From assembly GCF_008933605.1 (NCBI RefSeq), contig NZ_WBUS01000002.1, positions 1 to 64,000 of the forward strand: a DNA stretch of 64,000 nt, written 5' to 3'. This DNA comes from Albidovulum sp. (lineage in GTDB: Bacteria > Pseudomonadota > Alphaproteobacteria > Rhodobacterales > Rhodobacteraceae). This document shows, in pieces, positions 1 through 64,000 of the stretch. The notes under the pieces were generated by a model. It was given only the letters and a program-made list of their open reading frames with translations. It searched no databases and was not told where the DNA came from. Position 1 is the stretch's first letter. Each line of letters starts with the position of its first letter. Made by a program: the position numbers and the translations under genes.

Positions 1-957
1 GAAGATCGACCCTGCCAGGAGCGCCAGGACGGCGACCGGCGGCCAGACGTGACCGAAGCCGGCAAGCGCGAAGCAGAGCGCGCCCCAGCCGAAGGCGGTG
101 CGCACCGCGCGCCGGAGGCCCCGGCCGCGCATCCAGCGCATGATGAAGGGCGCGGCAAGAAGGAGCGCGTTCGACACCGAGAAGGCGACGCTCGCCACCC
201 GGTCGCCAAGCCCCGCCTGGATGCAGAACATCGGCAGATAGACGACATAGACCCACCAGCCCGACGAGCGGAGGACCGCGAAGAGCCAGCCCGAGATCAG
301 CCGCGGCTGGCGGAAGAAGCGGCCGAGATAGGCCAGGGGGTTCGGCGCCGGCGCGCGGGCCCGAGTGATGAGCCGCCCGTTGCCGAGCCGGAGATACCAG
401 AAGGTCGCCAGCAGGAGCGCGGCGAAGCCGATCGCCATCAGGAAGGGCATCGCCGGCCACCACTTCCAGAGGAAGACCCCGGCCATCGGGCCGATCGCCC
501 AGGAGATGCCGCTGTAGAGAAGCTTCTGCGTCTCCACCCGGCCGAGTTCATGTCGGGCGATGAAGTCCATGATGTAGGCGTTGGTGCAGATGAAGACCGT
601 GACGGTTGCGAAATTCGCCAGCACCATGGCGACCGGCGTCGCCACCGCCCCGCCCCGGATCGCCAGGAGCGCGCCCGCGACATAGAGGCCCGCTCCGAGC
701 GTATAGAGCCAGCGGCGCGGGACGCGGCGGTTGAGCCAGGGGACCATCAGTCCCCAGGAGAGCGAAGCGATTCCGACGGCGAAGTAGACGAGGCTGACGT
801 GGGCGGCATTCTCGCCCAGCGCCTGATACATGACGAGCGGCCAGACCGAGACCAGGGTCCCGCGCAGCGAGGCTTCGATCCCCGCGAGGACGGCGAAACC
901 GGTCACGCCCGGCGTGGGTGCGTGACGCAGATAGTCAGGGATGTAGCGGCTGATCAT
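1..957 (-). CDS. MFS transporter, partial (C-terminus beyond window)
   Basis: An open minus-strand frame runs from an ATG at 957 off the left edge (about 319 residues visible). It is missing from the ORF track because it is not closed. The translation begins MISRYIPDYLRHAP and contains repeated hydrophobic stretches separated by short basic loops such as NRRVPRRW and RGRGLRR, the layout of a major facilitator permease with about eight to ten helices visible. The substrate cannot be told from what is seen. It starts 78 bases downstream of the recO stop and could be read from the same transcript. The plus-strand 594-residue ORF over this interval is arginine/proline-rich shadow. Confidence 0.75.
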   Translation of the reverse strand, partial: MISRYIPDYLRHAPTPGVTGFAVLAGIEASLRGTLVSVWPLVMYQALGENAAHVSLVYFAVGIASLSWGLMVPWLNRRVPRRWLYTLGAGLYVAGALLAIRGGAVATPVAMVLANFATVTVFICTNAYIMDFIARHELGRVETQKLLYSGISWAIGPMAGVFLWKWWPAMPFLMAIGFAALLLATFWYLRLGNGRLITRARAPAPNPLAYLGRFFRQPRLISGWLFAVLRSSGWWVYVVYLPMFCIQAGLGDRVASVAFSVSNALLLAAPFIMRWMRGRGLRRAVRTAFGWGALCFALAGFGHVWPPVAVLALLAGSIF

Positions 958-1035
958 GAAACCTCTCGTCCGAGACATCGCGCGCGACCCGGGAGGGCGT
1001 CTGAGACGTTTCCGACAGGCGGAGTCGGATTGGAC

Positions 1036-1758
1036 CTATCCCGCGCGGGCGATGAGCGCCACGAGGCGGCGCCGGGCCTCGGGCATCGGCCGGGAACCGA
1101 GGTCGGGAAAGAGCCGGTGCTCGAGGAAGTGCCCTGTGGTCCTGAGCGCCTCGGCGATCTCGTCCGCACCGGCCGGACCGTGGCCGAGCAGGCAGGGCGG
1201 CAGCGGCAGGAGCCGGTCCGCCCAGTCCCCCGCCGCGCCGCGCGCCACGGCGCGCCCGGATTTCGGGCTGACATAGGCAAGGTCTTCGCGGGCGCCCGTG
1301 ACGGCGCAGGACGCCAGGTCGAGCCCGTAGCCGAGGTCCTCGAGGAGGCCGAGTTCCCAGCGGACGTAGGCGAGCGGCCAGTCCGGATCCTCGCCCAGCC
1401 GGTCGAGCAGGCCGATCGTCGCGGCGTAGAGCCCCGGATGCGGCTCCCGCTCCGGCAGCGCCTGGTGCAGGAGCGCACAGACCGCGTTCAGCGCGGCAAG
1501 CGCCCCGCGATCTCCAAGAAGGCCCGCCCGCGACCGCAACGGCTCCACCGTGAAGGTGCCGATATGGTCTTCGAGCCGCGCCCGCCAGGTCAGATCCAGC
1601 TGCACCCCCGGCTGGAGAAGCGGCGCGAGCCTGCGCGAGGCGCCGCCGGGCACGACACCGGCATGACGTCCATGCCCGGGCGTGAAGACCTCGATGATGG
1701 CGGCATTCTCGCCGTGCCGCCTGACCGCCAGAAGGGCGCCTTCGTCCCGCCAATCCAT
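1036..1758 (-). CDS. recO: DNA repair protein RecO
   Basis: This 240-residue protein matches RecO in length and architecture: an N-terminal OB-fold region ([20 protein letters not shown], then the GxxxGGASRR stretch) followed by a helical C-terminal domain. RecO helps RecF and RecR load RecA onto SSB-coated single-stranded DNA in gap repair. The ATG at 1758 gives the family's usual N-terminus. The alphaproteobacterial order rnc-era-recO is kept here, with the DUF1491 gene between era and recO. I see no cysteine zinc-finger motif, which many alphaproteobacterial members also lack. Confidence 0.9.
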
Positions 1759-1857
1759 GCCGTTCCTCCGGGACGCGACTATCGGCCGCGGCGTCGGCGA
1801 TGTCCACCGGCGGCGGGAACGTCGCCCCCCTGACGCACCACTCGCGAGCGAGAGGGG

Positions 1858-2193
1858 TCAGTCGGCGAGCCCCTCCTCGTCCAGAAGCGTCCGCCCCTCG
1901 CGGCTCTCGATCTCGATCACCCAGAGGTCGGGGTCCATCCGCCGCTGGCGGGCGACGGTGGCATCGACCTCGGTCTCGGCCCCGTCGGCGAGAACGACCC
2001 AGGTGCGCCCGCCGGTCATCAGGTCGACGCTGCGCTGAAAAAGCCGAGCCCGGCCGTCGAGCGTGGCGAGCTTCACCAGCACCGCGCCCGCCGTAGGATC
2101 GCCCCTTGCGGTGACATAGGCCGGCAGATGCGCCGCCTGAAGCCGGGCGAGATAGGCGCGCACCCAGAACTCGGCGGTGAGCCGGGCACTCAT
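1858..2193 (-). CDS. DUF1491 family protein
   Basis: A compact 111-residue protein starting MSARLTAEFWVRAYLARL. It has the pattern of DUF1491, a small alphaproteobacterial family of unknown function: an N-terminal helix with WVRAYLARLQ, a central strand pair (AVLVKLATLDGRARLFQR) and a C-terminal DLWVIEIESREGRTLLDEE motif. It lies between era and recO on the same strand, a position where this family is often found. There is no signal peptide and no cysteine. Function is unknown. Confidence 0.8.
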   Translation of the reverse strand: MSARLTAEFWVRAYLARLQAAHLPAYVTARGDPTAGAVLVKLATLDGRARLFQRSVDLMTGGRTWVVLADGAETEVDATVARQRRMDPDLWVIEIESREGRTLLDEEGLAD

Positions 2194-2292
2194 GCCCCCG
2201 GGCTTTCATCGTGGCGGGAAACACTCGCGCCGGAGGCTCCCGCAGGCTCCGACCGCGCAAGGGCGCGGACGTGGCGCGGCGTGGAGGTGAGG

Positions 2293-3201
2293 TCAGTCGC
2301 CATCCTTGAAGTCGAGCCCCATCTCGGTATAGCGCGCGCGGTCCTCCTGCCAGTTCTCGCGCACCTTCACCTGCAGGAAGAGATGCACGGGTCGGCCGAG
2401 GAACTCAGCGATCTCGCCCCGCGCCTCGCGCCCGACCGCCTTGATAGTCTCGCCGCCCTTGCCGAGGACGATCCCCTTGTGGCCGTCGCGGGCGACGTAG
2501 ACCACCTGGTCGATGCGGGCGGACCCGTCCTCCCGCTCCTGCCAGTGCTCGGTCTCCACCGTCAGCTGATAGGGAAGTTCCTCGTGGAGCCTGAGCGTCA
2601 GCTTCTCGCGCGTGATCTCGGCTGCGATCATCCGCATCGGCAGATCGGCGATCTGATCCTCGGGGTAGAACCAGGGGCCTTCGGGCAGCTCGGCGGCAAG
2701 CCAGCGCTTCAGGTCCTCCACCCCGTGGCCGCGTTCGGCCGAGATCATGAAGGTCTTCTCGAAGGGGAAGGCCGCGTTCAGCTCCTGCGCCAGCGCCAGC
2801 AGCGCCTCGGCCTTCACCCGGTCGATCTTGTTGATGGCCAGCGCGACGCGGGTCCTGGCGGGCAGCTTTTCGCGCAGCGCGTCGAGGATCGCCCGCACCC
2901 CGTCGGTGAGACCGCGATGGGCCTCGATGAGCAGCACGACGATATCGGCGTCCGCGGCGCCACCCCAGGCGGCGGCCACCATCGCCCGGTCCAGTCGGCG
3001 GCGGGGGCGGAAAAGCCCGGGCGTGTCGACGAAGACGATCTGCGCATCGCCCTCCATCGCGATGCCGCGGATGCGGGCGCGGGTCGTCTGCACCTTGTGG
3101 GTGACGATCGAGACCTTGGCGCCGACCATGCGGTTCAGAAGCGTGGACTTGCCCGCATTGGGCTCTCCGATCAGGGCGACGAAACCGGCGCGGGTGGTCA
3201 T
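2293..3201 (-). CDS. era: GTPase Era
   Basis: This is a 302-residue ribosome-assembly GTPase that binds 16S rRNA near its 3' end. G1 is GEPNAGKST near residue 10, G3 is DTPG, G4 is NKID, and a KH RNA-binding domain with GKGGETIKAVG lies at the C-terminus. I chose ATG 3201 (MTTRAGFVALIG) over the longer ORF start at 3288 because the extra 29 residues are not Era-like. Era is usually translationally linked to rnc. Here a reversed nuclease-fold gene separates the two, so era must have its own promoter in 3202-3320. Confidence 0.95.
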   Translation of the reverse strand: MTTRAGFVALIGEPNAGKSTLLNRMVGAKVSIVTHKVQTTRARIRGIAMEGDAQIVFVDTPGLFRPRRRLDRAMVAAAWGGAADADIVVLLIEAHRGLTDGVRAILDALREKLPARTRVALAINKIDRVKAEALLALAQELNAAFPFEKTFMISAERGHGVEDLKRWLAAELPEGPWFYPEDQIADLPMRMIAAEITREKLTLRLHEELPYQLTVETEHWQEREDGSARIDQVVYVARDGHKGIVLGKGGETIKAVGREARGEIAEFLGRPVHLFLQVKVRENWQEDRARYTEMGLDFKDGD

Positions 3202-3255
3202 GTCGTGTAGCGATCCTATGATTGATCTCCGCCCCATACGGGAAAGTTGCGGGAT

Positions 3256-3269
3256 TTGCCAATTGGCAA
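3256..3269. promoter_or_regulatory. Perfect 14-bp palindrome in the divergent era / nuclease promoter region
   Basis: TTGCCAATTGGCAA is a perfect dyad in the 119-bp spacer between the divergent era start (3201) and the nuclease-fold gene start (3321). It sits about 55 bases from each start, in an unusually AT-rich patch. It fits an operator shared by both promoters. The binding protein is unknown. Confidence 0.4.
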
Positions 3270-3320
3270 TTGCGATGCGGCGGACCATGGTAAGGGAATT
3301 GAACGAACGAGTCGCTTGCC

Positions 3321-3863
3321 ATGGGTCTTTTCCGTTTACTGTTCCGCGCCTTCTTTCGCTCTAGCCGGCCCATATTGGTGGAGATCCGGCACGAGACGAC
3401 GGTTCTGGAGGACGGAAGTCCCTGGCGCCGCCGGGTCGCAGTCGGGCAGTCGGCCGACATCAGGATCGTCGAGGTCACCGAGCTTCGCGGCCGGCCCTGG
3501 GTAATCGACGGTGACACCCTGGACATTGGCGGAATGCGCATCCGGCTCGCCGGGATCGACGCACCGGAGATGGACCACCCCTATGGCAGGACCGCCAAGT
3601 GGGCGCTCGTCAATCTGTGCAAGGGGCAAGAGATCAGGGCCGTCTTCGATGGCGATCTTTCGCATGACCGGACCGTGGCAACCTGCTACCTCCCGGACGG
3701 GCGCGATCTGTCGGCCGAGATGGTCGCCGCCGGGATGGCGATCGACTGGCCCAAGTTCTCGCGCGGGAAGTATTCCCGGCTTGAGCCGCAGGGAATTCGC
3801 AGGAAGTTCTGGCGCTGCGATGCGCGCCAAAAGGGGCGCATGCCGCCGCGTCGGCCTGACTAG
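3321..3863 (+). CDS. Thermonuclease-like (SNase-fold) protein
   Basis: A 180-residue protein with a staphylococcal-nuclease fold. The calcium and catalytic loop [20 protein letters not shown] begins near residue 61, and the second conserved block [19 protein letters not shown] lies near 116, including the DR of the active site. The N-terminal 20 residues are basic and hydrophobic ([12 protein letters not shown]) and may be a membrane anchor or uncleaved signal. The gene is on the opposite strand from its neighbours, overlaps the 3' end of rnc by 4 bases, and splits rnc from era. It probably degrades nucleic acid, but the substrate and cell location are not shown. Confidence 0.8.
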
Positions 3864-4549
3864 AGGCTACTGCGTTCCATCCGCGCCAGCAGCGCCTTGG
3901 CCGCCGCCTGTTCCGCCTGCCGCTTCGCGCCGGCCTGCGCCACTTCCGCCTCGCCGGTGGCAAGCCGCACCTCGACGGTGAACATCGGCTGGTGGTCCGG
4001 CCCCTCGCGTTCCAGTTCGCTGTAGGCCGGGGGCGGCAGGCCGCGGCCCTGCGCCCATTCCTGCAAGGCCGTCTTGGCGTCGCGGGCATCGGCCTTGACG
4101 GTTCCGATCCGCGCATCCCAGAGTCTCAGGACGACGGCCTTCGCGGTCTCGAAGCCGGCGTCGAGATAGACCGCCGCGATCACCGCCTCCATCGCATCGG
4201 CAAGGAGCGCCTCCTTGCGCCGGCCGCCCGACATCATCTCCGACCGGCCGAGCTTCAGGACCTCGCCGAGGTCCGTCTCGCGCGCGACGGCGGCGCAGGT
4301 CTCCTTGCGGACGAGGGCATTGAAGCGCGGCGCGAGCTGGCCTTCGCTGGCCCCCCTGTCGGCGGCCAGAAGCGCCTCGGCCATGACGAGGCCGAGCACG
4401 CGGTCGCCGAGGAATTCGAGCCGCTGGTTGTCGGGGCGTGCCGGCGTGGCGATGGAGGAATGCGTGACCGCGCGCAGAAGAAGTTCGGGCCGGCGGAACT
4501 CATGCCCGATGCGGGCCGCGAAGGCCTGGAGGTCCGACGACAGTCTCAC
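3860..4549 (-). CDS. rnc: Ribonuclease III
   Basis: This is a 229-residue double-strand-specific endoribonuclease for rRNA and mRNA processing. The catalytic signature [14 protein letters not shown] and the second acidic cluster ([14 protein letters not shown]) form the RNase III domain. A dsRNA-binding domain follows from about residue 155 ([14 protein letters not shown] ... AKALLARM). The track ORF 3860-5407 joins it to unrelated upstream sequence. The true start is a GTG at 4549 that overlaps the lepB stop as GTGA, which implies translational coupling lepB-rnc. Confidence 0.93.
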
Positions 4550-5322
4550 TCCACCGCCGTGAAGAAGCGGTCGGACCGCCAGGTCCAGAAGAAGAAGAGC
4601 GAGCGGCCGGCGGAGGAGAACATGATCCGGTCGGCCCGGCCGATGAGGTATTCGGCCGGCAGCATTCCCACCCCACCGGAGTTCACCGCGAAGCGGCTGT
4701 CCTGGCTGTTGTCGCGGTTGTCGCCCATGAAGAAGTAGTGCCCAGCGGGCACGGTGTAGATCGGCGTGTCGTCGGCCGGCACGTTGGCAATGTTGAGGAC
4801 ATCGTGGCGCACGCCGTTCGGCAGGGTTTCGATGAAGCGCTCCTTGACGCAGGTGCCGCCGATGCCGACGGGGTCGTTGGCACAGCGCGGCATGTTGCCC
4901 TGCGAACCCTGCGGCGCCTTGATCTCCTCGAAGGTGCCGGCGGCTTCCTGCGGCACCGGTTCGCCGTTCAGCCAGAGCTGGCCCGCCTTCATCTGCAGGG
5001 TATCGCCCGGCAGGCCGATCAGCCGCTTGATGAAGTCGGCCCCCGTGCCGGGATGGCGGAACACGACGACATCGCCGCGTTCGGGTTCCGAACCGAAGAG
5101 ACGCCCGGTGATCGGGCAGGCCGCGAAGGGGCAGGAATAGCGCGAGTAGCCGTAGGCCATCTTGTTGACGAAGAGGAAGTCGCCGATGAGGAGCGTGTCC
5201 TTCATCGAACCGGAGGGAATCCAGAAGGGCTGGTAGAAGAGGGTCCGGAACACCCCCGCGATGAGAAGCGCGTAGACGATCGTCTTCACGGTTTCGACGA
5301 TACCATCCTGCTTTGCCGCCAC
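4546..5322 (-). CDS. lepB: Signal peptidase I
   Basis: A 258-residue type I signal peptidase. A single N-terminal membrane helix ([17 protein letters not shown]) precedes the Ser box ([13 protein letters not shown], nucleophile Ser near residue 39). The Lys general base lies in the [12 protein letters not shown] box, and [11 protein letters not shown] is the C-terminal family motif. It removes signal peptides at the outer face of the inner membrane. It lies downstream of acpS and is coupled to rnc by overlap, the usual alphaproteobacterial order. A cysteine pair between boxes (about residues 65-70) is typical of rhodobacterial members. Confidence 0.95.
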
Positions 5323-5384
5323 GATGCGCCCTGCCCTGTCCAGTTTCTTGTGCCCGCGCTACATGCGGCGGCGGCAGGGCCGAG

Positions 5385-5801
5385 TCAAGTTTCGGCTGCG
5401 CCCGCACGCGGCCGCGCCTCGATCACCACGAAGGCCTGCGCCCAGGGGTGATCGTCGGTCAGCGTAACGTGGACAATGGCCTCGTGCCCGGGCGGCGTCA
5501 TCGCGGCGAGCCGTTCGGCCGCCCAGCCGGTCAGGTGCATGACGGGCTGGCCCGAGCGGAGGTTGGAGACGCCCATGTCCTTCCACGAGATCCCCATGCG
5601 CAGGCCGGTGCCGAGCGCCTTGGAACAGGCCTCCTTCGCCGCCCAGCGCTTGGCATAAGTGCCGGCCGTGTCGCGACGCCGTTCGGCCTTCCGCTGCTCG
5701 ACCTCGGTGAAGACGCGGTTGCGGAAACGGTCGCCGAACCGGTCGAGCGTCGCCGCGATGCGGTCGATATTGGCAAGGTCCGTGCCGATGCCGAGGATCA
5801 T
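5385..5801 (-). CDS. acpS: Holo-[acyl-carrier-protein] synthase
   Basis: A 138-residue phosphopantetheinyl transferase that converts apo-ACP to holo-ACP with Co[16 protein letters not shown] at the N-terminus and [14 protein letters not shown] (magnesium-binding Glu) are the two family signatures. The ATG at 5801 gives this N-terminus, and the 12 extra residues of the track ORF are not conserved-looking. Usually pdxJ directly precedes acpS. Here about 2 kb of foreign-looking genes intervene, so acpS probably has its own promoter in the 75 bases before it. Confidence 0.93.
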
Positions 5802-5876
5802 CTGGGGTCGGCTCCACGCCGGGTTCCGGTCTCGCACAGGTATCGCATCGGCACCGGCCTTTTTCCAGACGCTCGC

Positions 5877-6395
5877 TCAGGCGGCATGCTCGCGGCAGAT
5901 GCGGGTGGTTTCCGGAACGGCGAGCGCAAGGCCGAGCAGGCCGCAACGGTGGCTGCCATCCTCCAAGACCTGGTGGAAGCGGCAGGTGCCACAGATGCCG
6001 AAGCTGCGCCCGCCGCGCGCGGCGATCATGCGTGCGACCAAATCGCCCAGCGCGGCCTCGAGCGTGCCGCCATGATCGGCAAGCTCGGTCCGCGTCCGCA
6101 GCATGGCCCGGCCTTTCGCGGTCAGGTCATAGCGCAGGCTGCGGCGGTCGGCCGGGTCTTCCGCCGCCACGATCAGGCCCTTCCGCGCCAGGGCGCGCAA
6201 GGTCTGCGACACCGTGCCCCGCGTTGCGTCTAGATAATCCGCAACGGCGGAGGGACTGCGCGAGAAGGCGTTCGCCTGGTCGAGATAGTCGAGCGCGGAG
6301 AGTTGCGCATCGCTCAGGCCGGGCCGCCGGCGCGCGGCGGCATGCAGGCGCGACAGCCGGTCGATGAGGGAACCGAGGCGGGACGAGGCGGGCAT
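5877..6395 (-). CDS. MarR-family regulator with four-cysteine tail
   Basis: 172 residues. Residues 1-105 form a MarR winged helix-turn-helix domain (SPSAVADYLDATRGTVSQTLRALARKGLI, wing AEDPADRRSLRYDLT). The remaining 45 residues hold cysteines as C-x2-C-x9-C-x16-C, starting FGICGTCRFH and ending RICREH. A compact four-cysteine set like this could bind zinc or an iron-sulfur cluster, or act as a thiol switch. The metal is inference. The gene is divergent from the exported protein/redoxin pair, with a clear inverted repeat between them, so it probably controls that pair and itself. Confidence 0.85.
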   Translation of the reverse strand: MPASSRLGSLIDRLSRLHAAARRRPGLSDAQLSALDYLDQANAFSRSPSAVADYLDATRGTVSQTLRALARKGLIVAAEDPADRRSLRYDLTAKGRAMLRTRTELADHGGTLEAALGDLVARMIAARGGRSFGICGTCRFHQVLEDGSHRCGLLGLALAVPETTRICREHAA

Positions 6396-6419
6396 GGACG
6401 AAAAATGCTTGCCAGATCG

Positions 6420-6455
6420 TAGCGAGTCAATATCAATAATCGTATCGAGTCGCTA
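6420..6455. promoter_or_regulatory. Inverted repeat, probable MarR operator
   Basis: Arms TAGCGAGTCAATA and TATCGAGTCGCTA match in 11 of 13 paired positions around a 10-base centre. The site ends 13 bases before the start of the exported-protein gene and begins 25 bases upstream of the marR start. It therefore overlaps the likely promoters in both directions. MarR proteins bind such dyads as dimers; assignment to this regulator is inferred from position. Confidence 0.6.
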
Positions 6456-6468
6456 TCAGGAGTCCACC

Positions 6469-7188
6469 ATGCCCCGCCCCTCCGTTTCCCTCTCGCTTGC
6501 CGCAATGCTCGCCGCCCCGGCCGCGTTCGGCGCCGGGATCACCTCGCCCGCCGACCCGGCGAAGCGCGCGACCTTCGACATCCTCGCCGCCGAGGCAAGC
6601 CGCGACGGCGACGCCGTCACCTTCCGCATGACGCTGGCCGCCACGGCGGGATCGGAGCAGCCGGCCCCGGTGGGCGCGCTCGCCGGGGCGCCGGTCCACG
6701 CCTATGTCTGGCCGACCTCGCTCGACCCCGCCACGGTCGGCTTCGAGGGCGGCACCGGCGTCCTGGCCCTGGCCGCGACGAGCCATCCGGATTTCGACGA
6801 CACGCCGCTCGAGGACGAGGACGGCGATGGCGACCCCAAGAACGACGGCGGCCCCTGGCACAGCCACTGGGTCGTGCTGACCCCGTCGGAGGAGTGCGGG
6901 CCGGGCGCGCTGTCGGTCCGCGACATCCCCGAGGGCGAGACCCCCGCGCTGCCGAAGACCTGGCCGGGCCTGCCGCTCTTCATCGACAGCCCCGGCTATG
7001 TTCCCGCGCTCGATGCCGATACGGTGGCGGTGACGGTCACGCTGCCGGGCGCACCGGCGGATATCGGCTTCGACGGCGTCACCTCGGCGCTCCGCGTCAA
7101 CGCCAATGTTCATGCGCCACTTCTCTGCGTCACCGACGTCTTCGACGTGGCCTCGGGCGACCTTTCCCTGCCCGGCAAGGTGGAATGA
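6469..7188 (+). CDS. Exported acidic protein of unknown function
   Basis: A 239-residue protein with a Sec signal peptide (LSLAAMLAAPAAFGAG, likely cleavage near residue 22). The centre carries a calcium-loop-like acidic stretch (DEDGDGDPKNDGG), followed by PWHSHWVVLTP with two histidines. The C-terminal half is beta-rich and contains NVHAPLLCVTDVFD. I do not recognise a named family. The start at 6469 has the RBS AGGAG nine bases upstream; the longer track start at 6364 would run through the operator. It is followed 10 bases later by a redoxin, so a periplasmic metal- or redox-related role is plausible but unproven. Confidence 0.7.
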   Translation: MPRPSVSLSLAAMLAAPAAFGAGITSPADPAKRATFDILAAEASRDGDAVTFRMTLAATAGSEQPAPVGALAGAPVHAYVWPTSLDPATVGFEGGTGVLALAATSHPDFDDTPLEDEDGDGDPKNDGGPWHSHWVVLTPSEECGPGALSVRDIPEGETPALPKTWPGLPLFIDSPGYVPALDADTVAVTVTLPGAPADIGFDGVTSALRVNANVHAPLLCVTDVFDVASGDLSLPGKVE

Positions 7189-7198
7189 GAGGGCGGAG

Positions 7199-7765
7199 AT
7201 GACGACGGAACGCCTCGACGACACCGCGCTCAGGCCAGCGCCGGAATGGTCGGTCAGCCAGTGGTTCAACACCGAGGGGCGCCCGACCCTTGCAAGCCTG
7301 CGCGGGCGCGTCGTGATGATCGAGGCGTTCCAGATGCTGTGCCCCGGCTGCGTCGCACATGGACTGCCGCTGGCGCAGGCGGTCCATCGGCTGTTCCCGC
7401 AGGATCGGGTGGCGGTGATCGGCCTGCATACGGTGTTCGAACATCATGCGGCGATGACCGCCGTCTCGCTGGCGGCATTCCTGCACGAGTACCGCGTGAC
7501 GTTTCCCGTCGGCATCGACGACCCCGGCACCGGCGCGCTGCCGGTCACGATGGAGCGCTACGGCATTCGTGGCACCCCCAGTCTCATCCTGATCGACCGC
7601 ATGGGCCGTCTCAGGGCGCATCACTTCGGCCAGGTGTCGGAACTCAGGCTCGGGGCCGAGATCGCGACGCTTCTGGCTGAAGAGGGTCCCGTCGCCGAAG
7701 AACTGTCCGCCGGCGCGCGCTACACCGGCGTGCACCGCACCCCATACGGCAAATCACGCGGATGA
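7199..7765 (+). CDS. Redoxin / TlpA-like thioredoxin-fold protein
   Basis: 188 residues with a thioredoxin-fold core. The candidate active site is MLCPGCV near residue 40, the position of the CxxC in TlpA/AhpC-type redoxins. The cis-proline segment is [14 protein letters not shown] near residue 122. No signal peptide is seen, so a cytoplasmic location is likely. It is co-directional with the exported protein gene just upstream and overlaps the 3' end of pdxJ by 12 bases (convergent). It probably reduces or oxidises a thiol substrate; which one is unknown. Confidence 0.8.
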
Positions 7766-8503
7766 TACCCGCGCCCTGTCCATCTGCCGGCGCATCCCGG
7801 CGATCGCCTCCTTCAGCCCGACGAAGATCGCCTCGCCGATGAGGAAATGGCCGATGTTGAGCTCGCGCACCTCGGGGAAGGCCGCGACGGGGGCGACGGT
7901 GTCGTAGGTCAGCCCGTGGCCCGCGTGTACCTCGAGGCCGAGCGAATGCGCAAGCCGCGCGCCTCCGGCCAGCGCGGCGAGTTCGGCGTCGCGGTCGGCA
8001 AGGCGCCCCTCGGCGTGGAGGTCGCAGTAGTGGCCGGTGTGAAGTTCCACCACTTCCGCGCCGATCCTCGCCGAGGCCTCGATCTGGCGCGGGTCGTGGC
8101 CGATGAACATCGACACGCGGCAGCCGGCGTCGCGGAGGGGCGCGATGTAGTCGGTCAGGCGGGCGACGTCGGCGGCGACGTCGAGCCCGCCCTCGGTCGT
8201 CCGCTCCTCGCGCTTCTCGGGGACGATGCAGACGGCGCGCGGCCGGTGGCGGAGCGCGATCGCCTGCATCTCGGCCGTCGCCGCCATCTCGAAGTTGAGC
8301 GGTCGTGTCAACGTGGCCATGAGCCGGTCGATGTCGCCGTCGGTGATGTGCCGGCGATCCTCGCGCAGGTGCGCGGTGATGCCGTCGGCGCCCGCGTCCT
8401 CCGCCAGCTTCGCGGCGCGCACCGGGTCCGGATAGGCCGACCCGCGGGCGTTGCGCACGGTGGCCACATGGTCGATGTTCACGCCGAGCCTGAGATGGGT
8501 CAC
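7754..8503 (-). CDS. pdxJ: Pyridoxine 5'-phosphate synthase
   Basis: A 249-residue enzyme that condenses 3-amino-2-oxopropyl phosphate with deoxyxylulose phosphate to give pyridoxine phosphate. [18 protein letters not shown] is the invariant N-terminus, followed by [23 protein letters not shown] and the C-terminal HAGHGL / [14 protein letters not shown] blocks. The start is GTG 8503, preceded by GGAGG; the ATG at 8644 in the track belongs to a non-conserved extension. pdxJ normally heads the acpS-lepB-rnc series, but here it is cut off from it by the MarR/redoxin module. Confidence 0.94.
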
Positions 8504-8579
8504 CTGGGTCGCCTCCGTTCCGGTCGGCGCGGAGCCTAGCGGCAGGGGCCGTGACTGTGAACGGGACAAATCGTGCCGG

Positions 8580-9266
8580 TCACAATTTGCCGGAGGAGCT
8601 CTTGCCGGCCAGCGATTTCTCCGCGACCTGCTCGGCGCGGGCATGGAGCTTTGCCTTCAGCTTCTCGAAGCGTTCCTTCAGCCGCTTGCGGCGGTGCTTC
8701 TGGTAGGCGGCGATGACCGGCTCGGAGAGGTAGTACGCGACGACGCCGGCGACGATGCCGGGAAGGAAGCCGCCGACAAGGTAGGGCAGGAAGATCTCGT
8801 TCCAGAAGTTGTAAAGGTTCGTCCAGTGGGCCGTGTCGTCGGTGAACATTGCAGTGAAATTGTGCCTGAGATCCTCGCTCGCGCCGACAAACTTGCCGAA
8901 GATCGTCGCATGCTGGCTTTCGTCGAACTCCGTGCCCAGAATCCAGTGACCGAACTTCATCGAAGAGACGGCGATGATCGGGAATGTGAGCGGATTGCCG
9001 AAGAACGTGCCAAGGAGCGCCGCCAGCACGTTGCCGCGCACGATCCAGGCGGAAATGGCGGCCGAAATGAAGTGAAGCCCGAAGAACGGGGTAAAGCTCA
9101 CGAACACGCCGGCCCCGACACCACGCGCGATCCGGTCCGGACGGTCCGGCAGGCGGCGGATGCGGTGTTTCACGTAGTGGAAGGCGCGGGTCCAGCCACC
9201 GCGCGGCCACAGGGCCTCCACGAACGTCCGGAAATAGGACCGCGGGTTGCGCCGCTTGAAGACCAC
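8580..9266 (-). CDS. DUF2062 membrane protein
   Basis: 228 residues. DUF2062 is recognised from the conserved stretch [18 protein letters not shown] and [11 protein letters not shown], where two membrane helices lie around residues 48-110. A third helix pair is near 165-190 ([21 protein letters not shown]). The tail is a lysine/arginine-rich cytoplasmic helix. It stands between spoT and pdxJ on the same strand, its usual rhodobacterial place. Function is unknown; a link to envelope or stringent-response physiology is only positional. Confidence 0.85.
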
Positions 9267-9285
9267 GTCCGTTCCTTCCCACCCC

Positions 9286-11409
9286 TCAGGGCTTGCGGCT
9301 CAGGTCACGGTAGCGTTCGACCTGCGCCACATCGCTTTCTGCCTCGAGTGCTGTCAGCACCATATGGAGATGCTCGGCATCCCTCAGATCAACTTCCACG
9401 ATAAGACGGTAAAAATCCGGCTTTCGATCGACGAAAGTGAGATCGGAGATATTGGCCTTCTGCTCGCCGATCAAGGTGCAGATGCGGCCGAGCACACCTG
9501 CGTCATTGGCGATCGTGAGGTTGAGCCCGATGGTATAGACCGGCGCGTGGCGGCCCGAATGCCAGTGCAGGTCGACCCAGCGTCCCGGCTGGTCCTCGAA
9601 CTCGGCGAGGGCCGGACAGTCGATGGCATGCACGACCACGCCCTGGCCGCGGTAGGTGATGCCGACGATGCGTTCGCCCGGGACCGGCTGGCAGCAGTTG
9701 GCGCGGCGGAAGGACTGATCGGCCGTCAGCCCGACGACGGGCCGTCGGGCATCGACTTCCTCGACGGAGGCCTGGGTGGCAAGCTCGGGGTAGATCGCCT
9801 CGATCACCTCGCGTGCCGTGAGCTCGGCCGAACCGAGCCGGGCGAGCACGTCCTTCTCGTCGGCGAGGCCGAGCGTCCTCGCCGCGGTCCTCAGCGCCTT
9901 GTCCGTCGCCTTGCGGCCGATATGCTCGAAGGCCACGCGGGCGAGTTCCTGGCCGAGCTTGACGAACCGCTCGCGGTCCTCCTCGCGCAACGACCGCCGG
10001 ATCGCGGCCTTGGCGCGGCCGGTGACGACAATGTCGATCCAGGTCGCCTGCGGGCGCTGGCCGGTGGCGGTGATGATCTCGACCGACTGGCCGTTCTTCA
10101 GCCGCGTCCAGAGCGGAACGCGGATGCCGTCGACCTTGGCGCCGACGGTGGAGTTGCCGATGCGGGTATGGATCGCATAGGCGAAGTCGAGCGGCGTCGC
10201 CCCCTTGGGCAACTGCACCACGTCGCCTTTCGGGGTGAAGCAGAAGACCTGGTCGGAATACATCTCCAGCTTCACGTTCTCGAGGAAGTCCTCGTGGTCC
10301 TCGCCGGTGTCGAACCGTTCCGTGAGCGTCGCGATCCAGCGCGCCGGGTCGACGGCGAAGGGGTTCTGCGCCCGCTCGCCGTCGCGGTAGGACCAGTGCG
10401 CGGCCACGCCCGCCTCGGCCACCTCGTGCATCTGGCGGGTGCGGATCTGCACCTCGACCCGCTTGCCGTCGCGGCCCGAGACCGTGGTGTGGATCGACCG
10501 GTAGCCGTTCGACTTCGGCTGGCTGATATAGTCCTTGAACCGCCCCGGAACCGCGCGCCAGCGACGGTGGATCGCGCCGAGGATGCGGTAGCAGTCACGC
10601 TCGTCGGAGCAGATCACCCGGAATCCGTAGATGTCGGAGAGGCGCGAGAAGGCAAGCTGTTTCTCCTGCATCTTGCGCCAGATCGAGTAGGGCTTCTTGG
10701 CGCGGCCGAAGACGTCGGCCTCGACCCCGTCCTTTTCCAGTTCCGTCCGGATGTCGGTGGTGATCTTGGGGATCACGTCGCCGGATTCCTTCTGAAGGAT
10801 CACGAAGCGCCGGATGATCGAGGCGCGTGCCTCCGGATTCAGGACCTTGAAGGAAAGGTCCTCAAGTTCCTCGCGCATCCACTGCATCCCCATGCGGCCG
10901 GCGAGCGGCGCGAAGACATCCATCGTCTCGCGCGCCTTGCGGGCCTGCTTCTCGGGCGGCAGCGAGCGGATCGTGCGCATGTTGTGAAGCCGGTCGGCGA
11001 GCTTCACCAGGATCACGCGCAGGTCCTTCGACATGGCCATGAAGAGCTTGCGGAAGTTCTCCGACTGCTTGGTCTCGGTCGAAGAGAGCTGGAGGTTGGT
11101 GAGTTTCGTGACCCCGTCCACCAGTTCGGCGATCTCTTCGCCGAACGTCGCCGCGATGTCGGCCCAGGTGGACTTCGTATCCTCGATCGTGTCGTGCAGG
11201 AGGGCGGTGATGATCGTCGCGTCATCGAGCCGCTGCTCGGTCAGGATCGCGGCGACGGCAACGGGATGCGTGAAGTATGGCTCCCCCGAGCGGCGGCGCT
11301 GGCCCTCGTGCATGTGCGCGCCGTAGTCGTAGGCGCGGCGGATCAGCGCGGCATTGGTGCGGGGATTGTAGTTGCGGACCAGCGCGATCAGGTCTTCGAC
11401 GTCGATCAT
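9286..11409 (-). CDS. spoT: Bifunctional (p)ppGpp synthetase/hydrolase (Rsh)
   Basis: A 707-residue full-length RelA/SpoT homologue. The N-terminal HD hydrolase has HDTIEDT at residue 72. The synthetase domain follows with RFKDYI and GYRSIHTTV; the RxKD form of the first motif is the one seen in bifunctional rather than synthesis-only enzymes. A TGS domain (VVQLPKGATPLDFAYAIHT) comes next, then a C-terminal ACT domain from about residue 630. It makes and degrades the alarmone on starvation. It is 29 bases downstream of rpoZ on the same strand, a conserved rpoZ-spoT arrangement. Confidence 0.95.
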   Translation of the reverse strand: MIDVEDLIALVRNYNPRTNAALIRRAYDYGAHMHEGQRRRSGEPYFTHPVAVAAILTEQRLDDATIITALLHDTIEDTKSTWADIAATFGEEIAELVDGVTKLTNLQLSSTETKQSENFRKLFMAMSKDLRVILVKLADRLHNMRTIRSLPPEKQARKARETMDVFAPLAGRMGMQWMREELEDLSFKVLNPEARASIIRRFVILQKESGDVIPKITTDIRTELEKDGVEADVFGRAKKPYSIWRKMQEKQLAFSRLSDIYGFRVICSDERDCYRILGAIHRRWRAVPGRFKDYISQPKSNGYRSIHTTVSGRDGKRVEVQIRTRQMHEVAEAGVAAHWSYRDGERAQNPFAVDPARWIATLTERFDTGEDHEDFLENVKLEMYSDQVFCFTPKGDVVQLPKGATPLDFAYAIHTRIGNSTVGAKVDGIRVPLWTRLKNGQSVEIITATGQRPQATWIDIVVTGRAKAAIRRSLREEDRERFVKLGQELARVAFEHIGRKATDKALRTAARTLGLADEKDVLARLGSAELTAREVIEAIYPELATQASVEEVDARRPVVGLTADQSFRRANCCQPVPGERIVGITYRGQGVVVHAIDCPALAEFEDQPGRWVDLHWHSGRHAPVYTIGLNLTIANDAGVLGRICTLIGEQKANISDLTFVDRKPDFYRLIVEVDLRDAEHLHMVLTALEAESDVAQVERYRDLSRKP

Positions 11410-11438
11410 TCCGGTCCGCGTGCCTTCGTCTGGCGGGC

Positions 11439-11792
11439 TCAGCCCTGGCCCTGAGCTTCCATGAGTGCCCGGAGGAGTTTTTCCTCGGACATGTCGTCCT
11501 CGCTCGGGCGGTCGACCTCGGCGCCCATCAGGAGGGCCATCGCGTCGTCCTCGGCCTCGTCGACCTCGATCTGCGTCTGCTGGCTCTCGATCATCCGCTC
11601 GCGCAGGTCGGAAGCCGCCTGGGTCTCGTCCGCGATCTCGCGCAGCGCCACGACAGGGTTCTTGTCGTTGTCGCGGTCCACCGTGAGGCCGGAGCCGGAG
11701 GCGATCTCGCGCGCCCTGTGCGCGGCGAGCATCACGAGCTCGAACCGGTTCGGGACCTTGTCAACGCAATCTTCGACCGTCACGCGGGCCAT
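11439..11792 (-). CDS. rpoZ: RNA polymerase omega subunit
   Basis: 117 residues starting [30 protein letters not shown], the omega signature, followed by [11 protein letters not shown]. Omega stabilises beta-prime and takes part in ppGpp binding in proteobacteria. ATG 11792 is preferred over the ORF start four codons upstream because MARVTVEDC is the standard N-terminus. The long acidic C-terminal tail ([10 protein letters not shown] ... [11 protein letters not shown]) is typical of alphaproteobacterial omega. It lies upstream of spoT. Confidence 0.94.
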
Positions 11793-11872
11793 CGGGAACT
11801 CCAATCGGAATGGGAGGCATGGAGACCGCTATTTAAGTGCTCGGTCTGCTATTGACAAGCGAAGAATCCCTG

Positions 11873-12460
11873 TCAGAGCGGGCAAACCACGGCTTTCTCG
11901 GCCTTGGGGAGCGCCGCTGCCATCTCGGCGACCGTGCGACCGGTCAGCGGGTGGCGCCAGTCCGGCGCGATCTCGGCCAGGGGAATCAGCACGAAGGCGC
12001 GGTCCTGCAACCGCGGATGGGGCAGGATCAGACGGTCGGGCGCGCGATCGCGCTGGTCTGCGGCCGGAAGATCCATCCACTGCCGCAGGGTGGCGGCGTC
12101 GGGCAGCACGCGCTCTCCCATCGAAAGCAGGTCGAGGTCGAGCGTCCGCGCGCCCCAGCGCACCTGGCGCACACGGCCAAACCGGGCCTCGATACGGTGC
12201 AGGACATCCAGGGTCTCGGCAGGTTCGAGCGTCGTGGCTGCCACCACGGCCGCATTGACGAAATCCGGGCCGCTACCCGGCGGGTAGGCAGGTGTCCGGA
12301 AAAAGCGGGAAACCGCGACAATCGGGCCGATGTCCCGCGCAATGTCCGCGAGAGCAGCCGCAATGGTTTTGGCCGGATCACCTGCGGGAGAAGTTGAATT
12401 GCCGCCGAGGGCGATCGCTGCTAGCCTGTCTTTTTGGATACATAGGAAATCCACTGGCAA
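11873..12460 (-). CDS. folK: 2-amino-4-hydroxy-6-hydroxymethyldihydropteridine diphosphokinase
   Basis: 195 residues. HPPK transfers pyrophosphate from ATP to the pterin in folate synthesis. The conserved [33 protein letters not shown] and [16 protein letters not shown] blocks are all present. No ATG is available: the frame opens with TTG at 12460 (AGGGA nine bases upstream) or GTG at 12454. It is divergent from the NYN-domain gene. Folate supply matters for the C1 genes further on, but this is a general housekeeping gene. Confidence 0.9.
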
Positions 12461-12565
12461 TTTGCCAAGTCCCTGCTACCACACCCGAACGCCCGTCGAC
12501 TTTTCAGTTTGCCCACCCAAACACAAGAAGGAATTTCGACGGTTCATTTCTGGAAGGAACAATTG

Positions 12566-13138
12566 ATGTTCTACAAGGACGAACGGCTCGCGCTGTTCAT
12601 CGACGGGTCGAACCTCTACGCAGCGGCAAAGGCGCTGGGATTCGACATAGACTACAAGCTTCTCAGGCAGGAATTCGAGCGCCGGGGCAAGCTGTTGCGT
12701 GCGTTCTACTACACCGCGCTGCTGGAGAACGACGACTACTCGCCGATCCGACCGCTTGTCGACTGGCTTCACTACAACGGCTTCTGCATGGTCACGAAGC
12801 CGGCGAAGGAGTACACCGACAGCCAGGGACGCCGGAAGGTCAAGGGCAACATGGACATCGAGCTTACCGTCGATGCCATGGAGCTTGCGCCGCGGCTCGA
12901 CCATATCGTGCTCTTCTCCGGCGACGGCGATTTCAAGCCGCTCGTCGAAAGCCTGCAGCGGCAGGGGGTGCGCGTCTCGGTCGTCTCCACGATCCGCTCG
13001 CAACCGCCGATGATCGCCGACGAACTGCGCCGCCAGGCCGACAACTTCATCGAGCTGGACGCGCTGCGCGAGGTGATCGGCCGCCCGCCGCGGGAAGCCC
13101 GGGTCGAGCGCGAGGAAGAGACGGCGAGCGGCAAGTAA
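12566..13138 (+). CDS. NYN-domain (LabA/DUF88) protein
   Basis: 190 residues with a PIN-like NYN domain. Acidic metal-binding residues appear in LFIDGSNLY near residue 10 and in [12 protein letters not shown] near 115, and there is the typical [11 protein letters not shown] segment. This fold is often a ribonuclease, and homologues sit beside folK in many alphaproteobacteria. ATG 12566 has the RBS GGAAGGAA. The longer ORF start at 12509 would extend into the folK promoter. A strong hairpin follows the stop. Confidence 0.85.
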
Positions 13139-13161
13139 CGCCGCCACGCAGCGAGTCGGAC

Positions 13162-13185
13162 CGCAGGCGCCCGGGGGCGCCTGCG
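13162..13185 (+). terminator. Hairpin after the NYN gene
   Basis: CGCAGGCGCC and GGCGCCTGCG form a perfect 10-bp stem with a CGGG loop, followed by TTCGGTT. It begins 24 bases after the NYN stop and ends 60 bases before ispH. This looks like an intrinsic terminator with a poor T-tract. Confidence 0.65.
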
Positions 13186-13245
13186 TTCGGTTGTCCACAC
13201 CCGGGCATTCGACTACCGTGCCGCCGCGACGCGAGAGGACCGATC

Positions 13246-14193
13246 ATGCCCCAGCCCCTGACACTCTATCTCGCCGCGCCGCGCGGTTTCTGCGCCGGCG
13301 TGGACCGCGCGATCAAGATCGTCGAGATGGCGCTGGTCAAGTGGGGGGCGCCGGTCTACGTGCGCCACGAGATCGTGCACAACCGCTTTGTCGTCGACGG
13401 CCTGCGCGCCAAGGGCGCGGTCTTCGTCGAGGAGCTGGACGAGGTGCCCGGCGACCGGCCCGTGATCTTCTCGGCCCATGGCGTGCCGAAGGCCGTGCCG
13501 GCCGAGGCGGCGCGGCGCAACATGATCTACGTGGACGCAACCTGCCCCCTCGTCTCCAAGGTCCATATCGAGGCCGAGCGGCATCACCAGAACGGCCTCC
13601 AGATGGTGATGATCGGCCATGCCGGCCACCCCGAAACGCTCGGCACCATGGGGCAGCTGCCGGAGGGAGAAGTGCTCCTGGTGGAGACGGTCGCGGACGT
13701 GGCGACGCTTGCCCCACGCGACCCCGAAAGGCTCGCCTTCATCACCCAGACAACGCTTTCGGTCGATGACACCGCCGGCATCGTCGCCGCGCTGAAGGCG
13801 CGGTTCCCGGCCATCGTCGGTCCGCAAAAGGAAGACATCTGCTACGCCACGACGAACCGGCAGGAGGCGGTGAAGGCCATTGCACCCAGGATCGAGGCGC
13901 TCCTCGTCATCGGCGCGCCGAACTCGTCGAACTCCCGGCGCTTGGTCGAGGTCGGGCGCGCCGCCGGCTGCGGATACGCCCAGCTTGTGAGCCGCGCGAC
14001 CGACATCGACTGGCGCGCGCTCGGGGCGCTGAAAACGGTCGGTGTCACCGCCGGTGCCTCAGCCCCGGAAGTATTGGTTAACGAGGTCATCGACGCCTTC
14101 CGCGCGCGCTTCGACGTCACGGTCGAGATGGTGGAAACGGCGCGCGAGAGCGTCGAGTTCAAGGTCCCCCGCGTCCTTCGGGAACCGGTATGA
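13246..14193 (+). CDS. ispH: 4-hydroxy-3-methylbut-2-enyl diphosphate reductase
   Basis: A 315-residue [4Fe-4S] enzyme of the last MEP-pathway step, giving IPP and DMAPP. The three cluster cysteines are in [22 protein letters not shown] and [11 protein letters not shown]. Catalytic elements HGVP, GHAGHPE and GAPNSSNS are all visible. Start ATG 13246 gives the normal [16 protein letters not shown] terminus; the 633-residue track ORF is a read-through from upstream. Its stop overlaps the next methyltransferase start (ATGA). Confidence 0.95.
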
Positions 14194-14786
14194 GCGCGGA
14201 TGCCCGCACCATTGCCGCCTATGACGCGCACGCGGGCGACTACGAGGAGCGGTTCCACAGCGACGGCCCCGGCCGCCATCTCCGCAGCTTCATCGCGGCG
14301 CTGCCCGAAGGTGCCCGGGTGCTCGACCTCGGTTGCGGGCCCGGCGAAGCGTCGGCCTTCCTGCGTGCCGCCGGGATGCGGCCCGAACCGGTCGATGCCT
14401 CGGCGGCGATGGTTGCGCTTGCGAACGAACGCCACGGCCTCGGTGCCCGGCTCGCAACGTTCGACGATATCGAGGCCCTGGCCGAATATGACGGCGTCTG
14501 GGCGAACTTTTCGCTGTTGCACGCGCCGCGCAAGGACCTGCCCCGGCACCTTTCAGCGCTGCACCGTGCGCTGAGGCCCGGCGGTCTGCTGCATCTCGGC
14601 ATGAAGACCGGGGTTGGCGAGGGGCGCGACGCGCTCGGCCGCTTTTACTGCTACTACGAGGTCGATGAGTTGCACGGGCTGCTGGCCGATGCCGGCTTCA
14701 CCGCACTCTCCGAACGGCGAGGCGAGGAAAAGGGCCTGGCCGGAACGCTCGATCCTTTCGTGATACTCCTCACCCGGCGCGCTTGA
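14190..14786 (+). CDS. Class I SAM-dependent methyltransferase
   Basis: A 198-residue methyltransferase with motif [13 protein letters not shown] near residue 44, an acidic residue after strand 2 ([10 protein letters not shown]), and the post-motif [11 protein letters not shown]. It overlaps ispH by 4 bases and is likely co-transcribed with it. The substrate cannot be read from the sequence. The N-terminus [11 protein letters not shown] resembles small-molecule methyltransferases of the ubiE/tehB kind. Confidence 0.8.
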
Positions 14787-14838
14787 CCGGACCCGGCCGC
14801 GCGGGCACCCTCTCCGAATCCGCTGCCGAAGGTTCCCC

Positions 14839-15441
14839 ATGTCGCCCGAGTACCTGCTGACCACGTTCGTCGTCTGCCTCGCCCCCGGGATCGGCGTCGT
14901 CTACACGCTGTCGGTCGCGCTGGCGCAGGGTATGCGCGGCGGATTCTGGGCTTCGGTCGGCTGTACGCTGGCGACCATCGTTCACATGGCCGTCGCCGTG
15001 GCGGGCCTTGCGGCGATCCTGCATTCCTCGGCCGTCCTCTTCCAGACGGTGAAGTTCGCGGGCGTCGCCTACCTGTTGTGGATGGCCTGGGGCACGCTGA
15101 AGGGCGCGGGCGGACTTTCCCTCCAAGCCGCCGTCCCGCAACCGGCGGGCCGGATCGTCTGGCGGGGAATCGCGCTAAACCTTCTCAACCCCAAGATCCC
15201 GATGTTCTTCCTGGCCTTCCTGCCGCAGTTCCTGTCTCCCGGCGACGGAACGCGCACCATCTTGGAACTGGGTCTAGGCTTCGCCGTCATGACCTTCGCG
15301 GTCTTCCTCGGCTACGCCGCGCTCGCCGCCTCGGGGCGCGAGGCGGTCCTGTCCCGCCCCGCCGTCATGGCCTGGCTGCGCCGCGCCTTCGCCGCCTCCT
15401 TCGCGGCCCTCGGCCTCCGCCTCGCAATGGAGCGCGCCTGA
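14839..15441 (+). CDS. LysE/RhtB-family amino-acid exporter
   Basis: 200 residues, about five to six membrane helices, with the LysE-family N-terminus (CLAPGIGVVYTLSVAL AQG) and the central NLLNPKIPMFFLAFLPQF motif. It exports amino acids or related metabolites across the inner membrane; substrate unknown. It starts 52 bases after the methyltransferase stop. Confidence 0.85.
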   Translation: MSPEYLLTTFVVCLAPGIGVVYTLSVALAQGMRGGFWASVGCTLATIVHMAVAVAGLAAILHSSAVLFQTVKFAGVAYLLWMAWGTLKGAGGLSLQAAVPQPAGRIVWRGIALNLLNPKIPMFFLAFLPQFLSPGDGTRTILELGLGFAVMTFAVFLGYAALAASGREAVLSRPAVMAWLRRAFAASFAALGLRLAMERA

Positions 15442-15502
15442 GGATCGGTTGACCGCCCCCGCCCCCCAGCCTATCCCCTGAACGAACCGAATGGGGGGGC
15501 AG

Positions 15503-15982
15503 ATGCCCGAGCTTTTCGCCTATACCGACGGAGCGTGCTCCGGCAATCCCGGCCCCGGAGGCTGGGGCGTGCTGATGATCGCGCGCGAGGGCGACGCGGT
15601 CGTCAAGACCCGCGAGCTGTCGGGCGGCGAGCCCGACACGACCAACAACCGGATGGAGCTTCTGGCCGCGATCTCGGCGCTGGAAGCCCTGAAGCGTCAG
15701 AGCGCGATCACCATCGTCACCGACAGCGCCTACGTGAAGAACGGCGTCACCACCTGGATCCACGGGTGGAAGCGGAACGGCTGGAAGACGGCCGACCGGA
15801 AGCCCGTCAAGAACGTCGATCTCTGGCAGCGCCTCGACGCGGCACAGTACCGCCACGAGGTGACCTGGGAATGGATCAAGGGCCATGCCGGCCACCCCGA
15901 GAACGAACGCGCCGACGAATTGGCGCGGGCGGGCATGGCGCCCTTCAAGCCGAAGAAGGCGCGGGCCGATGACGCTGCTTGA
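15503..15982 (+). CDS. rnhA: Ribonuclease HI
   Basis: A 159-residue RNase H1 that removes RNA from RNA:DNA hybrids. The catalytic acids are in [25 protein letters not shown] and VTDSAYV, and the final Asp is in NERADELAR. The basic handle [12 protein letters not shown] is present. The start at 15503 ([10 protein letters not shown]) has a GGGGGG ribosome-binding stretch just upstream; the alternative at 15491 overlaps that stretch. Its 3' end overlaps the next gene by 14 bases. Confidence 0.95.
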
Positions 15983-16589
15983 CGCGCTCGACTATGCCTC
16001 GGTCTTCGTCTTCGCGCTGACGGGTGCGCTCGCCGCCAGCCGGGCGCAGCTCGACATCGTCGGCTTCGCCTTCGTCGCTTCGCTGACCGCCGTCGGGGGC
16101 GGCACGGTCCGCGACGTGATCCTCGACCGCAATCCGGTCTTCTGGGTGGCCGAGCCGGCATTCATCGGCGTCGCCGTGACCGCGGCGGTCATCGTCTTCT
16201 TCACCGCGCACCGTTTCGAAAGCCGGCTCACGGTCCTTACCTGGCTCGACGCGCTGGCGCTCTCGATCGCGGTGCCGGCCGGCGTGGGCGTGGCGCTCGC
16301 GGCCGGCCAGCCCTGGGGCGTGACGCTTCTGATGGGGATGGTGACTGGCGCCTTCGGCGGGCTCATGCGCGACGTGGTCTGCAATGAGGTGCCGCTGGTT
16401 CTGAAACAGGGCGAGCTTTACGTCACCGCGGCCTTCGCCGGGGCCGTTGCCGCAGTCGCGGCGCTTTTCGTGCTCCCGGCGGGCCCGGCGTTGCTCCTCT
16501 GCGCGGGCGTCACCTTCGCGCTCCGCGCCGGCAGCCTTCACTTCGGCTGGCGGCTGCCGGTCTACCGCTCGCGCCCGCCGCGCCGCTGA
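15969..16589 (+). CDS. TRIC/UPF0126 family membrane protein
   Basis: A 206-residue protein made of two repeats of three membrane helices, the layout of bacterial TRIC-type (YadS/YicG) cation channels. The glycine motifs [17 protein letters not shown] and [17 protein letters not shown] are the paired repeat signatures. The start at 15969 lies inside rnhA and gives [20 protein letters not shown]; upstream residues of the track ORF are rnhA shadow. It is convergent with the GlsB-type gene. Confidence 0.85.
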
Positions 16590-16599
16590 CCCGCCGCCG

Positions 16600-16842
16600 T
16601 CAGCGGCGCTTCGGCCCGTAGGTCTCCCACAGCCAGATCAGCGCCATGGCGCCGAGGATCGCGCCGACGAAGCCAACCGCGAGGCCGGTGATCGCCAGCA
16701 GGAACCGCAGGACGAGACCGCCCACGAGCGCACCGAGCACGCCGATGGCGATAGTGGTCACCAGATCGGTCTGAAGGTTCATGAGACGCGTGGCGATGAA
16801 GCCCGCCGCCGCGCCGATGATGATGAGGGCGAGAATGGCCAT
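16600..16842 (-). CDS. GlsB/YeaQ/YmgE family small membrane protein
   Basis: 80 residues with three hydrophobic segments: AILALIIIGAAAGFIATRL, then TTIAIGVLGALVGGLVL, then a C-terminal helix ending WLWETYGPKRR. This is the pattern of the transglycosylase-associated (YeaQ/YmgE) family, whose function is poorly known and often stress-linked. The gene is shorter than the track ORF; ATG 16842 gives the family start. It follows fmt on the same strand. Confidence 0.75.
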   Translation of the reverse strand: MAILALIIIGAAAGFIATRLMNLQTDLVTTIAIGVLGALVGGLVLRFLLAITGLAVGFVGAILGAMALIWLWETYGPKRR

Positions 16843-16900
16843 GTCTGACTCCGGGTTGCCACCCGGCCAATATGGCCCCCCGCACGGCATTTGGGAACGC

Positions 16901-17797
16901 TCAGCCGAGCCTTTCGGGCAGGACGAGTCCGCGCAGCACCTCGTCCGCGGGCATCGGCCGCTTGCCCTCGCGCTGTGCCTCGGTGATCTGCACCGCACCG
17001 GAGCCGCAGGCGACGGTGAAACCCGCAAGCACCGCGCCCGGCTGGCCTTGCCCCTTGGCAAGGCGGGAGCGCAGGAGTTTCACCCGCTCGCCGTCGATCT
17101 CCACCCAGGCGCCGGGAAAGGGCGAGAGCCCCCGGATCAGCCGGTCCACCTCCTCGGCCGGCCGGGTCCAGTTCACCCGGGCCTCGGCCTTGTCGATCTT
17201 GGCGGCGTAGGTCACGCCGGCCTCCGGCTGCGGTACCGGAACAAGCCCGTCGAGCCGGCGGAGCGCCTCGAGGATGGCCGCAGCCCCCATTGCCGCGAGC
17301 CGGTCGTGCAGGGCGGCCGTGGTTTCCTCCGGCCCGATCCGTGTCCGCTCCGTCAGAAGCACGGGCCCGGTGTCGAGCCCAGCCTCCATCCGCATGATCG
17401 AGATGCCTGTCTCGGCATCGCCCGCCATCACCGCGCGATGGATCGGCGCCGCCCCCCGCCAACGCGGCAGGAGCGAGGCATGGATGTTGAGACAGCCCCT
17501 GGCCGGCGCATCGAGGACCGGCTGCGGAAGGATGAGCCCGTAGGCCACCACGACCGCGACATCGGCCTTCAGCGCCGCGAACTCCGCCTGTGCCTCGGGC
17601 GTTTTCAGGCTCGCGGGATGGCGGACCGGCAGGCCCAGCGCCTCGGCCCGCGCCTGCACGGGGCTTGGCCGGTCTTTCTTTCCGCGCCCGGCGGGTCGGG
17701 GCGGCTGGGTATAGACGCAGACGATCTCGTGCGCGGCATGGACCGCGTCAAGGGCGGGAACCGAGAACTCCGGCGTTCCCATGAAGATCACGCGCAT
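16901..17797 (-). CDS. fmt: Methionyl-tRNA formyltransferase
   Basis: 298 residues. It formylates initiator Met-tRNA with 10-formyl-THF. The N-terminus [16 protein letters not shown], the catalytic [20 protein letters not shown] (Asn, His) and D in DTGP define the formyltransferase domain. A C-terminal OB-fold domain starts near residue 205. It lies downstream of the two deformylase genes, a coherent formylation/deformylation operon. ATG 17797 is chosen because the earlier track start lacks conserved residues. Confidence 0.95.
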
Positions 17798-17870
17798 GTC
17801 GTCCCTCCGCCTGCTTCTTCGTTGCCCAAATGCCCCGCAGGGGCTCCGGGGACGCGAAGTCCCCCGGCCG

Positions 17871-18374
17871 CTATCCGCGCTTGCGCAGCTTTTCCGCGCG
17901 CGCAACCAGCATCCGCCGCCGCACCGGCGAGAGATGGTCGATGAACATCCGGCCGTTCAGGTGGTCGATCTGGTGCTGCACCGAGGTCGCCCAGAGCCCG
18001 ACGAAGTCGCGGTCCTCGACCGCGCCCGCCTCGTTGAGGAAGCGCACCGTCACCGCCCGGGGCCGCTCGATCACCGCCGAGACGCCGGGCAGGTTCGGGC
18101 TCGCCTCCTCGTGCCGGCGCATCTGTACCGAGGCGTGAAGCACCTCGGGATTGGCCATCCTGACCGCCTGCCCGCGCCGGTCGGAACAGTCGACGACGGC
18201 GAGGCGCAACATGATCCCGATCTGTGGCGCGGCAAGGCCGTAGCCCGGCATCGCGTCCATCGTGTCCACCATGTCGTCCCAGACCATGCGGACCGTCTCC
18301 GTGACCTTGGCCACGGGCTCGGCCGGGGTCCTCAGCCGCTTGTCCGGATACGGGACGAAGGGCCGTACCGTCAC
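17871..18374 (-). CDS. Peptide deformylase-like protein, probably inactive
   Basis: This 167-residue paralogue of the neighbouring deformylase keeps motif 1 ([10 protein letters not shown]) and both zinc histidines of motif 3. Motif 2, normally EGCLS with the cysteine ligand, reads EEASPNLP, so the Cys is replaced. Motif 3 reads QHQIDHLNG, so the catalytic Glu of HExxH is Gln. Two essential residues are therefore lost. It overlaps the active def gene by 4 bases and is presumably translated. It may be regulatory or bind ribosomes or N-termini without catalysis; this is inference. Confidence 0.85.
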
Positions 18375-18892
18375 AGCCGCGCCCGCTCGCGCTTCAGCTT
18401 CTCCATCTTGCGAGTGATCAGCTGGCGCTTCAGGGCGGTGAGATAGTCGATGAAGAGACGCCCGTTCAGGTGGTCGATCTCGTGCTGGACGCAGGTCGCC
18501 CAGAGGCCGGCGAACTGTTCCTCCTGCGTCTTGCCGTCAAGGTCCATCCAGCGCACCTTCACCTCGGCGGGCCGCGTCACCTCGGCGTACTGGTCGGGGA
18601 TCGAGAGGCAGCCCTCCTCGTAGGTGTTCATCGCCTCGGAGGTCCAGGTGACCTCGGGGTTCAGTAGCACCATCGGACGCGGCGGGGCATCCTTGTCCTT
18701 CACGCAATCCATCACGATGATGCGCGACATGAGGCCGATCTGGGGCCCCGCGAGCCCGATTCCGGGCGCGTCATACATGGTCTGCAGCATGTCGTCCGCG
18801 GCTGCGCGCAGGTCCTTCGTGATTTCGCTCACGGGGTCGGCGCGCTTCTTCAGCCGGGGGTCAGGGTGGATGAGGATCGGTCTCAGCGTCAT
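18371..18892 (-). CDS. def: Peptide deformylase
   Basis: A 173-residue enzyme that removes the formyl group from nascent proteins. All three motifs are intact: GIGLAGPQIG, EEGCLSIP (metal Cys) and QHEIDHLNG (two metal His and catalytic Glu). It is the first gene of the def / def-like / fmt operon, with its ATG at 18892 just beside an AT-rich promoter-like spacer shared with the divergent aminotransferase. Confidence 0.95.
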   Translation of the reverse strand: MTLRPILIHPDPRLKKRADPVSEITKDLRAAADDMLQTMYDAPGIGLAGPQIGLMSRIIVMDCVKDKDAPPRPMVLLNPEVTWTSEAMNTYEEGCLSIPDQYAEVTRPAEVKVRWMDLDGKTQEEQFAGLWATCVQHEIDHLNGRLFIDYLTALKRQLITRKMEKLKRERARL

Positions 18893-19142
18893 TGCGCCGA
18901 TTTAGGCGAAGGCCTCGAATCTTGCAATGGCGCTGCCCGGTTTGTGCATGATGGAACAATTTTCTATCGTAACTTATGATATCATTACAATGTTCCCGCT
19001 AATATGCAAACTTCAGGATGATGTTCCGATCTTGTGGCGCGATATGGAACGATATCACGAACGCCCCGAAAACGGCCGGGATGACCGCACTTGCGCGGCG
19101 GCAATCGCTGGAACAGGGTCGGTCAAGTCCAAGGGAGACGCC
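18893..19142. promoter_or_regulatory. Divergent spacer between def and the PatB-type aminotransferase
   Basis: This 250-base non-coding stretch is clearly more AT-rich than its surroundings around 18955-19015. It carries the perfect 10-bp palindrome ATGATATCAT at 18976-18985. It must hold promoters for both genes. The aminotransferase ORF of the track extends through it, but its upstream part is not protein-like for this family. Confidence 0.4.
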
Positions 19143-20315
19143 ATGAATTTCGACGAGATCATCGACCGGACCGGAACCCATTCCTCGAAATGGGACATGA
19201 TGGAGCCGCTCTACGGGGTGGGTCCGAAGGACGGGCTTGCCATGTGGGTCGCCGACATGGATTTCCGCCCGCCGCAGAGCGTGCAGCGGGCGCTGGAGGC
19301 GATGACGGCACATGGAATCTACGGCTATTTCGGCGATGATCGCGCCTATCTGGAAGCGATCTGCTGGTGGATGCGCGAACGCCACGGCTGGCAGGTCGAT
19401 CCGAAATGGATCTTCACGGTCCACGGCCTCGTGAACGGGACCGGGCTCTGCGTCGAGGCCTTCACCGCGCCGGGCGATGGCGTCGTGCTGATGACCCCCG
19501 TCTATCATGCCTTCGCCCGTGTCATCAAAGCCGCAGGCCGCCGCGTCGTCGAATGTCCGCTGGCCAATGAAGACGGGCGTTACGGCCTCGACATCGCGGC
19601 CTGGGACGCGATGATGACGGGTTCGGAACGGATGCTGATCCTCTGTTCGCCGCACAATCCCGGCGGCCGGGTCTGGACGGCCGGCGAACTGCGCGCCATC
19701 GCCGATTTCGCCAAGCGCCACGACCTCGTCCTCGTCTCGGACGAGATCCACCACGACCTCGTCTTGCCGGGCGCCCGGCACCGGGTGATGGCCACGGCCG
19801 CACCCGACATAGCCGACCGCCTGGTGACGATGACCGCGTCCACGAAGACCTTCAACATCGCGGGCGCCCACATCGGCAACGTCATCATCGCCGACGAGAC
19901 GCTGCGCGCCCGCTTCGCCGCGAAGGTGAACGCGCTCGGCATCTCTCCGAACAGCTTCGGCATGCACATGGCGACGGCCGCCTATTCACCGGAGGGCGCG
20001 GCTTGGGTCGACGCGCTGGTGGCCTATCTTGACGGCAACCGACAGGTCTTCGACGCCGGGGTTGCCGCGGTCCCTGGCCTCGCATCGATGGCGCTCGAGG
20101 CGACCTACCTCGCCTGGGTCGACTTCGCCGGCACCGGCATGGCGCCCGCGGAGTTCATCGCGCGGGTCGAGAAGGACGCCGGGATCGCCGCCAACCACGG
20201 CGCGACCTTCGGCAAGGGCGGCGAAAGCTTCCTGCGCTTCAACCTCGCCACACCGCGGGCACGGGTGGCCGAAGCGGTGGAGCGGTTGCAGTCGGCCTTC
20301 GCCGACCTCCAGTAG
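19143..20315 (+). CDS. MalY/PatB-family PLP-dependent aminotransferase (C-S lyase type)
   Basis: 390 residues, fold-type I. Conserved features are the N-terminal MWVADMDFRPPQSVQRAL, CSPHNPGGRVW, DEIHHDLVLPG, the PLP-lysine segment TASTKTFNIAG, and a C-terminal arginine in FLRFNLATPR. The W-V-A-D-M-D-F and EIHHD signatures fit MalY/PatB cystathionine beta-lyases rather than general aminotransferases. It likely cleaves cystathionine or another cysteine S-conjugate. ATG 19143 has GGGAGA seven bases upstream. Confidence 0.85.
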   Translation: MNFDEIIDRTGTHSSKWDMMEPLYGVGPKDGLAMWVADMDFRPPQSVQRALEAMTAHGIYGYFGDDRAYLEAICWWMRERHGWQVDPKWIFTVHGLVNGTGLCVEAFTAPGDGVVLMTPVYHAFARVIKAAGRRVVECPLANEDGRYGLDIAAWDAMMTGSERMLILCSPHNPGGRVWTAGELRAIADFAKRHDLVLVSDEIHHDLVLPGARHRVMATAAPDIADRLVTMTASTKTFNIAGAHIGNVIIADETLRARFAAKVNALGISPNSFGMHMATAAYSPEGAAWVDALVAYLDGNRQVFDAGVAAVPGLASMALEATYLAWVDFAGTGMAPAEFIARVEKDAGIAANHGATFGKGGESFLRFNLATPRARVAEAVERLQSAFADLQ

Positions 20316-20372
20316 GGAACCGGCGTGCCGGCCGGCCCGCCCGGTCGTCGCGTCCAGCGGTGAGGCCCCGGC

Positions 20373-20723
20373 TCAGGTGCGGGGCAGATAGCCCACCGGC
20401 GCGTCCTCGTCGCGGACGTAGTCGAGCGGCGCCCTGTCCTGCGCCGCCGTGGAGCGTTTCATCGTGCAGATGAGCTCGCCCGCCTCCACGCCCGATGCGA
20501 CGATGAGCGACTGCCAGAGATGGCGGCCGCCGTCGTAGATATCCACAAGCCCGCGCAGATGCTGCACCTGATCGGCATCGAGCGCGAAGCCCGTGCCCCA
20601 GAACCGCAGGATCGGGTAGACCTCGTCCCCGGCCAGGACCCTGAGCCGCGAACGCCGCCTCAGGTCGCGCTTGCGCGCAGCGTCGAGCCCCTCTTGCACG
20701 TCCTTCGGCAGAAAGTCCGTCAT
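20373..20723 (-). CDS. Conserved hypothetical protein, 116 aa
   Basis: A small, soluble, highly charged protein starting MTDFLPKDVQEGLDAARKRDLRRRSRLRVL, with a hydrophobic core (YPILRFWGTGFALDADQV, LRGLVDIYDGGRHLWQSLIVA). It looks like a protein family common in Rhodobacteraceae, but I know no function. No signal peptide and one cysteine only. ATG 20723 is preferred: the upstream portion of the track ORF is proline/arginine-rich and crosses a promoter-like spacer. Confidence 0.65.
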   Translation of the reverse strand: MTDFLPKDVQEGLDAARKRDLRRRSRLRVLAGDEVYPILRFWGTGFALDADQVQHLRGLVDIYDGGRHLWQSLIVASGVEAGELICTMKRSTAAQDRAPLDYVRDEDAPVGYLPRT

Positions 20724-20926
20724 CACACACCTCTTCCCCATCCCAAGCATGTGCCTTTGTTGGGAAAAATCAAGTTGACCCTGCCGACAGGGCCTCCGGC
20801 GTGGCAGATCAGCACCGCGCAGGCCGCATTCCGGACGGACCGGCGACAATCCCGCGGGCCACCCCCGGCGCGGTTGCCTCTGCCGGAGGGGGCGTTAGTG
20901 TCGGCTTGACGCCACCGGAGGTTCCC

Positions 20927-22105
20927 ATGGCCCGCACCGCCGCCCTCGCCCGCCTGCTCGCGCTTGGCCTTGCCGCCCTGCCCGTCCCGGCCGTCTCCTG
21001 CGGCGGCGACTTTGATGCCTTCGTCGCGGGACTGGCGGAGGAGGCCCGGACGCGCGGCATTCCGTCCGAGGTGGCGAAGGGCTTCCTCACCGGCGCCCGA
21101 CAGGACGGGCGCGTCCTGAAGGCGGACCGGGCGCAGGGCGTGTTCCGCAAGGACTTCATCGAGTTCTCCCGTTCGCTCATCAGCGCGGGACGGCTGGCCA
21201 ACGGTCAGGCCATGGCGAAGAAACACGCCGAGGTGTTCCGCCGGATTGACCGCGACTACGGGATTTCACCGGGGGTGCTCCTCGCCTTCTGGGCGTTCGA
21301 GACCGACTTCGGAGCGGTGCAGGGGGACTTCAACACGCGCGACGCGCTGGTGACGCTCGCCCACGACTGCCGGAGGCCCGGGCTTTTCCGGCCGCAGGTC
21401 TTCGCCGCGATGGAGCTTTACGCCCGCGGCGATTTCGATCCGGCGCGAACCCAGGGTGCCTGGGCCGGCGAGATCGGGCAGGTGCAGATGCTGCCGGAGG
21501 ACATCCTGCGCAACGGCGTCGACGGCGACGGCGACGGGCACGTGCGGCTGAAGACCTCGGCCGCCGACGCGCTGACGAGTGCCGCGAAGATGCTCCACGG
21601 TCTCGGCTGGCGGGCGGGCGAGCCCTGGCTGCAGGAGATCACGGTTCCCGACGATCTCGACTGGTCGAAGACCGGTCTGAACCACGCCCGCCCGGTGGCG
21701 GAGTGGGAGGCGGCCGGGGTGCGTGGACGGTCCGGGCCCCTTGCCCGGGGGCTTCAGGCGGCGGTCCTTCTGCCGATGGGGCGGAAGGGTCCGGCCTTCC
21801 TCGCCTATCCGAACTTCCGCGTCTACTTCAGCTGGAACAAGAGCTTCGTCTATGTGACGACGGCGGCTTACTTCGCCACCCGTCTGGAAGGCGCGCCGGT
21901 CTATGACCCGGGCGCCCCGGAGGTGGGGCTTTCGGCGAAGGAGATGGTGGCGCTGCAGAAGAAGCTTGCCGCGAAGGGCTATGACGTCGGCGCCATCGAC
22001 GGGATCCTCGGCGAGAAGACGCGCGAGGCCGTGCAGCGGGAACAGGCGCGGCTCGGTCTGCCGGCGGACGCCTGGCCGACACGGGCGCTGCTCGGCCAGC
22101 TATGA
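20927..22105 (+). CDS. Lytic murein transglycosylase, MltB family
   Basis: A 392-residue exported protein. A signal peptide (ALARLLALGLAALPVPAVSC) may end in a lipobox-like Cys at residue 25. The GH103 domain spans about 25-320, with catalytic Glu in AFWAFETDFG and the family motif GEIGQVQMLPEDI. A C-terminal peptidoglycan-binding domain lies at about 330-390 (LQKKLAAKGYDVGAIDGILGEKT). It cleaves peptidoglycan to 1,6-anhydro muropeptides during wall turnover. ATG 20927 has CCGGAGG upstream. Confidence 0.92.
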   Translation: MARTAALARLLALGLAALPVPAVSCGGDFDAFVAGLAEEARTRGIPSEVAKGFLTGARQDGRVLKADRAQGVFRKDFIEFSRSLISAGRLANGQAMAKKHAEVFRRIDRDYGISPGVLLAFWAFETDFGAVQGDFNTRDALVTLAHDCRRPGLFRPQVFAAMELYARGDFDPARTQGAWAGEIGQVQMLPEDILRNGVDGDGDGHVRLKTSAADALTSAAKMLHGLGWRAGEPWLQEITVPDDLDWSKTGLNHARPVAEWEAAGVRGRSGPLARGLQAAVLLPMGRKGPAFLAYPNFRVYFSWNKSFVYVTTAAYFATRLEGAPVYDPGAPEVGLSAKEMVALQKKLAAKGYDVGAIDGILGEKTREAVQREQARLGLPADAWPTRALLGQL

Positions 22106-22122
22106 CGGGCTGCGAGAGCCGG

Positions 22123-22254
22123 TCAGCAGCCGGCCGAGAAGAATTCGGCGACGGCACCGGCCTTGCAGGTTTTCGCGGCCTGCGCATGGCCCGGTTCGAG
22201 TCCGGCGAACGCGAGCAGGAGGAACATGGCGGCGAGGGAGACAACTTCACGCAT
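22123..22254 (-). CDS. Putative 43-aa exported peptide
   Basis: This gene is too short for the ORF track. The minus-strand frame from ATG 22254 encodes a signal peptide (MREVVSLAAMFLLLAFAGLE ... HAQA) and a mature tail of about 17 residues with two cysteines (KTCKAGAVAEFFSAGC). GAAAGGACG provides a ribosome-binding site seven bases upstream. It is convergent with the lytic transglycosylase and divergent from the formate dehydrogenase operon. Role unknown; it could also be chance, but signal peptide, RBS and length agree. Confidence 0.5.
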   Translation of the reverse strand: MREVVSLAAMFLLLAFAGLEPGHAQAAKTCKAGAVAEFFSAGC

Positions 22255-22341
22255 GGGACGTCCTTTCGGTTTGTTCACGTCCCGTTCTAGTCGTTAACCA
22301 TTAAGCGCGGGTTATCGGGCCGGTTGGTTCCCGCACCCGTA

Positions 22342-22384
22342 TTGATAGACTTTCTCGATCAAACGACGAAAATAGAATATTGAT
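22342..22384. promoter_or_regulatory. AT-rich leader with inverted repeats upstream of fdsG
   Basis: TTGAT at 22342 pairs with ATCAA ending at 22362 across 11 bases, a spacing like LysR-type sites. A second TTGAT follows at 22380, with TATCGA from 22389 as a partial partner. The patch is far more AT-rich than its surroundings and lies 52-94 bases before the fdsG ATG. fds operons are often governed by a LysR-type FdsR, but none is encoded next to this one. Operator function is inference. Confidence 0.4.
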
Positions 22385-22435
22385 TGCCTATCGAAACCCG
22401 GGCATCCATCGCACCAGACCAGCGGGAGGCCAGCC

Positions 22436-22912
22436 ATGTCCCATTCTACCGCGGAGGCCCCCCAAGGGGATCTCTCTGCGCTGATTTCCGAGCATTCGGG
22501 CGGCGAAGGTCCGCTTTTGCCGATTCTGCATGCCATCCAGGCGGCCTACGGGCACATTCCGCAGGCGGCGATTCCTGTTATCGCCGACGCGCTGAACCTG
22601 ACGAAGGCGGAGGTTCACGGGGTTGTGACCTTCTACCACGACTTCCGCGAGAAGCCCGCGGGACGACATGTCATCAAGCTCTGCCGCGCCGAGGCCTGCC
22701 AGTCGGTCGGCGGGGCGGAACTGGGCGAACGGGTATTGGCAAGGCTCGGGCTGGACTGGGGCGGCACCACGGCAAACGGCGCCGTGACGGTGGAGCCGGT
22801 CTACTGCCTTGGCCTTTGCGCCTGCGGGCCGGCCGCGATGGTGGACGGCAAGGTCGTGGGCCGCGTCGATGACGCGCGGATGGCGAAGATCCTGACGGAG
22901 GCGGGCGCATGA
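22436..22912 (+). CDS. fdsG: NAD-dependent formate dehydrogenase gamma subunit
   Basis: A 158-residue NuoE-like subunit with a thioredoxin-like [2Fe-2S] domain. The four ligands are visible as CRAEAC near residues 82-87 and CLGLC near 123-127. It passes electrons between the FMN subunit FdsB and the rest of the complex. First gene of fdsGBA-fdhD-fdsD; its stop overlaps the fdsB start by 4 bases. The RBS is GGGAGG. Confidence 0.93.
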   Translation: MSHSTAEAPQGDLSALISEHSGGEGPLLPILHAIQAAYGHIPQAAIPVIADALNLTKAEVHGVVTFYHDFREKPAGRHVIKLCRAEACQSVGGAELGERVLARLGLDWGGTTANGAVTVEPVYCLGLCACGPAAMVDGKVVGRVDDARMAKILTEAGA

Positions 22913-24426
22913 AGATCTACATCCCCCGCGACGCGGCCGCCAAGGCGCTTGGCGCCGACGAGGTGGCGTCGGCCGTGGCGACGGAGGCCGCGAAGCGCGG
23001 TCTCGACGTGCAGATCATCCGGAACGGCACCCGCGGCATGATCTGGCTGGAGCCGCTTGTAGAGGTTGACGACGCGCGCGGGCGGCACGCGTTCGGTCCG
23101 GTCGCGCCGGCCGATGTGCCCGCGCTCCTCGACGGCAAGCTCGAAAGCCTCGGTGCGGTAGAGGACATCCCGTTCTTCGCCCGCCAGACCCGGCTCACAT
23201 TCGCGCGCTGCGGGCTGATCGACCCGTTGAGCCTTTCCGACTACGAGGCGCATGGCGGGCTTGCCGGCCTGCGCCGCGCGCTCGGGATGGCGCCGGGCGA
23301 GATCGTGGCGGAGGTCACGGCCTCGGGGCTGCGCGGCCGGGGCGGCGCGGGCTTTCCCACCGGCATCAAGTGGAAGACAGTGGCCGAGGCAACGGCCGAC
23401 CGGAAATACATCGTCTGCAACGCCGACGAGGGCGACAGCGGCACCTTCGCCGACCGCATGATCATGGAGGGCGACCCCTTCACCCTGATCGAGGGCATGG
23501 CGATCGCCGGGGTCGGCACCGGGGCGACGAAGGGGTATGTCTATATCCGTTCCGAATACCCGGACGCCATCGCGGTGATGGAGGCGGCAATCCGCATTGC
23601 CCGCGTCAGCGGGCTGCTCGGGGCGTCCGTCCTGGGCTCGGGCCACCCCTTCGACATGGAGGTGAGGGTGGGCGCCGGCGCCTATGTCTGCGGCGAGGAA
23701 ACCTCGCTTCTCAACTCGCTCGAGGGCAAGCGCGGGATCGTGCGCGCAAAGCCGCCGCTGCCGGCGCTCGAGGGGCTTTTCGGCAAGCCCACCGTCGTCA
23801 ACAACGTGCTCAGCCTCGCCACCGTGCCGGTGATCTTCGAGAAGGGCGCGGCGCATTACGCGGGCTTCGGGCTCGGCCGGTCGAAGGGCACGATGCCGAT
23901 CCAGATCGCCGGGAACGTGAAGCATGGCGGGCTTTTCGAGACGGCGTTCGGCATGCCGCTCAGCGACCTCGTTATCGACATCGCCGGCGGCACCGCCTCG
24001 GGCCGGCCGGTGAAGGCGGTGCAGGTCGGCGGACCGCTTGGCGCCTATATTCCGGTGTCGCAGTTCGACACGCCCTTCGGCTACGAGGAGTTCGACCAGA
24101 AGGGCGGGCTGATCGGCCACGCCGGGATCGTCGTCTTCGACGACACGGCCGACATGCTGAAGATGGCGCGCTTCGCGATGGCGTTCTGCGCCGTGGAAAG
24201 CTGCGGCAAGTGCACGCCCTGCCGCATCGGTTCGGTCAGGGGGGTCGAGACGATCGACCGTATCGCCGCGGGCGATCCGGCGGCGACGGTGATTCTCACC
24301 GACCTTTGTGATACAATGCGCGACGGTTCGCTCTGCGCGCTTGGCGGATTCACCCCGTTTCCGGTCATGTCTGCGCTGAGGCATTTCCCGGACGATTTCG
24401 CACGCCGGAAGGAGGCCGCGGAATGA
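22909..24426 (+). CDS. fdsB: NAD-dependent formate dehydrogenase beta subunit (diaphorase)
   Basis: A 505-residue NuoF-like flavoprotein that passes electrons to NAD. The N-terminal 120 residues form a thioredoxin-like extension. The NAD/FMN site follows (GLRGRGGAGFPTGIKW, then NADEGDSGTF and GAGAYVCGEETSLLNSLEG), and the [4Fe-4S] ligands are in ESCGKCTPCRIGS with a later Cys. It overlaps fdsG and fdsA by 4 bases each, so stoichiometric translation is expected. Confidence 0.95.
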   Translation: MKIYIPRDAAAKALGADEVASAVATEAAKRGLDVQIIRNGTRGMIWLEPLVEVDDARGRHAFGPVAPADVPALLDGKLESLGAVEDIPFFARQTRLTFARCGLIDPLSLSDYEAHGGLAGLRRALGMAPGEIVAEVTASGLRGRGGAGFPTGIKWKTVAEATADRKYIVCNADEGDSGTFADRMIMEGDPFTLIEGMAIAGVGTGATKGYVYIRSEYPDAIAVMEAAIRIARVSGLLGASVLGSGHPFDMEVRVGAGAYVCGEETSLLNSLEGKRGIVRAKPPLPALEGLFGKPTVVNNVLSLATVPVIFEKGAAHYAGFGLGRSKGTMPIQIAGNVKHGGLFETAFGMPLSDLVIDIAGGTASGRPVKAVQVGGPLGAYIPVSQFDTPFGYEEFDQKGGLIGHAGIVVFDDTADMLKMARFAMAFCAVESCGKCTPCRIGSVRGVETIDRIAAGDPAATVILTDLCDTMRDGSLCALGGFTPFPVMSALRHFPDDFARRKEAAE

Positions 24427-27305
24427 AGGACTTCATCATCCCCTGGGACGACCGCGACATGGGAACGCCGGAAAGGCAGGGTGCGCCGGTCACGCTTTCA
24501 ATCGACGGGTTCGAGGTGACGGTGCCCGAGGGCACGTCGGTCATGCGCGCGGCGGCCGAAGCGGGCATCGAGGTGCCGAAGCTTTGCGCGACCGACAGCG
24601 TCGACGCCTTCGGATCGTGTCGCCTCTGCCTGGTGGAGATCGAGGGGCGCAAGGGCACGCCCGCCTCCTGCACCACGCCGGTGGCCCCCGGCATGGTCGT
24701 GCACACGCAGTCCGAAAAGGTGAACCGCCTGCGCAAGGGCGTGATGGAACTCTACGCCTCCGACCATCCGGCGATCGGGCTGACCGACGCCGCCAACGGC
24801 GACAGCGAGTTGCAGAAGATGGCGGCGCGCGTGGGCCTGCGCGAGGTGCGCTACGAGCCGCTCGCCGACCATGTCCACCGGCGGCTGGCCGATGGCACGG
24901 CGAACCCCGACTGGCGCCCCGTCGACGACTCCAACCCGTATTTCACCTACGATCCGGCGAAATGCATCGTCTGCTCGCTCTGCGTGCGCGCCTGCGACGA
25001 AGTCCAGGGCACCTTCGCGCTGACGATCGAGGGGCGGGGCTTCGACAGCCGGATGTCGGCCGGAACCGGTCTTGACGACTACCTCTCCTCCGACTGCGTG
25101 TCCTGTGGCGCCTGCGTCCAGGTCTGCCCGACAGGCAGCCTGCAGGAGAAATCCGTGGCCGAGATGGGCCTGCCCGAGCGGAGCGTCATCACTACCTGCG
25201 CCTATTGCGGGGTCGGCTGCTCGTTCAAGGCCGAACTGCGCGGCGATGAACTCGTCCGCATGGAGCCCTACAAGGGGGGCAAGGCGAACCGCGGCCATTC
25301 CTGCGTGAAGGGCCGTTTCGCCTGGGGCTATGCGACCCACAAGGACCGCATCCTGAGCCCGATGATCCGCGAGACGATAAACGAGCCTTGGCGCGAGGTA
25401 AGCTGGGACGAGGCAATCGGCTTCGCCACAAACCGGCTGAAGGCGATTCAGGAACGGTACGGTCGCAAGTCCGTGGGCGTCATCACCTCGTCGCGCTGCA
25501 CCAACGAGGAGACCTATCTCGTCCAGAAGCTGACGCGCGCGGTGTTCATGAACAACAACACCGACACCTGCGCCCGGGTCTGCCACTCCCCCACCGGCTA
25601 CGGGCTCGGCCAGACCTTCGGCACCTCGGCCGGAACGCAGGACTTCGACAGCGTCGAACACACCGATGTCGTCATCGTCATCGGTGCGAACCCGACCGAC
25701 GGGCACCCGGTCTTCGCCTCGCGGCTGAAGCGACGGCTCAGGCAGGGTGCGCAGCTCATCGTGATCGACCCGCGCCGGATCGACCTCGTGAAGTCGGCCC
25801 ATGTCCGGGCGGCACACCACCTCCAGCTCCGCCCCGGCACCAACGTGGCGGTCGTCTCTGCACTCGCCCACGTGATCGTGGCCGAGGGACTTGCCAACGA
25901 GGCCTTCATCCGCGAGCGCTGCGACTGGGACGAATACCTCACCTATGCCGAGTTCATCCGCGATCCGCGCCACAGTCCGGAGGCGACCGAGGCTCTGACC
26001 GGCGTTCCGGCGGCTGAATTGCGCGCGGCCGCGCGGCTCTTCGCCAAGGGCGGCAACGGGTCGATCTACTACGGGCTCGGCGTGACCGAGCACAGCCAGG
26101 GCTCCACCGCCGTCATGGGGATCGCCAACCTCGCGATGCTCACCGGCAACATCGGCCGCGAAGGCGTGGGGGTGAACCCGCTCCGCGGCCAGAACAATGT
26201 GCAGGGTTCCTGCGACATGGGGTCCTTCCCGCACGAACTGCCGGGCTACCGCCATGTGAAGAACCCCGATGTGCGGGCGATCTTCGAGAAGGCCTGGGGC
26301 GTCGCGATCGACCCCGAGCCGGGCCTGCGGATTCCCAACATGCTCGACGCCGCCGTGGACGGCTCGTTCAAGGGCCTCTACTGCCAGGGCGAGGACATCC
26401 TGCAGTCGGACCCCGACACCAGGCACGTCGCGGCCGGCCTCGCGGCGATGGATTGCGTGATCGTCCACGACCTCTTCCTGAACGAGACGGCGAACTATGC
26501 GCATGTCTTCCTGCCGGGGTCGTCGTTCCTCGAGAAGAACGGGACCTTCACCAACGCCGAGCGGCGCATCAACATGGTGCGCAAGGTGATGGCGCCGAAG
26601 AACGGCTACGAGGACTGGGAGGTGACGCAGCTTCTCGCCAACGCGCTCGGCGCCGGCTGGAATTATACGCATCCTTCCCAGATCATGGACGAGATCGCGG
26701 CCACCACGCCGTCGTTCGCCGGCGTGACCTATGACCTCATCGACCGCATGGGATCCGTCCAGTGGCCCTGCAACGAGAAGTCGCCCGAGGGCACGCCGCT
26801 GATGCACGTCGACGGTTTCGTGCGCGGAAAGGGCCGGTTCATCGTGACCGAGTATCTCGCCACGGATGAAAAGGCCGGGCCGCGCTTCCCGCTCCTGCTC
26901 ACGACGGGGCGAATCCTCAGCCAGTACAACGTCGGCGCGCAGACAAGGCGCACGGCGAACACCGTATGGCACGATCAGGACCTGCTGGAGATCCATCCCC
27001 ACGACGCCGAGAACCGCGGCATCAAGAACGGCGACTGGGTGCGGCTCGCCTCGCGTTCGGGCGAGACGACGCTCAGGGCGAAGGTGACGGACCGGGTTGC
27101 CCCGGGCGTGGTCTACACGACCTTCCACCACCCCGACACCCAGGCCAACGTCGTCACCACCGACTTCTCCGACTGGGCGACGAACTGCCCGGAATACAAG
27201 GTGACGGCGGTGCAGGTGGGCCGGTCGAACGGGCCGTCCGACTGGCAGGAGGACTACGCAGCGCAAGCCGCCAACTCGCGCCGCATCCTGCCCGCGGCGG
27301 AGTAG
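24423..27305 (+). CDS. fdsA: NAD-dependent formate dehydrogenase alpha (molybdenum) subunit
   Basis: 960 residues. Domains in order: an N-terminal [2Fe-2S] domain (CATDSVDAFGSCRLC), the place of a NuoG-type His/Cys3 cluster, two [4Fe-4S] motifs (CIVCSLCVRAC, CVSCGACVQVC), a further cluster (CAYCGVGC ... SCVKGRFAWG), then the bis-MGD molybdopterin domain with catalytic cysteine in CARVCHSPTGYG. It oxidises formate to CO2. Odd: after SDHP the three cysteines usual in the His/Cys3 motif are absent (HPAIGLTDAANGDSELQ), so one cluster is probably missing. Cysteine, not selenocysteine, is used. Confidence 0.95.
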   Translation: MKDFIIPWDDRDMGTPERQGAPVTLSIDGFEVTVPEGTSVMRAAAEAGIEVPKLCATDSVDAFGSCRLCLVEIEGRKGTPASCTTPVAPGMVVHTQSEKVNRLRKGVMELYASDHPAIGLTDAANGDSELQKMAARVGLREVRYEPLADHVHRRLADGTANPDWRPVDDSNPYFTYDPAKCIVCSLCVRACDEVQGTFALTIEGRGFDSRMSAGTGLDDYLSSDCVSCGACVQVCPTGSLQEKSVAEMGLPERSVITTCAYCGVGCSFKAELRGDELVRMEPYKGGKANRGHSCVKGRFAWGYATHKDRILSPMIRETINEPWREVSWDEAIGFATNRLKAIQERYGRKSVGVITSSRCTNEETYLVQKLTRAVFMNNNTDTCARVCHSPTGYGLGQTFGTSAGTQDFDSVEHTDVVIVIGANPTDGHPVFASRLKRRLRQGAQLIVIDPRRIDLVKSAHVRAAHHLQLRPGTNVAVVSALAHVIVAEGLANEAFIRERCDWDEYLTYAEFIRDPRHSPEATEALTGVPAAELRAAARLFAKGGNGSIYYGLGVTEHSQGSTAVMGIANLAMLTGNIGREGVGVNPLRGQNNVQGSCDMGSFPHELPGYRHVKNPDVRAIFEKAWGVAIDPEPGLRIPNMLDAAVDGSFKGLYCQGEDILQSDPDTRHVAAGLAAMDCVIVHDLFLNETANYAHVFLPGSSFLEKNGTFTNAERRINMVRKVMAPKNGYEDWEVTQLLANALGAGWNYTHPSQIMDEIAATTPSFAGVTYDLIDRMGSVQWPCNEKSPEGTPLMHVDGFVRGKGRFIVTEYLATDEKAGPRFPLLLTTGRILSQYNVGAQTRRTANTVWHDQDLLEIHPHDAENRGIKNGDWVRLASRSGETTLRAKVTDRVAPGVVYTTFHHPDTQANVVTTDFSDWATNCPEYKVTAVQVGRSNGPSDWQEDYAAQAANSRRILPAAE

Positions 27306-27307
27306 CG

Positions 27308-28129
27308 ATGGCGTTTGCGCCGACGGTCAGCGCGAAGGGCGTCGCCGTCCATCCGGACGGCACATGCGCCGTGACGCGAACCTTGCCGGAGGAGGTGCCG
27401 GTTGCCTTTGTCTTCGACGGCACCACCCAAGCGGTGATGATGGCGACCCCCGCCGACATCGAGGACTTCGCGGTCGGTTTCGCGCTGTCCGAAGGCATCG
27501 TGGCACATGCGGCCGAGATCACCGAGATCGAGGTCGTCGAGCACGGACCGGGCATCGAGGCGCGGATGTGGCTCACCGACGACCGGGCCGAGGCGCTGGC
27601 CAGGCGCCGCCGCGCGGCGGCCGGGCCGGTCGGTTGCGGGCTCTGCGGTATCGACAGCCTTGACGAGGCCGTCCGCCCGCTGCCGCGGATCGCCGCCGGG
27701 CCGTCGGTGCTGACAGCAGCCGAGCTTGCCGGTGCCGCCGATGTATTGCGCGCGCGCCAGCCGCTCCACGACCAGACCCGCGCCGTCCATGCCGCGGCCT
27801 TCCTCGCCCCCGGCGAAGGCATCGTCGCGGTACGGGAGGACGTGGGCCGGCACAATGCCCTCGACAAACTGGTCGGCGCGATGGCGCGGGCGGGACGCGC
27901 CATGGCCCGCGGCGCAGTGGTGATGACCTCGCGCCTTTCGGTCGAACTCGTGCAGAAATGCGCGCTCGCCGGATGCCCGGTCATCCTTTCCGTCTCCGCC
28001 CCCACCGCGCTTGCCCTCAGGCAGGCGGAAGCCGCCGGGATCACGCTTGCAAGCTTTGCCCGCACCGGCGGGTTCGACCTTTATTCACATCCTGAACGCA
28101 TCAATGCCGGAGCCGCCGATGTCGCCTGA
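27308..28129 (+). CDS. fdhD: Formate dehydrogenase accessory sulfurtransferase FdhD
   Basis: A 273-residue chaperone that delivers sulfur to the molybdenum cofactor before insertion into FdsA. Its conserved CxxC is in GCGLCGID near residue 117, and the C-terminal VREDVGRHNALDKLVGA and SVELVQKCALAGCPV motifs fit FdhD (FdsC). It begins 2 bases after the fdsA stop and overlaps fdsD by 11 bases. The track ORF starts inside fdsA and its first 114 residues are shadow. Confidence 0.93.
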   Translation: MAFAPTVSAKGVAVHPDGTCAVTRTLPEEVPVAFVFDGTTQAVMMATPADIEDFAVGFALSEGIVAHAAEITEIEVVEHGPGIEARMWLTDDRAEALARRRRAAAGPVGCGLCGIDSLDEAVRPLPRIAAGPSVLTAAELAGAADVLRARQPLHDQTRAVHAAAFLAPGEGIVAVREDVGRHNALDKLVGAMARAGRAMARGAVVMTSRLSVELVQKCALAGCPVILSVSAPTALALRQAEAAGITLASFARTGGFDLYSHPERINAGAADVA

Positions 28130-28337
28130 GAAGATGGTCCACATGGCCAACCAGATCGCCGCCTTCTTCAAGAGCCAGCCCGGCGCCGACGCGGCCGAGC
28201 GGGTCGCCGCGCATCTTTCCGATTTCTGGGAACCGCGGATGCGGGCGCAGCTTCTGGCCTACATTGCCGAGGGCGGGGCCGGGCTCGATCCCGTGGCTAT
28301 CGCGGCGGCGCAACGGCTGAAGCCCGTCGCGGCCTGA
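28119..28337 (+). CDS. fdsD: Formate dehydrogenase delta subunit
   Basis: 72 residues, starting MSPEKMVHMANQIAAFFKSQPG with RVAAHLSDFWEPRMRAQLLAYI, the FdsD family pattern. FdsD is a small last-gene subunit of fds operons needed for full activity. The ATG at 28119 has CCGGAG 11 bases upstream; an earlier ATG at 28104 would add five residues. It overlaps the fdhD end. Confidence 0.85.
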   Translation: MSPEKMVHMANQIAAFFKSQPGADAAERVAAHLSDFWEPRMRAQLLAYIAEGGAGLDPVAIAAAQRLKPVAA

Positions 28338-28404
28338 GCCTGCCAGGCGCCGTTCACGCGCTCGCACGCCGGCTGCGATCCGGGGAGTATGCGACGGTCT
28401 GACC

Positions 28405-28418
28405 GGAAGCCGGCTTCC
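28405..28418. terminator. Palindrome between convergent fdsD and the TMADH-like gene
   Basis: GGAAGCCGGCTTCC is a perfect 14-bp palindrome in the 116-base convergent spacer. It may serve as a weak two-way terminator, but there is no T-tract on either side. Confidence 0.3.
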
Positions 28419-28453
28419 CGTGCACCGCGACATGCCCCGGCGACGTGCGGCGC

Positions 28454-30496
28454 CTATCGCTGCGATGCACCCGTCCCGCCAACGACCACGTGTTCGCGCC
28501 AGATCATGAGATCCTGCGGCCGGGCGAGATGGGCGCGCCCGGCGCGGTGGCCATCGTGGACGGCATGGGCGATCAACCCCGGCGCACGCGCGTCGCCCAC
28601 CCGTTCCAGAGTTGCAAGTCCTGCATCCCTGAGTGCCAGCCACAGCCCGTCGCGCGGCTCGCGCGAGGTGACGGGGACGAAGCCCGCGCAATCGATCTGC
28701 GACCGCTGCCCGGTGAACGCGCAGGCCAGTTCGGCCACGCCCGGCGTCAGGCCCGTGACGATGCTCGACGTTACGATCCGCACCCCGCGCTCGAGCAGCA
28801 GAGCCTGGAGCCGCGGCTGTTCTGTGGTGAAGACCGACCATTCGGCCGCGACCCCGCCCGGCGTGACATAGGTCACTTCCAGCCCCTCGCCCGCCAGCAG
28901 CACGGCGATGGCGGCCGCGATATGGTACTGCTCGTCGTCGAAGATCACCGCCGGCCCATCCGGCCGCGCGCCGCGCAGGATCTGGTCGGGCGTGAGGGTG
29001 CGCGGGCCGGCGAAGCTTGCGACCCCGGCCGGATGGCTGCGGCCGCGCCCGTCGGCGCGCCAGAGGCTGCCGGTCGCCACCAGCACGTGCCGCACGCCCG
29101 TCTCCAGCACCGCGGTGCGGTCCATCTCGGAGGCCCGGTAAAGCTCAACCTGTGCCAGCTTGCCGATCTGGTGGACGCGCCAGTCGCGGACCCGCGCCCA
29201 TTCGGAAAGCCCCGGCAACGAGGATTCGAGCGTTACGCGCCCGCCCGGTTCGTCCGCCGCCTCGGCCAGCATCACCGGCACGCCGCGGCGACCGAGCGTC
29301 AGCGCCGCCTCGAGCCCCGCAGGCCCGGCGCCGACAACCAGCACCGGATCGGCACGACCCACCGCCGCGGGCGCCTTCTCCGGGTGCCAGCCGCGCCGCC
29401 ATTCCTCGCCCATCGTCGGGTTCTGGGTGCAGCGGATCGGTGCGCCGAGCCAGTCATGCGCATAGCAGATATTGCAGCCGATGCATTCGCGGATGTCGTC
29501 GAGCCGGCCCTCGCGGATCTTGGCCGGCAGGAACGGATCGGCGATCGAGGGGCGCGCGGCGCCGACGAAGTCGAGGATGCCGCGGCGGACCTGGCCCAGC
29601 ATCGTCTCCGGGCTGGTGAAACGACCGACGCTGACCACGGGTTTCCCAGTCACCGCCCTGACATGGGCCACGTGGTCCTCCAGCGTCGCCTCCTTCACGA
29701 AGCGCGACGGACCCATCTCGTGCCCGTAGTCCGGAACCGTGACGTCGAAGAGGTCGACGAAGGGGGCGATCTGCGCGAGGAGGGCGGAGCGTTCCTCCTT
29801 GCCCACGCCGGCCTCGTCATAGACCTCGATCCGCGTCGCAAGGGCGGCGCGATCGCCAAGCACCTCGCGGGTCTCCGCCACGAGATCGAGATAGAGACGC
29901 GCCCTGCCCGCCGCGTTGCCGCCGTAGTCGTCCGTCCGCCGGTTGGTCGAGGCGTCGAGGAACTGGGTCACCAGATAGGTGTGCGCGGCATAGACATAGA
30001 TGATGTCGAACCCGGCCGCGAGCGCACGCCGCGCCGCCGCCCGGTGCCAGTCGCGGAGGTTCGTAATGTCCTGCCGGTCCATCCGCTGGCATTGCCAGGG
30101 ATTTCGCTCGGCCATCGTGCTGTCCGGACCGAGCGGAGTCTCGCGGGTGAGCGCGTTCGACGACCGCTGGCCACCGTGCCAAAGCTCCACTCCCGCAAGC
30201 GCGCCATGCGCATGGACCGCCTCGGTCATGGCAGCGTGGTTTCTCACGTCGCCCTCGTCCCAGAGCGAGGCATAGGGTGCGTGCGTGTCGTCCGATGTGG
30301 GATGGATCGAACAGTATTCGCTGTTCACCACGCCCCAGCCACCCTCGGCCTTCAGCCCTCGCATGGCGGCAAGAGTGTGCGGGTGGATGTTGCCCATGCC
30401 AGTACAGTGCGGCACCTGGTAGAAGCGGTTCGGCGCGGTGACGGGGCCGATCCGCACCGGCTCGAACAGGATGTCAAAGCGAGGGTCGCGGGTCAT
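28454..30496 (-). CDS. Trimethylamine-dehydrogenase-type flavoprotein
   Basis: 680 residues, the full length of TMADH/DMADH enzymes: an Old Yellow Enzyme TIM barrel (1-360), one [4Fe-4S] site (CIGCNIC ... C), then FAD/ADP-type Rossmann domains (VLVVGAGPAGLEAAL). NRFYQVPHCTG keeps the cysteine that carries 6-S-cysteinyl FMN in TMADH. Aligned by memory with the Methylophilus enzyme, Tyr60 (SEYCSIHP), Tyr169 and His172 (YVYAAHTY) are kept. The 264-267 segment EWGED is DYGHE here, so Trp264 and Asp267 are changed. It probably oxidatively N-demethylates an amine to formaldehyde, perhaps not trimethylamine. It is downstream of the mttB-like gene (12-base gap). Confidence 0.85.
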   Translation of the reverse strand: MTRDPRFDILFEPVRIGPVTAPNRFYQVPHCTGMGNIHPHTLAAMRGLKAEGGWGVVNSEYCSIHPTSDDTHAPYASLWDEGDVRNHAAMTEAVHAHGALAGVELWHGGQRSSNALTRETPLGPDSTMAERNPWQCQRMDRQDITNLRDWHRAAARRALAAGFDIIYVYAAHTYLVTQFLDASTNRRTDDYGGNAAGRARLYLDLVAETREVLGDRAALATRIEVYDEAGVGKEERSALLAQIAPFVDLFDVTVPDYGHEMGPSRFVKEATLEDHVAHVRAVTGKPVVSVGRFTSPETMLGQVRRGILDFVGAARPSIADPFLPAKIREGRLDDIRECIGCNICYAHDWLGAPIRCTQNPTMGEEWRRGWHPEKAPAAVGRADPVLVVGAGPAGLEAALTLGRRGVPVMLAEAADEPGGRVTLESSLPGLSEWARVRDWRVHQIGKLAQVELYRASEMDRTAVLETGVRHVLVATGSLWRADGRGRSHPAGVASFAGPRTLTPDQILRGARPDGPAVIFDDEQYHIAAAIAVLLAGEGLEVTYVTPGGVAAEWSVFTTEQPRLQALLLERGVRIVTSSIVTGLTPGVAELACAFTGQRSQIDCAGFVPVTSREPRDGLWLALRDAGLATLERVGDARAPGLIAHAVHDGHRAGRAHLARPQDLMIWREHVVVGGTGASQR

Positions 30497-30508
30497 CCGG
30501 TTTCCATT

Positions 30509-32005
30509 CTAAGGTGTCGCATGCGCTTCGTGGATCATGCGGAGCCGGGCGAGCAGACCGGCCGGCAACGGTTCCGGCCCCGGCGCCGAAAGCCGCTGCC
30601 TCAGGTCGCGGTCGATCCGCTGAAAGAGGGTCTCGTCGGGCTTGTCCGAACTTGAAACCGGTTCGTTTCCGGCGAAGTACCGGCTGGCCCAGAGGTTCTT
30701 CCGGCAATGCCGTGCGGTATGCTCGTGGCCAAGCACGGTGCCCGTCAATCCGACCTCACGCAGAAGGTCGAGCGCCAGCGTGTCGTCGCTGACCTCGGTC
30801 CCCGTCCAGAGGGTTCGCAGCATCCCGGCGTAATCGTCGCAGAGCAGGAGCGCGTGCAGCGAGTACGTGATCCCCTGATCGAGCGATCCGAGGTAGTCGC
30901 AGGTCGCCGGCCGGGTGTGGAAGAACTGGCCCATCAGCGTGGCGATCTCGAAAACCGCATCCTGGCCGAAGCGGCGCGCCCGCGCCTCGCCGCCGATCCC
31001 GGTGAGGGAGGGAAGGCCCAAGTGCCGGCGCGCCTGGCAGATGAGTTGCTCGGCCAGCATCGTCTGCGGCATATTGCCGATGCCGCCCGTCGCCGGCTCC
31101 ATGAAATAGGGGTTGGTGGAGCCGATGCAGAAGCTGCCCTCGCGCGCCGCCTGACCCAGCACCATCCCCGCGAAATCGGTGGCGAGGCACTGCACGACCG
31201 TGCCCGCCGTGGTTATCGGCGTCGAGGCTCCGCCGATGGCGAGTGAGCCGACGCTCAACGGCACGCCGGCGCGCGCTGCGAGGATCACCTGCTCGACATG
31301 AGTCTCGGCGTAGTAGAGCGGCAATGGCGTGACGATGTGCAGGAAATAGGGCATCTCTGCGAGCCTGTCGTGCCCGCCCCTGAGCGCCGCCGCCATCTCG
31401 ATTGCGGCTTCCAGCGAGCGGGTCCATTCGCAGAGGTATTCGAGCGGCTTGGTGGTGTGCTCCATCATGCAGAGGAATTCGCCGATCTCGCCCCGGAGGG
31501 TCGACTCCGGAACGTCCTTGCAGGCCACGCAAACCGCGTCGATGTTGTCGAGCCCATCGGCGATGCGGCTGATCGTGGCGAGGTCCGCGCGCGTGCTGTC
31601 GCGCGGTTCGCCGGTTGCCTCGTCGAACACCTTGATGCAGGTCATGCCGGGCATGAACCAGGTATGATGCGCGTCGATGTCGATGGCGCGGGTTCCGTCA
31701 CGGTTCCAGAGCTGGACGGCCTTCGCCACGGTCGCAAGCGCCCGCCGGACGACGACCGCAGGCATTCGCACCACGCCGTCGGGCAGGACCGTGCATCCGG
31801 CCTGCGCGAGCAACGCGTCCGCCTCGGTGCCCGGCTCGAAGCGCAGGCCGATTTCGGCAAGCAGCGTCAGGGCGGCATCAACGACCCGCTCCGTGTCTGC
31901 AGGCGCGATCGTGTCATACGGGCGGCTCGAAATCGAATGGAGGCCGCGAACATGTGTTGCAGCGGCTTCCGGCGCGTTGCGTTGGCGTTGCATGGCGCGG
32001 CGCAT
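30509..32005 (-). CDS. MttB-superfamily methyltransferase (non-pyrrolysine)
   Basis: 498 residues from ATG 32005 (AGGGACG nine bases upstream). The sequence has the trimethylamine methyltransferase (MttB) barrel pattern: TLLAEIGLRFEP, WFMPGMTCIKVFDEATGEPRDS, EYLCEWTRS, GASTPITTAGTVVQ, ATGGIGNMPQTMLAEQL, and the tail RKNLWASRYF. There is no in-frame UAG, so it does not use pyrrolysine. Characterised non-Pyl members demethylate quaternary amines such as glycine betaine. No corrinoid protein gene is nearby. It heads an operon with the TMADH-like gene. Confidence 0.85.
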   Translation of the reverse strand: MRRAMQRQRNAPEAAATHVRGLHSISSRPYDTIAPADTERVVDAALTLLAEIGLRFEPGTEADALLAQAGCTVLPDGVVRMPAVVVRRALATVAKAVQLWNRDGTRAIDIDAHHTWFMPGMTCIKVFDEATGEPRDSTRADLATISRIADGLDNIDAVCVACKDVPESTLRGEIGEFLCMMEHTTKPLEYLCEWTRSLEAAIEMAAALRGGHDRLAEMPYFLHIVTPLPLYYAETHVEQVILAARAGVPLSVGSLAIGGASTPITTAGTVVQCLATDFAGMVLGQAAREGSFCIGSTNPYFMEPATGGIGNMPQTMLAEQLICQARRHLGLPSLTGIGGEARARRFGQDAVFEIATLMGQFFHTRPATCDYLGSLDQGITYSLHALLLCDDYAGMLRTLWTGTEVSDDTLALDLLREVGLTGTVLGHEHTARHCRKNLWASRYFAGNEPVSSSDKPDETLFQRIDRDLRQRLSAPGPEPLPAGLLARLRMIHEAHATP

Positions 32006-32551
32006 GACTCGTCCCTCCATCGGGTTGCAGTCATGTTGATTATCAGGTCAGTCAAAATATAACAATCCACATCGTTGCGGGCCGCAGACGCGTCGTCCGT
32101 TCAGTGTGCCACACGGGAATCTGGGCCAGTCGTCTCCGCCGCGGCTGCATGGACAGCCCGCCGACCGCAGTCGAGGCCAGCGCACAGCGCGCGCCGGACC
32201 CTTCCGCTGGCTGGGTCGATAGAGCATCCCCAACCCCACCGGGGAGGATTTCACATGCCGTCTACCGCTCGGGTCCGGCTGAACCTGCTGCCGCTGTCGA
32301 GCCGAGGGGTCGTGGAACCGTTGCCGAACCGCGGCCCATTCGTCGCCTCGCTCACGGTTGAAATGGCGCGCGCGATGATCGAGCCGAATGTCGCCCGGCC
32401 AGCCGCCGAGCGCGCGACAGCAAGAAGGCTGCCACGCCGGTGGCGCTCCACCTCGTCGATATCCAGCACTACCTTGAGCTCGGCAGTCGCGCGATGCGCC
32501 GACAGACCGCGCCCCGATATGCCGCAGGCGGAGCTGGTATCGCGGGACCGA
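32006..32551. other. Intergenic region upstream of the mttB-like gene
   Basis: This 546-base stretch separates the mttB-like start from the glycerate kinase stop. An AT-rich patch at 32034-32068 probably holds the mttB-like promoter; on the minus strand TTGTTA and TAATCA lie 17 bases apart. The remainder (32100-32551) is GC-rich and open in several frames, but none has family-like sequence or a convincing ribosome-binding site. An ATG at 32254 with GGGGAGG nine bases upstream opens a plus frame that runs on through the kinase shadow. It may be the remnant of a lost gene. Confidence 0.4.
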
Positions 32552-33817
32552 TCATCGGTCTCGCGGCGACATCCCGGGCGGTCCGAGGAGCAGGATCTGA
32601 ACGTCGGCCACGTTCGTTCCCGTCGGTCCCGTGACCAGCAGGTCACCCGCCAAGGCCAGTGCCCGGTGGCTGTCGTTGTCGGCCAGGAGGGCATCGACAT
32701 CCGCGCCGGAACCGGCGATCCGCGCCAGCGTGCCCGCATCGACGACCCCGCCCGCGGCATCGGTCGGCCCGTCGCGCCCGTCGGTCCCGCCAGAGAGGAA
32801 GACCCAGTCGCGTCCGAGATCGGGCATCGCCCGCGCGACCCTGAGGGCCAGTTCCTGATTGCGGCCGCCCTGCCCGGTTCCGCGCAGCGTCACGACGGTT
32901 TCGCCGCCGAAGATGAGACAGCGCGCCTGCCCCGCCTCGCGGGCCGCAGCGACGATCGCTTCGGCGGCATCGCCAACGTCCCCGGTGAGGGAATCGGAGC
33001 AGATTGCGGCCCCCGGTCCGGCGGCGCGCACCGCCTCGAGGCTCTTCAGGTTCGACCCGATCAGGACATTGGTCAGAGCGGGCAAGGGCTCGGCCGGGTC
33101 GGGCCGGCTCAGCGCGGCCTGCACGCTGCGGGGCAGGCCGGACCAGAGGTCGTGGCGCCGCAGCATCGCGCGCGCGTCGGCCCGGGTACCAATGGGCGAT
33201 ACCGTCAGCCCCGAGGCGATGACGCGCAGGTCGTCCCCGATCACGTCGGAGAGGATATAGGCCGTGACCGGGGCCGGCGCGGCGACCCTGAGGAGCCCGC
33301 CGCCCTTCAGCCGCGAGAGTGACTGGCGCACCATGTTCATCCCGGCGATGTCGAGCCCGCCCGCCAGAAGGAGGCGGCTCGCCGCCGCCTTGTCGGCCAG
33401 CGACACCCCCGCGACCGGCGCAGGCAGGAGCGCCGAGCCTCCGCCGGAAATCAGTGCCACCACGCGGTCGGCCGCCGATGCCCCCCGCAGCAGCGCCTCG
33501 ACCGCCTCGGCCGCCCGCGCGCCGTTCTCGTCGGGCACCGGATGGCCCGCCGCATGAACCTCGGCCCCGGCGACGGGTCGGGCGTTCTCGTAGTTCGTGA
33601 CGACGATCGCCGCGACTTCGGTGCCGCCGCAGGCCCGAAGCAGGGTTTCGGCCATCGGCACGGCCGCCTTGCCGACGGCGATGACAAGCAGCCGCCCGCC
33701 CGGGTCCGGGCGGGGCAGCGGCGTCTCCTCCAAAGCGCGGGACAGCGCGACACCTGGATCGGCCGCCCAGCAGGCGACCGAAAAGAGTTCGCGTATCCTG
33801 GCGCGCAAGTCCTCCAT
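32552..33817 (-). CDS. Glycerate 2-kinase, MOFRL type
   Basis: A 421-residue class II glycerate kinase. The N-terminal domain has LLVIAVGKAAVPMAE, and ALISGGGSALLPAPV is the nucleotide/substrate loop. The C-terminal MOFRL domain has GGETVVTLRGTGQGGRNQELAL and SGGTDGRDGPTDAAGG. In the serine cycle it phosphorylates glycerate, usually to 2-phosphoglycerate on the way to PEP. It starts 4 bases after the malyl-CoA lyase stop. ATG 33817 is used; the track's extra 22 residues are not conserved-looking. Confidence 0.9.
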   Translation of the reverse strand: MEDLRARIRELFSVACWAADPGVALSRALEETPLPRPDPGGRLLVIAVGKAAVPMAETLLRACGGTEVAAIVVTNYENARPVAGAEVHAAGHPVPDENGARAAEAVEALLRGASAADRVVALISGGGSALLPAPVAGVSLADKAAASRLLLAGGLDIAGMNMVRQSLSRLKGGGLLRVAAPAPVTAYILSDVIGDDLRVIASGLTVSPIGTRADARAMLRRHDLWSGLPRSVQAALSRPDPAEPLPALTNVLIGSNLKSLEAVRAAGPGAAICSDSLTGDVGDAAEAIVAAAREAGQARCLIFGGETVVTLRGTGQGGRNQELALRVARAMPDLGRDWVFLSGGTDGRDGPTDAAGGVVDAGTLARIAGSGADVDALLADNDSHRALALAGDLLVTGPTGTNVADVQILLLGPPGMSPRDR

Positions 33818-33821
33818 CGGC

Positions 33822-34799
33822 TCAGGCCCCGGCGATCTGGCGGGCCTTCTGGACCAGCACCTCCGCCTGCCGGATCGAGGCATAGTCGATCAGCCGGCCG
33901 TCGAGCGAGACCGCTCCCTTGCCCTCGGCCGCAGCCTTTTCCATCGCCTCCAGGATGCGCTTGGCCCGTGTGACCTCGGCCTCGGACGGGCTCATCACCT
34001 CGTTCGCTAGCGTGATCTGGCTGGGATGGATCGCCCATTTGCCCTCGCAACCCAGCACCGCCGCGCGCTTCGCCGCCGCGCGGTAGCCGTCGGGGTCGGA
34101 GAAATCGCCGAAGGGGCCGTCGACCGGTCGCAAGCCGTTGGCCCGCGCCGCGACGACCATGCGCGCCAGCGCATAGTGCCACATGTCGCCCCAGTGCACG
34201 GCCCGGCTGCCGTCGGCCAGCGGATCGGTCAGCACCGTGTAATCCGGGTTCACGCCACCGATGATCGTCGTCCGCGCCCGAGTCGATGCCGCATAGTCGG
34301 CCACCCCGAAATGCAGGCTTTCGTTGCGTGGCGAGGCCGCGGCGATCTCTGACACGTTCTGCATGCCGAGCGCGGTCTCGATGATGTGCTCGAAGCCGAT
34401 GCGCTTCTTCAGGCCCATGGCGTCCTCGATCTGCGTCACCAGCATGTCGACGGCATAGACATCCGCGGCGGTGCCGACCTTCGGAATCATGATTAGATCA
34501 AGCCGCGCCCCGGCCTCTTCCACCACTTCGACCACGTCGCGGTACATGTAGTGCGTGTCCAGCCCGTTGATTCGGACCGACATGGTTTTCGTGCCCCAGT
34601 CGATCTCGTTCAGGGCCTTGATGATGTTCTTGCGGGCCTGCGGCTTGTCGTCCGGGGCGACGGCATCCTCGAGGTCGAGGAAGATCACGTCGGCGTCCGA
34701 TTTCGCCGCCTTCTCGAACATCTGCGGGGCGCTGCCGGGAACGGCGAGTTCACTCCGGTTCAGGCGCGCGGGCGCCTGCTGGATCACGTGGAAAGACAT
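33822..34799 (-). CDS. L-malyl-CoA lyase (CitE-like)
   Basis: 325 residues of the HpcH/CitE aldolase family. Diagnostic elements are RSELAVPGSAPQMFEKA, DVIFLDLEDAVAPDDK, the catalytic Glu in FEHIIETALGM and LHFGVADYAAS. The length and sequence fit rhodobacterial malyl-CoA/beta-methylmalyl-CoA lyase (Mcl1) and serine-cycle MclA. It splits malyl-CoA to acetyl-CoA and glyoxylate, closing the cycle. It is followed immediately by glycerate kinase and preceded by a palindromic site and the response regulator gene. Confidence 0.93.
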   Translation of the reverse strand: MSFHVIQQAPARLNRSELAVPGSAPQMFEKAAKSDADVIFLDLEDAVAPDDKPQARKNIIKALNEIDWGTKTMSVRINGLDTHYMYRDVVEVVEEAGARLDLIMIPKVGTAADVYAVDMLVTQIEDAMGLKKRIGFEHIIETALGMQNVSEIAAASPRNESLHFGVADYAASTRARTTIIGGVNPDYTVLTDPLADGSRAVHWGDMWHYALARMVVAARANGLRPVDGPFGDFSDPDGYRAAAKRAAVLGCEGKWAIHPSQITLANEVMSPSEAEVTRAKRILEAMEKAAAEGKGAVSLDGRLIDYASIRQAEVLVQKARQIAGA

Positions 34800-34850
34800 T
34801 CATGGCTCCTGTCAAGTCGAGGAGCTGCACCCGGACACAGGCATCGACCA

Positions 34851-34867
34851 GACGGGACGGTCCCGTC
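34851..34867. promoter_or_regulatory. Palindrome upstream of malyl-CoA lyase
   Basis: GACGGGAC and GTCCCGTC are perfect 8-base arms around a single G, in the 100-base gap between the regulator stop and the malyl-CoA lyase start. Its core GGGA-N3-TCCC recurs on the other side of the regulator at 35617. It could be an operator or an attenuating hairpin; position favours the former. Confidence 0.45.
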
Positions 34868-34899
34868 AAGTGCCAATTCGCCTTCGCCTGCCGCCGGTG

Positions 34900-35547
34900 T
34901 CAGGGTTCTCCGCGCATGGCCCGGCTCGCGTAGAAGAAGGCGATGGCTTGCGCGCGGTTCTTGACCGACAGTTTCTCGAAGAGGTTCGACAGGTGGAACT
35001 TCACCGTGTTGGTGCTGATCCCGAGCTCGCGCGCCAGTTCGCGGTTCGTCAGACCCTTCGACAGCGCCTCCAAGAGCGTGCGCTCGCGCCTCGACAGCTG
35101 CTCGATCGGATCCTGCCTCAGGCTGCGCACGTCCAGGAAGGGAAACGCCATCTGCCCATTCGCCACCGCAAGGCAGGTCTCAAGCAGACGCTCGACCGAT
35201 TCGGACCTTGCGGTGAAGCCCGCAGCACCCGCCGCCATCGCCTTGCGCGCCGTATCGCCGGTGTCGTCGGCATAGACCACCAGCCGCGGGGCGCTTGGCT
35301 GGGCGCGCAGGACGTCGATCAGCCGCGCCCCGCCGAGGGCCGGCAGGTTCCAGTCGATGACGCCGATCAGCACCGGCATCCGCATCGCGGCGCCCAGGAA
35401 GCCCTCGGCCGTCGCCGAGGTGGCGACGAGCGAAAACCGCGGATCCCGTTCGAAAATCTCGGACATGGCGGTCAGCATCAGCGGATTGCCGTCGGCGACC
35501 ATGACCGTGACGGGGCCTTCCTTCGGTCGCGGTGCGGGTGCGGCCAT
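34900..35547 (-). CDS. NarL/LuxR-type response regulator of the serine-cycle locus
   Basis: A 215-residue protein. The receiver domain covers residues 13-130, with acidic residue in MVADGNP and likely phospho-Asp in IGVIDWNLPALGG. The usual conserved lysine position reads FTARSES, so it is not lysine. A LuxR-type helix-turn-helix fills residues 150-212 (LSRRERTLLEALSKGLTNRELARELGIS, TVKFHLSNLFEKL). No kinase is adjacent. It lies between the two divergent serine-cycle arms and probably controls them; that is inferred from location. Confidence 0.88.
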   Translation of the reverse strand: MAAPAPRPKEGPVTVMVADGNPLMLTAMSEIFERDPRFSLVATSATAEGFLGAAMRMPVLIGVIDWNLPALGGARLIDVLRAQPSAPRLVVYADDTGDTARKAMAAGAAGFTARSESVERLLETCLAVANGQMAFPFLDVRSLRQDPIEQLSRRERTLLEALSKGLTNRELARELGISTNTVKFHLSNLFEKLSVKNRAQAIAFFYASRAMRGEP

Positions 35548-35847
35548 TTCTCCTCCTCCCTACCCGAATTGGCGGGTCACACTTCGCTGCATCGCGGCGA
35601 GACCACCCATTAGGGTGGGATATTCCCCGCCAGAATAGATTTCCAAAAGCAGGATATAGGAGTGTTGCGACCCGTGTCCAGAACCGCTTTCCTCAGCGCC
35701 AGGACAGCCGGTTCCGGTATGATCCGCGACCGGTTCTCCGCTGCACCCGGGCCGGTCGCGGCACCTGCCCAGGCGGCCGTCCGGCCCGATTCCGGCCCCG
35801 TCCGGTGGGGGCCAGGCGCGAGATTCTTGACCAGCAAGGGTTGCACG
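35548..35847. promoter_or_regulatory. Divergent control region of the serine-cycle locus
   Basis: A 300-base spacer between the response regulator and the aminotransferase. CCACCC and GGGTGG form perfect arms at 35603-35618. Overlapping them, GGGA-TAT-TCCC sits at 35617-35627. GGCGGG at about 35571 and CCCCGCC at 35625-35631 add further GGYGGG-type half-sites. An AT-rich stretch (about 35620-35665) follows and could be the promoter. The track ORF start at 35662 lies in this region, but its 62 leading residues are not enzyme-like. Confidence 0.5.
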
Positions 35848-37095
35848 ATGACCGAGTCCGATATCTTCCCGCAACTGACGATCCCGGAAACCCTCGCCGC
35901 GGGCCCAGGCCCCGGAAACACCGATGCGCGGGTGCTGGCGAGTTTCGCCAGTGCCGGCCTTGCGGACCACATGCAGGCCGACGTTCTGCGCGGAATGATC
36001 GAATGCAAGCTGATGCTCCGCAGGGTCTGGGGCACGCGGAACGTCCATACCTTCGGCGTCGCCGGCACCGGCTGGAGCGGGCTCGACAGTCTCTTCAGCG
36101 CGATCCTGCCGGGCGACACGGTCGTGGCCTTCGTCAACGGCACCTTCAGCGGCATCGACGCGCTTACCGTGCGGATGAAGGCGGCCGGTCGCGCCGACCT
36201 TGCCGCCGCCCCGCTCGACCCGCGGCCCGCCAACGTCACCGTCATTACCGTGCCGCACGGCCAGTCCGTGACCGCCGATGTGATCGAGACGGCGCTGGCC
36301 GACAGGAAGCCGACCTGGGCGGTCATGGCGCATTGGGAGACCGGCTCGGGCCGGATCAACGACCTGCGCGCCTTCTCGGACGCCTGCGAACGGCACGGTG
36401 TCATGGGACTTGTCGATGCGGTCTCCTCGCTTGGCATCGCCGATTTTGATATCGACGACTATCCCGGTGTCGCGGGCTGGGCATCCTGCCCGCAGAAGGG
36501 TGTGCTCTGCCTGCCGCTCACCTATGCGCCCGTCAGCTTCACCGACCGCTACATCGCGCATCTGCGGGCGAACGGCTGCCACAGCTACGTCCACCACCCC
36601 GTCCTGGAGGCCCGTCACTGGGGCATTCTCGACGGCAAGGACGCCGCCGCGGGCACCTATCACCGCACCCATTCCGGCTACGCCGTGGCCGCGTTCCACG
36701 AGGCGCTCAGGATCAACCTGCAGCACGGCAAGGCGCAGAAGGCGCGAGACTATGCCTGGCACGAAGCGGCTCTCACGAAGGCGGTGAAGGCGCTTGGCTG
36801 CAACGTCACCTCCAACATGACGAGCCTTGTCGTGCTGAACCTTCCGCCGGCGCTTGCGGGGCGCGAAAAGGAGCTTGTGCAGATGTGCCGCGCCCGGGGC
36901 TTCGGCATCTGGACGACCCTGTCCGAGCCGGTGCAGATCAGGATCGGCATCCTCAACCAGCTCAGCGAGGCCGCCATCACCGACATCGTCGAACGCTTCG
37001 CCGCGGCGATGAACGCGATGGGCGCGGGCGCCGACACTGCCGCCGCGCGAGAGGCGCTGCGCGGCCACTACCTGACGAGAATGGCCGCCGAGTGA
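35848..37095 (+). CDS. Class V aminotransferase, probable serine-glyoxylate aminotransferase
   Basis: 415 residues, fold-type I class [15 protein letters not shown] is the N-terminal family motif, [13 protein letters not shown] and [10 protein letters not shown] hold the PLP-contacting Asp, and [11 protein letters not shown] contains the likely PLP lysine. Its place ahead of mtkAB-hpr-ppc matches sga, which turns serine and glyoxylate into hydroxypyruvate and glycine. Its sequence is visibly unlike Methylobacterium SgaA as I remember it, so assignment rests mainly on context. ATG 35848 has AAGGG upstream. Confidence 0.75.
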
Positions 37096-37117
37096 GCCGG
37101 GGCCGAGGGAGGCGAGA

Positions 37118-38314
37118 ATGGACATTCACGAATACCAGGCCAAGGAAATCCTGGCGAAGTTCGGCGTTGCGGTACCGCCAGGTGCGCTCGCCTACAGTCC
37201 CGAGCAGGCTGCCTACCGTGCCCGCGAACTTGGAGGAAACCGCTGGATCGTGAAGGCGCAGGTCCATGCCGGCGGCCGCGGCAAGGCCGGGGGCGTCAAG
37301 CTCTGCCGGTCCGAGCACGAGATCCAGGACGCCACGAACGAGATGTTCGGCCGAAAGCTGGTGACGCACCAGACGGGAGCCGAGGGCAAGGGCATCTACC
37401 GGGTCTATGTCGAGGGCGCCGTCGAATTCACCCGCGAGATCTACCTCGGGCTGGTGCTCGACCGTTCATCGCAGCGGGTGATGATCGTCGCCTCCTCGGA
37501 AGGCGGGATGGAGATCGAGGAAATCTCGGCCAAAAGGCCCGACTCCATCGTCCGGTCGACCGTCGAACCGGCCGTGGGTCTGCAGGAATTCCAGGCGCGC
37601 GAGATCGCCTTCTCGCTCGGGATCCCGGCCGCGCTCATCCCGCAGATGGTGCGGACCCTGCAGGGCTGCTACCGCGCCTTCCGCGACCTTGACGCCACCA
37701 TGGTGGAGATCAACCCGCTGGTGATCACCGCCGACAACCGCATCCTTGCGCTCGATGCGAAGATGACCTTCGACGGCAACGCGCTGTTCCGTCACCCCCA
37801 GATCGCCGAACTGCGCGACAAGAGCCAGGAAGACCCGCGCGAAAGCCGGGCGGCGGACAGGGGGCTGGCCTACATCGGCCTGACCGGCAACATCGGCTGC
37901 ATCGTCAACGGCGCGGGCCTTGCCATGGCGACGATGGACACGATCAAGCTGGCCGGGGGGGAGCCCGCCAACTTCCTCGACATCGGCGGCGGCGCCACGC
38001 CGGAACGGGTGGCCAAGGCCTTCCGTCTCGTCATGTCGGACGAGAACGTCGAGGCGATCCTCGTCAACATCTTCGCCGGCATCAATCGCTGCGACTGGGT
38101 GGCGGAAGGTGTGGTGCAGGCGCTGACTGCGAACCCGGTGGACGTGCCGGTGATCGTGCGCCTCTCTGGCACCAACGTCGAGGAAGGCCAGAAGATTCTC
38201 GCCAAGTCCGGCCTGCCGATCATCCGCGCCAACACGCTGATGGAAGCGGCGGAGCGCGCCGTGACCGCGTGGAAGAACGACCGCAAACAGAACACCAGGA
38301 TGAGGGCCATCTGA
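37118..38314 (+). CDS. mtkA: Malate-CoA ligase beta subunit
   Basis: A 398-residue ATP-grasp subunit homologous to Suc[51 protein letters not shown] and [13 protein letters not shown] are the family blocks. Together with mtkB it makes malyl-CoA from malate, CoA and ATP. Distinguishing it from succinyl-CoA synthetase rests on location between the aminotransferase and hydroxypyruvate reductase and the presence of malyl-CoA lyase. Its stop shares one base with the mtkB start (TGATG). Confidence 0.9.
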
Positions 38315-39207
38315 TGAGCATCCTTCTCGACCGATCCAGCCGCGTCGTGGTGCAGGGCATCACCGGCCGCATGGCGCAGTTCCACACCAAGGAGATGCTC
38401 GACTACGGCACCAATGTCGTCGCCGGCGTGGTGCCCGGCAAGGGCGGCGAAACGGTCTTCGGCGTGCCGGTCTTCAATACGATGAAGGAGGCCGTCGCCG
38501 CGACCGGCGCCGATTCCAGCCTGGTCTTCGTGCCGCCGCCCTTCGCCGCGGACAGCATCATGGAGGCGGCCGACGCCGGCATCCGCTACTGCGTCTGCAT
38601 CACCGACGGCATCCCGGCGCAGGACATGATCCTGGTGAAGCGCTACATGTTGCGCTATCCGCGCGACCGCCGGATGGTGCTCACGGGGCCGAACTGCGCC
38701 GGCACGATCAGCCCCGGCAAGGCGCTTCTGGGCATCATGCCCGGCCACATCTACCTCGCCGGCAATGTCGGCATCGTCAGCCGCTCGGGCACGCTCGGCT
38801 ACGAGGCGGCACAGCAGCTGAAGGACCGCGGCATCGGCGTCTCGACCTCGGTCGGGATCGGCGGCGACCCGATCAACGGATCGTCCTTCCGCGACATCCT
38901 CGAACGCTTCGAGACCGACCCCGAGACCCGCGTCGTCTGCATGATCGGCGAGATCGGCGGGCCGCAGGAGGCCGAGGCCGCCGCCTATATCCATGAGCAC
39001 ATGACGAAGCCGGTCATCGCCTATATAGCGGGCCTGACCGCCCCCAAGGGCCGCACCATGGGCCACGCCGGCGCGATCATCTCGGCCTTCGGGGAAAGCG
39101 CCTCGGAGAAGGTCGAGATCCTGACCGCGGCGGGCGTCACGGTGGCCGAGCATCCATCGGTCATCGGCGAGACGGTGGCGCGGGTACTCGCCAAGCGGGC
39201 AGCCTGA
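38314..39207 (+). CDS. mtkB: Malate-CoA ligase alpha subunit
   Basis: 297 residues homologous to SucD. It has the CoA-binding [19 protein letters not shown], the [11 protein letters not shown] segment, [12 protein letters not shown], and the phospho-histidine in [12 protein letters not shown]. It partners MtkA. ATG 38314 overlaps the mtkA stop by one base, so the pair is translationally coupled. The track start at 38269 lies inside mtkA. Confidence 0.9.
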
Positions 39208-39220
39208 AGGGGAGGACGCG

Positions 39221-40189
39221 ATGACGAAACCCAAGGTCCTGGTGACGCGGCGGTGGCCCCGGGCGGTCGAGCGGCGGATGGAAGAGGTCTTCGACCTCGA
39301 CCTCAACACCTCCGACGCGCCGCTGACAGAGGCCGACCTGTGCGCGGCGCTGGGCCGCTACGACGCGATCCTGCCGACCGTCACCGACCGCCTTCCGGCG
39401 GCGGTCTTCGACGCCGCGCCGCGCACGCGGATACTGGCCAATTACGGCGTGGGCTTTTCGCACATCGACACCGAGGCCGCAAAGGCGCGCGGCATCGCCG
39501 TGACCAACACGCCCGACGTCCTGTCGGAATGCACCGCCGACATCGCGATGACGCTCCTGCTCATGGTCGCCCGCCGCGCCGGCGAGGGCGAGCGGGAACT
39601 CCGCGAAGGCCGCTGGACCGGCTGGCGACCGACGCACATGATCGGCACCAAGGTTTCCGGCGCGACGCTCGGCATCATCGGGTTCGGCCGCATCGGGCAG
39701 GCGATGGCGCAGCGGGCGCATCTCGGCTTCGGCATGAAGATTCTCGTGCAGAACCGCTCTCCGGTCCCGGCCGAAATGCTGGCGCGTTACAGCGCCGTGC
39801 AGGTTCCGACGGTGGAGGAGCTCTTGCCCCAGTGCGATTTCGTTTCGCTGCACTGCCCCGGCGGCAAGGCCAATCGGCACCTGATCAATAGTCGCCGGCT
39901 CGACCTCATGCGCCCCGGCGCCTTCCTCATCAACACCGCGCGCGGCGAGGTCGTGGACGAACACGCACTGGCGCAGGCGCTGTGGTTCGGCACCATCGGC
40001 GGCGCCGGTCTCGACGTCTTCGAGCGCGAACCGCGAATTCCCGAAGAGCTTCTCGGCGCCGACAACGTCGTGCTGCTGCCGCATCTCGGCTCGGCCACGC
40101 GCGAAACGCGCGAGGCGATGGGCTTCCGCGTGCTGGAGAACCTGACCGACTTCTTCGGCGGCCGCGCACCGCGCGACCGGGTCGCCTGA
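39221..40189 (+). CDS. Hydroxypyruvate reductase (D-2-hydroxyacid dehydrogenase)
   Basis: 322 residues. The Rossmann motif is GFGRIGQAMAQRA near residue 153. NRSP follows strand 2, a pattern that suggests NADPH preference over NADH. The catalytic Arg is in NTARGEVVDE, Glu in FEREPRIP and His in LLPHLGSAT. In the serine cycle it reduces hydroxypyruvate to glycerate. Glyoxylate reduction is also likely. It sits 13 bases after mtkB and 3 bases before ppc. Confidence 0.88.
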   Translation: MTKPKVLVTRRWPRAVERRMEEVFDLDLNTSDAPLTEADLCAALGRYDAILPTVTDRLPAAVFDAAPRTRILANYGVGFSHIDTEAAKARGIAVTNTPDVLSECTADIAMTLLLMVARRAGEGERELREGRWTGWRPTHMIGTKVSGATLGIIGFGRIGQAMAQRAHLGFGMKILVQNRSPVPAEMLARYSAVQVPTVEELLPQCDFVSLHCPGGKANRHLINSRRLDLMRPGAFLINTARGEVVDEHALAQALWFGTIGGAGLDVFEREPRIPEELLGADNVVLLPHLGSATRETREAMGFRVLENLTDFFGGRAPRDRVA

Positions 40190-40192
40190 ACC

Positions 40193-42856
40193 GTGCTCGC
40201 CGTTTCGCAGCCGGCGGAGCTGCAGGGGACCGGCGCCGGGGACCATGGCATGGCGCTGCGCGGCGAGATGCGCCGGCTCTGGCGCCGGGTCATCGAACGG
40301 CGCGCCCCGCAGGTGCTGGACCTCGTCCTGGACGCCACAGCGTCGCTGCCGCCCGGGGAAGCCGCGATCCCCTGCCTACAGGCGGCCAACATCTGGTTCC
40401 AGCTCGCGCGCATCATCGAGGAGAACTCGGCCATGCGCGCCCGCCGCATGGTGGAGGCCGCCGAGGGCCCGGAAGCCATCGAGGGCAGCTTCGCCCGCGT
40501 CATGGCCGAGTTCGACCCCCAGATGACTCAGGCGGATTTTGCGGCGCTTGCGCGCAAGCTTGCCGTCGGCCCGACGATCACCGCCCATCCGACCGAGGCC
40601 AAGCGGGTGACGGTGCTGGAAATCCACCGCCGCATCTACCGGCTGCTCGTCTCGCTGGAAACCGAGCGCTGGACGCCGCGCGAACGGGAGGACATCCTCT
40701 GCGAAATCGAAGGCGAGATCGATCTTCTCTGGATGACCGGCGAGCTGCGGCTGGAACGTCCGAGCCTTCAGGACGAGATCGAATGGGGCCTGCAGTTCTT
40801 CCGTGATGCCGTCTTCGACGCCGTGCCCCAGCTTTTCGAACGCTTCATCGCGGCCGGCACGTCCCGCTTCGGCGCGGGGGTGGAGGCCACACCCTGCGTT
40901 CGCTTCCATTCCTGGATTGGCGGCGACCGCGACGGCAACCCCAACGTCACGGCCGCGGTGACGCGCGAGGCGTTGGCGCGCGCGCGCCGCGCCATCCTCG
41001 GCCGCTATCTCGACGCCATCGACGCGGCGGCGGCCCGGATCAGCATCACCTCCAGGATCGTGCCGCTTCCGCGGGCCGAGGCCGGGCGCGTCGCGGCGAT
41101 CATCGCCCGGAGCCCGCGCGCCGAGGCGCTTGCTGCGCGCCATCCGGGCGAGGTCTTCCGCCAGGCCCTGACTGCCATCGGCGACCGGCTGCGCGCCATG
41201 CGTGACAATGGTGCCGGCGGATATGTCTCGGTCGGCCACTTCATCGCCGACCTGCGGGCGCTGGAGGAGGCGCTCCTGGCCATCGGCGCCGACCGGCTCG
41301 CCCTGCGGTTCCTGGCGCCGCTGCGCTGGCAGGCCGAAACCTTCGGCTTTCGCACCGCGACACTCGACATCCGCCAGAACTCCACCGTGACCACCGCGGT
41401 GCTCGCCCGCATCTGGGGCCTCGGCGGCCCGGCGCCGGCCCCCAGCTCGTCCGGATGGTCGCGCCGCCTGCGCGCGGAACTGGGCCGGCCCGACCTTCTC
41501 CATGTCGACCGGAGCCGGCTTGACGGCGAGGCACGCGAGCTTCTCGACCTGCTCGGCGTCATGCATGAGGCGCGCCTGTCGGACGACCCCGAGGCCGTCG
41601 GCCCGTTCATCCTGTCGATGACGCGGTCGGCGGACGACCTGCTCGGCGTCTACCTGCTCGCCCGTTACGCCGGCTTCGGCGCGGAGAAGCTCGACCTTCG
41701 GGTGGTGCCCCTGTTCGAGACGATCGAGGACCTGCGCCGCGCGCCCGAGGTCTTCGACGACCTCCTGCAGGTTCCACTGGCGGAGCGCAGCCTCCGCACC
41801 CGCGATGCCGCCGTCGAAGTCATGCTGGGCTATTCCGACAGCAACAAGGACGGCGGTTTCCTGTGCTCAACATGGGAGCTGAACAAGGCGCAGCGGCGGA
41901 TGACGCAATCGCTGGCGCGTCACGGCCTGCGGCCGGTCTTCTTCCACGGCCGCGGAGGTTCGGTCAGTCGCGGCGGCGCGCCAACCGGCCGGGCCATCGC
42001 CGCTCAGCCGGTGGGAACCGTTCAGGGGCGGCTGCGCGTGACCGAACAGGGCGAGGTCGTCTCGTCGAAATACGCCAACCGCGGCACCGCGGTGAACCAG
42101 CTCGAGCTTCTCGTCTCCTCCGTGCTCGGCCACCTACCGGTGCATGCCGAACCGGTGGCCGACCCGGAACAGGTCGACGCGCTGGAGGCGCTGTCGGGCC
42201 TGTCGCAAACGGCCTACTGCACCCTTCTCGCGCAGCCCGGTTTCATCGACTACTTCCAGCAGGCGAGCCCGGTCGAGGAACTGGCGATGCTCAGGATCGG
42301 GTCGCGTCCGGCCCGCCGGTTCGGTGCCCGCTCGCTCGCCGACCTGCGTGCCATTCCCTGGGTCTTCGCGTGGTCGCAGAACCGGCACATGATCTCCGGC
42401 TGGTTTGGCTTCGGGTCCGCGATACGGGCCTTCCGGCGGGTGCGGGGGCCGGCCGCGGACCGGCTGCTGGCCGGGATGTTCACCCGTCACCCGCTGTTCC
42501 GCCTGATGGTGGACGAGGTCGAGAAGTCGCTGATGCTCACCGACATGGAGATCGCCGCGCTCTATGCCGAGCTTGTCGCGGATCACAGCATCCGCGAGAC
42601 GATCCTCGGCCGGATCCGCGACGAACACGCCGCCTCGGTCGCGGCGGTCGCCGCGCTGACCGACTCCGTGACGCCTGGCGCCCGCTTTCCGATGATGCGC
42701 GAAAGATTCGACGCGCTGCGACCGCAGCTCGACAGGATCAACCGGCTTCAGGTGGCGCTTCTCCGCCGGGCACGGAGCGAACCGGGGGCAAGGACCACCG
42801 TCCCCCTCATGCAATCCATGAACTGCATCGCCGCCGGTCTGGGATGGACCGGCTGA
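40193..42856 (+). CDS. ppc: Phosphoenolpyruvate carboxylase
   Basis: An 887-residue enzyme that fixes bicarbonate onto PEP to give oxaloacetate, the second carbon-entry step of the serine cycle. Signature blocks: [48 protein letters not shown] and [12 protein letters not shown]. All catalytic His/Lys/Arg elements in these blocks are kept. The frame starts with GTG 40193; an ATG at 40250 (GGGGACC upstream) is an equally plausible start that would remove 19 poorly conserved residues. Last intact gene of the plus-strand serine arm. Confidence 0.94.
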
Positions 42857-42871
42857 CCGAAGGACCCGACC

Positions 42872-43340
42872 ATCAACGCCCCGCACGGCGACGCCGGTTC
42901 CTTCACCGAAGCGCTCGCCAGCCGCGACCCCGAGCTTTTCGGCGCGATTGAAAGGAGCTCGACCGCCAGCCCCACGAGATCGAGCCGATCGCCACCGAGA
43001 CCATCGTGATCCGCGCCGTGATGGAGGCCCAGGGCCCGGTGATGACCAAATCGCCGACGGCATCGGCACCCCGCTGCTCTTGGGCATGGCACATTTCGCC
43101 GGGCTGGTCGTGGCGGGGCTTTGCCCCTCGCCCTTCGCGCATGCCCATGTCGCCACCGCCACCACCCACAAGACCCTGCGCGGCCGGCGCGACGGCATGA
43201 TCCTGACCCACGACGAGGAGATCGCCAGGAAGGTCAACGCCGCTATCTTCCCCGGCATCCAGGGCAGCCCCCCTGATGCTCGTCATCGCCGCGAAGGCGG
43301 TGGCCGTCGGCGAGGTGCTGCGGCCCGAGGTCCAGGGTGC
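42872..43340 (+). pseudogene. glyA: glyA (serine hydroxymethyltransferase) remnant
   Basis: Three frames piece together SHMT. An N-terminal part reads [17 protein letters not shown] (42902 on), then after a one-base shift [18 protein letters not shown] and [11 protein letters not shown]. After another shift comes [20 protein letters not shown], the PLP-lysine segment [23 protein letters not shown] and [12 protein letters not shown] last shift gives [19 protein letters not shown]. About 140 residues between MT and MAHF are deleted and the C-terminal third is missing. The start ATG reads ATC. SHMT feeds C1 units into the serine cycle, so a working copy must lie elsewhere. Confidence 0.88.
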
Positions 43341-43484
43341 CGTCGCCGGGATCGACCTGCGGCGGCGGTCGGGGTTCGGTTTCCGCCGTCGCGGCCTTGT
43401 CGAGGCGAGCTTGCCCCGCGTTCGCCCCCCCTCTGGACCGCCGCGCCCCTTCGCCCTAGCCTCGGCGCCAGGAAGGGGCCCGGC

Positions 43485-44429
43485 ATGCTGCGCTATCTCC
43501 TCGGACGTCTCGTCTCGCTCGCCCTCAGCCTTGTAGCGGCGAGCCTCGTCATCTTCGCCGTGATCGAGATCGTTCCGGGCGACCCGGCTTCCTACATGCT
43601 CGGACTGAACGCGAGCGCGGACACGGTGGCCGCGCTGCGCCACCGTCTCGGCCTGAACGAAGCCCTGCCGCTTCGCTACCTCCATTGGATCGCCGGCATG
43701 GCAACGGGCGATTTCGGCCAGTCCTACACCTACAAGGTACCGGTGGCGGACCTCGTGGCCCAGCGGCTCGCCGTCTCGCTGCCGCTCGCCCTCTATGCCC
43801 TCCTGATGGCCGTGCTGATCGCCTTCCCGGCGGGGCTCCTGGCCGCCGCGCGCCGGGGACGATCGGCGGATGCGGCGGTGATGGGGGCGACGCAGATCGG
43901 CATCGCGCTGCCGAATTTCTGGTTCGCCATGCTCCTCGTCCTCGCCTTCGCACTGCACTGGCAGCTTTTCCCGGCCGGCGGCTTCCCGGGATGGGGCGAC
44001 CCGCTGGCGGGCATCAGGGCGTTGACACTTCCGGCCGTGGCGCTTGCCTTGCCACAGGCCGCCATCCTTGCCCGCGTCCTGCGGTCGGCGCTGATCGAGA
44101 CGCTCGGGCAGGACTATATCCGCACCGCCCGCGCGAAGGGCCTTACGGTGGGCCAGACGATGCTGCGCCATGCCTTGCGCAACGCGATGATCCCGGTCCT
44201 CACGATCATGGGCATGCAGTTCTCCTTTCTCCTTGCAGGCGCGATCATCATCGAGAACGTCTTCAATCTGCCGGGCCTCGGGCGGCTGATCTTCCAGGCG
44301 ATCACCCAGCGCGACCTGATCGTGGTGGAATCCGTGGTGATGATCCTCGTGTTCGCGGTGATCCTCATGACCTTCCTCGTCGATCTCGCCTATGCGGCAA
44401 TCGACCCCCGGCTGAGGAAGCGGGCATGA
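43485..44429 (+). CDS. Oligopeptide/dipeptide ABC transporter permease (DppB type)
   Basis: 314 residues, six membrane helices, starting [16 protein letters not shown] and [15 protein letters not shown], the DppB/OppB N-terminus. The EAA loop for ATPase contact is [32 protein letters not shown] gives a ribosome-binding site. It begins in the debris after the glyA remnant, with no binding-protein gene ahead of it. It overlaps the next permease by 4 bases. Confidence 0.92.
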
Positions 44430-45234
44430 GGGTCTCGTTCGCGCTCGGTCTCGCGCTGACGCTCGCGGCGCTTGCGGCGGCGCTCCTCTCGCTGGTCTGG
44501 ACGCCCTACGATACCGCCACGCTCGCCATCGCCGAGAAGCTGCGGCCGCCCTCGGACGCCCACTGGCTCGGCACCGACCACTTCGGCCGCGACATCGCCT
44601 CGCTGCTGATGGCAGGGGCGAAGACCTCCATCGCCGTCGCCCTGGTGGCGGTGGGCATCGGCATCGGCGCGGGCGTCCCGCTGGGACTGCTCGCCGCCGC
44701 CACGCGGGGGAGCCTTGCGGACGAGGTGGTGATGCGCGGCAACGACCTCGTCTTCGCCTTCCCCTCGCTCGTCATCGCCATCCTCATCACCGCGGTCTTC
44801 GGGCCGTCGGCGACGAACGCGATCATCGCCATTGGCATCTTCAACATCCCCGTCTTCGCCCGCGTGACACGCGGCGGCGCGCTCAGCCTCTGGACGCTCG
44901 ACTTCATCCGCGCGGCGGAAGTCGCCGGCAAGGGGCGGGTCCGCATCTCGATCGAACACATCCTGCCCAACGTCCTCAACCTGCTGATCGTCCAGGGAAC
45001 GATCCAGTTCTCGCTGGGCATCCTCGCGGAAGCGGGGCTTTCCTACGTCGGTCTCGGGGCGCAGCCTCCGACGCCATCGTGGGGACGGATGCTGGCCGAG
45101 GCGCAGACGATGGTGACGCTCGCCCCCCATGTCGCGATCTTCCCCGGCCTTGCCATCGTGCTGACCGTCCTCGGGCTCAACCTCCTCGGCGACGGGCTGC
45201 GGGATCACCTCGACCCTCGCTCAAGGCGCGCCGC

Positions 45235-45238
<4 letters not shown>
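44426..45238 (+). CDS. Oligopeptide/dipeptide ABC transporter permease (DppC type)
   Basis: 270 residues with the DppC pattern [23 protein letters not shown], six helices and the EAA-like loop [23 protein letters not shown]. It pairs with the preceding permease to form the membrane channel. Its stop overlaps the ATPase start. The track ORF starting at 43685 is shadow up to residue 247. Confidence 0.92.
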
Positions 45239-46822
<1,584 letters not shown>

Positions 46823-46839
<17 letters not shown>

Positions 46840-48283
46840 GATCCCGGGCCTCTGGTTCGATCCGGCCGAAATGCTGATCGGCGGGACCTGGCGCCCGGCC
46901 TCGCAGACGCTGCCGATCGAGGACCCCTCGACGGGGGCGGGGATCGGCGCGCTCGGGCGGGGAACAACCGGAGACATCGACGCAGCCGTCGCCGCCGCCG
47001 ACGCGGCGCGGTGGGGCGATTGGGGGCGGACGACGGCCACCGAGCGCGGCCGCATCCTTGCCCGGATCGGCCGGATGGTGCTCGCCCGCGCCGACGACCT
47101 TGCCCGGCTGGAGGCTGCCGACGTAGGCAAGCCGCTGAAGCAGGCGAAGGCGGATGCGGTCGCCCTTGCCCGCTACATGGAATTCTACGGCGGCGCGGCC
47201 GACAAGGTCATGGGCGAGACGATCCCCTACCTCGACGGCTACACCGTCTACACCCTGCGCGAACCGCACGGGGTCACCGGCCACATCGTGCCGTGGAACT
47301 ACCCGATGCAGATCGTCGGCCGTTCGGTCGGGGCAGCCCTCGCCATGGGCAACGCCTGCGTCCTCAAGCCGGCCGAGGAGGCCTCGCTCACCGCGCTCGC
47401 CTTCGCCCGGATCGCGACGGAGGCCGGCCTGCCGCCGGGCGCGCTCAATGTCGTGACGGGGCTGGGGGAGGAGGCGGGCTCGGCCCTTGCCTCGCATCCG
47501 GGGGTCCATCACCTCAGCTTCACGGGCTCGGTCGCGGTGGGCCGTATGATCCAGGCGGCGGCGGCCGCGAATGTGGTGCCGGTCACCCTGGAACTCGGCG
47601 GCAAGTCGCCGCAGGTCGTCTTCGCGGACGCCGACCTCGACGCGGCTCTCCCCTTCCTCGTGAACGCCGGCATCCAGAATGCCGGCCAGACCTGCTCGGC
47701 CTCGTCGCGAATCCTCGTCGAACGCAGCCGCTACGACGAGGTCGTTGCGCGCATGGCGGACCGCTACCGCGCGCTGAGGGTCGGGCCCGCGATGGCCGAC
47801 CTCGAGCTCGGGCCGCTGATCTCGGCGCGGCAGAAGGCCGTGGTGGAAGGGTTCCTTGCCACGGCGCCGGAAGCCAGCGTGGCCGCGCGCGGCAGCATCG
47901 TCGCGGACGCGCCGGCCGGCGGCCACTACGTTGCGCCCATGCTCGTCGCCGGCCCCGCCCCCGATCATCCGCTGGCACAGGACGAGATCTTCGGCCCGGC
48001 GCAGGTGGTCATCCCGTTCGCGGACGAGGACGAGGCGGTGGCGATCGCCAACGGCACCCAGTACGGTCTCGTTGCCTCGGTCTGGACGGACAGCGGCGCG
48101 CGCCAGATGCGGCTTGCGAAGAGGCTCCGCGCGGGGCAGGTTTTCCTTAACAACTACGGCGCGGGCGGGGGCGTGGAGCTACCCTTCGGCGGCGTCGGCA
48201 GGTCCGGCCACGGACGGGAAAAGGGCTTCGAGGCGCTCTACGGCTTCTCCGTCCTCAAGACCGTCGCGGCGCGGCACGGCTAG
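46823..48283 (+). CDS. NAD(P)-dependent aldehyde dehydrogenase
   Basis: 486 residues. Catalytic Asn in VPWNYPMQI, Glu in LELGGKSPQ and nucleophilic Cys in NAGQTCSASSR are all present, with the C-terminal LPFGGVGRSGHGREKGFEAL block. The short tyrosine/aromatic set does not point to one aldehyde; betaine-aldehyde or gamma-aminobutyraldehyde-type enzymes are similar. It starts inside the ATPase gene and is followed 10 bases later by an SDR. Confidence 0.88.
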
Positions 48284-48292
48284 GGAGGACCG

Positions 48293-49033
48293 ATGCGGCT
48301 CAGGGACAAGTCCGCCGTCGTCACCGGTGCGGGATCGGGTTTTGGCGCCGGCATCGCGCGGAAGTTCGCGGCCGAGGGCGCGCGGGTGATGCTGGCGGAC
48401 ATCAACGAGTCGGCCGCGAAAGAGGTGGCGGCCGGGATCGGCGGCATCGCGCAGCAGGTGGACGTCGCCAGCGGCGAGAGCATCGCCCGGATGGCGGCCG
48501 AGGCGGCGGCGGCCTTCGGCAGCATCGACATCCTGGTGAACAACGCCGGAGTGACGCACCTGCCCGCGCCCCTCGAGGACGTAAGCGAGGCCGATTTCGA
48601 CCGGGTCCTCGCGGTCAACTGCAAGTCGGTCTACCTGACCGCGCGGGCTCTCGTGCCGATGATGAAGCGGGCCGGAAGCGGCGCGATCCTCAACGTCGCC
48701 TCGACCGCCGGCCTTTCCCCCCGCCCACGGCTCAACTGGTACAATGCGTCCAAGGGCTGGATGATCACCGCGACGAAGGCGATGGCGGTGGAACTCGCGC
48801 CCGCGGGCATCCGCGTGAACGCGATCTGCCCGGTTGCCGGCGAGACGCCGCTCTTGAAGAGCTTCATGGGCGAGGATACGCCGGAGATGCGGGCGAAGTT
48901 CCTCGCCACGATCCCCATCGGCCGCTTCTCCACGCCCGAGGACATGGGCAATGCCGCCTGCTTCCTCTGCTCGGACGAGGCGTCGATGATCACCGGGGTC
49001 GCGCTCGAGGTGGATGGCGGGCGCTGCATATGA
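48293..49033 (+). CDS. Short-chain dehydrogenase/reductase
   Basis: 246 residues of the classical SDR family. The cofactor motif is TGAGSGFGAGIA, with ADIN after strand 2 favouring NAD. NNAG is present. The catalytic Ser, Tyr and Lys lie in NVASTAGLSPRP and YNASK. It resembles glucose-1-dehydrogenase/3-ketoacyl reductase-like enzymes; substrate unknown. Probably in one operon with the ABC importer and aldehyde dehydrogenase. Confidence 0.87.
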   Translation: MRLRDKSAVVTGAGSGFGAGIARKFAAEGARVMLADINESAAKEVAAGIGGIAQQVDVASGESIARMAAEAAAAFGSIDILVNNAGVTHLPAPLEDVSEADFDRVLAVNCKSVYLTARALVPMMKRAGSGAILNVASTAGLSPRPRLNWYNASKGWMITATKAMAVELAPAGIRVNAICPVAGETPLLKSFMGEDTPEMRAKFLATIPIGRFSTPEDMGNAACFLCSDEASMITGVALEVDGGRCI

Positions 49034-49094
49034 AGGCGAGCCGGGGCCAGCCCCCCGGCCCCCGAGGTGTTTCCGCAACGCAGAAGGATGACAG

Positions 49095-50090
49095 ATGCGG
49101 CCGGGACCGAGAAACCTGATCACCGATGTCGCGGGCCTCAGGGTCGGCAATGCCGAGGACCATCGCGTCAGGACCGGCGTCACGGTGCTGGCGGGAGAGC
49201 GGCCCTTCACCGCCGCCGTCCACGTGATGGGTGGTGCGCCGGGGACGCGGGAGACAGACCTGCTCGCCCCCGACCGGCTGGTCCAGGAGGTCGATGCGCT
49301 GGTCCTCTCGGGGGGTTCCGCGCTCGGGCTGGACGCGGCCTCCGGTGTCGCCGATTCGCTCCGGGCGGCAGGGCGAGGCTTCGCGGTGGGCGACCAGCGG
49401 GTGCCGATCGTGCCGGCGGCGATCCTCTTCGACCTCTTGAACGGCGGCGCGAAGGACTGGGTGGAGAACCCCTATCGACGGCTCGGCCGCACGGCGCTTG
49501 CGGCGGCTGGCGAGGACTTCGCGCTCGGCACCGCCGGGGCCGGCACCGGGGCCGCGACACATGGACTGAAGGGCGGGCTCGGATCGGCATCTGCGGTGCT
49601 GGCGAACGGGCTGACGGTGGGTGCGCTCGTCGCGGTCAACGCACTCGGCTCGGTCACGGTCGGCGGTGGGCGCGAGTTCTGGGCGGCCCCCTGGGAGCTT
49701 GACGGTGAGTTCGGGGGCCTCGGCCTGCCGGCCACTTTCCCGGCGGCGGGGGAGCCCGTGCCGGCCAAGCGTCTCGGCGAGGCGACGACCATCGCCATCG
49801 TCGCCACGGACGCGCGGCTCTCGCAGGCCGAGGCGCAGCGGCTGGCGACGGCGGCCCATGACGGAATGGCGCGTGCCATCGTGCCCTCGCACACGCCCTT
49901 CGACGGCGACCTCGTCTTCGCGGCGGCGACCGGGGCAAGGTCCCTGCCCGATCCCGTCGCCGATCCGTTCGTCCTCGGTCACGCGGCCGCATGCTGTCTC
50001 GCCCGCGCCATCGCCCGCGCGGTCTACGAGGCGGCAGCGCGGCCGGGCGACTTCATGCCCACTTGGCGCACGCGGTTCGGGGATGGCTGA
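49095..50090 (+). CDS. P1-family peptidase (DmpA/NylC-type Ntn-hydrolase)
   Basis: 331 residues. The family opening NLITDVAGLRVGNAEDHRVRTGVTVL, LSGGSALGLDAASGVADSLR and VPIVPAAILFDLLNGG are clear. Later blocks GAGTGAATHGLKGGLGSAS and SHTPFDGDLVFA match NylC-like members. The enzymes self-cleave before a Ser or Thr nucleophile; the Thr in SHTPFDGD is the likeliest candidate here, which I cannot confirm. They hydrolyse small N-terminal amides, including beta-peptides and omega-amides. Position after the peptide importer fits a role on imported amides. Confidence 0.85.
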   Translation: MRPGPRNLITDVAGLRVGNAEDHRVRTGVTVLAGERPFTAAVHVMGGAPGTRETDLLAPDRLVQEVDALVLSGGSALGLDAASGVADSLRAAGRGFAVGDQRVPIVPAAILFDLLNGGAKDWVENPYRRLGRTALAAAGEDFALGTAGAGTGAATHGLKGGLGSASAVLANGLTVGALVAVNALGSVTVGGGREFWAAPWELDGEFGGLGLPATFPAAGEPVPAKRLGEATTIAIVATDARLSQAEAQRLATAAHDGMARAIVPSHTPFDGDLVFAAATGARSLPDPVADPFVLGHAAACCLARAIARAVYEAAARPGDFMPTWRTRFGDG

Positions 50091-50829
50091 GGACCGGCTC
50101 TATGCGGACCCGGCGCTGGCACGGTTCTACGACCGCGACAACGGATGGACGGCGGACCGGGCCTTCTGCCTCGGCTTAGCGGCCGGCCGGCGCCGGGTGC
50201 TCGACCTCGGCTGCGGCACCGGGGAGCTTGCGATCCGCATCGTCTCCGAGCATGGCGCGGCGGTAACGGCAGTCGATCCGGCGGGCGCGATGCTCGATCT
50301 CGCGCGAGCCAAGCCCGGGGCGGAAGAGGTGCGCTGGGTCGAGGCGGACGCCCGGTCGCTGCGTCTGGGCGAGCGTTTCGACCTGATCGTGATGACGGGC
50401 CACGCGTTCCAGACGCTGCTTTCGCCCGGGGACCGCGCCGCCGGCCTTGCGACGATCGCCCTCCACCTTGCGCCCGGTGGCCGCTTCGTCTTCGACAGCC
50501 GGAACCCCGCCGTGCGGGAATGGGAGGACTGGAGACCCGGCCCGTCGTTGCGCCGGATCGACGACCCGGTCCTCGGCCCTGTCGCCGCATGGGACGATGC
50601 CGCCTGGGACGAGGCTTCCGGCGTCGTCACCTACGAGACCCACTACCGGGTCGAAGCCGACGGCCGGCACCTTGGTGGCACCTCTCGGATCGCGTTTCCG
50701 GCGTTCGACGCCCTTGCGGGCGCGATTTCCGCGGCCGGGCTCCGGGTGGACCGCTGGATGGGCGACTGGACCGGCGCGCCCCTGACCGAAGGCAGCCCCG
50801 AATTCATCCCGCTTGGCCGCCTTGCGTGA
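50083..50829 (+). CDS. Class I SAM-dependent methyltransferase
   Basis: 248 residues. Motif I is [16 protein letters not shown] near residue 39, with the acidic AVDPAGAMLDLAR after it. The C-terminal half has YETHYRVEADGRHLGG and IAFPAFDAL, seen in a group of uncharacterised small-molecule methyltransferases. Its ATG overlaps the last codons of the peptidase gene. Convergent with the hydrolase gene 3 bases downstream. Confidence 0.82.
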   Translation: MAEDRLYADPALARFYDRDNGWTADRAFCLGLAAGRRRVLDLGCGTGELAIRIVSEHGAAVTAVDPAGAMLDLARAKPGAEEVRWVEADARSLRLGERFDLIVMTGHAFQTLLSPGDRAAGLATIALHLAPGGRFVFDSRNPAVREWEDWRPGPSLRRIDDPVLGPVAAWDDAAWDEASGVVTYETHYRVEADGRHLGGTSRIAFPAFDALAGAISAAGLRVDRWMGDWTGAPLTEGSPEFIPLGRLA

Positions 50830-50832
50830 CTT

Positions 50833-51621
50833 TCAGCCGAGAAGCGCCTCCACGAGCGGGCTTTCCGGCGCTTCCAGCCCCTCGATCACGTCGAAATGGT
50901 GCCGCCCCGGCTCCACCGTCACCGGACAGGCCCAGGCATTTCCGAGCCGTCTCGCCTGGTCGAGGAAGGCGGGCCGTTCATCCCCGCCCACCCAGACGTG
51001 GACAGGCAAGCCAGGCCGGCGCGGCAGGAGCGCGGGGCTTTCGGCCCGCGCCTCGGCCGTGTCGAGCGCGAGTGTCGCATTCATCTCGGTCTCGCGCAGC
51101 GGACGGAGGTCCGCGAGGGGCGAGATCGGGACGATGCGCGCGAGGCGGCAGAGCACCGTGCCGGGCATGGCCGCATCCGCGCAGGCCAGCCGGGCGGAGA
51201 GGTGGCCGCCGGCAGAGTGGCCGGTCAAGACCATCGGCCCCGCCACCTCCTCGGCCGCCGCCGCCACCGCCGCCGCGATCTGGCGGGTCATGCCGCCGAT
51301 CCGCGCCGCGGGCGCAAGCGTGTAGGCGGGCATCGCCACCGCCCAACTCCGGTCGAGCGCGCCCGCCGCGAGGTGCGAGAAGTCGCGCGGGCCAAAGGCC
51401 ATCCAGTAGCCACCGTGGACGAAGACCATGAGCCCTTGGGACGCCGCCCCGGGCAGGAAGAGGTCGAACCATTCCGCCGGTGCAGGACCGTAGCGCAGGC
51501 CCAGCCGCGCCCGGACCCCAAGCGCGGCGCGAAACGCCTCCGAGGCCGCCGCCCAGCGCAGCGGGAACGCATCGCCACCCTGAATGTATTTTGCATTCCG
51601 GTAGGCATCGTCATATCTCAT
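50833..51621 (-). CDS. Alpha/beta hydrolase, arylformamidase-like
   Basis: 262 residues. HGGYW is the oxyanion motif, GHSAGGH holds the nucleophilic Ser near residue 135, Asp is in GGDERPAF and His in GRHHFDVIEGL. The arrangement fits alpha/beta-hydrolase arylformamidases (N-formylkynurenine to kynurenine and formate). That substrate is inference, but the formate product would suit a formate-oxidising cell. Divergent from the semialdehyde dehydrogenase. Confidence 0.8.
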   Translation of the reverse strand: MRYDDAYRNAKYIQGGDAFPLRWAAASEAFRAALGVRARLGLRYGPAPAEWFDLFLPGAASQGLMVFVHGGYWMAFGPRDFSHLAAGALDRSWAVAMPAYTLAPAARIGGMTRQIAAAVAAAAEEVAGPMVLTGHSAGGHLSARLACADAAMPGTVLCRLARIVPISPLADLRPLRETEMNATLALDTAEARAESPALLPRRPGLPVHVWVGGDERPAFLDQARRLGNAWACPVTVEPGRHHFDVIEGLEAPESPLVEALLG

Positions 51622-51706
51622 GGGCGCAATCCCGGTCAGCCGCCCGGCTGGACAACGAGTCGCGCTTCGGGCATTTGATCAAATTATGAAACACGAGGGG
51701 GTTCCC

Positions 51707-53185
51707 ATGCTCGATTCCGTCACAGACCTCAGGTCCCGGCTGAAGGATCCATCGCTTTTGGTAACGCAGGCCTATGTCGCCGGGCAATGGGTCAACGCCG
51801 ACGACGGCGCCACCTTCCCGGTGACCAACCCCGCGCGCGGCGACGTGATCTGCACCGTGCCGGACTTGGGCCGCGCCGAAACCGCGCGCGCCATCGAGGC
51901 GGCGGACAAGGCGCGCCACGAATGGGCGGCGCGCACCGGCAAGGAACGCTCCGCAGTCCTGCGCAAGTGGTTTGACCTTATGGTCGAGAACGCCGACGAC
52001 CTCGGCGCGATCCTGACGGCCGAGATGGGCAAGCCCCTGCCCGAGGCGAAGGGCGAGGTGCTTTACGGCGCTTCCTTCGTCGAATGGTTCGCCGAGGAAG
52101 CCAAGCGCATCTACGGCGAGACGATCCCCGGCCACCAGCGCGACAAGCGCATCACCGTTATCAAGCAGCCGATCGGGGTCGCGGCGTCGATCACGCCGTG
52201 GAACTTCCCCAACGCGATGATCGCGCGGAAGGTGGCGCCGGCGTTGGCCGTGGGCTGCGGCTTTGTCGCGCGGCCTGCGGCCGAAACGCCGCTCTCGGCG
52301 CTCGCCATGGCCCTTCTGGCCGAACGCGCGGGCGTACCGGCCGGCCTCTTCTCGGTCGTCACCTCGACGAAGTCCTCCGCCATCGGCAAGGAATTCTGCG
52401 AAAACCCGATCGTGCGGAAACTCACCTTCACCGGCTCGACCGAGGTCGGCCGTATCCTCTTGCGCCAGGCGGCGGATCAGGTGATGAAATGCTCGATGGA
52501 GCTTGGCGGCAACGCGCCCTTCATCGTCTTCGACGACGCCGATCTCGACGCCGCTGTCGAGGGCGCGATGATCTCCAAGTTCCGCAACAACGGCCAGACC
52601 TGCGTCTGCGCGAACCGCATCTATGTCCAGGCCGGCGTCTATGACGCCTTCGCGGAGAAGCTCGCCGCGGCGGTCCGGAAGCTCAATGTCGGGGACGGGC
52701 TGAAGGACGGCGTGACCACCGGCCCGCTGATAAACGAGGCCGCCGTCGAGAAGGTCGAGGAACACATTGCCGACGCGCTCGCCGGTGGCGGGCACATCGT
52801 CACCGGCGGCAAGCGCCACGCGCTCGGCGGCACGTTCTTCGAGCCCACGGTCGTCACCGGCATCACCTCCGAGATGAAGGTCTCGACCGAGGAAACCTTC
52901 GGCCCCCTCGCTCCGCTCTTCAAGTTCGAGACCGAGGAGGAGGTCATCCGGCTTGCCAACAACACGATCTTCGGCCTTGCCTCCTACTTCTACGCGCGCG
53001 ACATCGGACGCATCACCCGCGTCCAGGAGGGGCTGGAATACGGGATGGTGGGCGTGAACACCGGCCTCATCTCGACCGAGGTCGCGCCCTTCGGCGGCGT
53101 GAAGCAGTCCGGCCTTGGCCGCGAAGGCAGCCACCACGGGGTCGAGGACTATCTGGAGATGAAGTATATCTGTCTGTCGGTCTGA
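51707..53185 (+). CDS. gabD: NAD(P)-dependent succinate-semialdehyde dehydrogenase
   Basis: 492 residues. Catalytic residues are in PWNFPNAM, MELGGNAPFIVFDDADLDAAVEG and NNGQTCVCANRIYVQ, with the C-terminal LGREGSHHGVEDYLEMKY typical of GabD. It oxidises succinate semialdehyde to succinate. ATG 51707 has GAGGGGG six bases upstream; the track's start at 51620 crosses the divergent promoter region. A strong terminator follows. Confidence 0.9.
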   Translation: MLDSVTDLRSRLKDPSLLVTQAYVAGQWVNADDGATFPVTNPARGDVICTVPDLGRAETARAIEAADKARHEWAARTGKERSAVLRKWFDLMVENADDLGAILTAEMGKPLPEAKGEVLYGASFVEWFAEEAKRIYGETIPGHQRDKRITVIKQPIGVAASITPWNFPNAMIARKVAPALAVGCGFVARPAAETPLSALAMALLAERAGVPAGLFSVVTSTKSSAIGKEFCENPIVRKLTFTGSTEVGRILLRQAADQVMKCSMELGGNAPFIVFDDADLDAAVEGAMISKFRNNGQTCVCANRIYVQAGVYDAFAEKLAAAVRKLNVGDGLKDGVTTGPLINEAAVEKVEEHIADALAGGGHIVTGGKRHALGGTFFEPTVVTGITSEMKVSTEETFGPLAPLFKFETEEEVIRLANNTIFGLASYFYARDIGRITRVQEGLEYGMVGVNTGLISTEVAPFGGVKQSGLGREGSHHGVEDYLEMKYICLSV

Positions 53186-53233
53186 TCGCGCTTTACGGGT
53201 GTTCCGGCCGCCGCTATCGTCCTGCCGAGCGCT

Positions 53234-53257
53234 GGCCCCGCAGCCCATTGCGGGGCC
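53234..53257 (+). terminator. Terminator hairpin after gabD
   Basis: GGCCCCGCA and TGCGGGGCC form a perfect 9-bp stem with the loop GCCCAT, followed by GTTTCAT. It lies about 50 bases after the gabD stop and 25 before the histidine kinase start. Confidence 0.75.
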
Positions 53258-53281
53258 GTTTCATGCAGGGGTCGCGTCACA

Positions 53282-54712
53282 ATGGCCGCCGCTTTCGGTG
53301 ACTTCCGGCAGGTGTTCGACAGCCTGGAAGACCAGATCGCCATCGTCGACAGCCAGGGGGTCATCGTCGCCGCCAATGCGGCCTGGCGACAGTTCAGTTC
53401 GGACAACGGCGGCGAACCCGACGGGTATGTCGGGCGTAACTACTTCGACGTCTGCCCCGCCGAGAGCGAGGATTCGATTGCGGTGGCTCATGGCCTTCGT
53501 CGGGTGATCCGGGAAGGCGTGGAGTTCCGCCACGAATACCCCTGCCACAGCCCGACCGAGCGGCGCTGGTTCGAGCTTCTTGCCAGGCGCCTCGATGACC
53601 CCAAGGGGCCCCTTGCCGTGGTCGCCCACCGCAACGTGACCCGCCGGGCGCTCGACGGCATGCAGGCCCGCGCGGCACGGGTCAACGCCGCGCTCTTCTC
53701 GGCACTCGTGGCCTCCTCGAACGACGCGATCCTCAGCTACGACCTCGACGGCAACATCATGACCTGGAACCCGGCGGCAGAACGGCTCTACGGGTACCGG
53801 GCCGAGGAGGTGATCGGCCGGTCGCTCGAGATCATCTATCCCGCTGGCTGGCCGAAGCGGATCGGCGAATACCGCGACGAGATCGTTTCGGGCGCACTCA
53901 AGAGTTTCGAGGTGGTGCGCCGCACCAAGTCGGGCCGGGAGCGCCAGATCTGGGTCAGTGCGGCGCCGGTTTTCGATGCGGCCGGACAACTCGTCGCCGT
54001 CTCGAACATCCACCGCGACATTACCGAATGGCGCCGCCACGAGCAGTCGCGCCGCATGGTTGCGGAAGAGATCGTGCATCGCTCGAAGAACATGCTGACC
54101 GTGATCGCGGCGCTGCACCGGCGCACGGCGGCCGCGAGCACGAGTCTCGAGGATTTCAACCTCCGCTTCGGCGAGCGCATTAAGTCGCTCGCCACCTCGA
54201 CGGACTTCCTGACCGCGGGAAACTGGACGGCTGTGCCTCTCGCCGCGCTGGTCCGGTCTCAGACCGCGCTCTTCGATATTGCCGGAAGCGACCGGATCGA
54301 GATCGCGGGGCCGGAGATCGACATCCGGCCGCAGGCGGTCAAGGTCATCGGCATGGCCCTGCACGAGCTCGGGACCAACGCGCTGAAGCACGGCGCGCTT
54401 GCCACCGACGAGGGCCGCGTGCGCATCGCATGGGCGCTGGAGGATGGCCCCGACGGGGTGGGACTCGCCTTCGAATGGCAGGAGGACGGACCCGCGTTCG
54501 ACGCGGCACCCGCCGGACGCGGCTTCGGCCACACCCTCCTGACCAACCTGTCGGGAACGCTCCTGGAAACCTCGGCCGATTACCGCTTCGACCGGTCGGG
54601 CGTGCGCTGGCGCATCGTTCTTCCCGGGAAGTTCTTCGCGGCCGCCGGCGCCGCGCCGTCCGAGACCGGGCCCGGCGGCTGGCCCGCCGTCGAGGCGGAT
54701 GTTATCGCCTAG
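53282..54712 (+). CDS. PAS-domain HWE histidine kinase
   Basis: 476 residues, no membrane segment, so a cytoplasmic sensor. PAS 1 occupies about 8-125 (QVFDSLEDQIAIVDSQGVIVAANAAW). PAS 2 occupies about 138-260 (ALVASSNDAILSYDLDGNIMTWN, with GYRAEEVIG). The HWE-type phospho-acceptor region is EEIVHRSKNMLTVIAALHRR, followed by ALHELGTNALKHGAL of the ATP-binding domain. HWE kinases often act in general stress or light signalling in alphaproteobacteria. No response regulator is next to it, so it is an orphan. Confidence 0.9.
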   Translation: MAAAFGDFRQVFDSLEDQIAIVDSQGVIVAANAAWRQFSSDNGGEPDGYVGRNYFDVCPAESEDSIAVAHGLRRVIREGVEFRHEYPCHSPTERRWFELLARRLDDPKGPLAVVAHRNVTRRALDGMQARAARVNAALFSALVASSNDAILSYDLDGNIMTWNPAAERLYGYRAEEVIGRSLEIIYPAGWPKRIGEYRDEIVSGALKSFEVVRRTKSGRERQIWVSAAPVFDAAGQLVAVSNIHRDITEWRRHEQSRRMVAEEIVHRSKNMLTVIAALHRRTAAASTSLEDFNLRFGERIKSLATSTDFLTAGNWTAVPLAALVRSQTALFDIAGSDRIEIAGPEIDIRPQAVKVIGMALHELGTNALKHGALATDEGRVRIAWALEDGPDGVGLAFEWQEDGPAFDAAPAGRGFGHTLLTNLSGTLLETSADYRFDRSGVRWRIVLPGKFFAAAGAAPSETGPGGWPAVEADVIA

Positions 54713-54750
54713 CGCGCCACCGATTTTGCCTAGCGAACGGTCCTATCGCA

Positions 54751-54777
54751 TGTTGCGGGCATCGACCCACCGCAACA
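54751..54777 (+). promoter_or_regulatory. Stem-loop in the leader of the peptidoglycan-binding gene
   Basis: TGTTGCGG and CCGCAACA are perfect 8-base arms around 11 bases, ending 12 bases before the ATG at 54790. It could be a transcription-factor site or an RNA structure that blocks the ribosome-binding site. Confidence 0.4.
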
Positions 54778-54789
54778 CGGGGACACGAC

Positions 54790-55323
54790 ATGCTGCCCAA
54801 CGTCCGCAAGACTGCCACCGCCGCCATTGCCGCCCTCTCACTCGGCCTTGCCATGCCGGCCCCTGCCTTTGCCTGGGGCGAAAAGGAACAGAACGCGCTG
54901 GCCGCGATTGTCGCCGCCGGCGTGATCGGCACGCTCATCATGAACGAGAACAAGCGCCGGCAGGCCGCGCCCGTCGCCCGCGCACCGATCCAGGCTGGGC
55001 CGGGCTACTACCAGCCGCGTTACCAGGAACGCTCCGAGACGCGCTACCAGGATTCCTACGGGACGCCGCGCTACCAGCCTTCGGCGCCGTCGGGCATCTA
55101 TGCCACACCCGCCGCCCGGGCATTCAACAGCTACAGCCCCACCCAGCGCCGGGCGATCCAGTCGCGGCTGGCCAACGCGGGTTACTACCACGGCGGCCTC
55201 GACGGCGCCTTCGGTCCGATGACCTATCGCGCGATCATGGCCATCGCCGGCGATTCCACCGGCACCGCGCAACTCGACTCGATGGGTGGCGCGCACGAGT
55301 TCTATGACGCGATCCTCGGCTGA
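54790..55323 (+). CDS. Exported peptidoglycan-binding-domain protein
   Basis: 177 residues with a signal peptide (TATAAIAALSLGLAMPAPAFA). The middle is a tyrosine/glutamine/arginine-rich low-complexity region with YQPRYQ, RYQD and RYQP repeats. The C-terminal domain (SPTQRRAIQSRLANAGYYHGGLDGAFGPMTYRAI) is a PG_binding_1-type fold. It probably binds cell wall from the periplasm. No catalytic domain is present. Confidence 0.8.
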   Translation: MLPNVRKTATAAIAALSLGLAMPAPAFAWGEKEQNALAAIVAAGVIGTLIMNENKRRQAAPVARAPIQAGPGYYQPRYQERSETRYQDSYGTPRYQPSAPSGIYATPAARAFNSYSPTQRRAIQSRLANAGYYHGGLDGAFGPMTYRAIMAIAGDSTGTAQLDSMGGAHEFYDAILG

Positions 55324-55337
55324 TCCCACGGACGCCG

Positions 55338-55357
55338 GAGGGGGCCTGGGCCCCCTC
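55338..55357 (+). terminator. Hairpin before the sigma-factor gene
   Basis: GAGGGGGC and GCCCCCTC form a perfect 8-bp stem with the loop CTGG, 15 bases after the stop of the peptidoglycan-binding gene, followed by ATTTG. It likely ends that transcript. Confidence 0.65.
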
Positions 55358-55407
55358 ATTTGATCATCGCCCAAGGATTGACCCCCGGCTCGCGTCAGAG
55401 TTTCGTC

Positions 55408-55953
55408 ATGCGCATGCAAACCCCGGACGAGGCTCTGGCCAGTGCCGCCGCAGGAGGAGACCGCGACGCCTTCGCGGTGCTTCTCGAGCGGCATTACGAG
55501 CGCATATTCGGGCTCTCGTTCCGGCTCACCGGCACCCGTGCCGAGGCCGAGGACCTCACCCAGGACATCTGCCTCGCCCTTCCCGCAAAGCTCGGGTCCT
55601 GGCGGGGCGAGGCGCGCTTCACCACCTGGGTCTACCGCGTCACGGTCAACGCCGCCCATGACCGCCGCCGCCGCGCAGCCACCCGCGCCAGGGCTGCGGA
55701 CGGCTGGGGGGACTGGGAGGTGAACCGGCGGGCCGGGATCGCCGAGGCGGCCGCGGCTCAGGACTGGCTGACCACAGCGATGACGCGGCTGTCGCCGGAA
55801 CTCCGGGACACCGTCGCGCTGACCCTCGGGGAAGACCTGAGCCAGAGGGACGCGGCGGAGGTTTTGGGCGTCTCCGAAGGCACCGTGGCGTGGCGCATGA
55901 GCGAGGTGAAGAAACGCCTGCGCGAGATGGCGCGGGCGGAGGGGATGCTATGA
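55408..55953 (+). CDS. ECF-type RNA polymerase sigma factor
   Basis: 181 residues. Region 2 spans about 8-75 (LLERHYERIFGLSFRLTGTRAEAEDLTQDICL, FTTWVYRVTVNAAHDRRRR) and region 4 about 115-170 (LSPELRDTVALTLGEDLSQRDAAEVLGVSEGTVAWRMSEVKKRL). ATG 55408 gives MRMQTPDEALA; the longer TTG start at 55360 overlaps a terminator. Its stop overlaps the VWA protein start (ATGA), so that protein is the likely control partner. Confidence 0.9.
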   Translation: MRMQTPDEALASAAAGGDRDAFAVLLERHYERIFGLSFRLTGTRAEAEDLTQDICLALPAKLGSWRGEARFTTWVYRVTVNAAHDRRRRAATRARAADGWGDWEVNRRAGIAEAAAAQDWLTTAMTRLSPELRDTVALTLGEDLSQRDAAEVLGVSEGTVAWRMSEVKKRLREMARAEGML

Positions 55954-57974
55954 GCGATGAACTCGACCGGCTCCGCGACGGCCTGAAGGCCGCGCCCCCC
56001 GCGCCGGACCCGGGGGCGAAGGCGGCCGCGTTGCGGCGTGCAATGGAAACCTTCGACCGGCACCAAGAATCCGCGGCAGCCGCGCGTCCCATGTCAGACC
56101 GCCCGGAAGGGGCGGGGTTCCTGACAGGAGTTCGCCGGATGCTTGCCCACCTTTCCCCCCGCGCCGCGCTCGCCGCCACTGCCTCCGTCGCCGTGATCGG
56201 CCTCGCGCTGGCGCTCTATCCCGAGCTTAGACGGGCCCCGGACCTGCCTGCGCCACGGCCCGAGGCCGTCGCGGAAAAGCCCGCGAACCTTCCCGTCGCG
56301 CCGGCCGAGGCACCCCTCACCGAGCTTCGCAAGGCCGAAGGCGAGACGGAGGCCGACGCGGTGCCCGCGCCTGCGCCCCCCTCCGTACCCGAAGCCTCGG
56401 CCGCGCTGCAGGCCGCGCCGACCGGGGCTCCGGGCGCCGAAGCCTCGGTGGCCGAACCGGCACCGTCCGTCGCGCAGGCGCGGCAGAAGGCGGGTGCCCT
56501 AACCGACAGCATGGCCAACGACGTGGCCGGAGCTTTGGGCATTGTCGCACCGGAGGCCACATACATCGCACCCGCGCCCGACACCGAAGCATTCGCAAAC
56601 GCCGCCGCGAACCCGCTGAAGATCGCGGCGGAGGCGCCCGTCTCCACCTTCTCGGTCGACACCGACACGGCATCGTGGTCGGTCCTGCGCTCGTCCCTCG
56701 CCGCAGGCGCGCTGCCGCCCAAGGAAGCGGTGCGGATCGAGGAGATGGTGAACTACTTCCCCTACGACTACCCCGCACCCACGGCCGGTGAGGCGCCCTT
56801 CCGCGCCTCGGTCAGCCTCCTCCCGACTCCGTGGAACGCAGGAACTCAGCTTCTGCGGATCGGCCTGCAGGGCCGGATGCCGGCTGTCGCGGACCGCCCG
56901 CCACTCAACCTCGTGTTCCTCATCGACACTTCGGGCTCGATGGAGGATGCAAACAAGCTGCCGCTCCTGAAGCAGTCCTTCCGGCTCCTGCTCGGTCAGC
57001 TGCGGCCAGAGGACCGGGTGGCAATCGCCACCTATGCGGGGTCCGCCGGCCTGGTGCTGGAGCCCACAGCGGCCAGCGATCGGAACGCGATCCTCGGTGC
57101 CCTCGACCGGCTGGAAGCAGGGGGGTCGACCGCCGGGCAGGAGGGGCTGGCCCAGGCCTATCGGGTCGCCGAGGACATGGGCGGCGAGGGGCGGGTCAGC
57201 CGGGTCCTGCTGGCCACGGACGGCGATTTCAACGTCGGACTCTCGGACCCCGAGGGGCTGAAGGATTTCATTGCCGGGAAGCGCGAGAGCGGCATCTATC
57301 TCTCCGTCCTCGGCTTCGGGCGGGGCAACCTGGACGATGCGACGATGCAGGCGCTGGCGCAGAACGGCAATGGCACCGCAGCCTATATCGACACAGCCGC
57401 CGAGGCGCAGAAGGTGCTCGTGGACCAGTTGACCGGTGCGCTCTTCCCCATCGCCAACGACGTGAAGGTGCAGGTGGAGTTCAACCCCGCCGCGGTCGCC
57501 GAATATCGGCTGATCGGATACGAGACCCGGGCGCTCGCGCGCGAGGACTTCAACAACGACCGGGTGGACGCGGGCGAGATCGGCGCGGGCCATCAGGTGA
57601 CGGCGCTCTACGAGATCACGCCCGTCGGCTCGGCCGCGCGGCTCTCCGATCCCCTGCGCTACGGCGAGGCGCCGGCAGCGGCCGACGCAGCGGAACTCGG
57701 CTATCTGAAGCTTCGCTACAAGGCGCCGGGGGAGGCGACATCGCGACTGATCGAAACGCCGATCCCCGCCACACCGGGAGAGGCCGATGCCGACGCCCGC
57801 TTCGCCGCCGCCATCGCCGGCATGGGCCAGCTTCTGGGCGAACCGAAATACCTCGGGGACTGGGGCTGGGCCGAAGCCATCACGCTCGCCGCCGGGGCGA
57901 AGGGCGAGGATCCCTTCGGCTACCGGGCCGAGGCGGTGACGTTGATGCGGCTCGCGCAGAGCCTGGCGCGCTGA
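55950..57974 (+). CDS. Membrane-anchored VWA-domain (YfbK-type) protein
   Basis: 674 residues. Residues 1-45 (SDELDRLRDGLKAAPPAPDPG) look like the short cytoplasmic head of an anti-sigma factor. One membrane helix lies at 72-90, then an alanine/proline/glutamate-rich linker. A YfbK N-terminal region follows (FSVDTDTASWSVLR, EEMVNYFPYDYP), then the VWA domain with MIDAS motif DTSGSM near residue 326, and a C-terminal DUF3520-type region. The head is the likely sigma-binding part. The fusion suggests that a periplasmic adhesion or metal-sensing domain controls the sigma factor; inference. Confidence 0.85.
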   Translation: MSDELDRLRDGLKAAPPAPDPGAKAAALRRAMETFDRHQESAAAARPMSDRPEGAGFLTGVRRMLAHLSPRAALAATASVAVIGLALALYPELRRAPDLPAPRPEAVAEKPANLPVAPAEAPLTELRKAEGETEADAVPAPAPPSVPEASAALQAAPTGAPGAEASVAEPAPSVAQARQKAGALTDSMANDVAGALGIVAPEATYIAPAPDTEAFANAAANPLKIAAEAPVSTFSVDTDTASWSVLRSSLAAGALPPKEAVRIEEMVNYFPYDYPAPTAGEAPFRASVSLLPTPWNAGTQLLRIGLQGRMPAVADRPPLNLVFLIDTSGSMEDANKLPLLKQSFRLLLGQLRPEDRVAIATYAGSAGLVLEPTAASDRNAILGALDRLEAGGSTAGQEGLAQAYRVAEDMGGEGRVSRVLLATDGDFNVGLSDPEGLKDFIAGKRESGIYLSVLGFGRGNLDDATMQALAQNGNGTAAYIDTAAEAQKVLVDQLTGALFPIANDVKVQVEFNPAAVAEYRLIGYETRALAREDFNNDRVDAGEIGAGHQVTALYEITPVGSAARLSDPLRYGEAPAAADAAELGYLKLRYKAPGEATSRLIETPIPATPGEADADARFAAAIAGMGQLLGEPKYLGDWGWAEAITLAAGAKGEDPFGYRAEAVTLMRLAQSLAR

Positions 57975-57980
57975 TCGGCC

Positions 57981-58511
57981 TCAGCGGGCGGGTCGCCGGC
58001 CCGCCCGCCGCGCGCGCAGCCCGTCCGTCAACCCGTCGTGGTCGCCCATCGGACGTTCCGGCACGTCCTCCCACCAGTCGTCGCGCAGCGCCCTCTGTTC
58101 CGGGTTGCGGGGGTAGAAGATGCGGTTCTCGGGCTTCGGCCGCTCTCCCACGACGAGAAGGCGCACCTCGGCGTTGCTGTTGTTGAGGAAGCTGTGGCAC
58201 TGCCCCGTGCCGGCCGGGAACCCGACCGCATCGCCGGGGCCGAGCCGGTGGAGGCGGCCGTCGAGCCAGACGTCCGGCGTACCGGCAATGACATAGACGA
58301 ACTCCTCCTCGGCGCTCTCGGCGTGGGGATAGGAGGTCCGGCGGCCGGGCGGGAGCCTTTCGTGGTGGATGCCGATCCGGGCAAGGCCGAAGTGCCGACC
58401 GAATGCCGTACCAATGCCGAGAAGCTCGTCATCCCCCTCGTAGTGCGCGTCGTCCGCACCCTCGATTTCGCGCCAGTGAGCGATGCAGTCGGGTCGTTTC
58501 GTTCCGGTCAT
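57981..58511 (-). CDS. Cupin-domain protein
   Basis: A 176-residue single-domain cupin. The metal-motif residues are in SYPHAESAEEEFVYVIAGTPDVWLDG and PAGTGQCHSFLNNS. The N-terminus has HWREIEGADDAHYEGDDELLG. It may act on or sense a small molecule; substrate unknown. ATG 58511 has no strong RBS, and the upstream part of the track ORF is shadow of the DUF599 gene. Convergent with the VWA gene, divergent from DUF599. Confidence 0.8.
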   Translation of the reverse strand: MTGTKRPDCIAHWREIEGADDAHYEGDDELLGIGTAFGRHFGLARIGIHHERLPPGRRTSYPHAESAEEEFVYVIAGTPDVWLDGRLHRLGPGDAVGFPAGTGQCHSFLNNSNAEVRLLVVGERPKPENRIFYPRNPEQRALRDDWWEDVPERPMGDHDGLTDGLRARRAGRRPAR

Positions 58512-58625
58512 CTGGTGCCTCCGGGGCTGCTTCCGCCAGAGATCGTAGCAAGTCCTGTGCGACTCCGGAGCGAAGTCAGCGACGGCGGATTCCCTCGGCG
58601 CGAAAGCCGCGCTAGGCTCCGGCCC

Positions 58626-59327
58626 ATGACAGACCTCATCGCCACCGGCCACATGACCACCGCCGACCTGGCCGCGTTCGGCTTTCTCGTTCTCGGCTGG
58701 CTCGTCTTCGGCGTCCTGGTCGAGCACCCGCCCCGAGGCCGGCCTTCCGTCGCGGCACTGATGACCGGCTACCGGCGCGAGTGGATGCGCCAGTTCGTCA
58801 CCCGCCAGCCGCGGATCTTCGACGCCTCGGTGATGGACAGCCTCCGTCAGGGCACGAGCTTCCTCGCCTCGGCAACGATGATCGCCATCGGGGGCGGCGT
58901 GGCGCTCATCGGCAATACCGAGCGCCTCCTCGGCCTCGCCGAGGACCTGACACTTGCCTCAGCACCGGCCGCGGTCCTCGAGGCGAAGATCATCGTCATC
59001 CTTCTCTTTCTCACCAATGCATTCCTCAAGTTCCTCTGGGCGCACCGGCTCTTCGGCTACTGCGCCATCGTCATGGCGGCCGTGCCGAACGAGGCGGACG
59101 ATCCGTTCGCCTATCTTCGTGCCGAGCAGGCCGCCCAGATCAACATCTCGGCGGCGCGGAGCTTCAACCGGGGCCTGCGGGCCGTCTATTTCGCGCTGGC
59201 GGCGCTCGCCTGGATGCTTGGCCCGATCGCGCTTGCGGCGGCGACCACCGTCACGCTCGCCGTACTCTGGCGGCGCGAATTCGCCTCGATCTCGCGTCGG
59301 GTGCTGATGGACGGCACGCCAAAGTGA
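58626..59327 (+). CDS. DUF599 family membrane protein
   Basis: 233 residues and about four membrane helices. It carries the DUF599 pattern: VEHPPRGRPSVAALMTGYRREWMRQ, DSLRQGTSFLASATMIAIGGGVALIG, and FLWAHRLFGYCAIVMAAVPNE. Function is unknown. It stands alone between the cupin and a small exported protein. Confidence 0.82.
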   Translation: MTDLIATGHMTTADLAAFGFLVLGWLVFGVLVEHPPRGRPSVAALMTGYRREWMRQFVTRQPRIFDASVMDSLRQGTSFLASATMIAIGGGVALIGNTERLLGLAEDLTLASAPAAVLEAKIIVILLFLTNAFLKFLWAHRLFGYCAIVMAAVPNEADDPFAYLRAEQAAQINISAARSFNRGLRAVYFALAALAWMLGPIALAAATTVTLAVLWRREFASISRRVLMDGTPK

Positions 59328-59362
59328 TCGCCGGACCGGGCCGGACATGGCATGGTGAAAAA

Positions 59363-59719
59363 ATGCTCCGCATCGCATTCGCCTTCAGCCTCGCCCTCGC
59401 CGCGCCCGCCGCGGCGGACCCGCCGGAGGTCCTCGCGGCCACCGCGGTTCCGGGCCCGGGCGTCTGGACGATCTCCGTCACCCTGCGTCACCCCGACAGC
59501 GGATGGGACCACTATGCCAGCGGCTGGGAAGTGTTCGCTCCCGATGGCACACGGCTGGGCTACCGCGAACTCACCCACCCCCATGTCGACGAGCAGCCCT
59601 TCACCCGCAGTCTCTCCGGCATCGCCATCGACGAGGACGTGGATCATGTCCTGATTCGGCCGCGCTGCACCCTCGACGGCTGGGTCGCGTCGCCAATCCG
59701 ATTGGATCTCCGCCGCTGA
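59363..59719 (+). CDS. Small exported protein of unknown function, 118 aa
   Basis: A signal peptide (AFAFSLALAAPAAA) is followed by a compact beta-rich domain. WTISVTLRHPDSGWDHYASGWEVFAPDGTRLGYREL HPHVDEQPF suggests an immunoglobulin-like fold with four histidines in or near loops. One cysteine near the end. I know similar proteins only as hypotheticals in Rhodobacteraceae. ATG 59363 lies 35 bases after the DUF599 stop, with weak RBS. Confidence 0.68.
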   Translation: MLRIAFAFSLALAAPAAADPPEVLAATAVPGPGVWTISVTLRHPDSGWDHYASGWEVFAPDGTRLGYRELTHPHVDEQPFTRSLSGIAIDEDVDHVLIRPRCTLDGWVASPIRLDLRR

Positions 59720-59871
59720 CTTCGCGACTTTCGGCATCTTGCCGCCGTCGGACCCAGTTGCGCGGTTTTGTCCGTGTTCCACCGTGGCGAGAATCGCTTT
59801 TCTCGTGCTACCGTTACGTCACCGCCACATTTGCGTGCTCAAAGACGCGCGAAGCGCCCTGGGAGGATGTG

Positions 59872-60084
59872 ATGAGCCAGCCGCAACGTCGTGACGAGAT
59901 TGACCTGTTTGTTGATGACCTGCTCGCGAACCCGGATCGCGCGGAAGAGTTGAAGGGCAAGCTGCGCCAGACCTTCGGCGAAACGGCAACCGATCGGACC
60001 ACACCCGAGAAGCGCCGCGCGCAGCTCCGGCTCCTGACGCTCTGCAACGATGCCGAGGCCCTCTGGGACAACGTGCCCCTCTGA
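59872..60084 (+). CDS. Small hypothetical protein, 70 aa
   Basis: A charged, helix-forming protein starting MSQPQRRDEIDLFVDDLLANPDRAEELKGKLRQ and ending CNDAEALWDNVPL. No signal peptide. A strong GGGAGG lies six bases upstream. A clean hairpin follows the stop. It has no recognisable domain; the track's ORF from 59503 is mainly shadow before this ATG. Confidence 0.62.
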   Translation: MSQPQRRDEIDLFVDDLLANPDRAEELKGKLRQTFGETATDRTTPEKRRAQLRLLTLCNDAEALWDNVPL

Positions 60085-60106
60085 GGCCCGGCCGGACGGA
60101 TAGAAA

Positions 60107-60134
60107 GACGGCGCGGGCCCGGGTCCGCGCCGTC
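60107..60134 (+). terminator. Strong terminator hairpin
   Basis: GACGGCGCGG and CCGCGCCGTC form a perfect 10-bp stem around GCCCGGGT, followed by GCTTCGTTCTT. It lies 22 bases after the stop of the 70-residue gene. Confidence 0.75.
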
Positions 60135-60215
60135 GCTTCGTTCTTGGGGCATGGGTCTGGGGCGCAGGGGGCCAAGGTGTGACCGGGCGGCGCGCCTGCT
60201 TCCGCACAACACCGT

Positions 60216-62300
60216 CTACCGGCGCCCCTCGCGCAGCCAAGCCGCCAGCGTCAGCCCCGCCGCGATCAGCAGGAACGCCCAGGGCGGAAGCAGGGCCGCG
60301 GTCCGGATATCGGTTGTCTGATAGGCATTGCGCGGCGTGATGCCAATCCATCCCCGCCCCGTTGCCGGGCGCCCCTCGCGCACCGCGCGCACATCGGGCA
60401 GTCCGTCCTCGATCCGGGTGAAGCCGCCATTCGTCGGCCCGACGACCGGTTCCAGCGGCACGGTCGAGGCAATCGCCGCCTCGAACTCGCGCGGGCTGGC
60501 GGGGCCGATCGCGGTGACCCGTTCCAGGTCTCCGTCCGACAGGCGGTAGAGGCCGAGCGCGGGGGCGGCATAGGTCGCCTCGTGGCGGCCGGGCCCCAGC
60601 TCCCTCAGGGCAAGCTGGGTGGAGGTGCCGTCGGGCGCCGTCACCGTCACCTCGCGCCCGCCCTCGCCAAGCGTCCGGCGAGTGATCGTGAGGACATTGC
60701 CCTCCGCCGTGGCGGTCAGCGATTCCTCTTCAAGGTCGGGCTCCTTCATCATCCAGTGGGCGAGGCGGCGGAGCAGCTCGAGTTGCGGCCCGCCGCCCTC
60801 GAACCCCCGCGCCCAGAGCCACGCCTGGTCGGAGGCGAGAAGCGCCACGCGGCCTTCGCCCGCGCGGTTGAGGACCAGGAGCGGCGCCTTGTCGGGGCCT
60901 TCCATGACCACCTGCCCCGCCGCCTCGGCAAGTTCCACGTACCGGGTCCAGCGGCCCCATTTCGGCGCGCCGGGCTCGCCCGCCGCGGCGCCGTCCGGCG
61001 AGAATTCCTCCAGCCCCTCGGTCACGGGGTGCCGCGCCCCGAGTTTCGAGACCCGCGGCAGGAACGCTCCCTCGACCACCCGCGCGGTCGGTCGCGCCGG
61101 CAAGACCTCGCCGAGCCCGGAATGATAGAGACTCTCGGCCGAAGCGAAGTCCGGTCCGGCGGAGACGAGAACCGCCCCGCCGCCGAGCACATAGTCGCGG
61201 ATGTTCTCGAGGTAGGCCGCCGGCAGGATGCCCCTCAGCCGATAGCGGTCGAAGATGATGAGGTCGAATTCCTCGATCTTCTCAACGAAAAGCTCCCGCG
61301 TCGGAAAGGCGATGAGCGAGAGTTCCGACACCGGCACGCCGTCCTGCTTGTCCGGCGGGCGGAGGATGGTGAAATGGACGAGGTCCACCGCGCTGTCGGA
61401 CTTGAGCAGGTTCCGCCAGGTGCGTTCGCCGGCGTAGGGCTCGCCCGAGACCAGGAGCACGCGCAACCGGTCCCGCACACCGTTGATCTGCAGGATGGCC
61501 ACGTTGTTGCGGTCCGTCAGCTCGCCCTCGGCCGTCTCCACGGTCAGCTGGACGACGTTCTGTCCGCCATGATCGAGGGTGAGCGGCAGTTCGAGGTCCT
61601 GGCCGACCGGGACGACATGGGTTTCCGGCTCCGCGCCGTCGATCGAGATGGCGAGGTTGACCCGCCGCCCGGCCTCAGCGGCCGGCATCTCGCCCTGCTC
61701 CTCGATGCGGAGCGCGAGGGTCATGGGCTCTCCGATGATGCCGAACGCCGGCGCGGTCGTGACCATGAGGCGCCGGTCCCAGTCGGCGGCGTGCCCGGTC
61801 AGGAGGACGTTGAGCGGCGCCGGCAGCGCCGGCGCGAGGCCGAGGTCGTGGACCTGCCCGTCGCTGACGAGGATCGCCCCGGCGACGCGCGCGCGCGGTT
61901 CTTCGGCCAGCGCCTGCGACAGTACCGTCATGGCAAGGGTGCCCGCGTCCTTCGCGCCGTCCTCCACCGTGATCTTGCGCAGCTCGGTGTTCGGCAGCGC
62001 GGCCACCTCCGCCTCTATCCGGGCCACGGCGGCGGCGGTCTGGTCGGGGCGGTCGGCGATCTTCTGGCTCGCGCTTTCGTCGATGACGAGAAGGACGATG
62101 TCCGAGAGCGGCCGCCGCTCCTCGCGTTGCAGCGAGGGCTGGGCGACGGCGGCCAGGAGTGCCGCCGCGGCGAGCGCCCTGAGCCACCAGCCGGCAAATC
62201 GCCGCCATAGGGCGAAGATCACGAAGGCGAGTGCCAGGGCACCGAGCGTCCAGAGCACCGGCCAGGGGACGAGGGGGTCGAAGATCACCTGCCCCGTCAT
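60216..62300 (-). CDS. Membrane protein with glutamine-amidotransferase-like fold (aerotolerance-type operon)
   Basis: 694 residues. Two N-terminal membrane helices (WPVLWTLGALALAFVIFALW, WLRALAAAALLAAVAQPSL) are followed by a VWA-like region (SDIVLLVIDESASQKIAD, GAILVSDGQVHD). A class I glutamine-amidotransferase-like domain (RDRLRVLLVSGEPYAGERTWRN, DLIIFDRYR) comes next, then a final C-terminal helix. This architecture sits in MoxR/DUF58/DUF4159 operons. It overlaps the DUF4159 gene by 4 bases. No catalytic Cys of an amidotransferase is evident. Confidence 0.75.
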   Translation of the reverse strand: MTGQVIFDPLVPWPVLWTLGALALAFVIFALWRRFAGWWLRALAAAALLAAVAQPSLQREERRPLSDIVLLVIDESASQKIADRPDQTAAAVARIEAEVAALPNTELRKITVEDGAKDAGTLAMTVLSQALAEEPRARVAGAILVSDGQVHDLGLAPALPAPLNVLLTGHAADWDRRLMVTTAPAFGIIGEPMTLALRIEEQGEMPAAEAGRRVNLAISIDGAEPETHVVPVGQDLELPLTLDHGGQNVVQLTVETAEGELTDRNNVAILQINGVRDRLRVLLVSGEPYAGERTWRNLLKSDSAVDLVHFTILRPPDKQDGVPVSELSLIAFPTRELFVEKIEEFDLIIFDRYRLRGILPAAYLENIRDYVLGGGAVLVSAGPDFASAESLYHSGLGEVLPARPTARVVEGAFLPRVSKLGARHPVTEGLEEFSPDGAAAGEPGAPKWGRWTRYVELAEAAGQVVMEGPDKAPLLVLNRAGEGRVALLASDQAWLWARGFEGGGPQLELLRRLAHWMMKEPDLEEESLTATAEGNVLTITRRTLGEGGREVTVTAPDGTSTQLALRELGPGRHEATYAAPALGLYRLSDGDLERVTAIGPASPREFEAAIASTVPLEPVVGPTNGGFTRIEDGLPDVRAVREGRPATGRGWIGITPRNAYQTTDIRTAALLPPWAFLLIAAGLTLAAWLREGRR

Positions 62301-64000
62301 TGGCCGAGCCTTTCGAGGAGCGCCGGCACATGGACCTGGTCGGACTTATAGTTGCCGGTCAGCACATGCATGATGAGGTTGACGCCGAAACGGTAGGAAA
62401 TCTCGCGTTGCCGCTCGCCGCCAAGGCCGCGTCCCACCGGGAACATCGGCCGGTTGGACTCGTCCACCGCCCAGGCCCGCGCCCAGTCGTTGCCGCCGAT
62501 GACGACCGGCGTCACCCCGTCGTTGAGGTTGCGGAACGGCATCCCCTCGGCCAGTTCCGCGTCGGGGGGCGCCGCCTCCACCCAGATGGCGCGGCCGTCG
62601 AAGCGGCCGGGAAAATCCTGGATCAGGTAGAAACTGCGGGTCAGCACGTGATCCTGCGGAATCGGCTCCAGCGGCGGGATGTCGAGCGGGGCCGCCAGTG
62701 CCTGCAGCCGGCGTCCCTCGGGCGACGCGGTGCCGAACCCGGCCACGTCGGCATCGCGCGTGTCGAAGAGGATGAGGCCGCCCGACCGCAGGTAGCGGTT
62801 CAGTTTCGCGTAGGCGGCGGGCGAGGGTGCGGGCTGGGCCGCGGTCACCGGCCAATAGAGGAAGGTGTAGACCGACAGCTCGTCGGTCTCGAGGTTCACG
62901 CCCTGCGGTTCCGTCGGTTCGACCGAGGTGCGCGCGAACAGGATCTCCGACAGACCCCAGAGCCCGGCTTCCGCGACGCGGTCTGTCTCCGCCTCGCCGG
63001 TGAGGACATGGGCAAGGACGACGTTTCCGGCTGCGCGCAGGACCTTGTCGTCGAGGGCCGTGCCATCCTGCGCCAGGGCCCCGCCCGGGTTCATCCCCGG
63101 CAAGAGCACCGCCAGCGCCAGCGCGGCGAGCCCGGCGCGCGCGCCCCGCAGGCGCCCCGCGAGGAAAAGCGAGGCCACAAGGTCGGCCAGGAGGAGCGCG
63201 AGCGCGGCGGTCAGGACCCAGCCTTTCAGCGGCTGTTCGCGCGCGACGACGAGGCCCTCGACCGCCACCCCGGCGGGCCATTCGGCTGCCGCCAGCCCGC
63301 GGTCGGCGGCGATCACGTTCACCGCCAGCCGCCGGTCGCCGGAGGCATAGAGGCCGGGCGGCAGGTCCGGTCCGACACGCGGCGCGATGAGCCGTTCGCC
63401 GGGCACGCCCGGCAGGTCCGCCGCCTCTCCCAGCGCGCCGTAGGCATCAAGCACCCGTTCCGCCGTCCAGGTCGTGCCGGCGAGGTCCCCCGCCCCGGGC
63501 CGCGCGGCGTTGGAGGAGATCGCCAGTCGCTCGAGCATTTGCACGAAGAGCCCGGAAAGGGGCAGGCTCGTCCATTCCGCGTTGGCCGAGACATGGAACA
63601 GCACGATCTGCCCGTCACCGATCTGGCGGCGGGTGACCAGCGGCGTGCCGTCCGCCAGCGTGGCGATCGTTGCGGCCGCGAGGTCTGGCCCGGGCTCGGC
63701 CAGGACCTGCGCGGAAACCGACACGTCGGCTGGGGGCACAAGTCCGGCGAAGGGCGAGCCTTCCGGGAAGGGCGCGAGCGCCTTCGGCTCCCCCCAGCTC
63801 ATCGTGCCGCCGACGGAGCGACCGCCGGACCTCAGCCGCACGGGAAGCAAGGGGTCGAGCGTATCGCGGCCCACGTCGGAGGCCGCGAGGTGGGGTCCGG
63901 CGAACCGCGCAAGCAGCCCGCCCTCCTCGATCCAGTCGGTCAGGGGCTCCACCTCCGCCACCTTGGCGACATCGGCAAGGATGATGACGTCGGGACTGGC
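62297..64000 (-). CDS. DUF4159-domain membrane protein, partial (N-terminus beyond window)
   Basis: The frame is open to the right edge; about 567 residues are visible. A GATase-like portion (DVIILADVAKVAEVEPL) leads to two membrane helices (VLTAALALLLADLVASLFLAG, LAALALAVLLPGMNPGGALA). DUF4159 makes up the last 210 residues (LKGxx-like NRYLRSGGLILFDTRD, DHVLTRSFYLIQDFPGRF, YKSDQVHVPALLERL). These proteins resemble the BatA/aerotolerance family and are of unknown role. The usual partners moxR and DUF58 would lie just beyond 64000. Confidence 0.82.
   Translation of the reverse strand, partial: ASPDVIILADVAKVAEVEPLTDWIEEGGLLARFAGPHLAASDVGRDTLDPLLPVRLRSGGRSVGGTMSWGEPKALAPFPEGSPFAGLVPPADVSVSAQVLAEPGPDLAAATIATLADGTPLVTRRQIGDGQIVLFHVSANAEWTSLPLSGLFVQMLERLAISSNAARPGAGDLAGTTWTAERVLDAYGALGEAADLPGVPGERLIAPRVGPDLPPGLYASGDRRLAVNVIAADRGLAAAEWPAGVAVEGLVVAREQPLKGWVLTAALALLLADLVASLFLAGRLRGARAGLAALALAVLLPGMNPGGALAQDGTALDDKVLRAAGNVVLAHVLTGEAETDRVAEAGLWGLSEILFARTSVEPTEPQGVNLETDELSVYTFLYWPVTAAQPAPSPAAYAKLNRYLRSGGLILFDTRDADVAGFGTASPEGRRLQALAAPLDIPPLEPIPQDHVLTRSFYLIQDFPGRFDGRAIWVEAAPPDAELAEGMPFRNLNDGVTPVVIGGNDWARAWAVDESNRPMFPVGRGLGGERQREISYRFGVNLIMHVLTGNYKSDQVHVPALLERLGQ

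Follow-up and report, generated by a model that had tools for sequence, protein, structure and literature searches.

An MttB homologue encoded beside a TMADH-family flavoenzyme in Albidovulum sp.: a candidate pair for successive N-demethylation of a quaternary amine

Genomic context of the gene pair

The window, a stretch of 64,000 nucleotides from Albidovulum sp., contains adjacent genes for a methyltransferase of the MttB superfamily and for a flavoenzyme of the trimethylamine dehydrogenase (TMADH)/histamine dehydrogenase family (Table 1). Both open reading frames were found where an earlier interpretation of the DNA, made from its letters alone (the sequence-only reading), had placed them. 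The MttB gene is located upstream on the same strand and, judging from the 12-nt gap, the two genes are likely to form a single transcription unit. The longest MttB reading frame spans 30509-32020 (minus strand). The start at 32005, already chosen in the sequence-only reading, is more likely than that at 32020, since GGAGGGACGAG is found just 5' of ATGCGC and close homologues also start with MRR.

Table 1 Features of the window around the gene pair
Feature	Position	Strand	Remarks
NAD-dependent formate dehydrogenase fds genes with FdhD and FdsD	22436-28337	+	convergent with the pair
TMADH/histamine dehydrogenase-family flavoenzyme, Tyr264/Glu267 clade	28454-30496	-	680 aa
Intergenic gap, MttB stop (TAG) to flavoenzyme start	30497-30508	-	12 nt, from sequence
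Non-pyrrolysine MttB-superfamily methyltransferase	30509-32005	-	498 aa from ATG at 32005
Glycerate 2-kinase	32552-33883	-	upstream of MttB; NCBIfam best match under equivalog cut-off
Malyl-CoA/CitE-type lyase	33822-34799	-	upstream of MttB; NCBIfam best match under equivalog cut-off
Serine-cycle genes as a group	35662-42856	+	
Class V aminotransferase, hydroxypyruvate reductase-like protein, PEP carboxylase	in 35662-42856	+	NCBIfam
Malate thiokinase-like pair	37118-39207	+	two subunits read from sequence

The host is a bacterium that uses one-carbon units. In the formate dehydrogenase region, FdhD was recognised by NCBIfam and FdsD by PF11390, and the remaining fds subunits were assigned from sequence. 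No transporter gene directly adjoining the pair was found in the window.

Characteristics of the flavoenzyme

The best PDB matches of the flavoenzyme were histamine dehydrogenase (3k30, 1.5e-185) and TMADH (1djn, 1.7e-157), with identities of 48% and 41%, respectively. Its structure model (pLDDT 89.3) yielded a TM score of 0.96 to 3k30 and a range of 0.92-0.96 against the A chains of 3k30, 6de6 and 2tmd. The enzyme is nearer to histamine dehydrogenase than to TMADH. Its closest solved relatives are histamine dehydrogenase and 6-HPON amine oxidase, neither of which is a demethylase.

The TMADH numbering used in the sequence-only reading turned out to be right on the PDB sequence (C30, Y60, Y169, H172, R222, W264, D267, C345/348/351/364 and W355). 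Alignment confirmed that the FMN-linking Cys30, Tyr60, Tyr169, His172 and the four cluster cysteines are conserved, and Arg222 is conserved as well. The presence of Cys30, Cys345/348/351/364, Tyr169, His172 and Arg222 places the protein in the TMADH/histamine dehydrogenase family. The reported change in the EWGED segment is real, Trp264 being replaced by Tyr and Asp267 by Glu (VPDYGHEMGPSR versus IGDIAEWGEDAGPSR). The third residue of the aromatic bowl, Trp355, is also absent, a point missing from the sequence-only reading; its position is gapped and the motif in this region is CYAHDWLG. A shortened loop after the third cluster cysteine had been listed as a further alteration. The length itself was correct (11 residues between the third and fourth cysteines, compared to 12 in TMADH), but the loop is no peculiarity of this enzyme and was rejected as a special alteration, because the loop has 11 residues in 81 of the 82 sequences aligned, both histamine dehydrogenases among them, and TMADH alone differs. 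The true departures are Trp264 to Tyr and Asp267 to Glu.

The Tyr264/Glu267 signature is fixed in 31 sequences that form one clade (SH-aLRT 99), and the loss of Trp355 runs through the whole clade. With two of the three bowl aromatics changed or lost throughout the clade, the enzyme is probably not a TMADH of the ordinary kind. It shares C30, Y60, E103, W105, Y169, H172, R222 and the four cluster cysteines with TMADH (1djn), but falls outside TMADH proper: Tyr60 is kept, whereas positions 264 and 267 are altered, position 355 is gapped and insertions of three residues and one residue in TMADH are lacking. An ordinary trimethylamine or dimethylamine dehydrogenase that happens to lie next to a paralogous methyltransferase would account for the seven shared residues from C30 to R222. 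It is nevertheless very improbable, as W264Y, D267E and the W355 loss are clade-wide and TMADH was placed outside the clade, on a long branch that leaves its exact place uncertain. Since Tyr60 is kept but Tyr264 and Glu267 are present and Trp355 is missing, the substrate should differ from trimethylamine, in agreement with the sequence-only reading. A methylated amine is the best guess; genes for BetI-like TetR regulators were found close to clade flavoenzymes at several loci, with the BetI model as the top NCBIfam match, under its cut-off, in eight of eight tested.

Histamine dehydrogenases are marked by Gln60, a Trp264 equivalent and an Asp at the 354/358 position (PMC10180351). Compared to 3k30 and 6de6, the flavoenzyme has the same cofactor cysteine, cluster cysteines, Tyr169/His172 and loop length, but carries Tyr60 for Gln, Trp105 for Ala, Tyr264 for Trp and Glu267 for Asp/Cys. 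Of the three marks, the Asp (in CYAHD) alone is common to both. A histamine dehydrogenase-type enzyme whose reaction is the deamination of a primary or secondary amine, with MttB merely demethylating the methylated form and the flavoenzyme being no demethylase, was considered as an alternative. Such a role would fit the nearest solved relatives given above and the similarity of several linked transporters to the spermidine/putrescine type. We regard it as rather unlikely, however, given that Tyr60 and E103/W105 match TMADH in place of the Gln60 and Ala105 of histamine dehydrogenases, and that linkage to MttB or Rieske oxygenases and to C1 genes points to demethylation.

StcD, the N-methylproline demethylase of stachydrine catabolism (PMC12239276), is a related flavoprotein. 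The StcD sequence used (S. meliloti pSymB) was picked by replicon, family and length and not by locus tag. As a close relative of the flavoenzyme it was rejected, since the identity is 28% and it has no Cys at the FMN-linking position 30; it belongs to a different branch.

Characteristics of the MttB homologue and its methyl acceptor

The methyltransferase scored 184.5 bits against PF06253 (cut-off 25), which assigns it to the MttB superfamily, and 208.8 bits against TIGR02369, below the cut-off of 525 for the pyrrolysine enzyme. Its description as a non-pyrrolysine MttB was borne out: there is no in-frame stop, and Glu is aligned at the Pyl position, where the residue is variable among homologues. 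The model (pLDDT 79.6) showed TM scores of 0.79-0.83 to MttB and MtgB structures, with 7xcl (0.83) and 9yce (0.81) as Foldseek matches. The protein represents a deep branch, with about 20-26% identity to the paralogues in its own genome; in structural alignment, it is about 21% identical to MtgB. Members of its subfamily (above 50% identity) are rare, being found in six other genomes of roughly 800 scanned; a contig scan with the MttB homologue found one Hyphomicrobiales MAG only.

The sequence-only reading noted that no corrinoid protein was nearby and considered the methyl acceptor unknown. The former is true within the window, but a look-up in the genome found a single B12-binding_2 protein, of MtgC type, on another contig. 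An MtgD-type methyl-H4F:corrinoid methyltransferase gene (NF005719, 405.7 bits versus a cut-off of 259) lies beside a MetF homologue (PDB match 7xg9, 1.5e-51; no Pfam match for this ORF), and a RACo-type activase (RamA) and DUF1638 are also encoded. The MtgBCD-type gene set for transfer to H4F (MtgC, MtgD, RamA, DUF1638 and the MetF homologue) is complete in the genome, and all 11 genomes examined contained an MtgC orthologue (79-100% identity). Ruegeria passes glycine-betaine methyls to tetrahydrofolate by a kit of this type (PMC12478193). The acceptor is probably the MtgC-type corrinoid protein, followed by H4F. Transfer to an acceptor not yet known would fit the window, which has no corrinoid gene, but is extremely improbable in view of the complete set in the genome, the MtgC orthologues and the usual separate encoding of the corrinoid protein (PMC12478193 and, as the normal case in Eubacterium limosum, PMC8604678).

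Recurrence of the pairing

A linked pair with identities of 78% and 85% is also present in genome G021 (L048); G366 (L067) has the flavoenzyme with two tandem MttB genes, and G130 (L068), G005 (L049) and G723 (L070) show the linkage as well. It is maintained in six genomes at MttB identities of 54% to 78%, with differing surroundings. Among 61 family loci, picked by the flavoenzyme alone without regard to MttB, an MttB gene was found within 2 kb at 15, always on the same strand, and within 500 bp at 14. About 0.65-2 such neighbours are expected by chance, and chance adjacency was rejected. The view of the two genes as a pair is upheld by this recurrence.

For 22 of the 31 clade members, including the 71-75% orthologues in L125-L128, no MttB gene and no recognisable Rieske gene lay within 6 kb; the flavoenzyme hence needs no linked partner. 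Rieske genes were recognised by three reference sequences only, and partner counts are lower bounds, because the simple gene caller can miss genes beneath antisense ORFs. C1 context is seen at other loci too: an SHMT gene adjoins the 71% orthologue in L127, and L125 has a gene for a DAO-GcvT fusion. One subclade with similar clusters has a Rieske oxygenase in L059, L141 and L142, MttB in L049 and L068, and both in L070.

The neighbours could act on separate substrates, MttB with MtgC on a betaine of its own and the flavoenzyme on a tertiary amine not related to it. Such independence would suit the partnerless clade members and L050, where no flavoenzyme accompanies an MttB homologue (69%) within flanks of 7-10 kb, but is improbable, because the linkage persists in six genomes amid varied surroundings and, within the family, is much more frequent than expected.

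Proposed function

With moderate confidence, we propose from the sequences that the two enzymes remove two methyl groups in turn from the nitrogen of a quaternary, betaine-like amine. In the first step, the MttB homologue would demethylate the quaternary nitrogen once and methylate the Co(I) corrinoid of the single MtgC-type protein, from which the MtgD-type enzyme would pass the methyl group to tetrahydrofolate. The MetF homologue would oxidise methyl-H4F, and the RamA-type activase and DUF1638 would maintain the reduced corrinoid. Using FMN bound to Cys30 and a 4Fe-4S cluster, the flavoenzyme would then convert the tertiary amine to a secondary amine and formaldehyde by oxidative demethylation. 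The C1 units would enter the serine cycle and the formate dehydrogenase encoded nearby. Points against the proposal are the partnerless clade members, the L050 locus, the missing adjacent transporter and the nearest solved relatives of the flavoenzyme, which are not demethylases.

The MtgB-MtgC-MtgD system of Ruegeria pomeroyi (PMC12478193) has the same components (Pfam06253 methyltransferase, corrinoid protein, pterin-binding methyltransferase, MetF homologue, RamA and DUF1638), likewise scattered over several loci; unlike that system, the MttB of the window is a deep branch paired with a TMADH-family flavoenzyme. MtpB, MtcB and MtyB of Eubacterium limosum are likewise MttB homologues of the non-pyrrolysine type and rely on a common corrinoid protein, encoded separately, and on a THF methyltransferase, but the organism is an anaerobe, and the part of the source consulted mentions no paired flavoenzyme (PMC8604678). 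No description of the MttB-TMADH pairing was found in the open-access literature; it seems undescribed, with each component from a known family.

More tentatively, and with some doubt, the combination may be a recurrent undescribed module of aerobic alphaproteobacteria for two-step demethylation of quaternary amines, in which the corrinoid-dependent MttB replaces an O2-dependent Rieske oxygenase. In that event, the first methyl group would be retained as methyl-H4F and no O2 spent, which would bear on betaine turnover by marine and soil bacteria. The proposed function assigns roles that can be tested to the non-pyrrolysine MttB homologues and to the Rhodobacteraceae-type TMADH-like flavoenzymes, both large groups that are for the most part uncharacterised, and would link them as the first and second steps of one pathway. 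The Tyr264/Glu267 clade provides natural variants for testing how substrate choice is controlled by the TMADH pocket.

Identification of the gene pair

Both open reading frames of the pair described in the sequence-only reading were found to be real, at the coordinates it had reported (see table). The upstream gene encodes a non-pyrrolysine MttB homologue; its frame contains no internal stop, and profile searches yielded 184.5 bits for PF06253 and 208.8 bits for TIGR02369 (cut-off 525). Since GGAGGGACGAG lies ahead of the ATG at 32005, the start is probably there, as previously assigned. The AlphaFold model of the protein (pLDDT 79.6) gave TM scores of 0.79-0.83 against MttB/MtgB structures. 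The flavoenzyme gene follows downstream after 12 nt.

Coordinates of the pair and of further features (L, loci; G, genomes; H4F, tetrahydrofolate)
Feature	Position	Strand	Remarks
MttB homologue	window 30509-32005	-	
Flavoenzyme	window 28454-30496	-	680 aa, TMADH/histamine dehydrogenase family
MtgC/MtbC-type corrinoid protein	L009:17302-18009		Sole B12-binding_2 protein; adjoins DUF1638
Methyl-H4F:corrinoid/iron-sulfur protein methyltransferase	L054:9545-10504		PF00809; 405.7 vs cut-off 259
MetF homologue	immediately upstream of L054:9545-10504		7xg9 match, 1.5e-51
RACo-type activase	L055:3853-5943		
ORF with glyA remnant at start	window 42948-44429	+	Just after ppc; ~75 aa from serine hydroxymethyltransferase (positions 191-278 of the PF00464 model), then dipeptide-ABC permease
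Gene group	window 45079-53185	+	13-21 kb from pair; dipeptide-type ABC ATPases, two aldehyde dehydrogenases, SDR, peptidase S58, NodS-like SAM methyltransferase
Two tandem MttB genes (G366)	L067:8276-11341		61% and 76% to window MttB; directly upstream of flavoenzyme

Recurrence of the pair

Relatives of the window MttB with more than 50% identity are rare (G021, G366, a Hyphomicrobiales MAG, G130, G005 and G723). A flavoenzyme with Tyr and Glu at TMADH positions 264 and 267 (Tyr/Glu clade) adjoins or lies within 6 kb of the MttB gene in five of the six loci (L048, L067, L068, L049, L070), while none was seen near it in the stretch examined of the MAG (L050). The surroundings differ among loci, so the linkage is not merely one long inherited segment. 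In L049, a second MttB adjoins a peptidase S58.

Among 61 family loci picked by flavoenzyme similarity alone, 15 have MttB within 2 kb; the strand is shared in every case, and the distance is no more than 500 bp in 14. By chance, 0.65 to 2 loci are expected, given 5 to 15 MttB genes per genome. Per-clade counts within 2 kb, taken from all 77 loci including those chosen on other grounds, are 4/31 for the Tyr/Glu clade, 5/29 for Trp-type and other flavoenzymes, 4/4 for the clade Ala30/Tyr60/His172/Leu264/Asp267 and 10/13 for the clade Ala30/Ala60/Met172/Ser264/Asp267. The linked MttBs reach down to 20-25% identity to that of the window. The pairing therefore recurs with various flavoenzyme clades and MttB subfamilies. 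These counts of linked genes, like the one that follows, were made with a simple gene caller and few reference sequences. Nothing recognisable as a first demethylase was seen within 6 kb of 22 of the 31 Tyr/Glu members, the 71-75% orthologues included; the flavoenzyme can thus manage without a linked partner. The pair is real, conserved and made of known families. A search of the open-access literature found no description of this combination.

The 13-member clade lacks the FMN-linking Cys and has Tyr60 replaced by Ala and His172 by Met, a more drastic change than in the Tyr/Glu clade. It is MttB-linked in L161, L162, L167-L169, L172, L175, L177, L178 and L184, and merits separate study.

Active site of the flavoenzyme

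The closest PDB match is histamine dehydrogenase 3k30 (48% identity), with TMADH (1djn) ranking lower (41%); the AlphaFold model (pLDDT 89.3) gave TM scores of 0.96 and 0.94, respectively. The TMADH numbering, rebuilt from the PDB sequence, was as expected at all 12 positions tested. Alignment bore out that Cys30, Tyr60, Tyr169, His172 and the four cluster cysteines are kept, and that Trp264 is replaced by Tyr and Asp267 by Glu. Glu103, Trp105 and Arg222 are also kept, and Trp355 has no counterpart. The loop that holds Trp355 in TMADH, reported as shortened, does have 11 residues, but this is not peculiar to the window flavoenzyme: 81 of 82 sequences have 11 and TMADH alone has 12, which makes TMADH the outlier.

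A quick maximum-likelihood tree covering 81 sequences, in which the long branch of TMADH leaves its placement uncertain, separates the 31 Tyr/Glu sequences from all others by a branch with an SH-aLRT value of 99. Tyr264/Glu267 is, from this distribution, a fixed trait of the clade and not decay of a single gene. These positions matter, since saturation mutagenesis of Trp263, of the triad residue Asp265 or of Asp354 in Rhizobium histamine dehydrogenase left nearly all clones inactive (PMC10180351). By analogy, a different substrate may reasonably be expected.

In L137, L138, L139, L144, L145 and L147, one Tyr/Glu-type gene stands beside one or two of Trp/Asp type with Glu60; such tandems perhaps serve successive steps of one pathway.

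Corrinoid protein and probable methyl acceptor

The genome assembly (3.66 Mb, 299 contigs, 98% complete) encodes seven MttB homologues and exactly one B12-binding_2 protein, which answers the earlier call for a corrinoid protein. The methyl acceptor, previously regarded as unknown, is probably known, as MtgC-, MtgD-, RACo-, DUF1638- and MetF-type genes are present. In Ruegeria pomeroyi, the same set transfers methyl groups of glycine betaine to tetrahydrofolate and has a second role in the synthesis of methionine (PMC12478193). Three MttB homologues of Eubacterium limosum have one separately encoded corrinoid protein in common (PMC8604678). Each of the 11 genomes examined for it, all with the MttB or the flavoenzyme, has an MtgC orthologue (79-100% identity). 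A corrinoid gene distant from MttB is therefore normal, and we infer that the MtgC-type protein serves the window MttB. In L172 (G327:C18), an MtgC-type gene (93%) lies ~6 kb from another MttB-flavoenzyme pair.

Proposed order of demethylation

One Tyr/Glu subclade has similar clusters with an ABC transporter (spermidine/putrescine-type binding protein), two FAD oxidoreductases and, in several, a GcvT-like protein. These clusters include a Rieske oxygenase (L059, L141, L142), MttB (L049, L068) or both (L070). Stc2 is the Rieske first demethylase of stachydrine. GbcAB has that role for glycine betaine (PMC12478193). Because MttB and Rieske oxygenase swap places in similar clusters, gene context suggests that MttB removes the first methyl group and that the flavoenzyme carries out a subsequent demethylation. 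Further hints come from TetR genes that resemble BetI in the eight loci tested (scores below the family cut-off), SHMT adjoining a 71% flavoenzyme orthologue (L127), a DAO-GcvT fusion (L125), and serine-cycle and formate dehydrogenase genes around the pair.

TMADH chemistry releases formaldehyde, and a TMADH-type reaction of the flavoenzyme on the tertiary product would do likewise. The MttB-superfamily enzymes characterised to date act on quaternary amines or TMA, the bacterial product being methyl-H4F (PMC8604678). Both methyl-H4F and formaldehyde could enter C1 pathways encoded around the pair.
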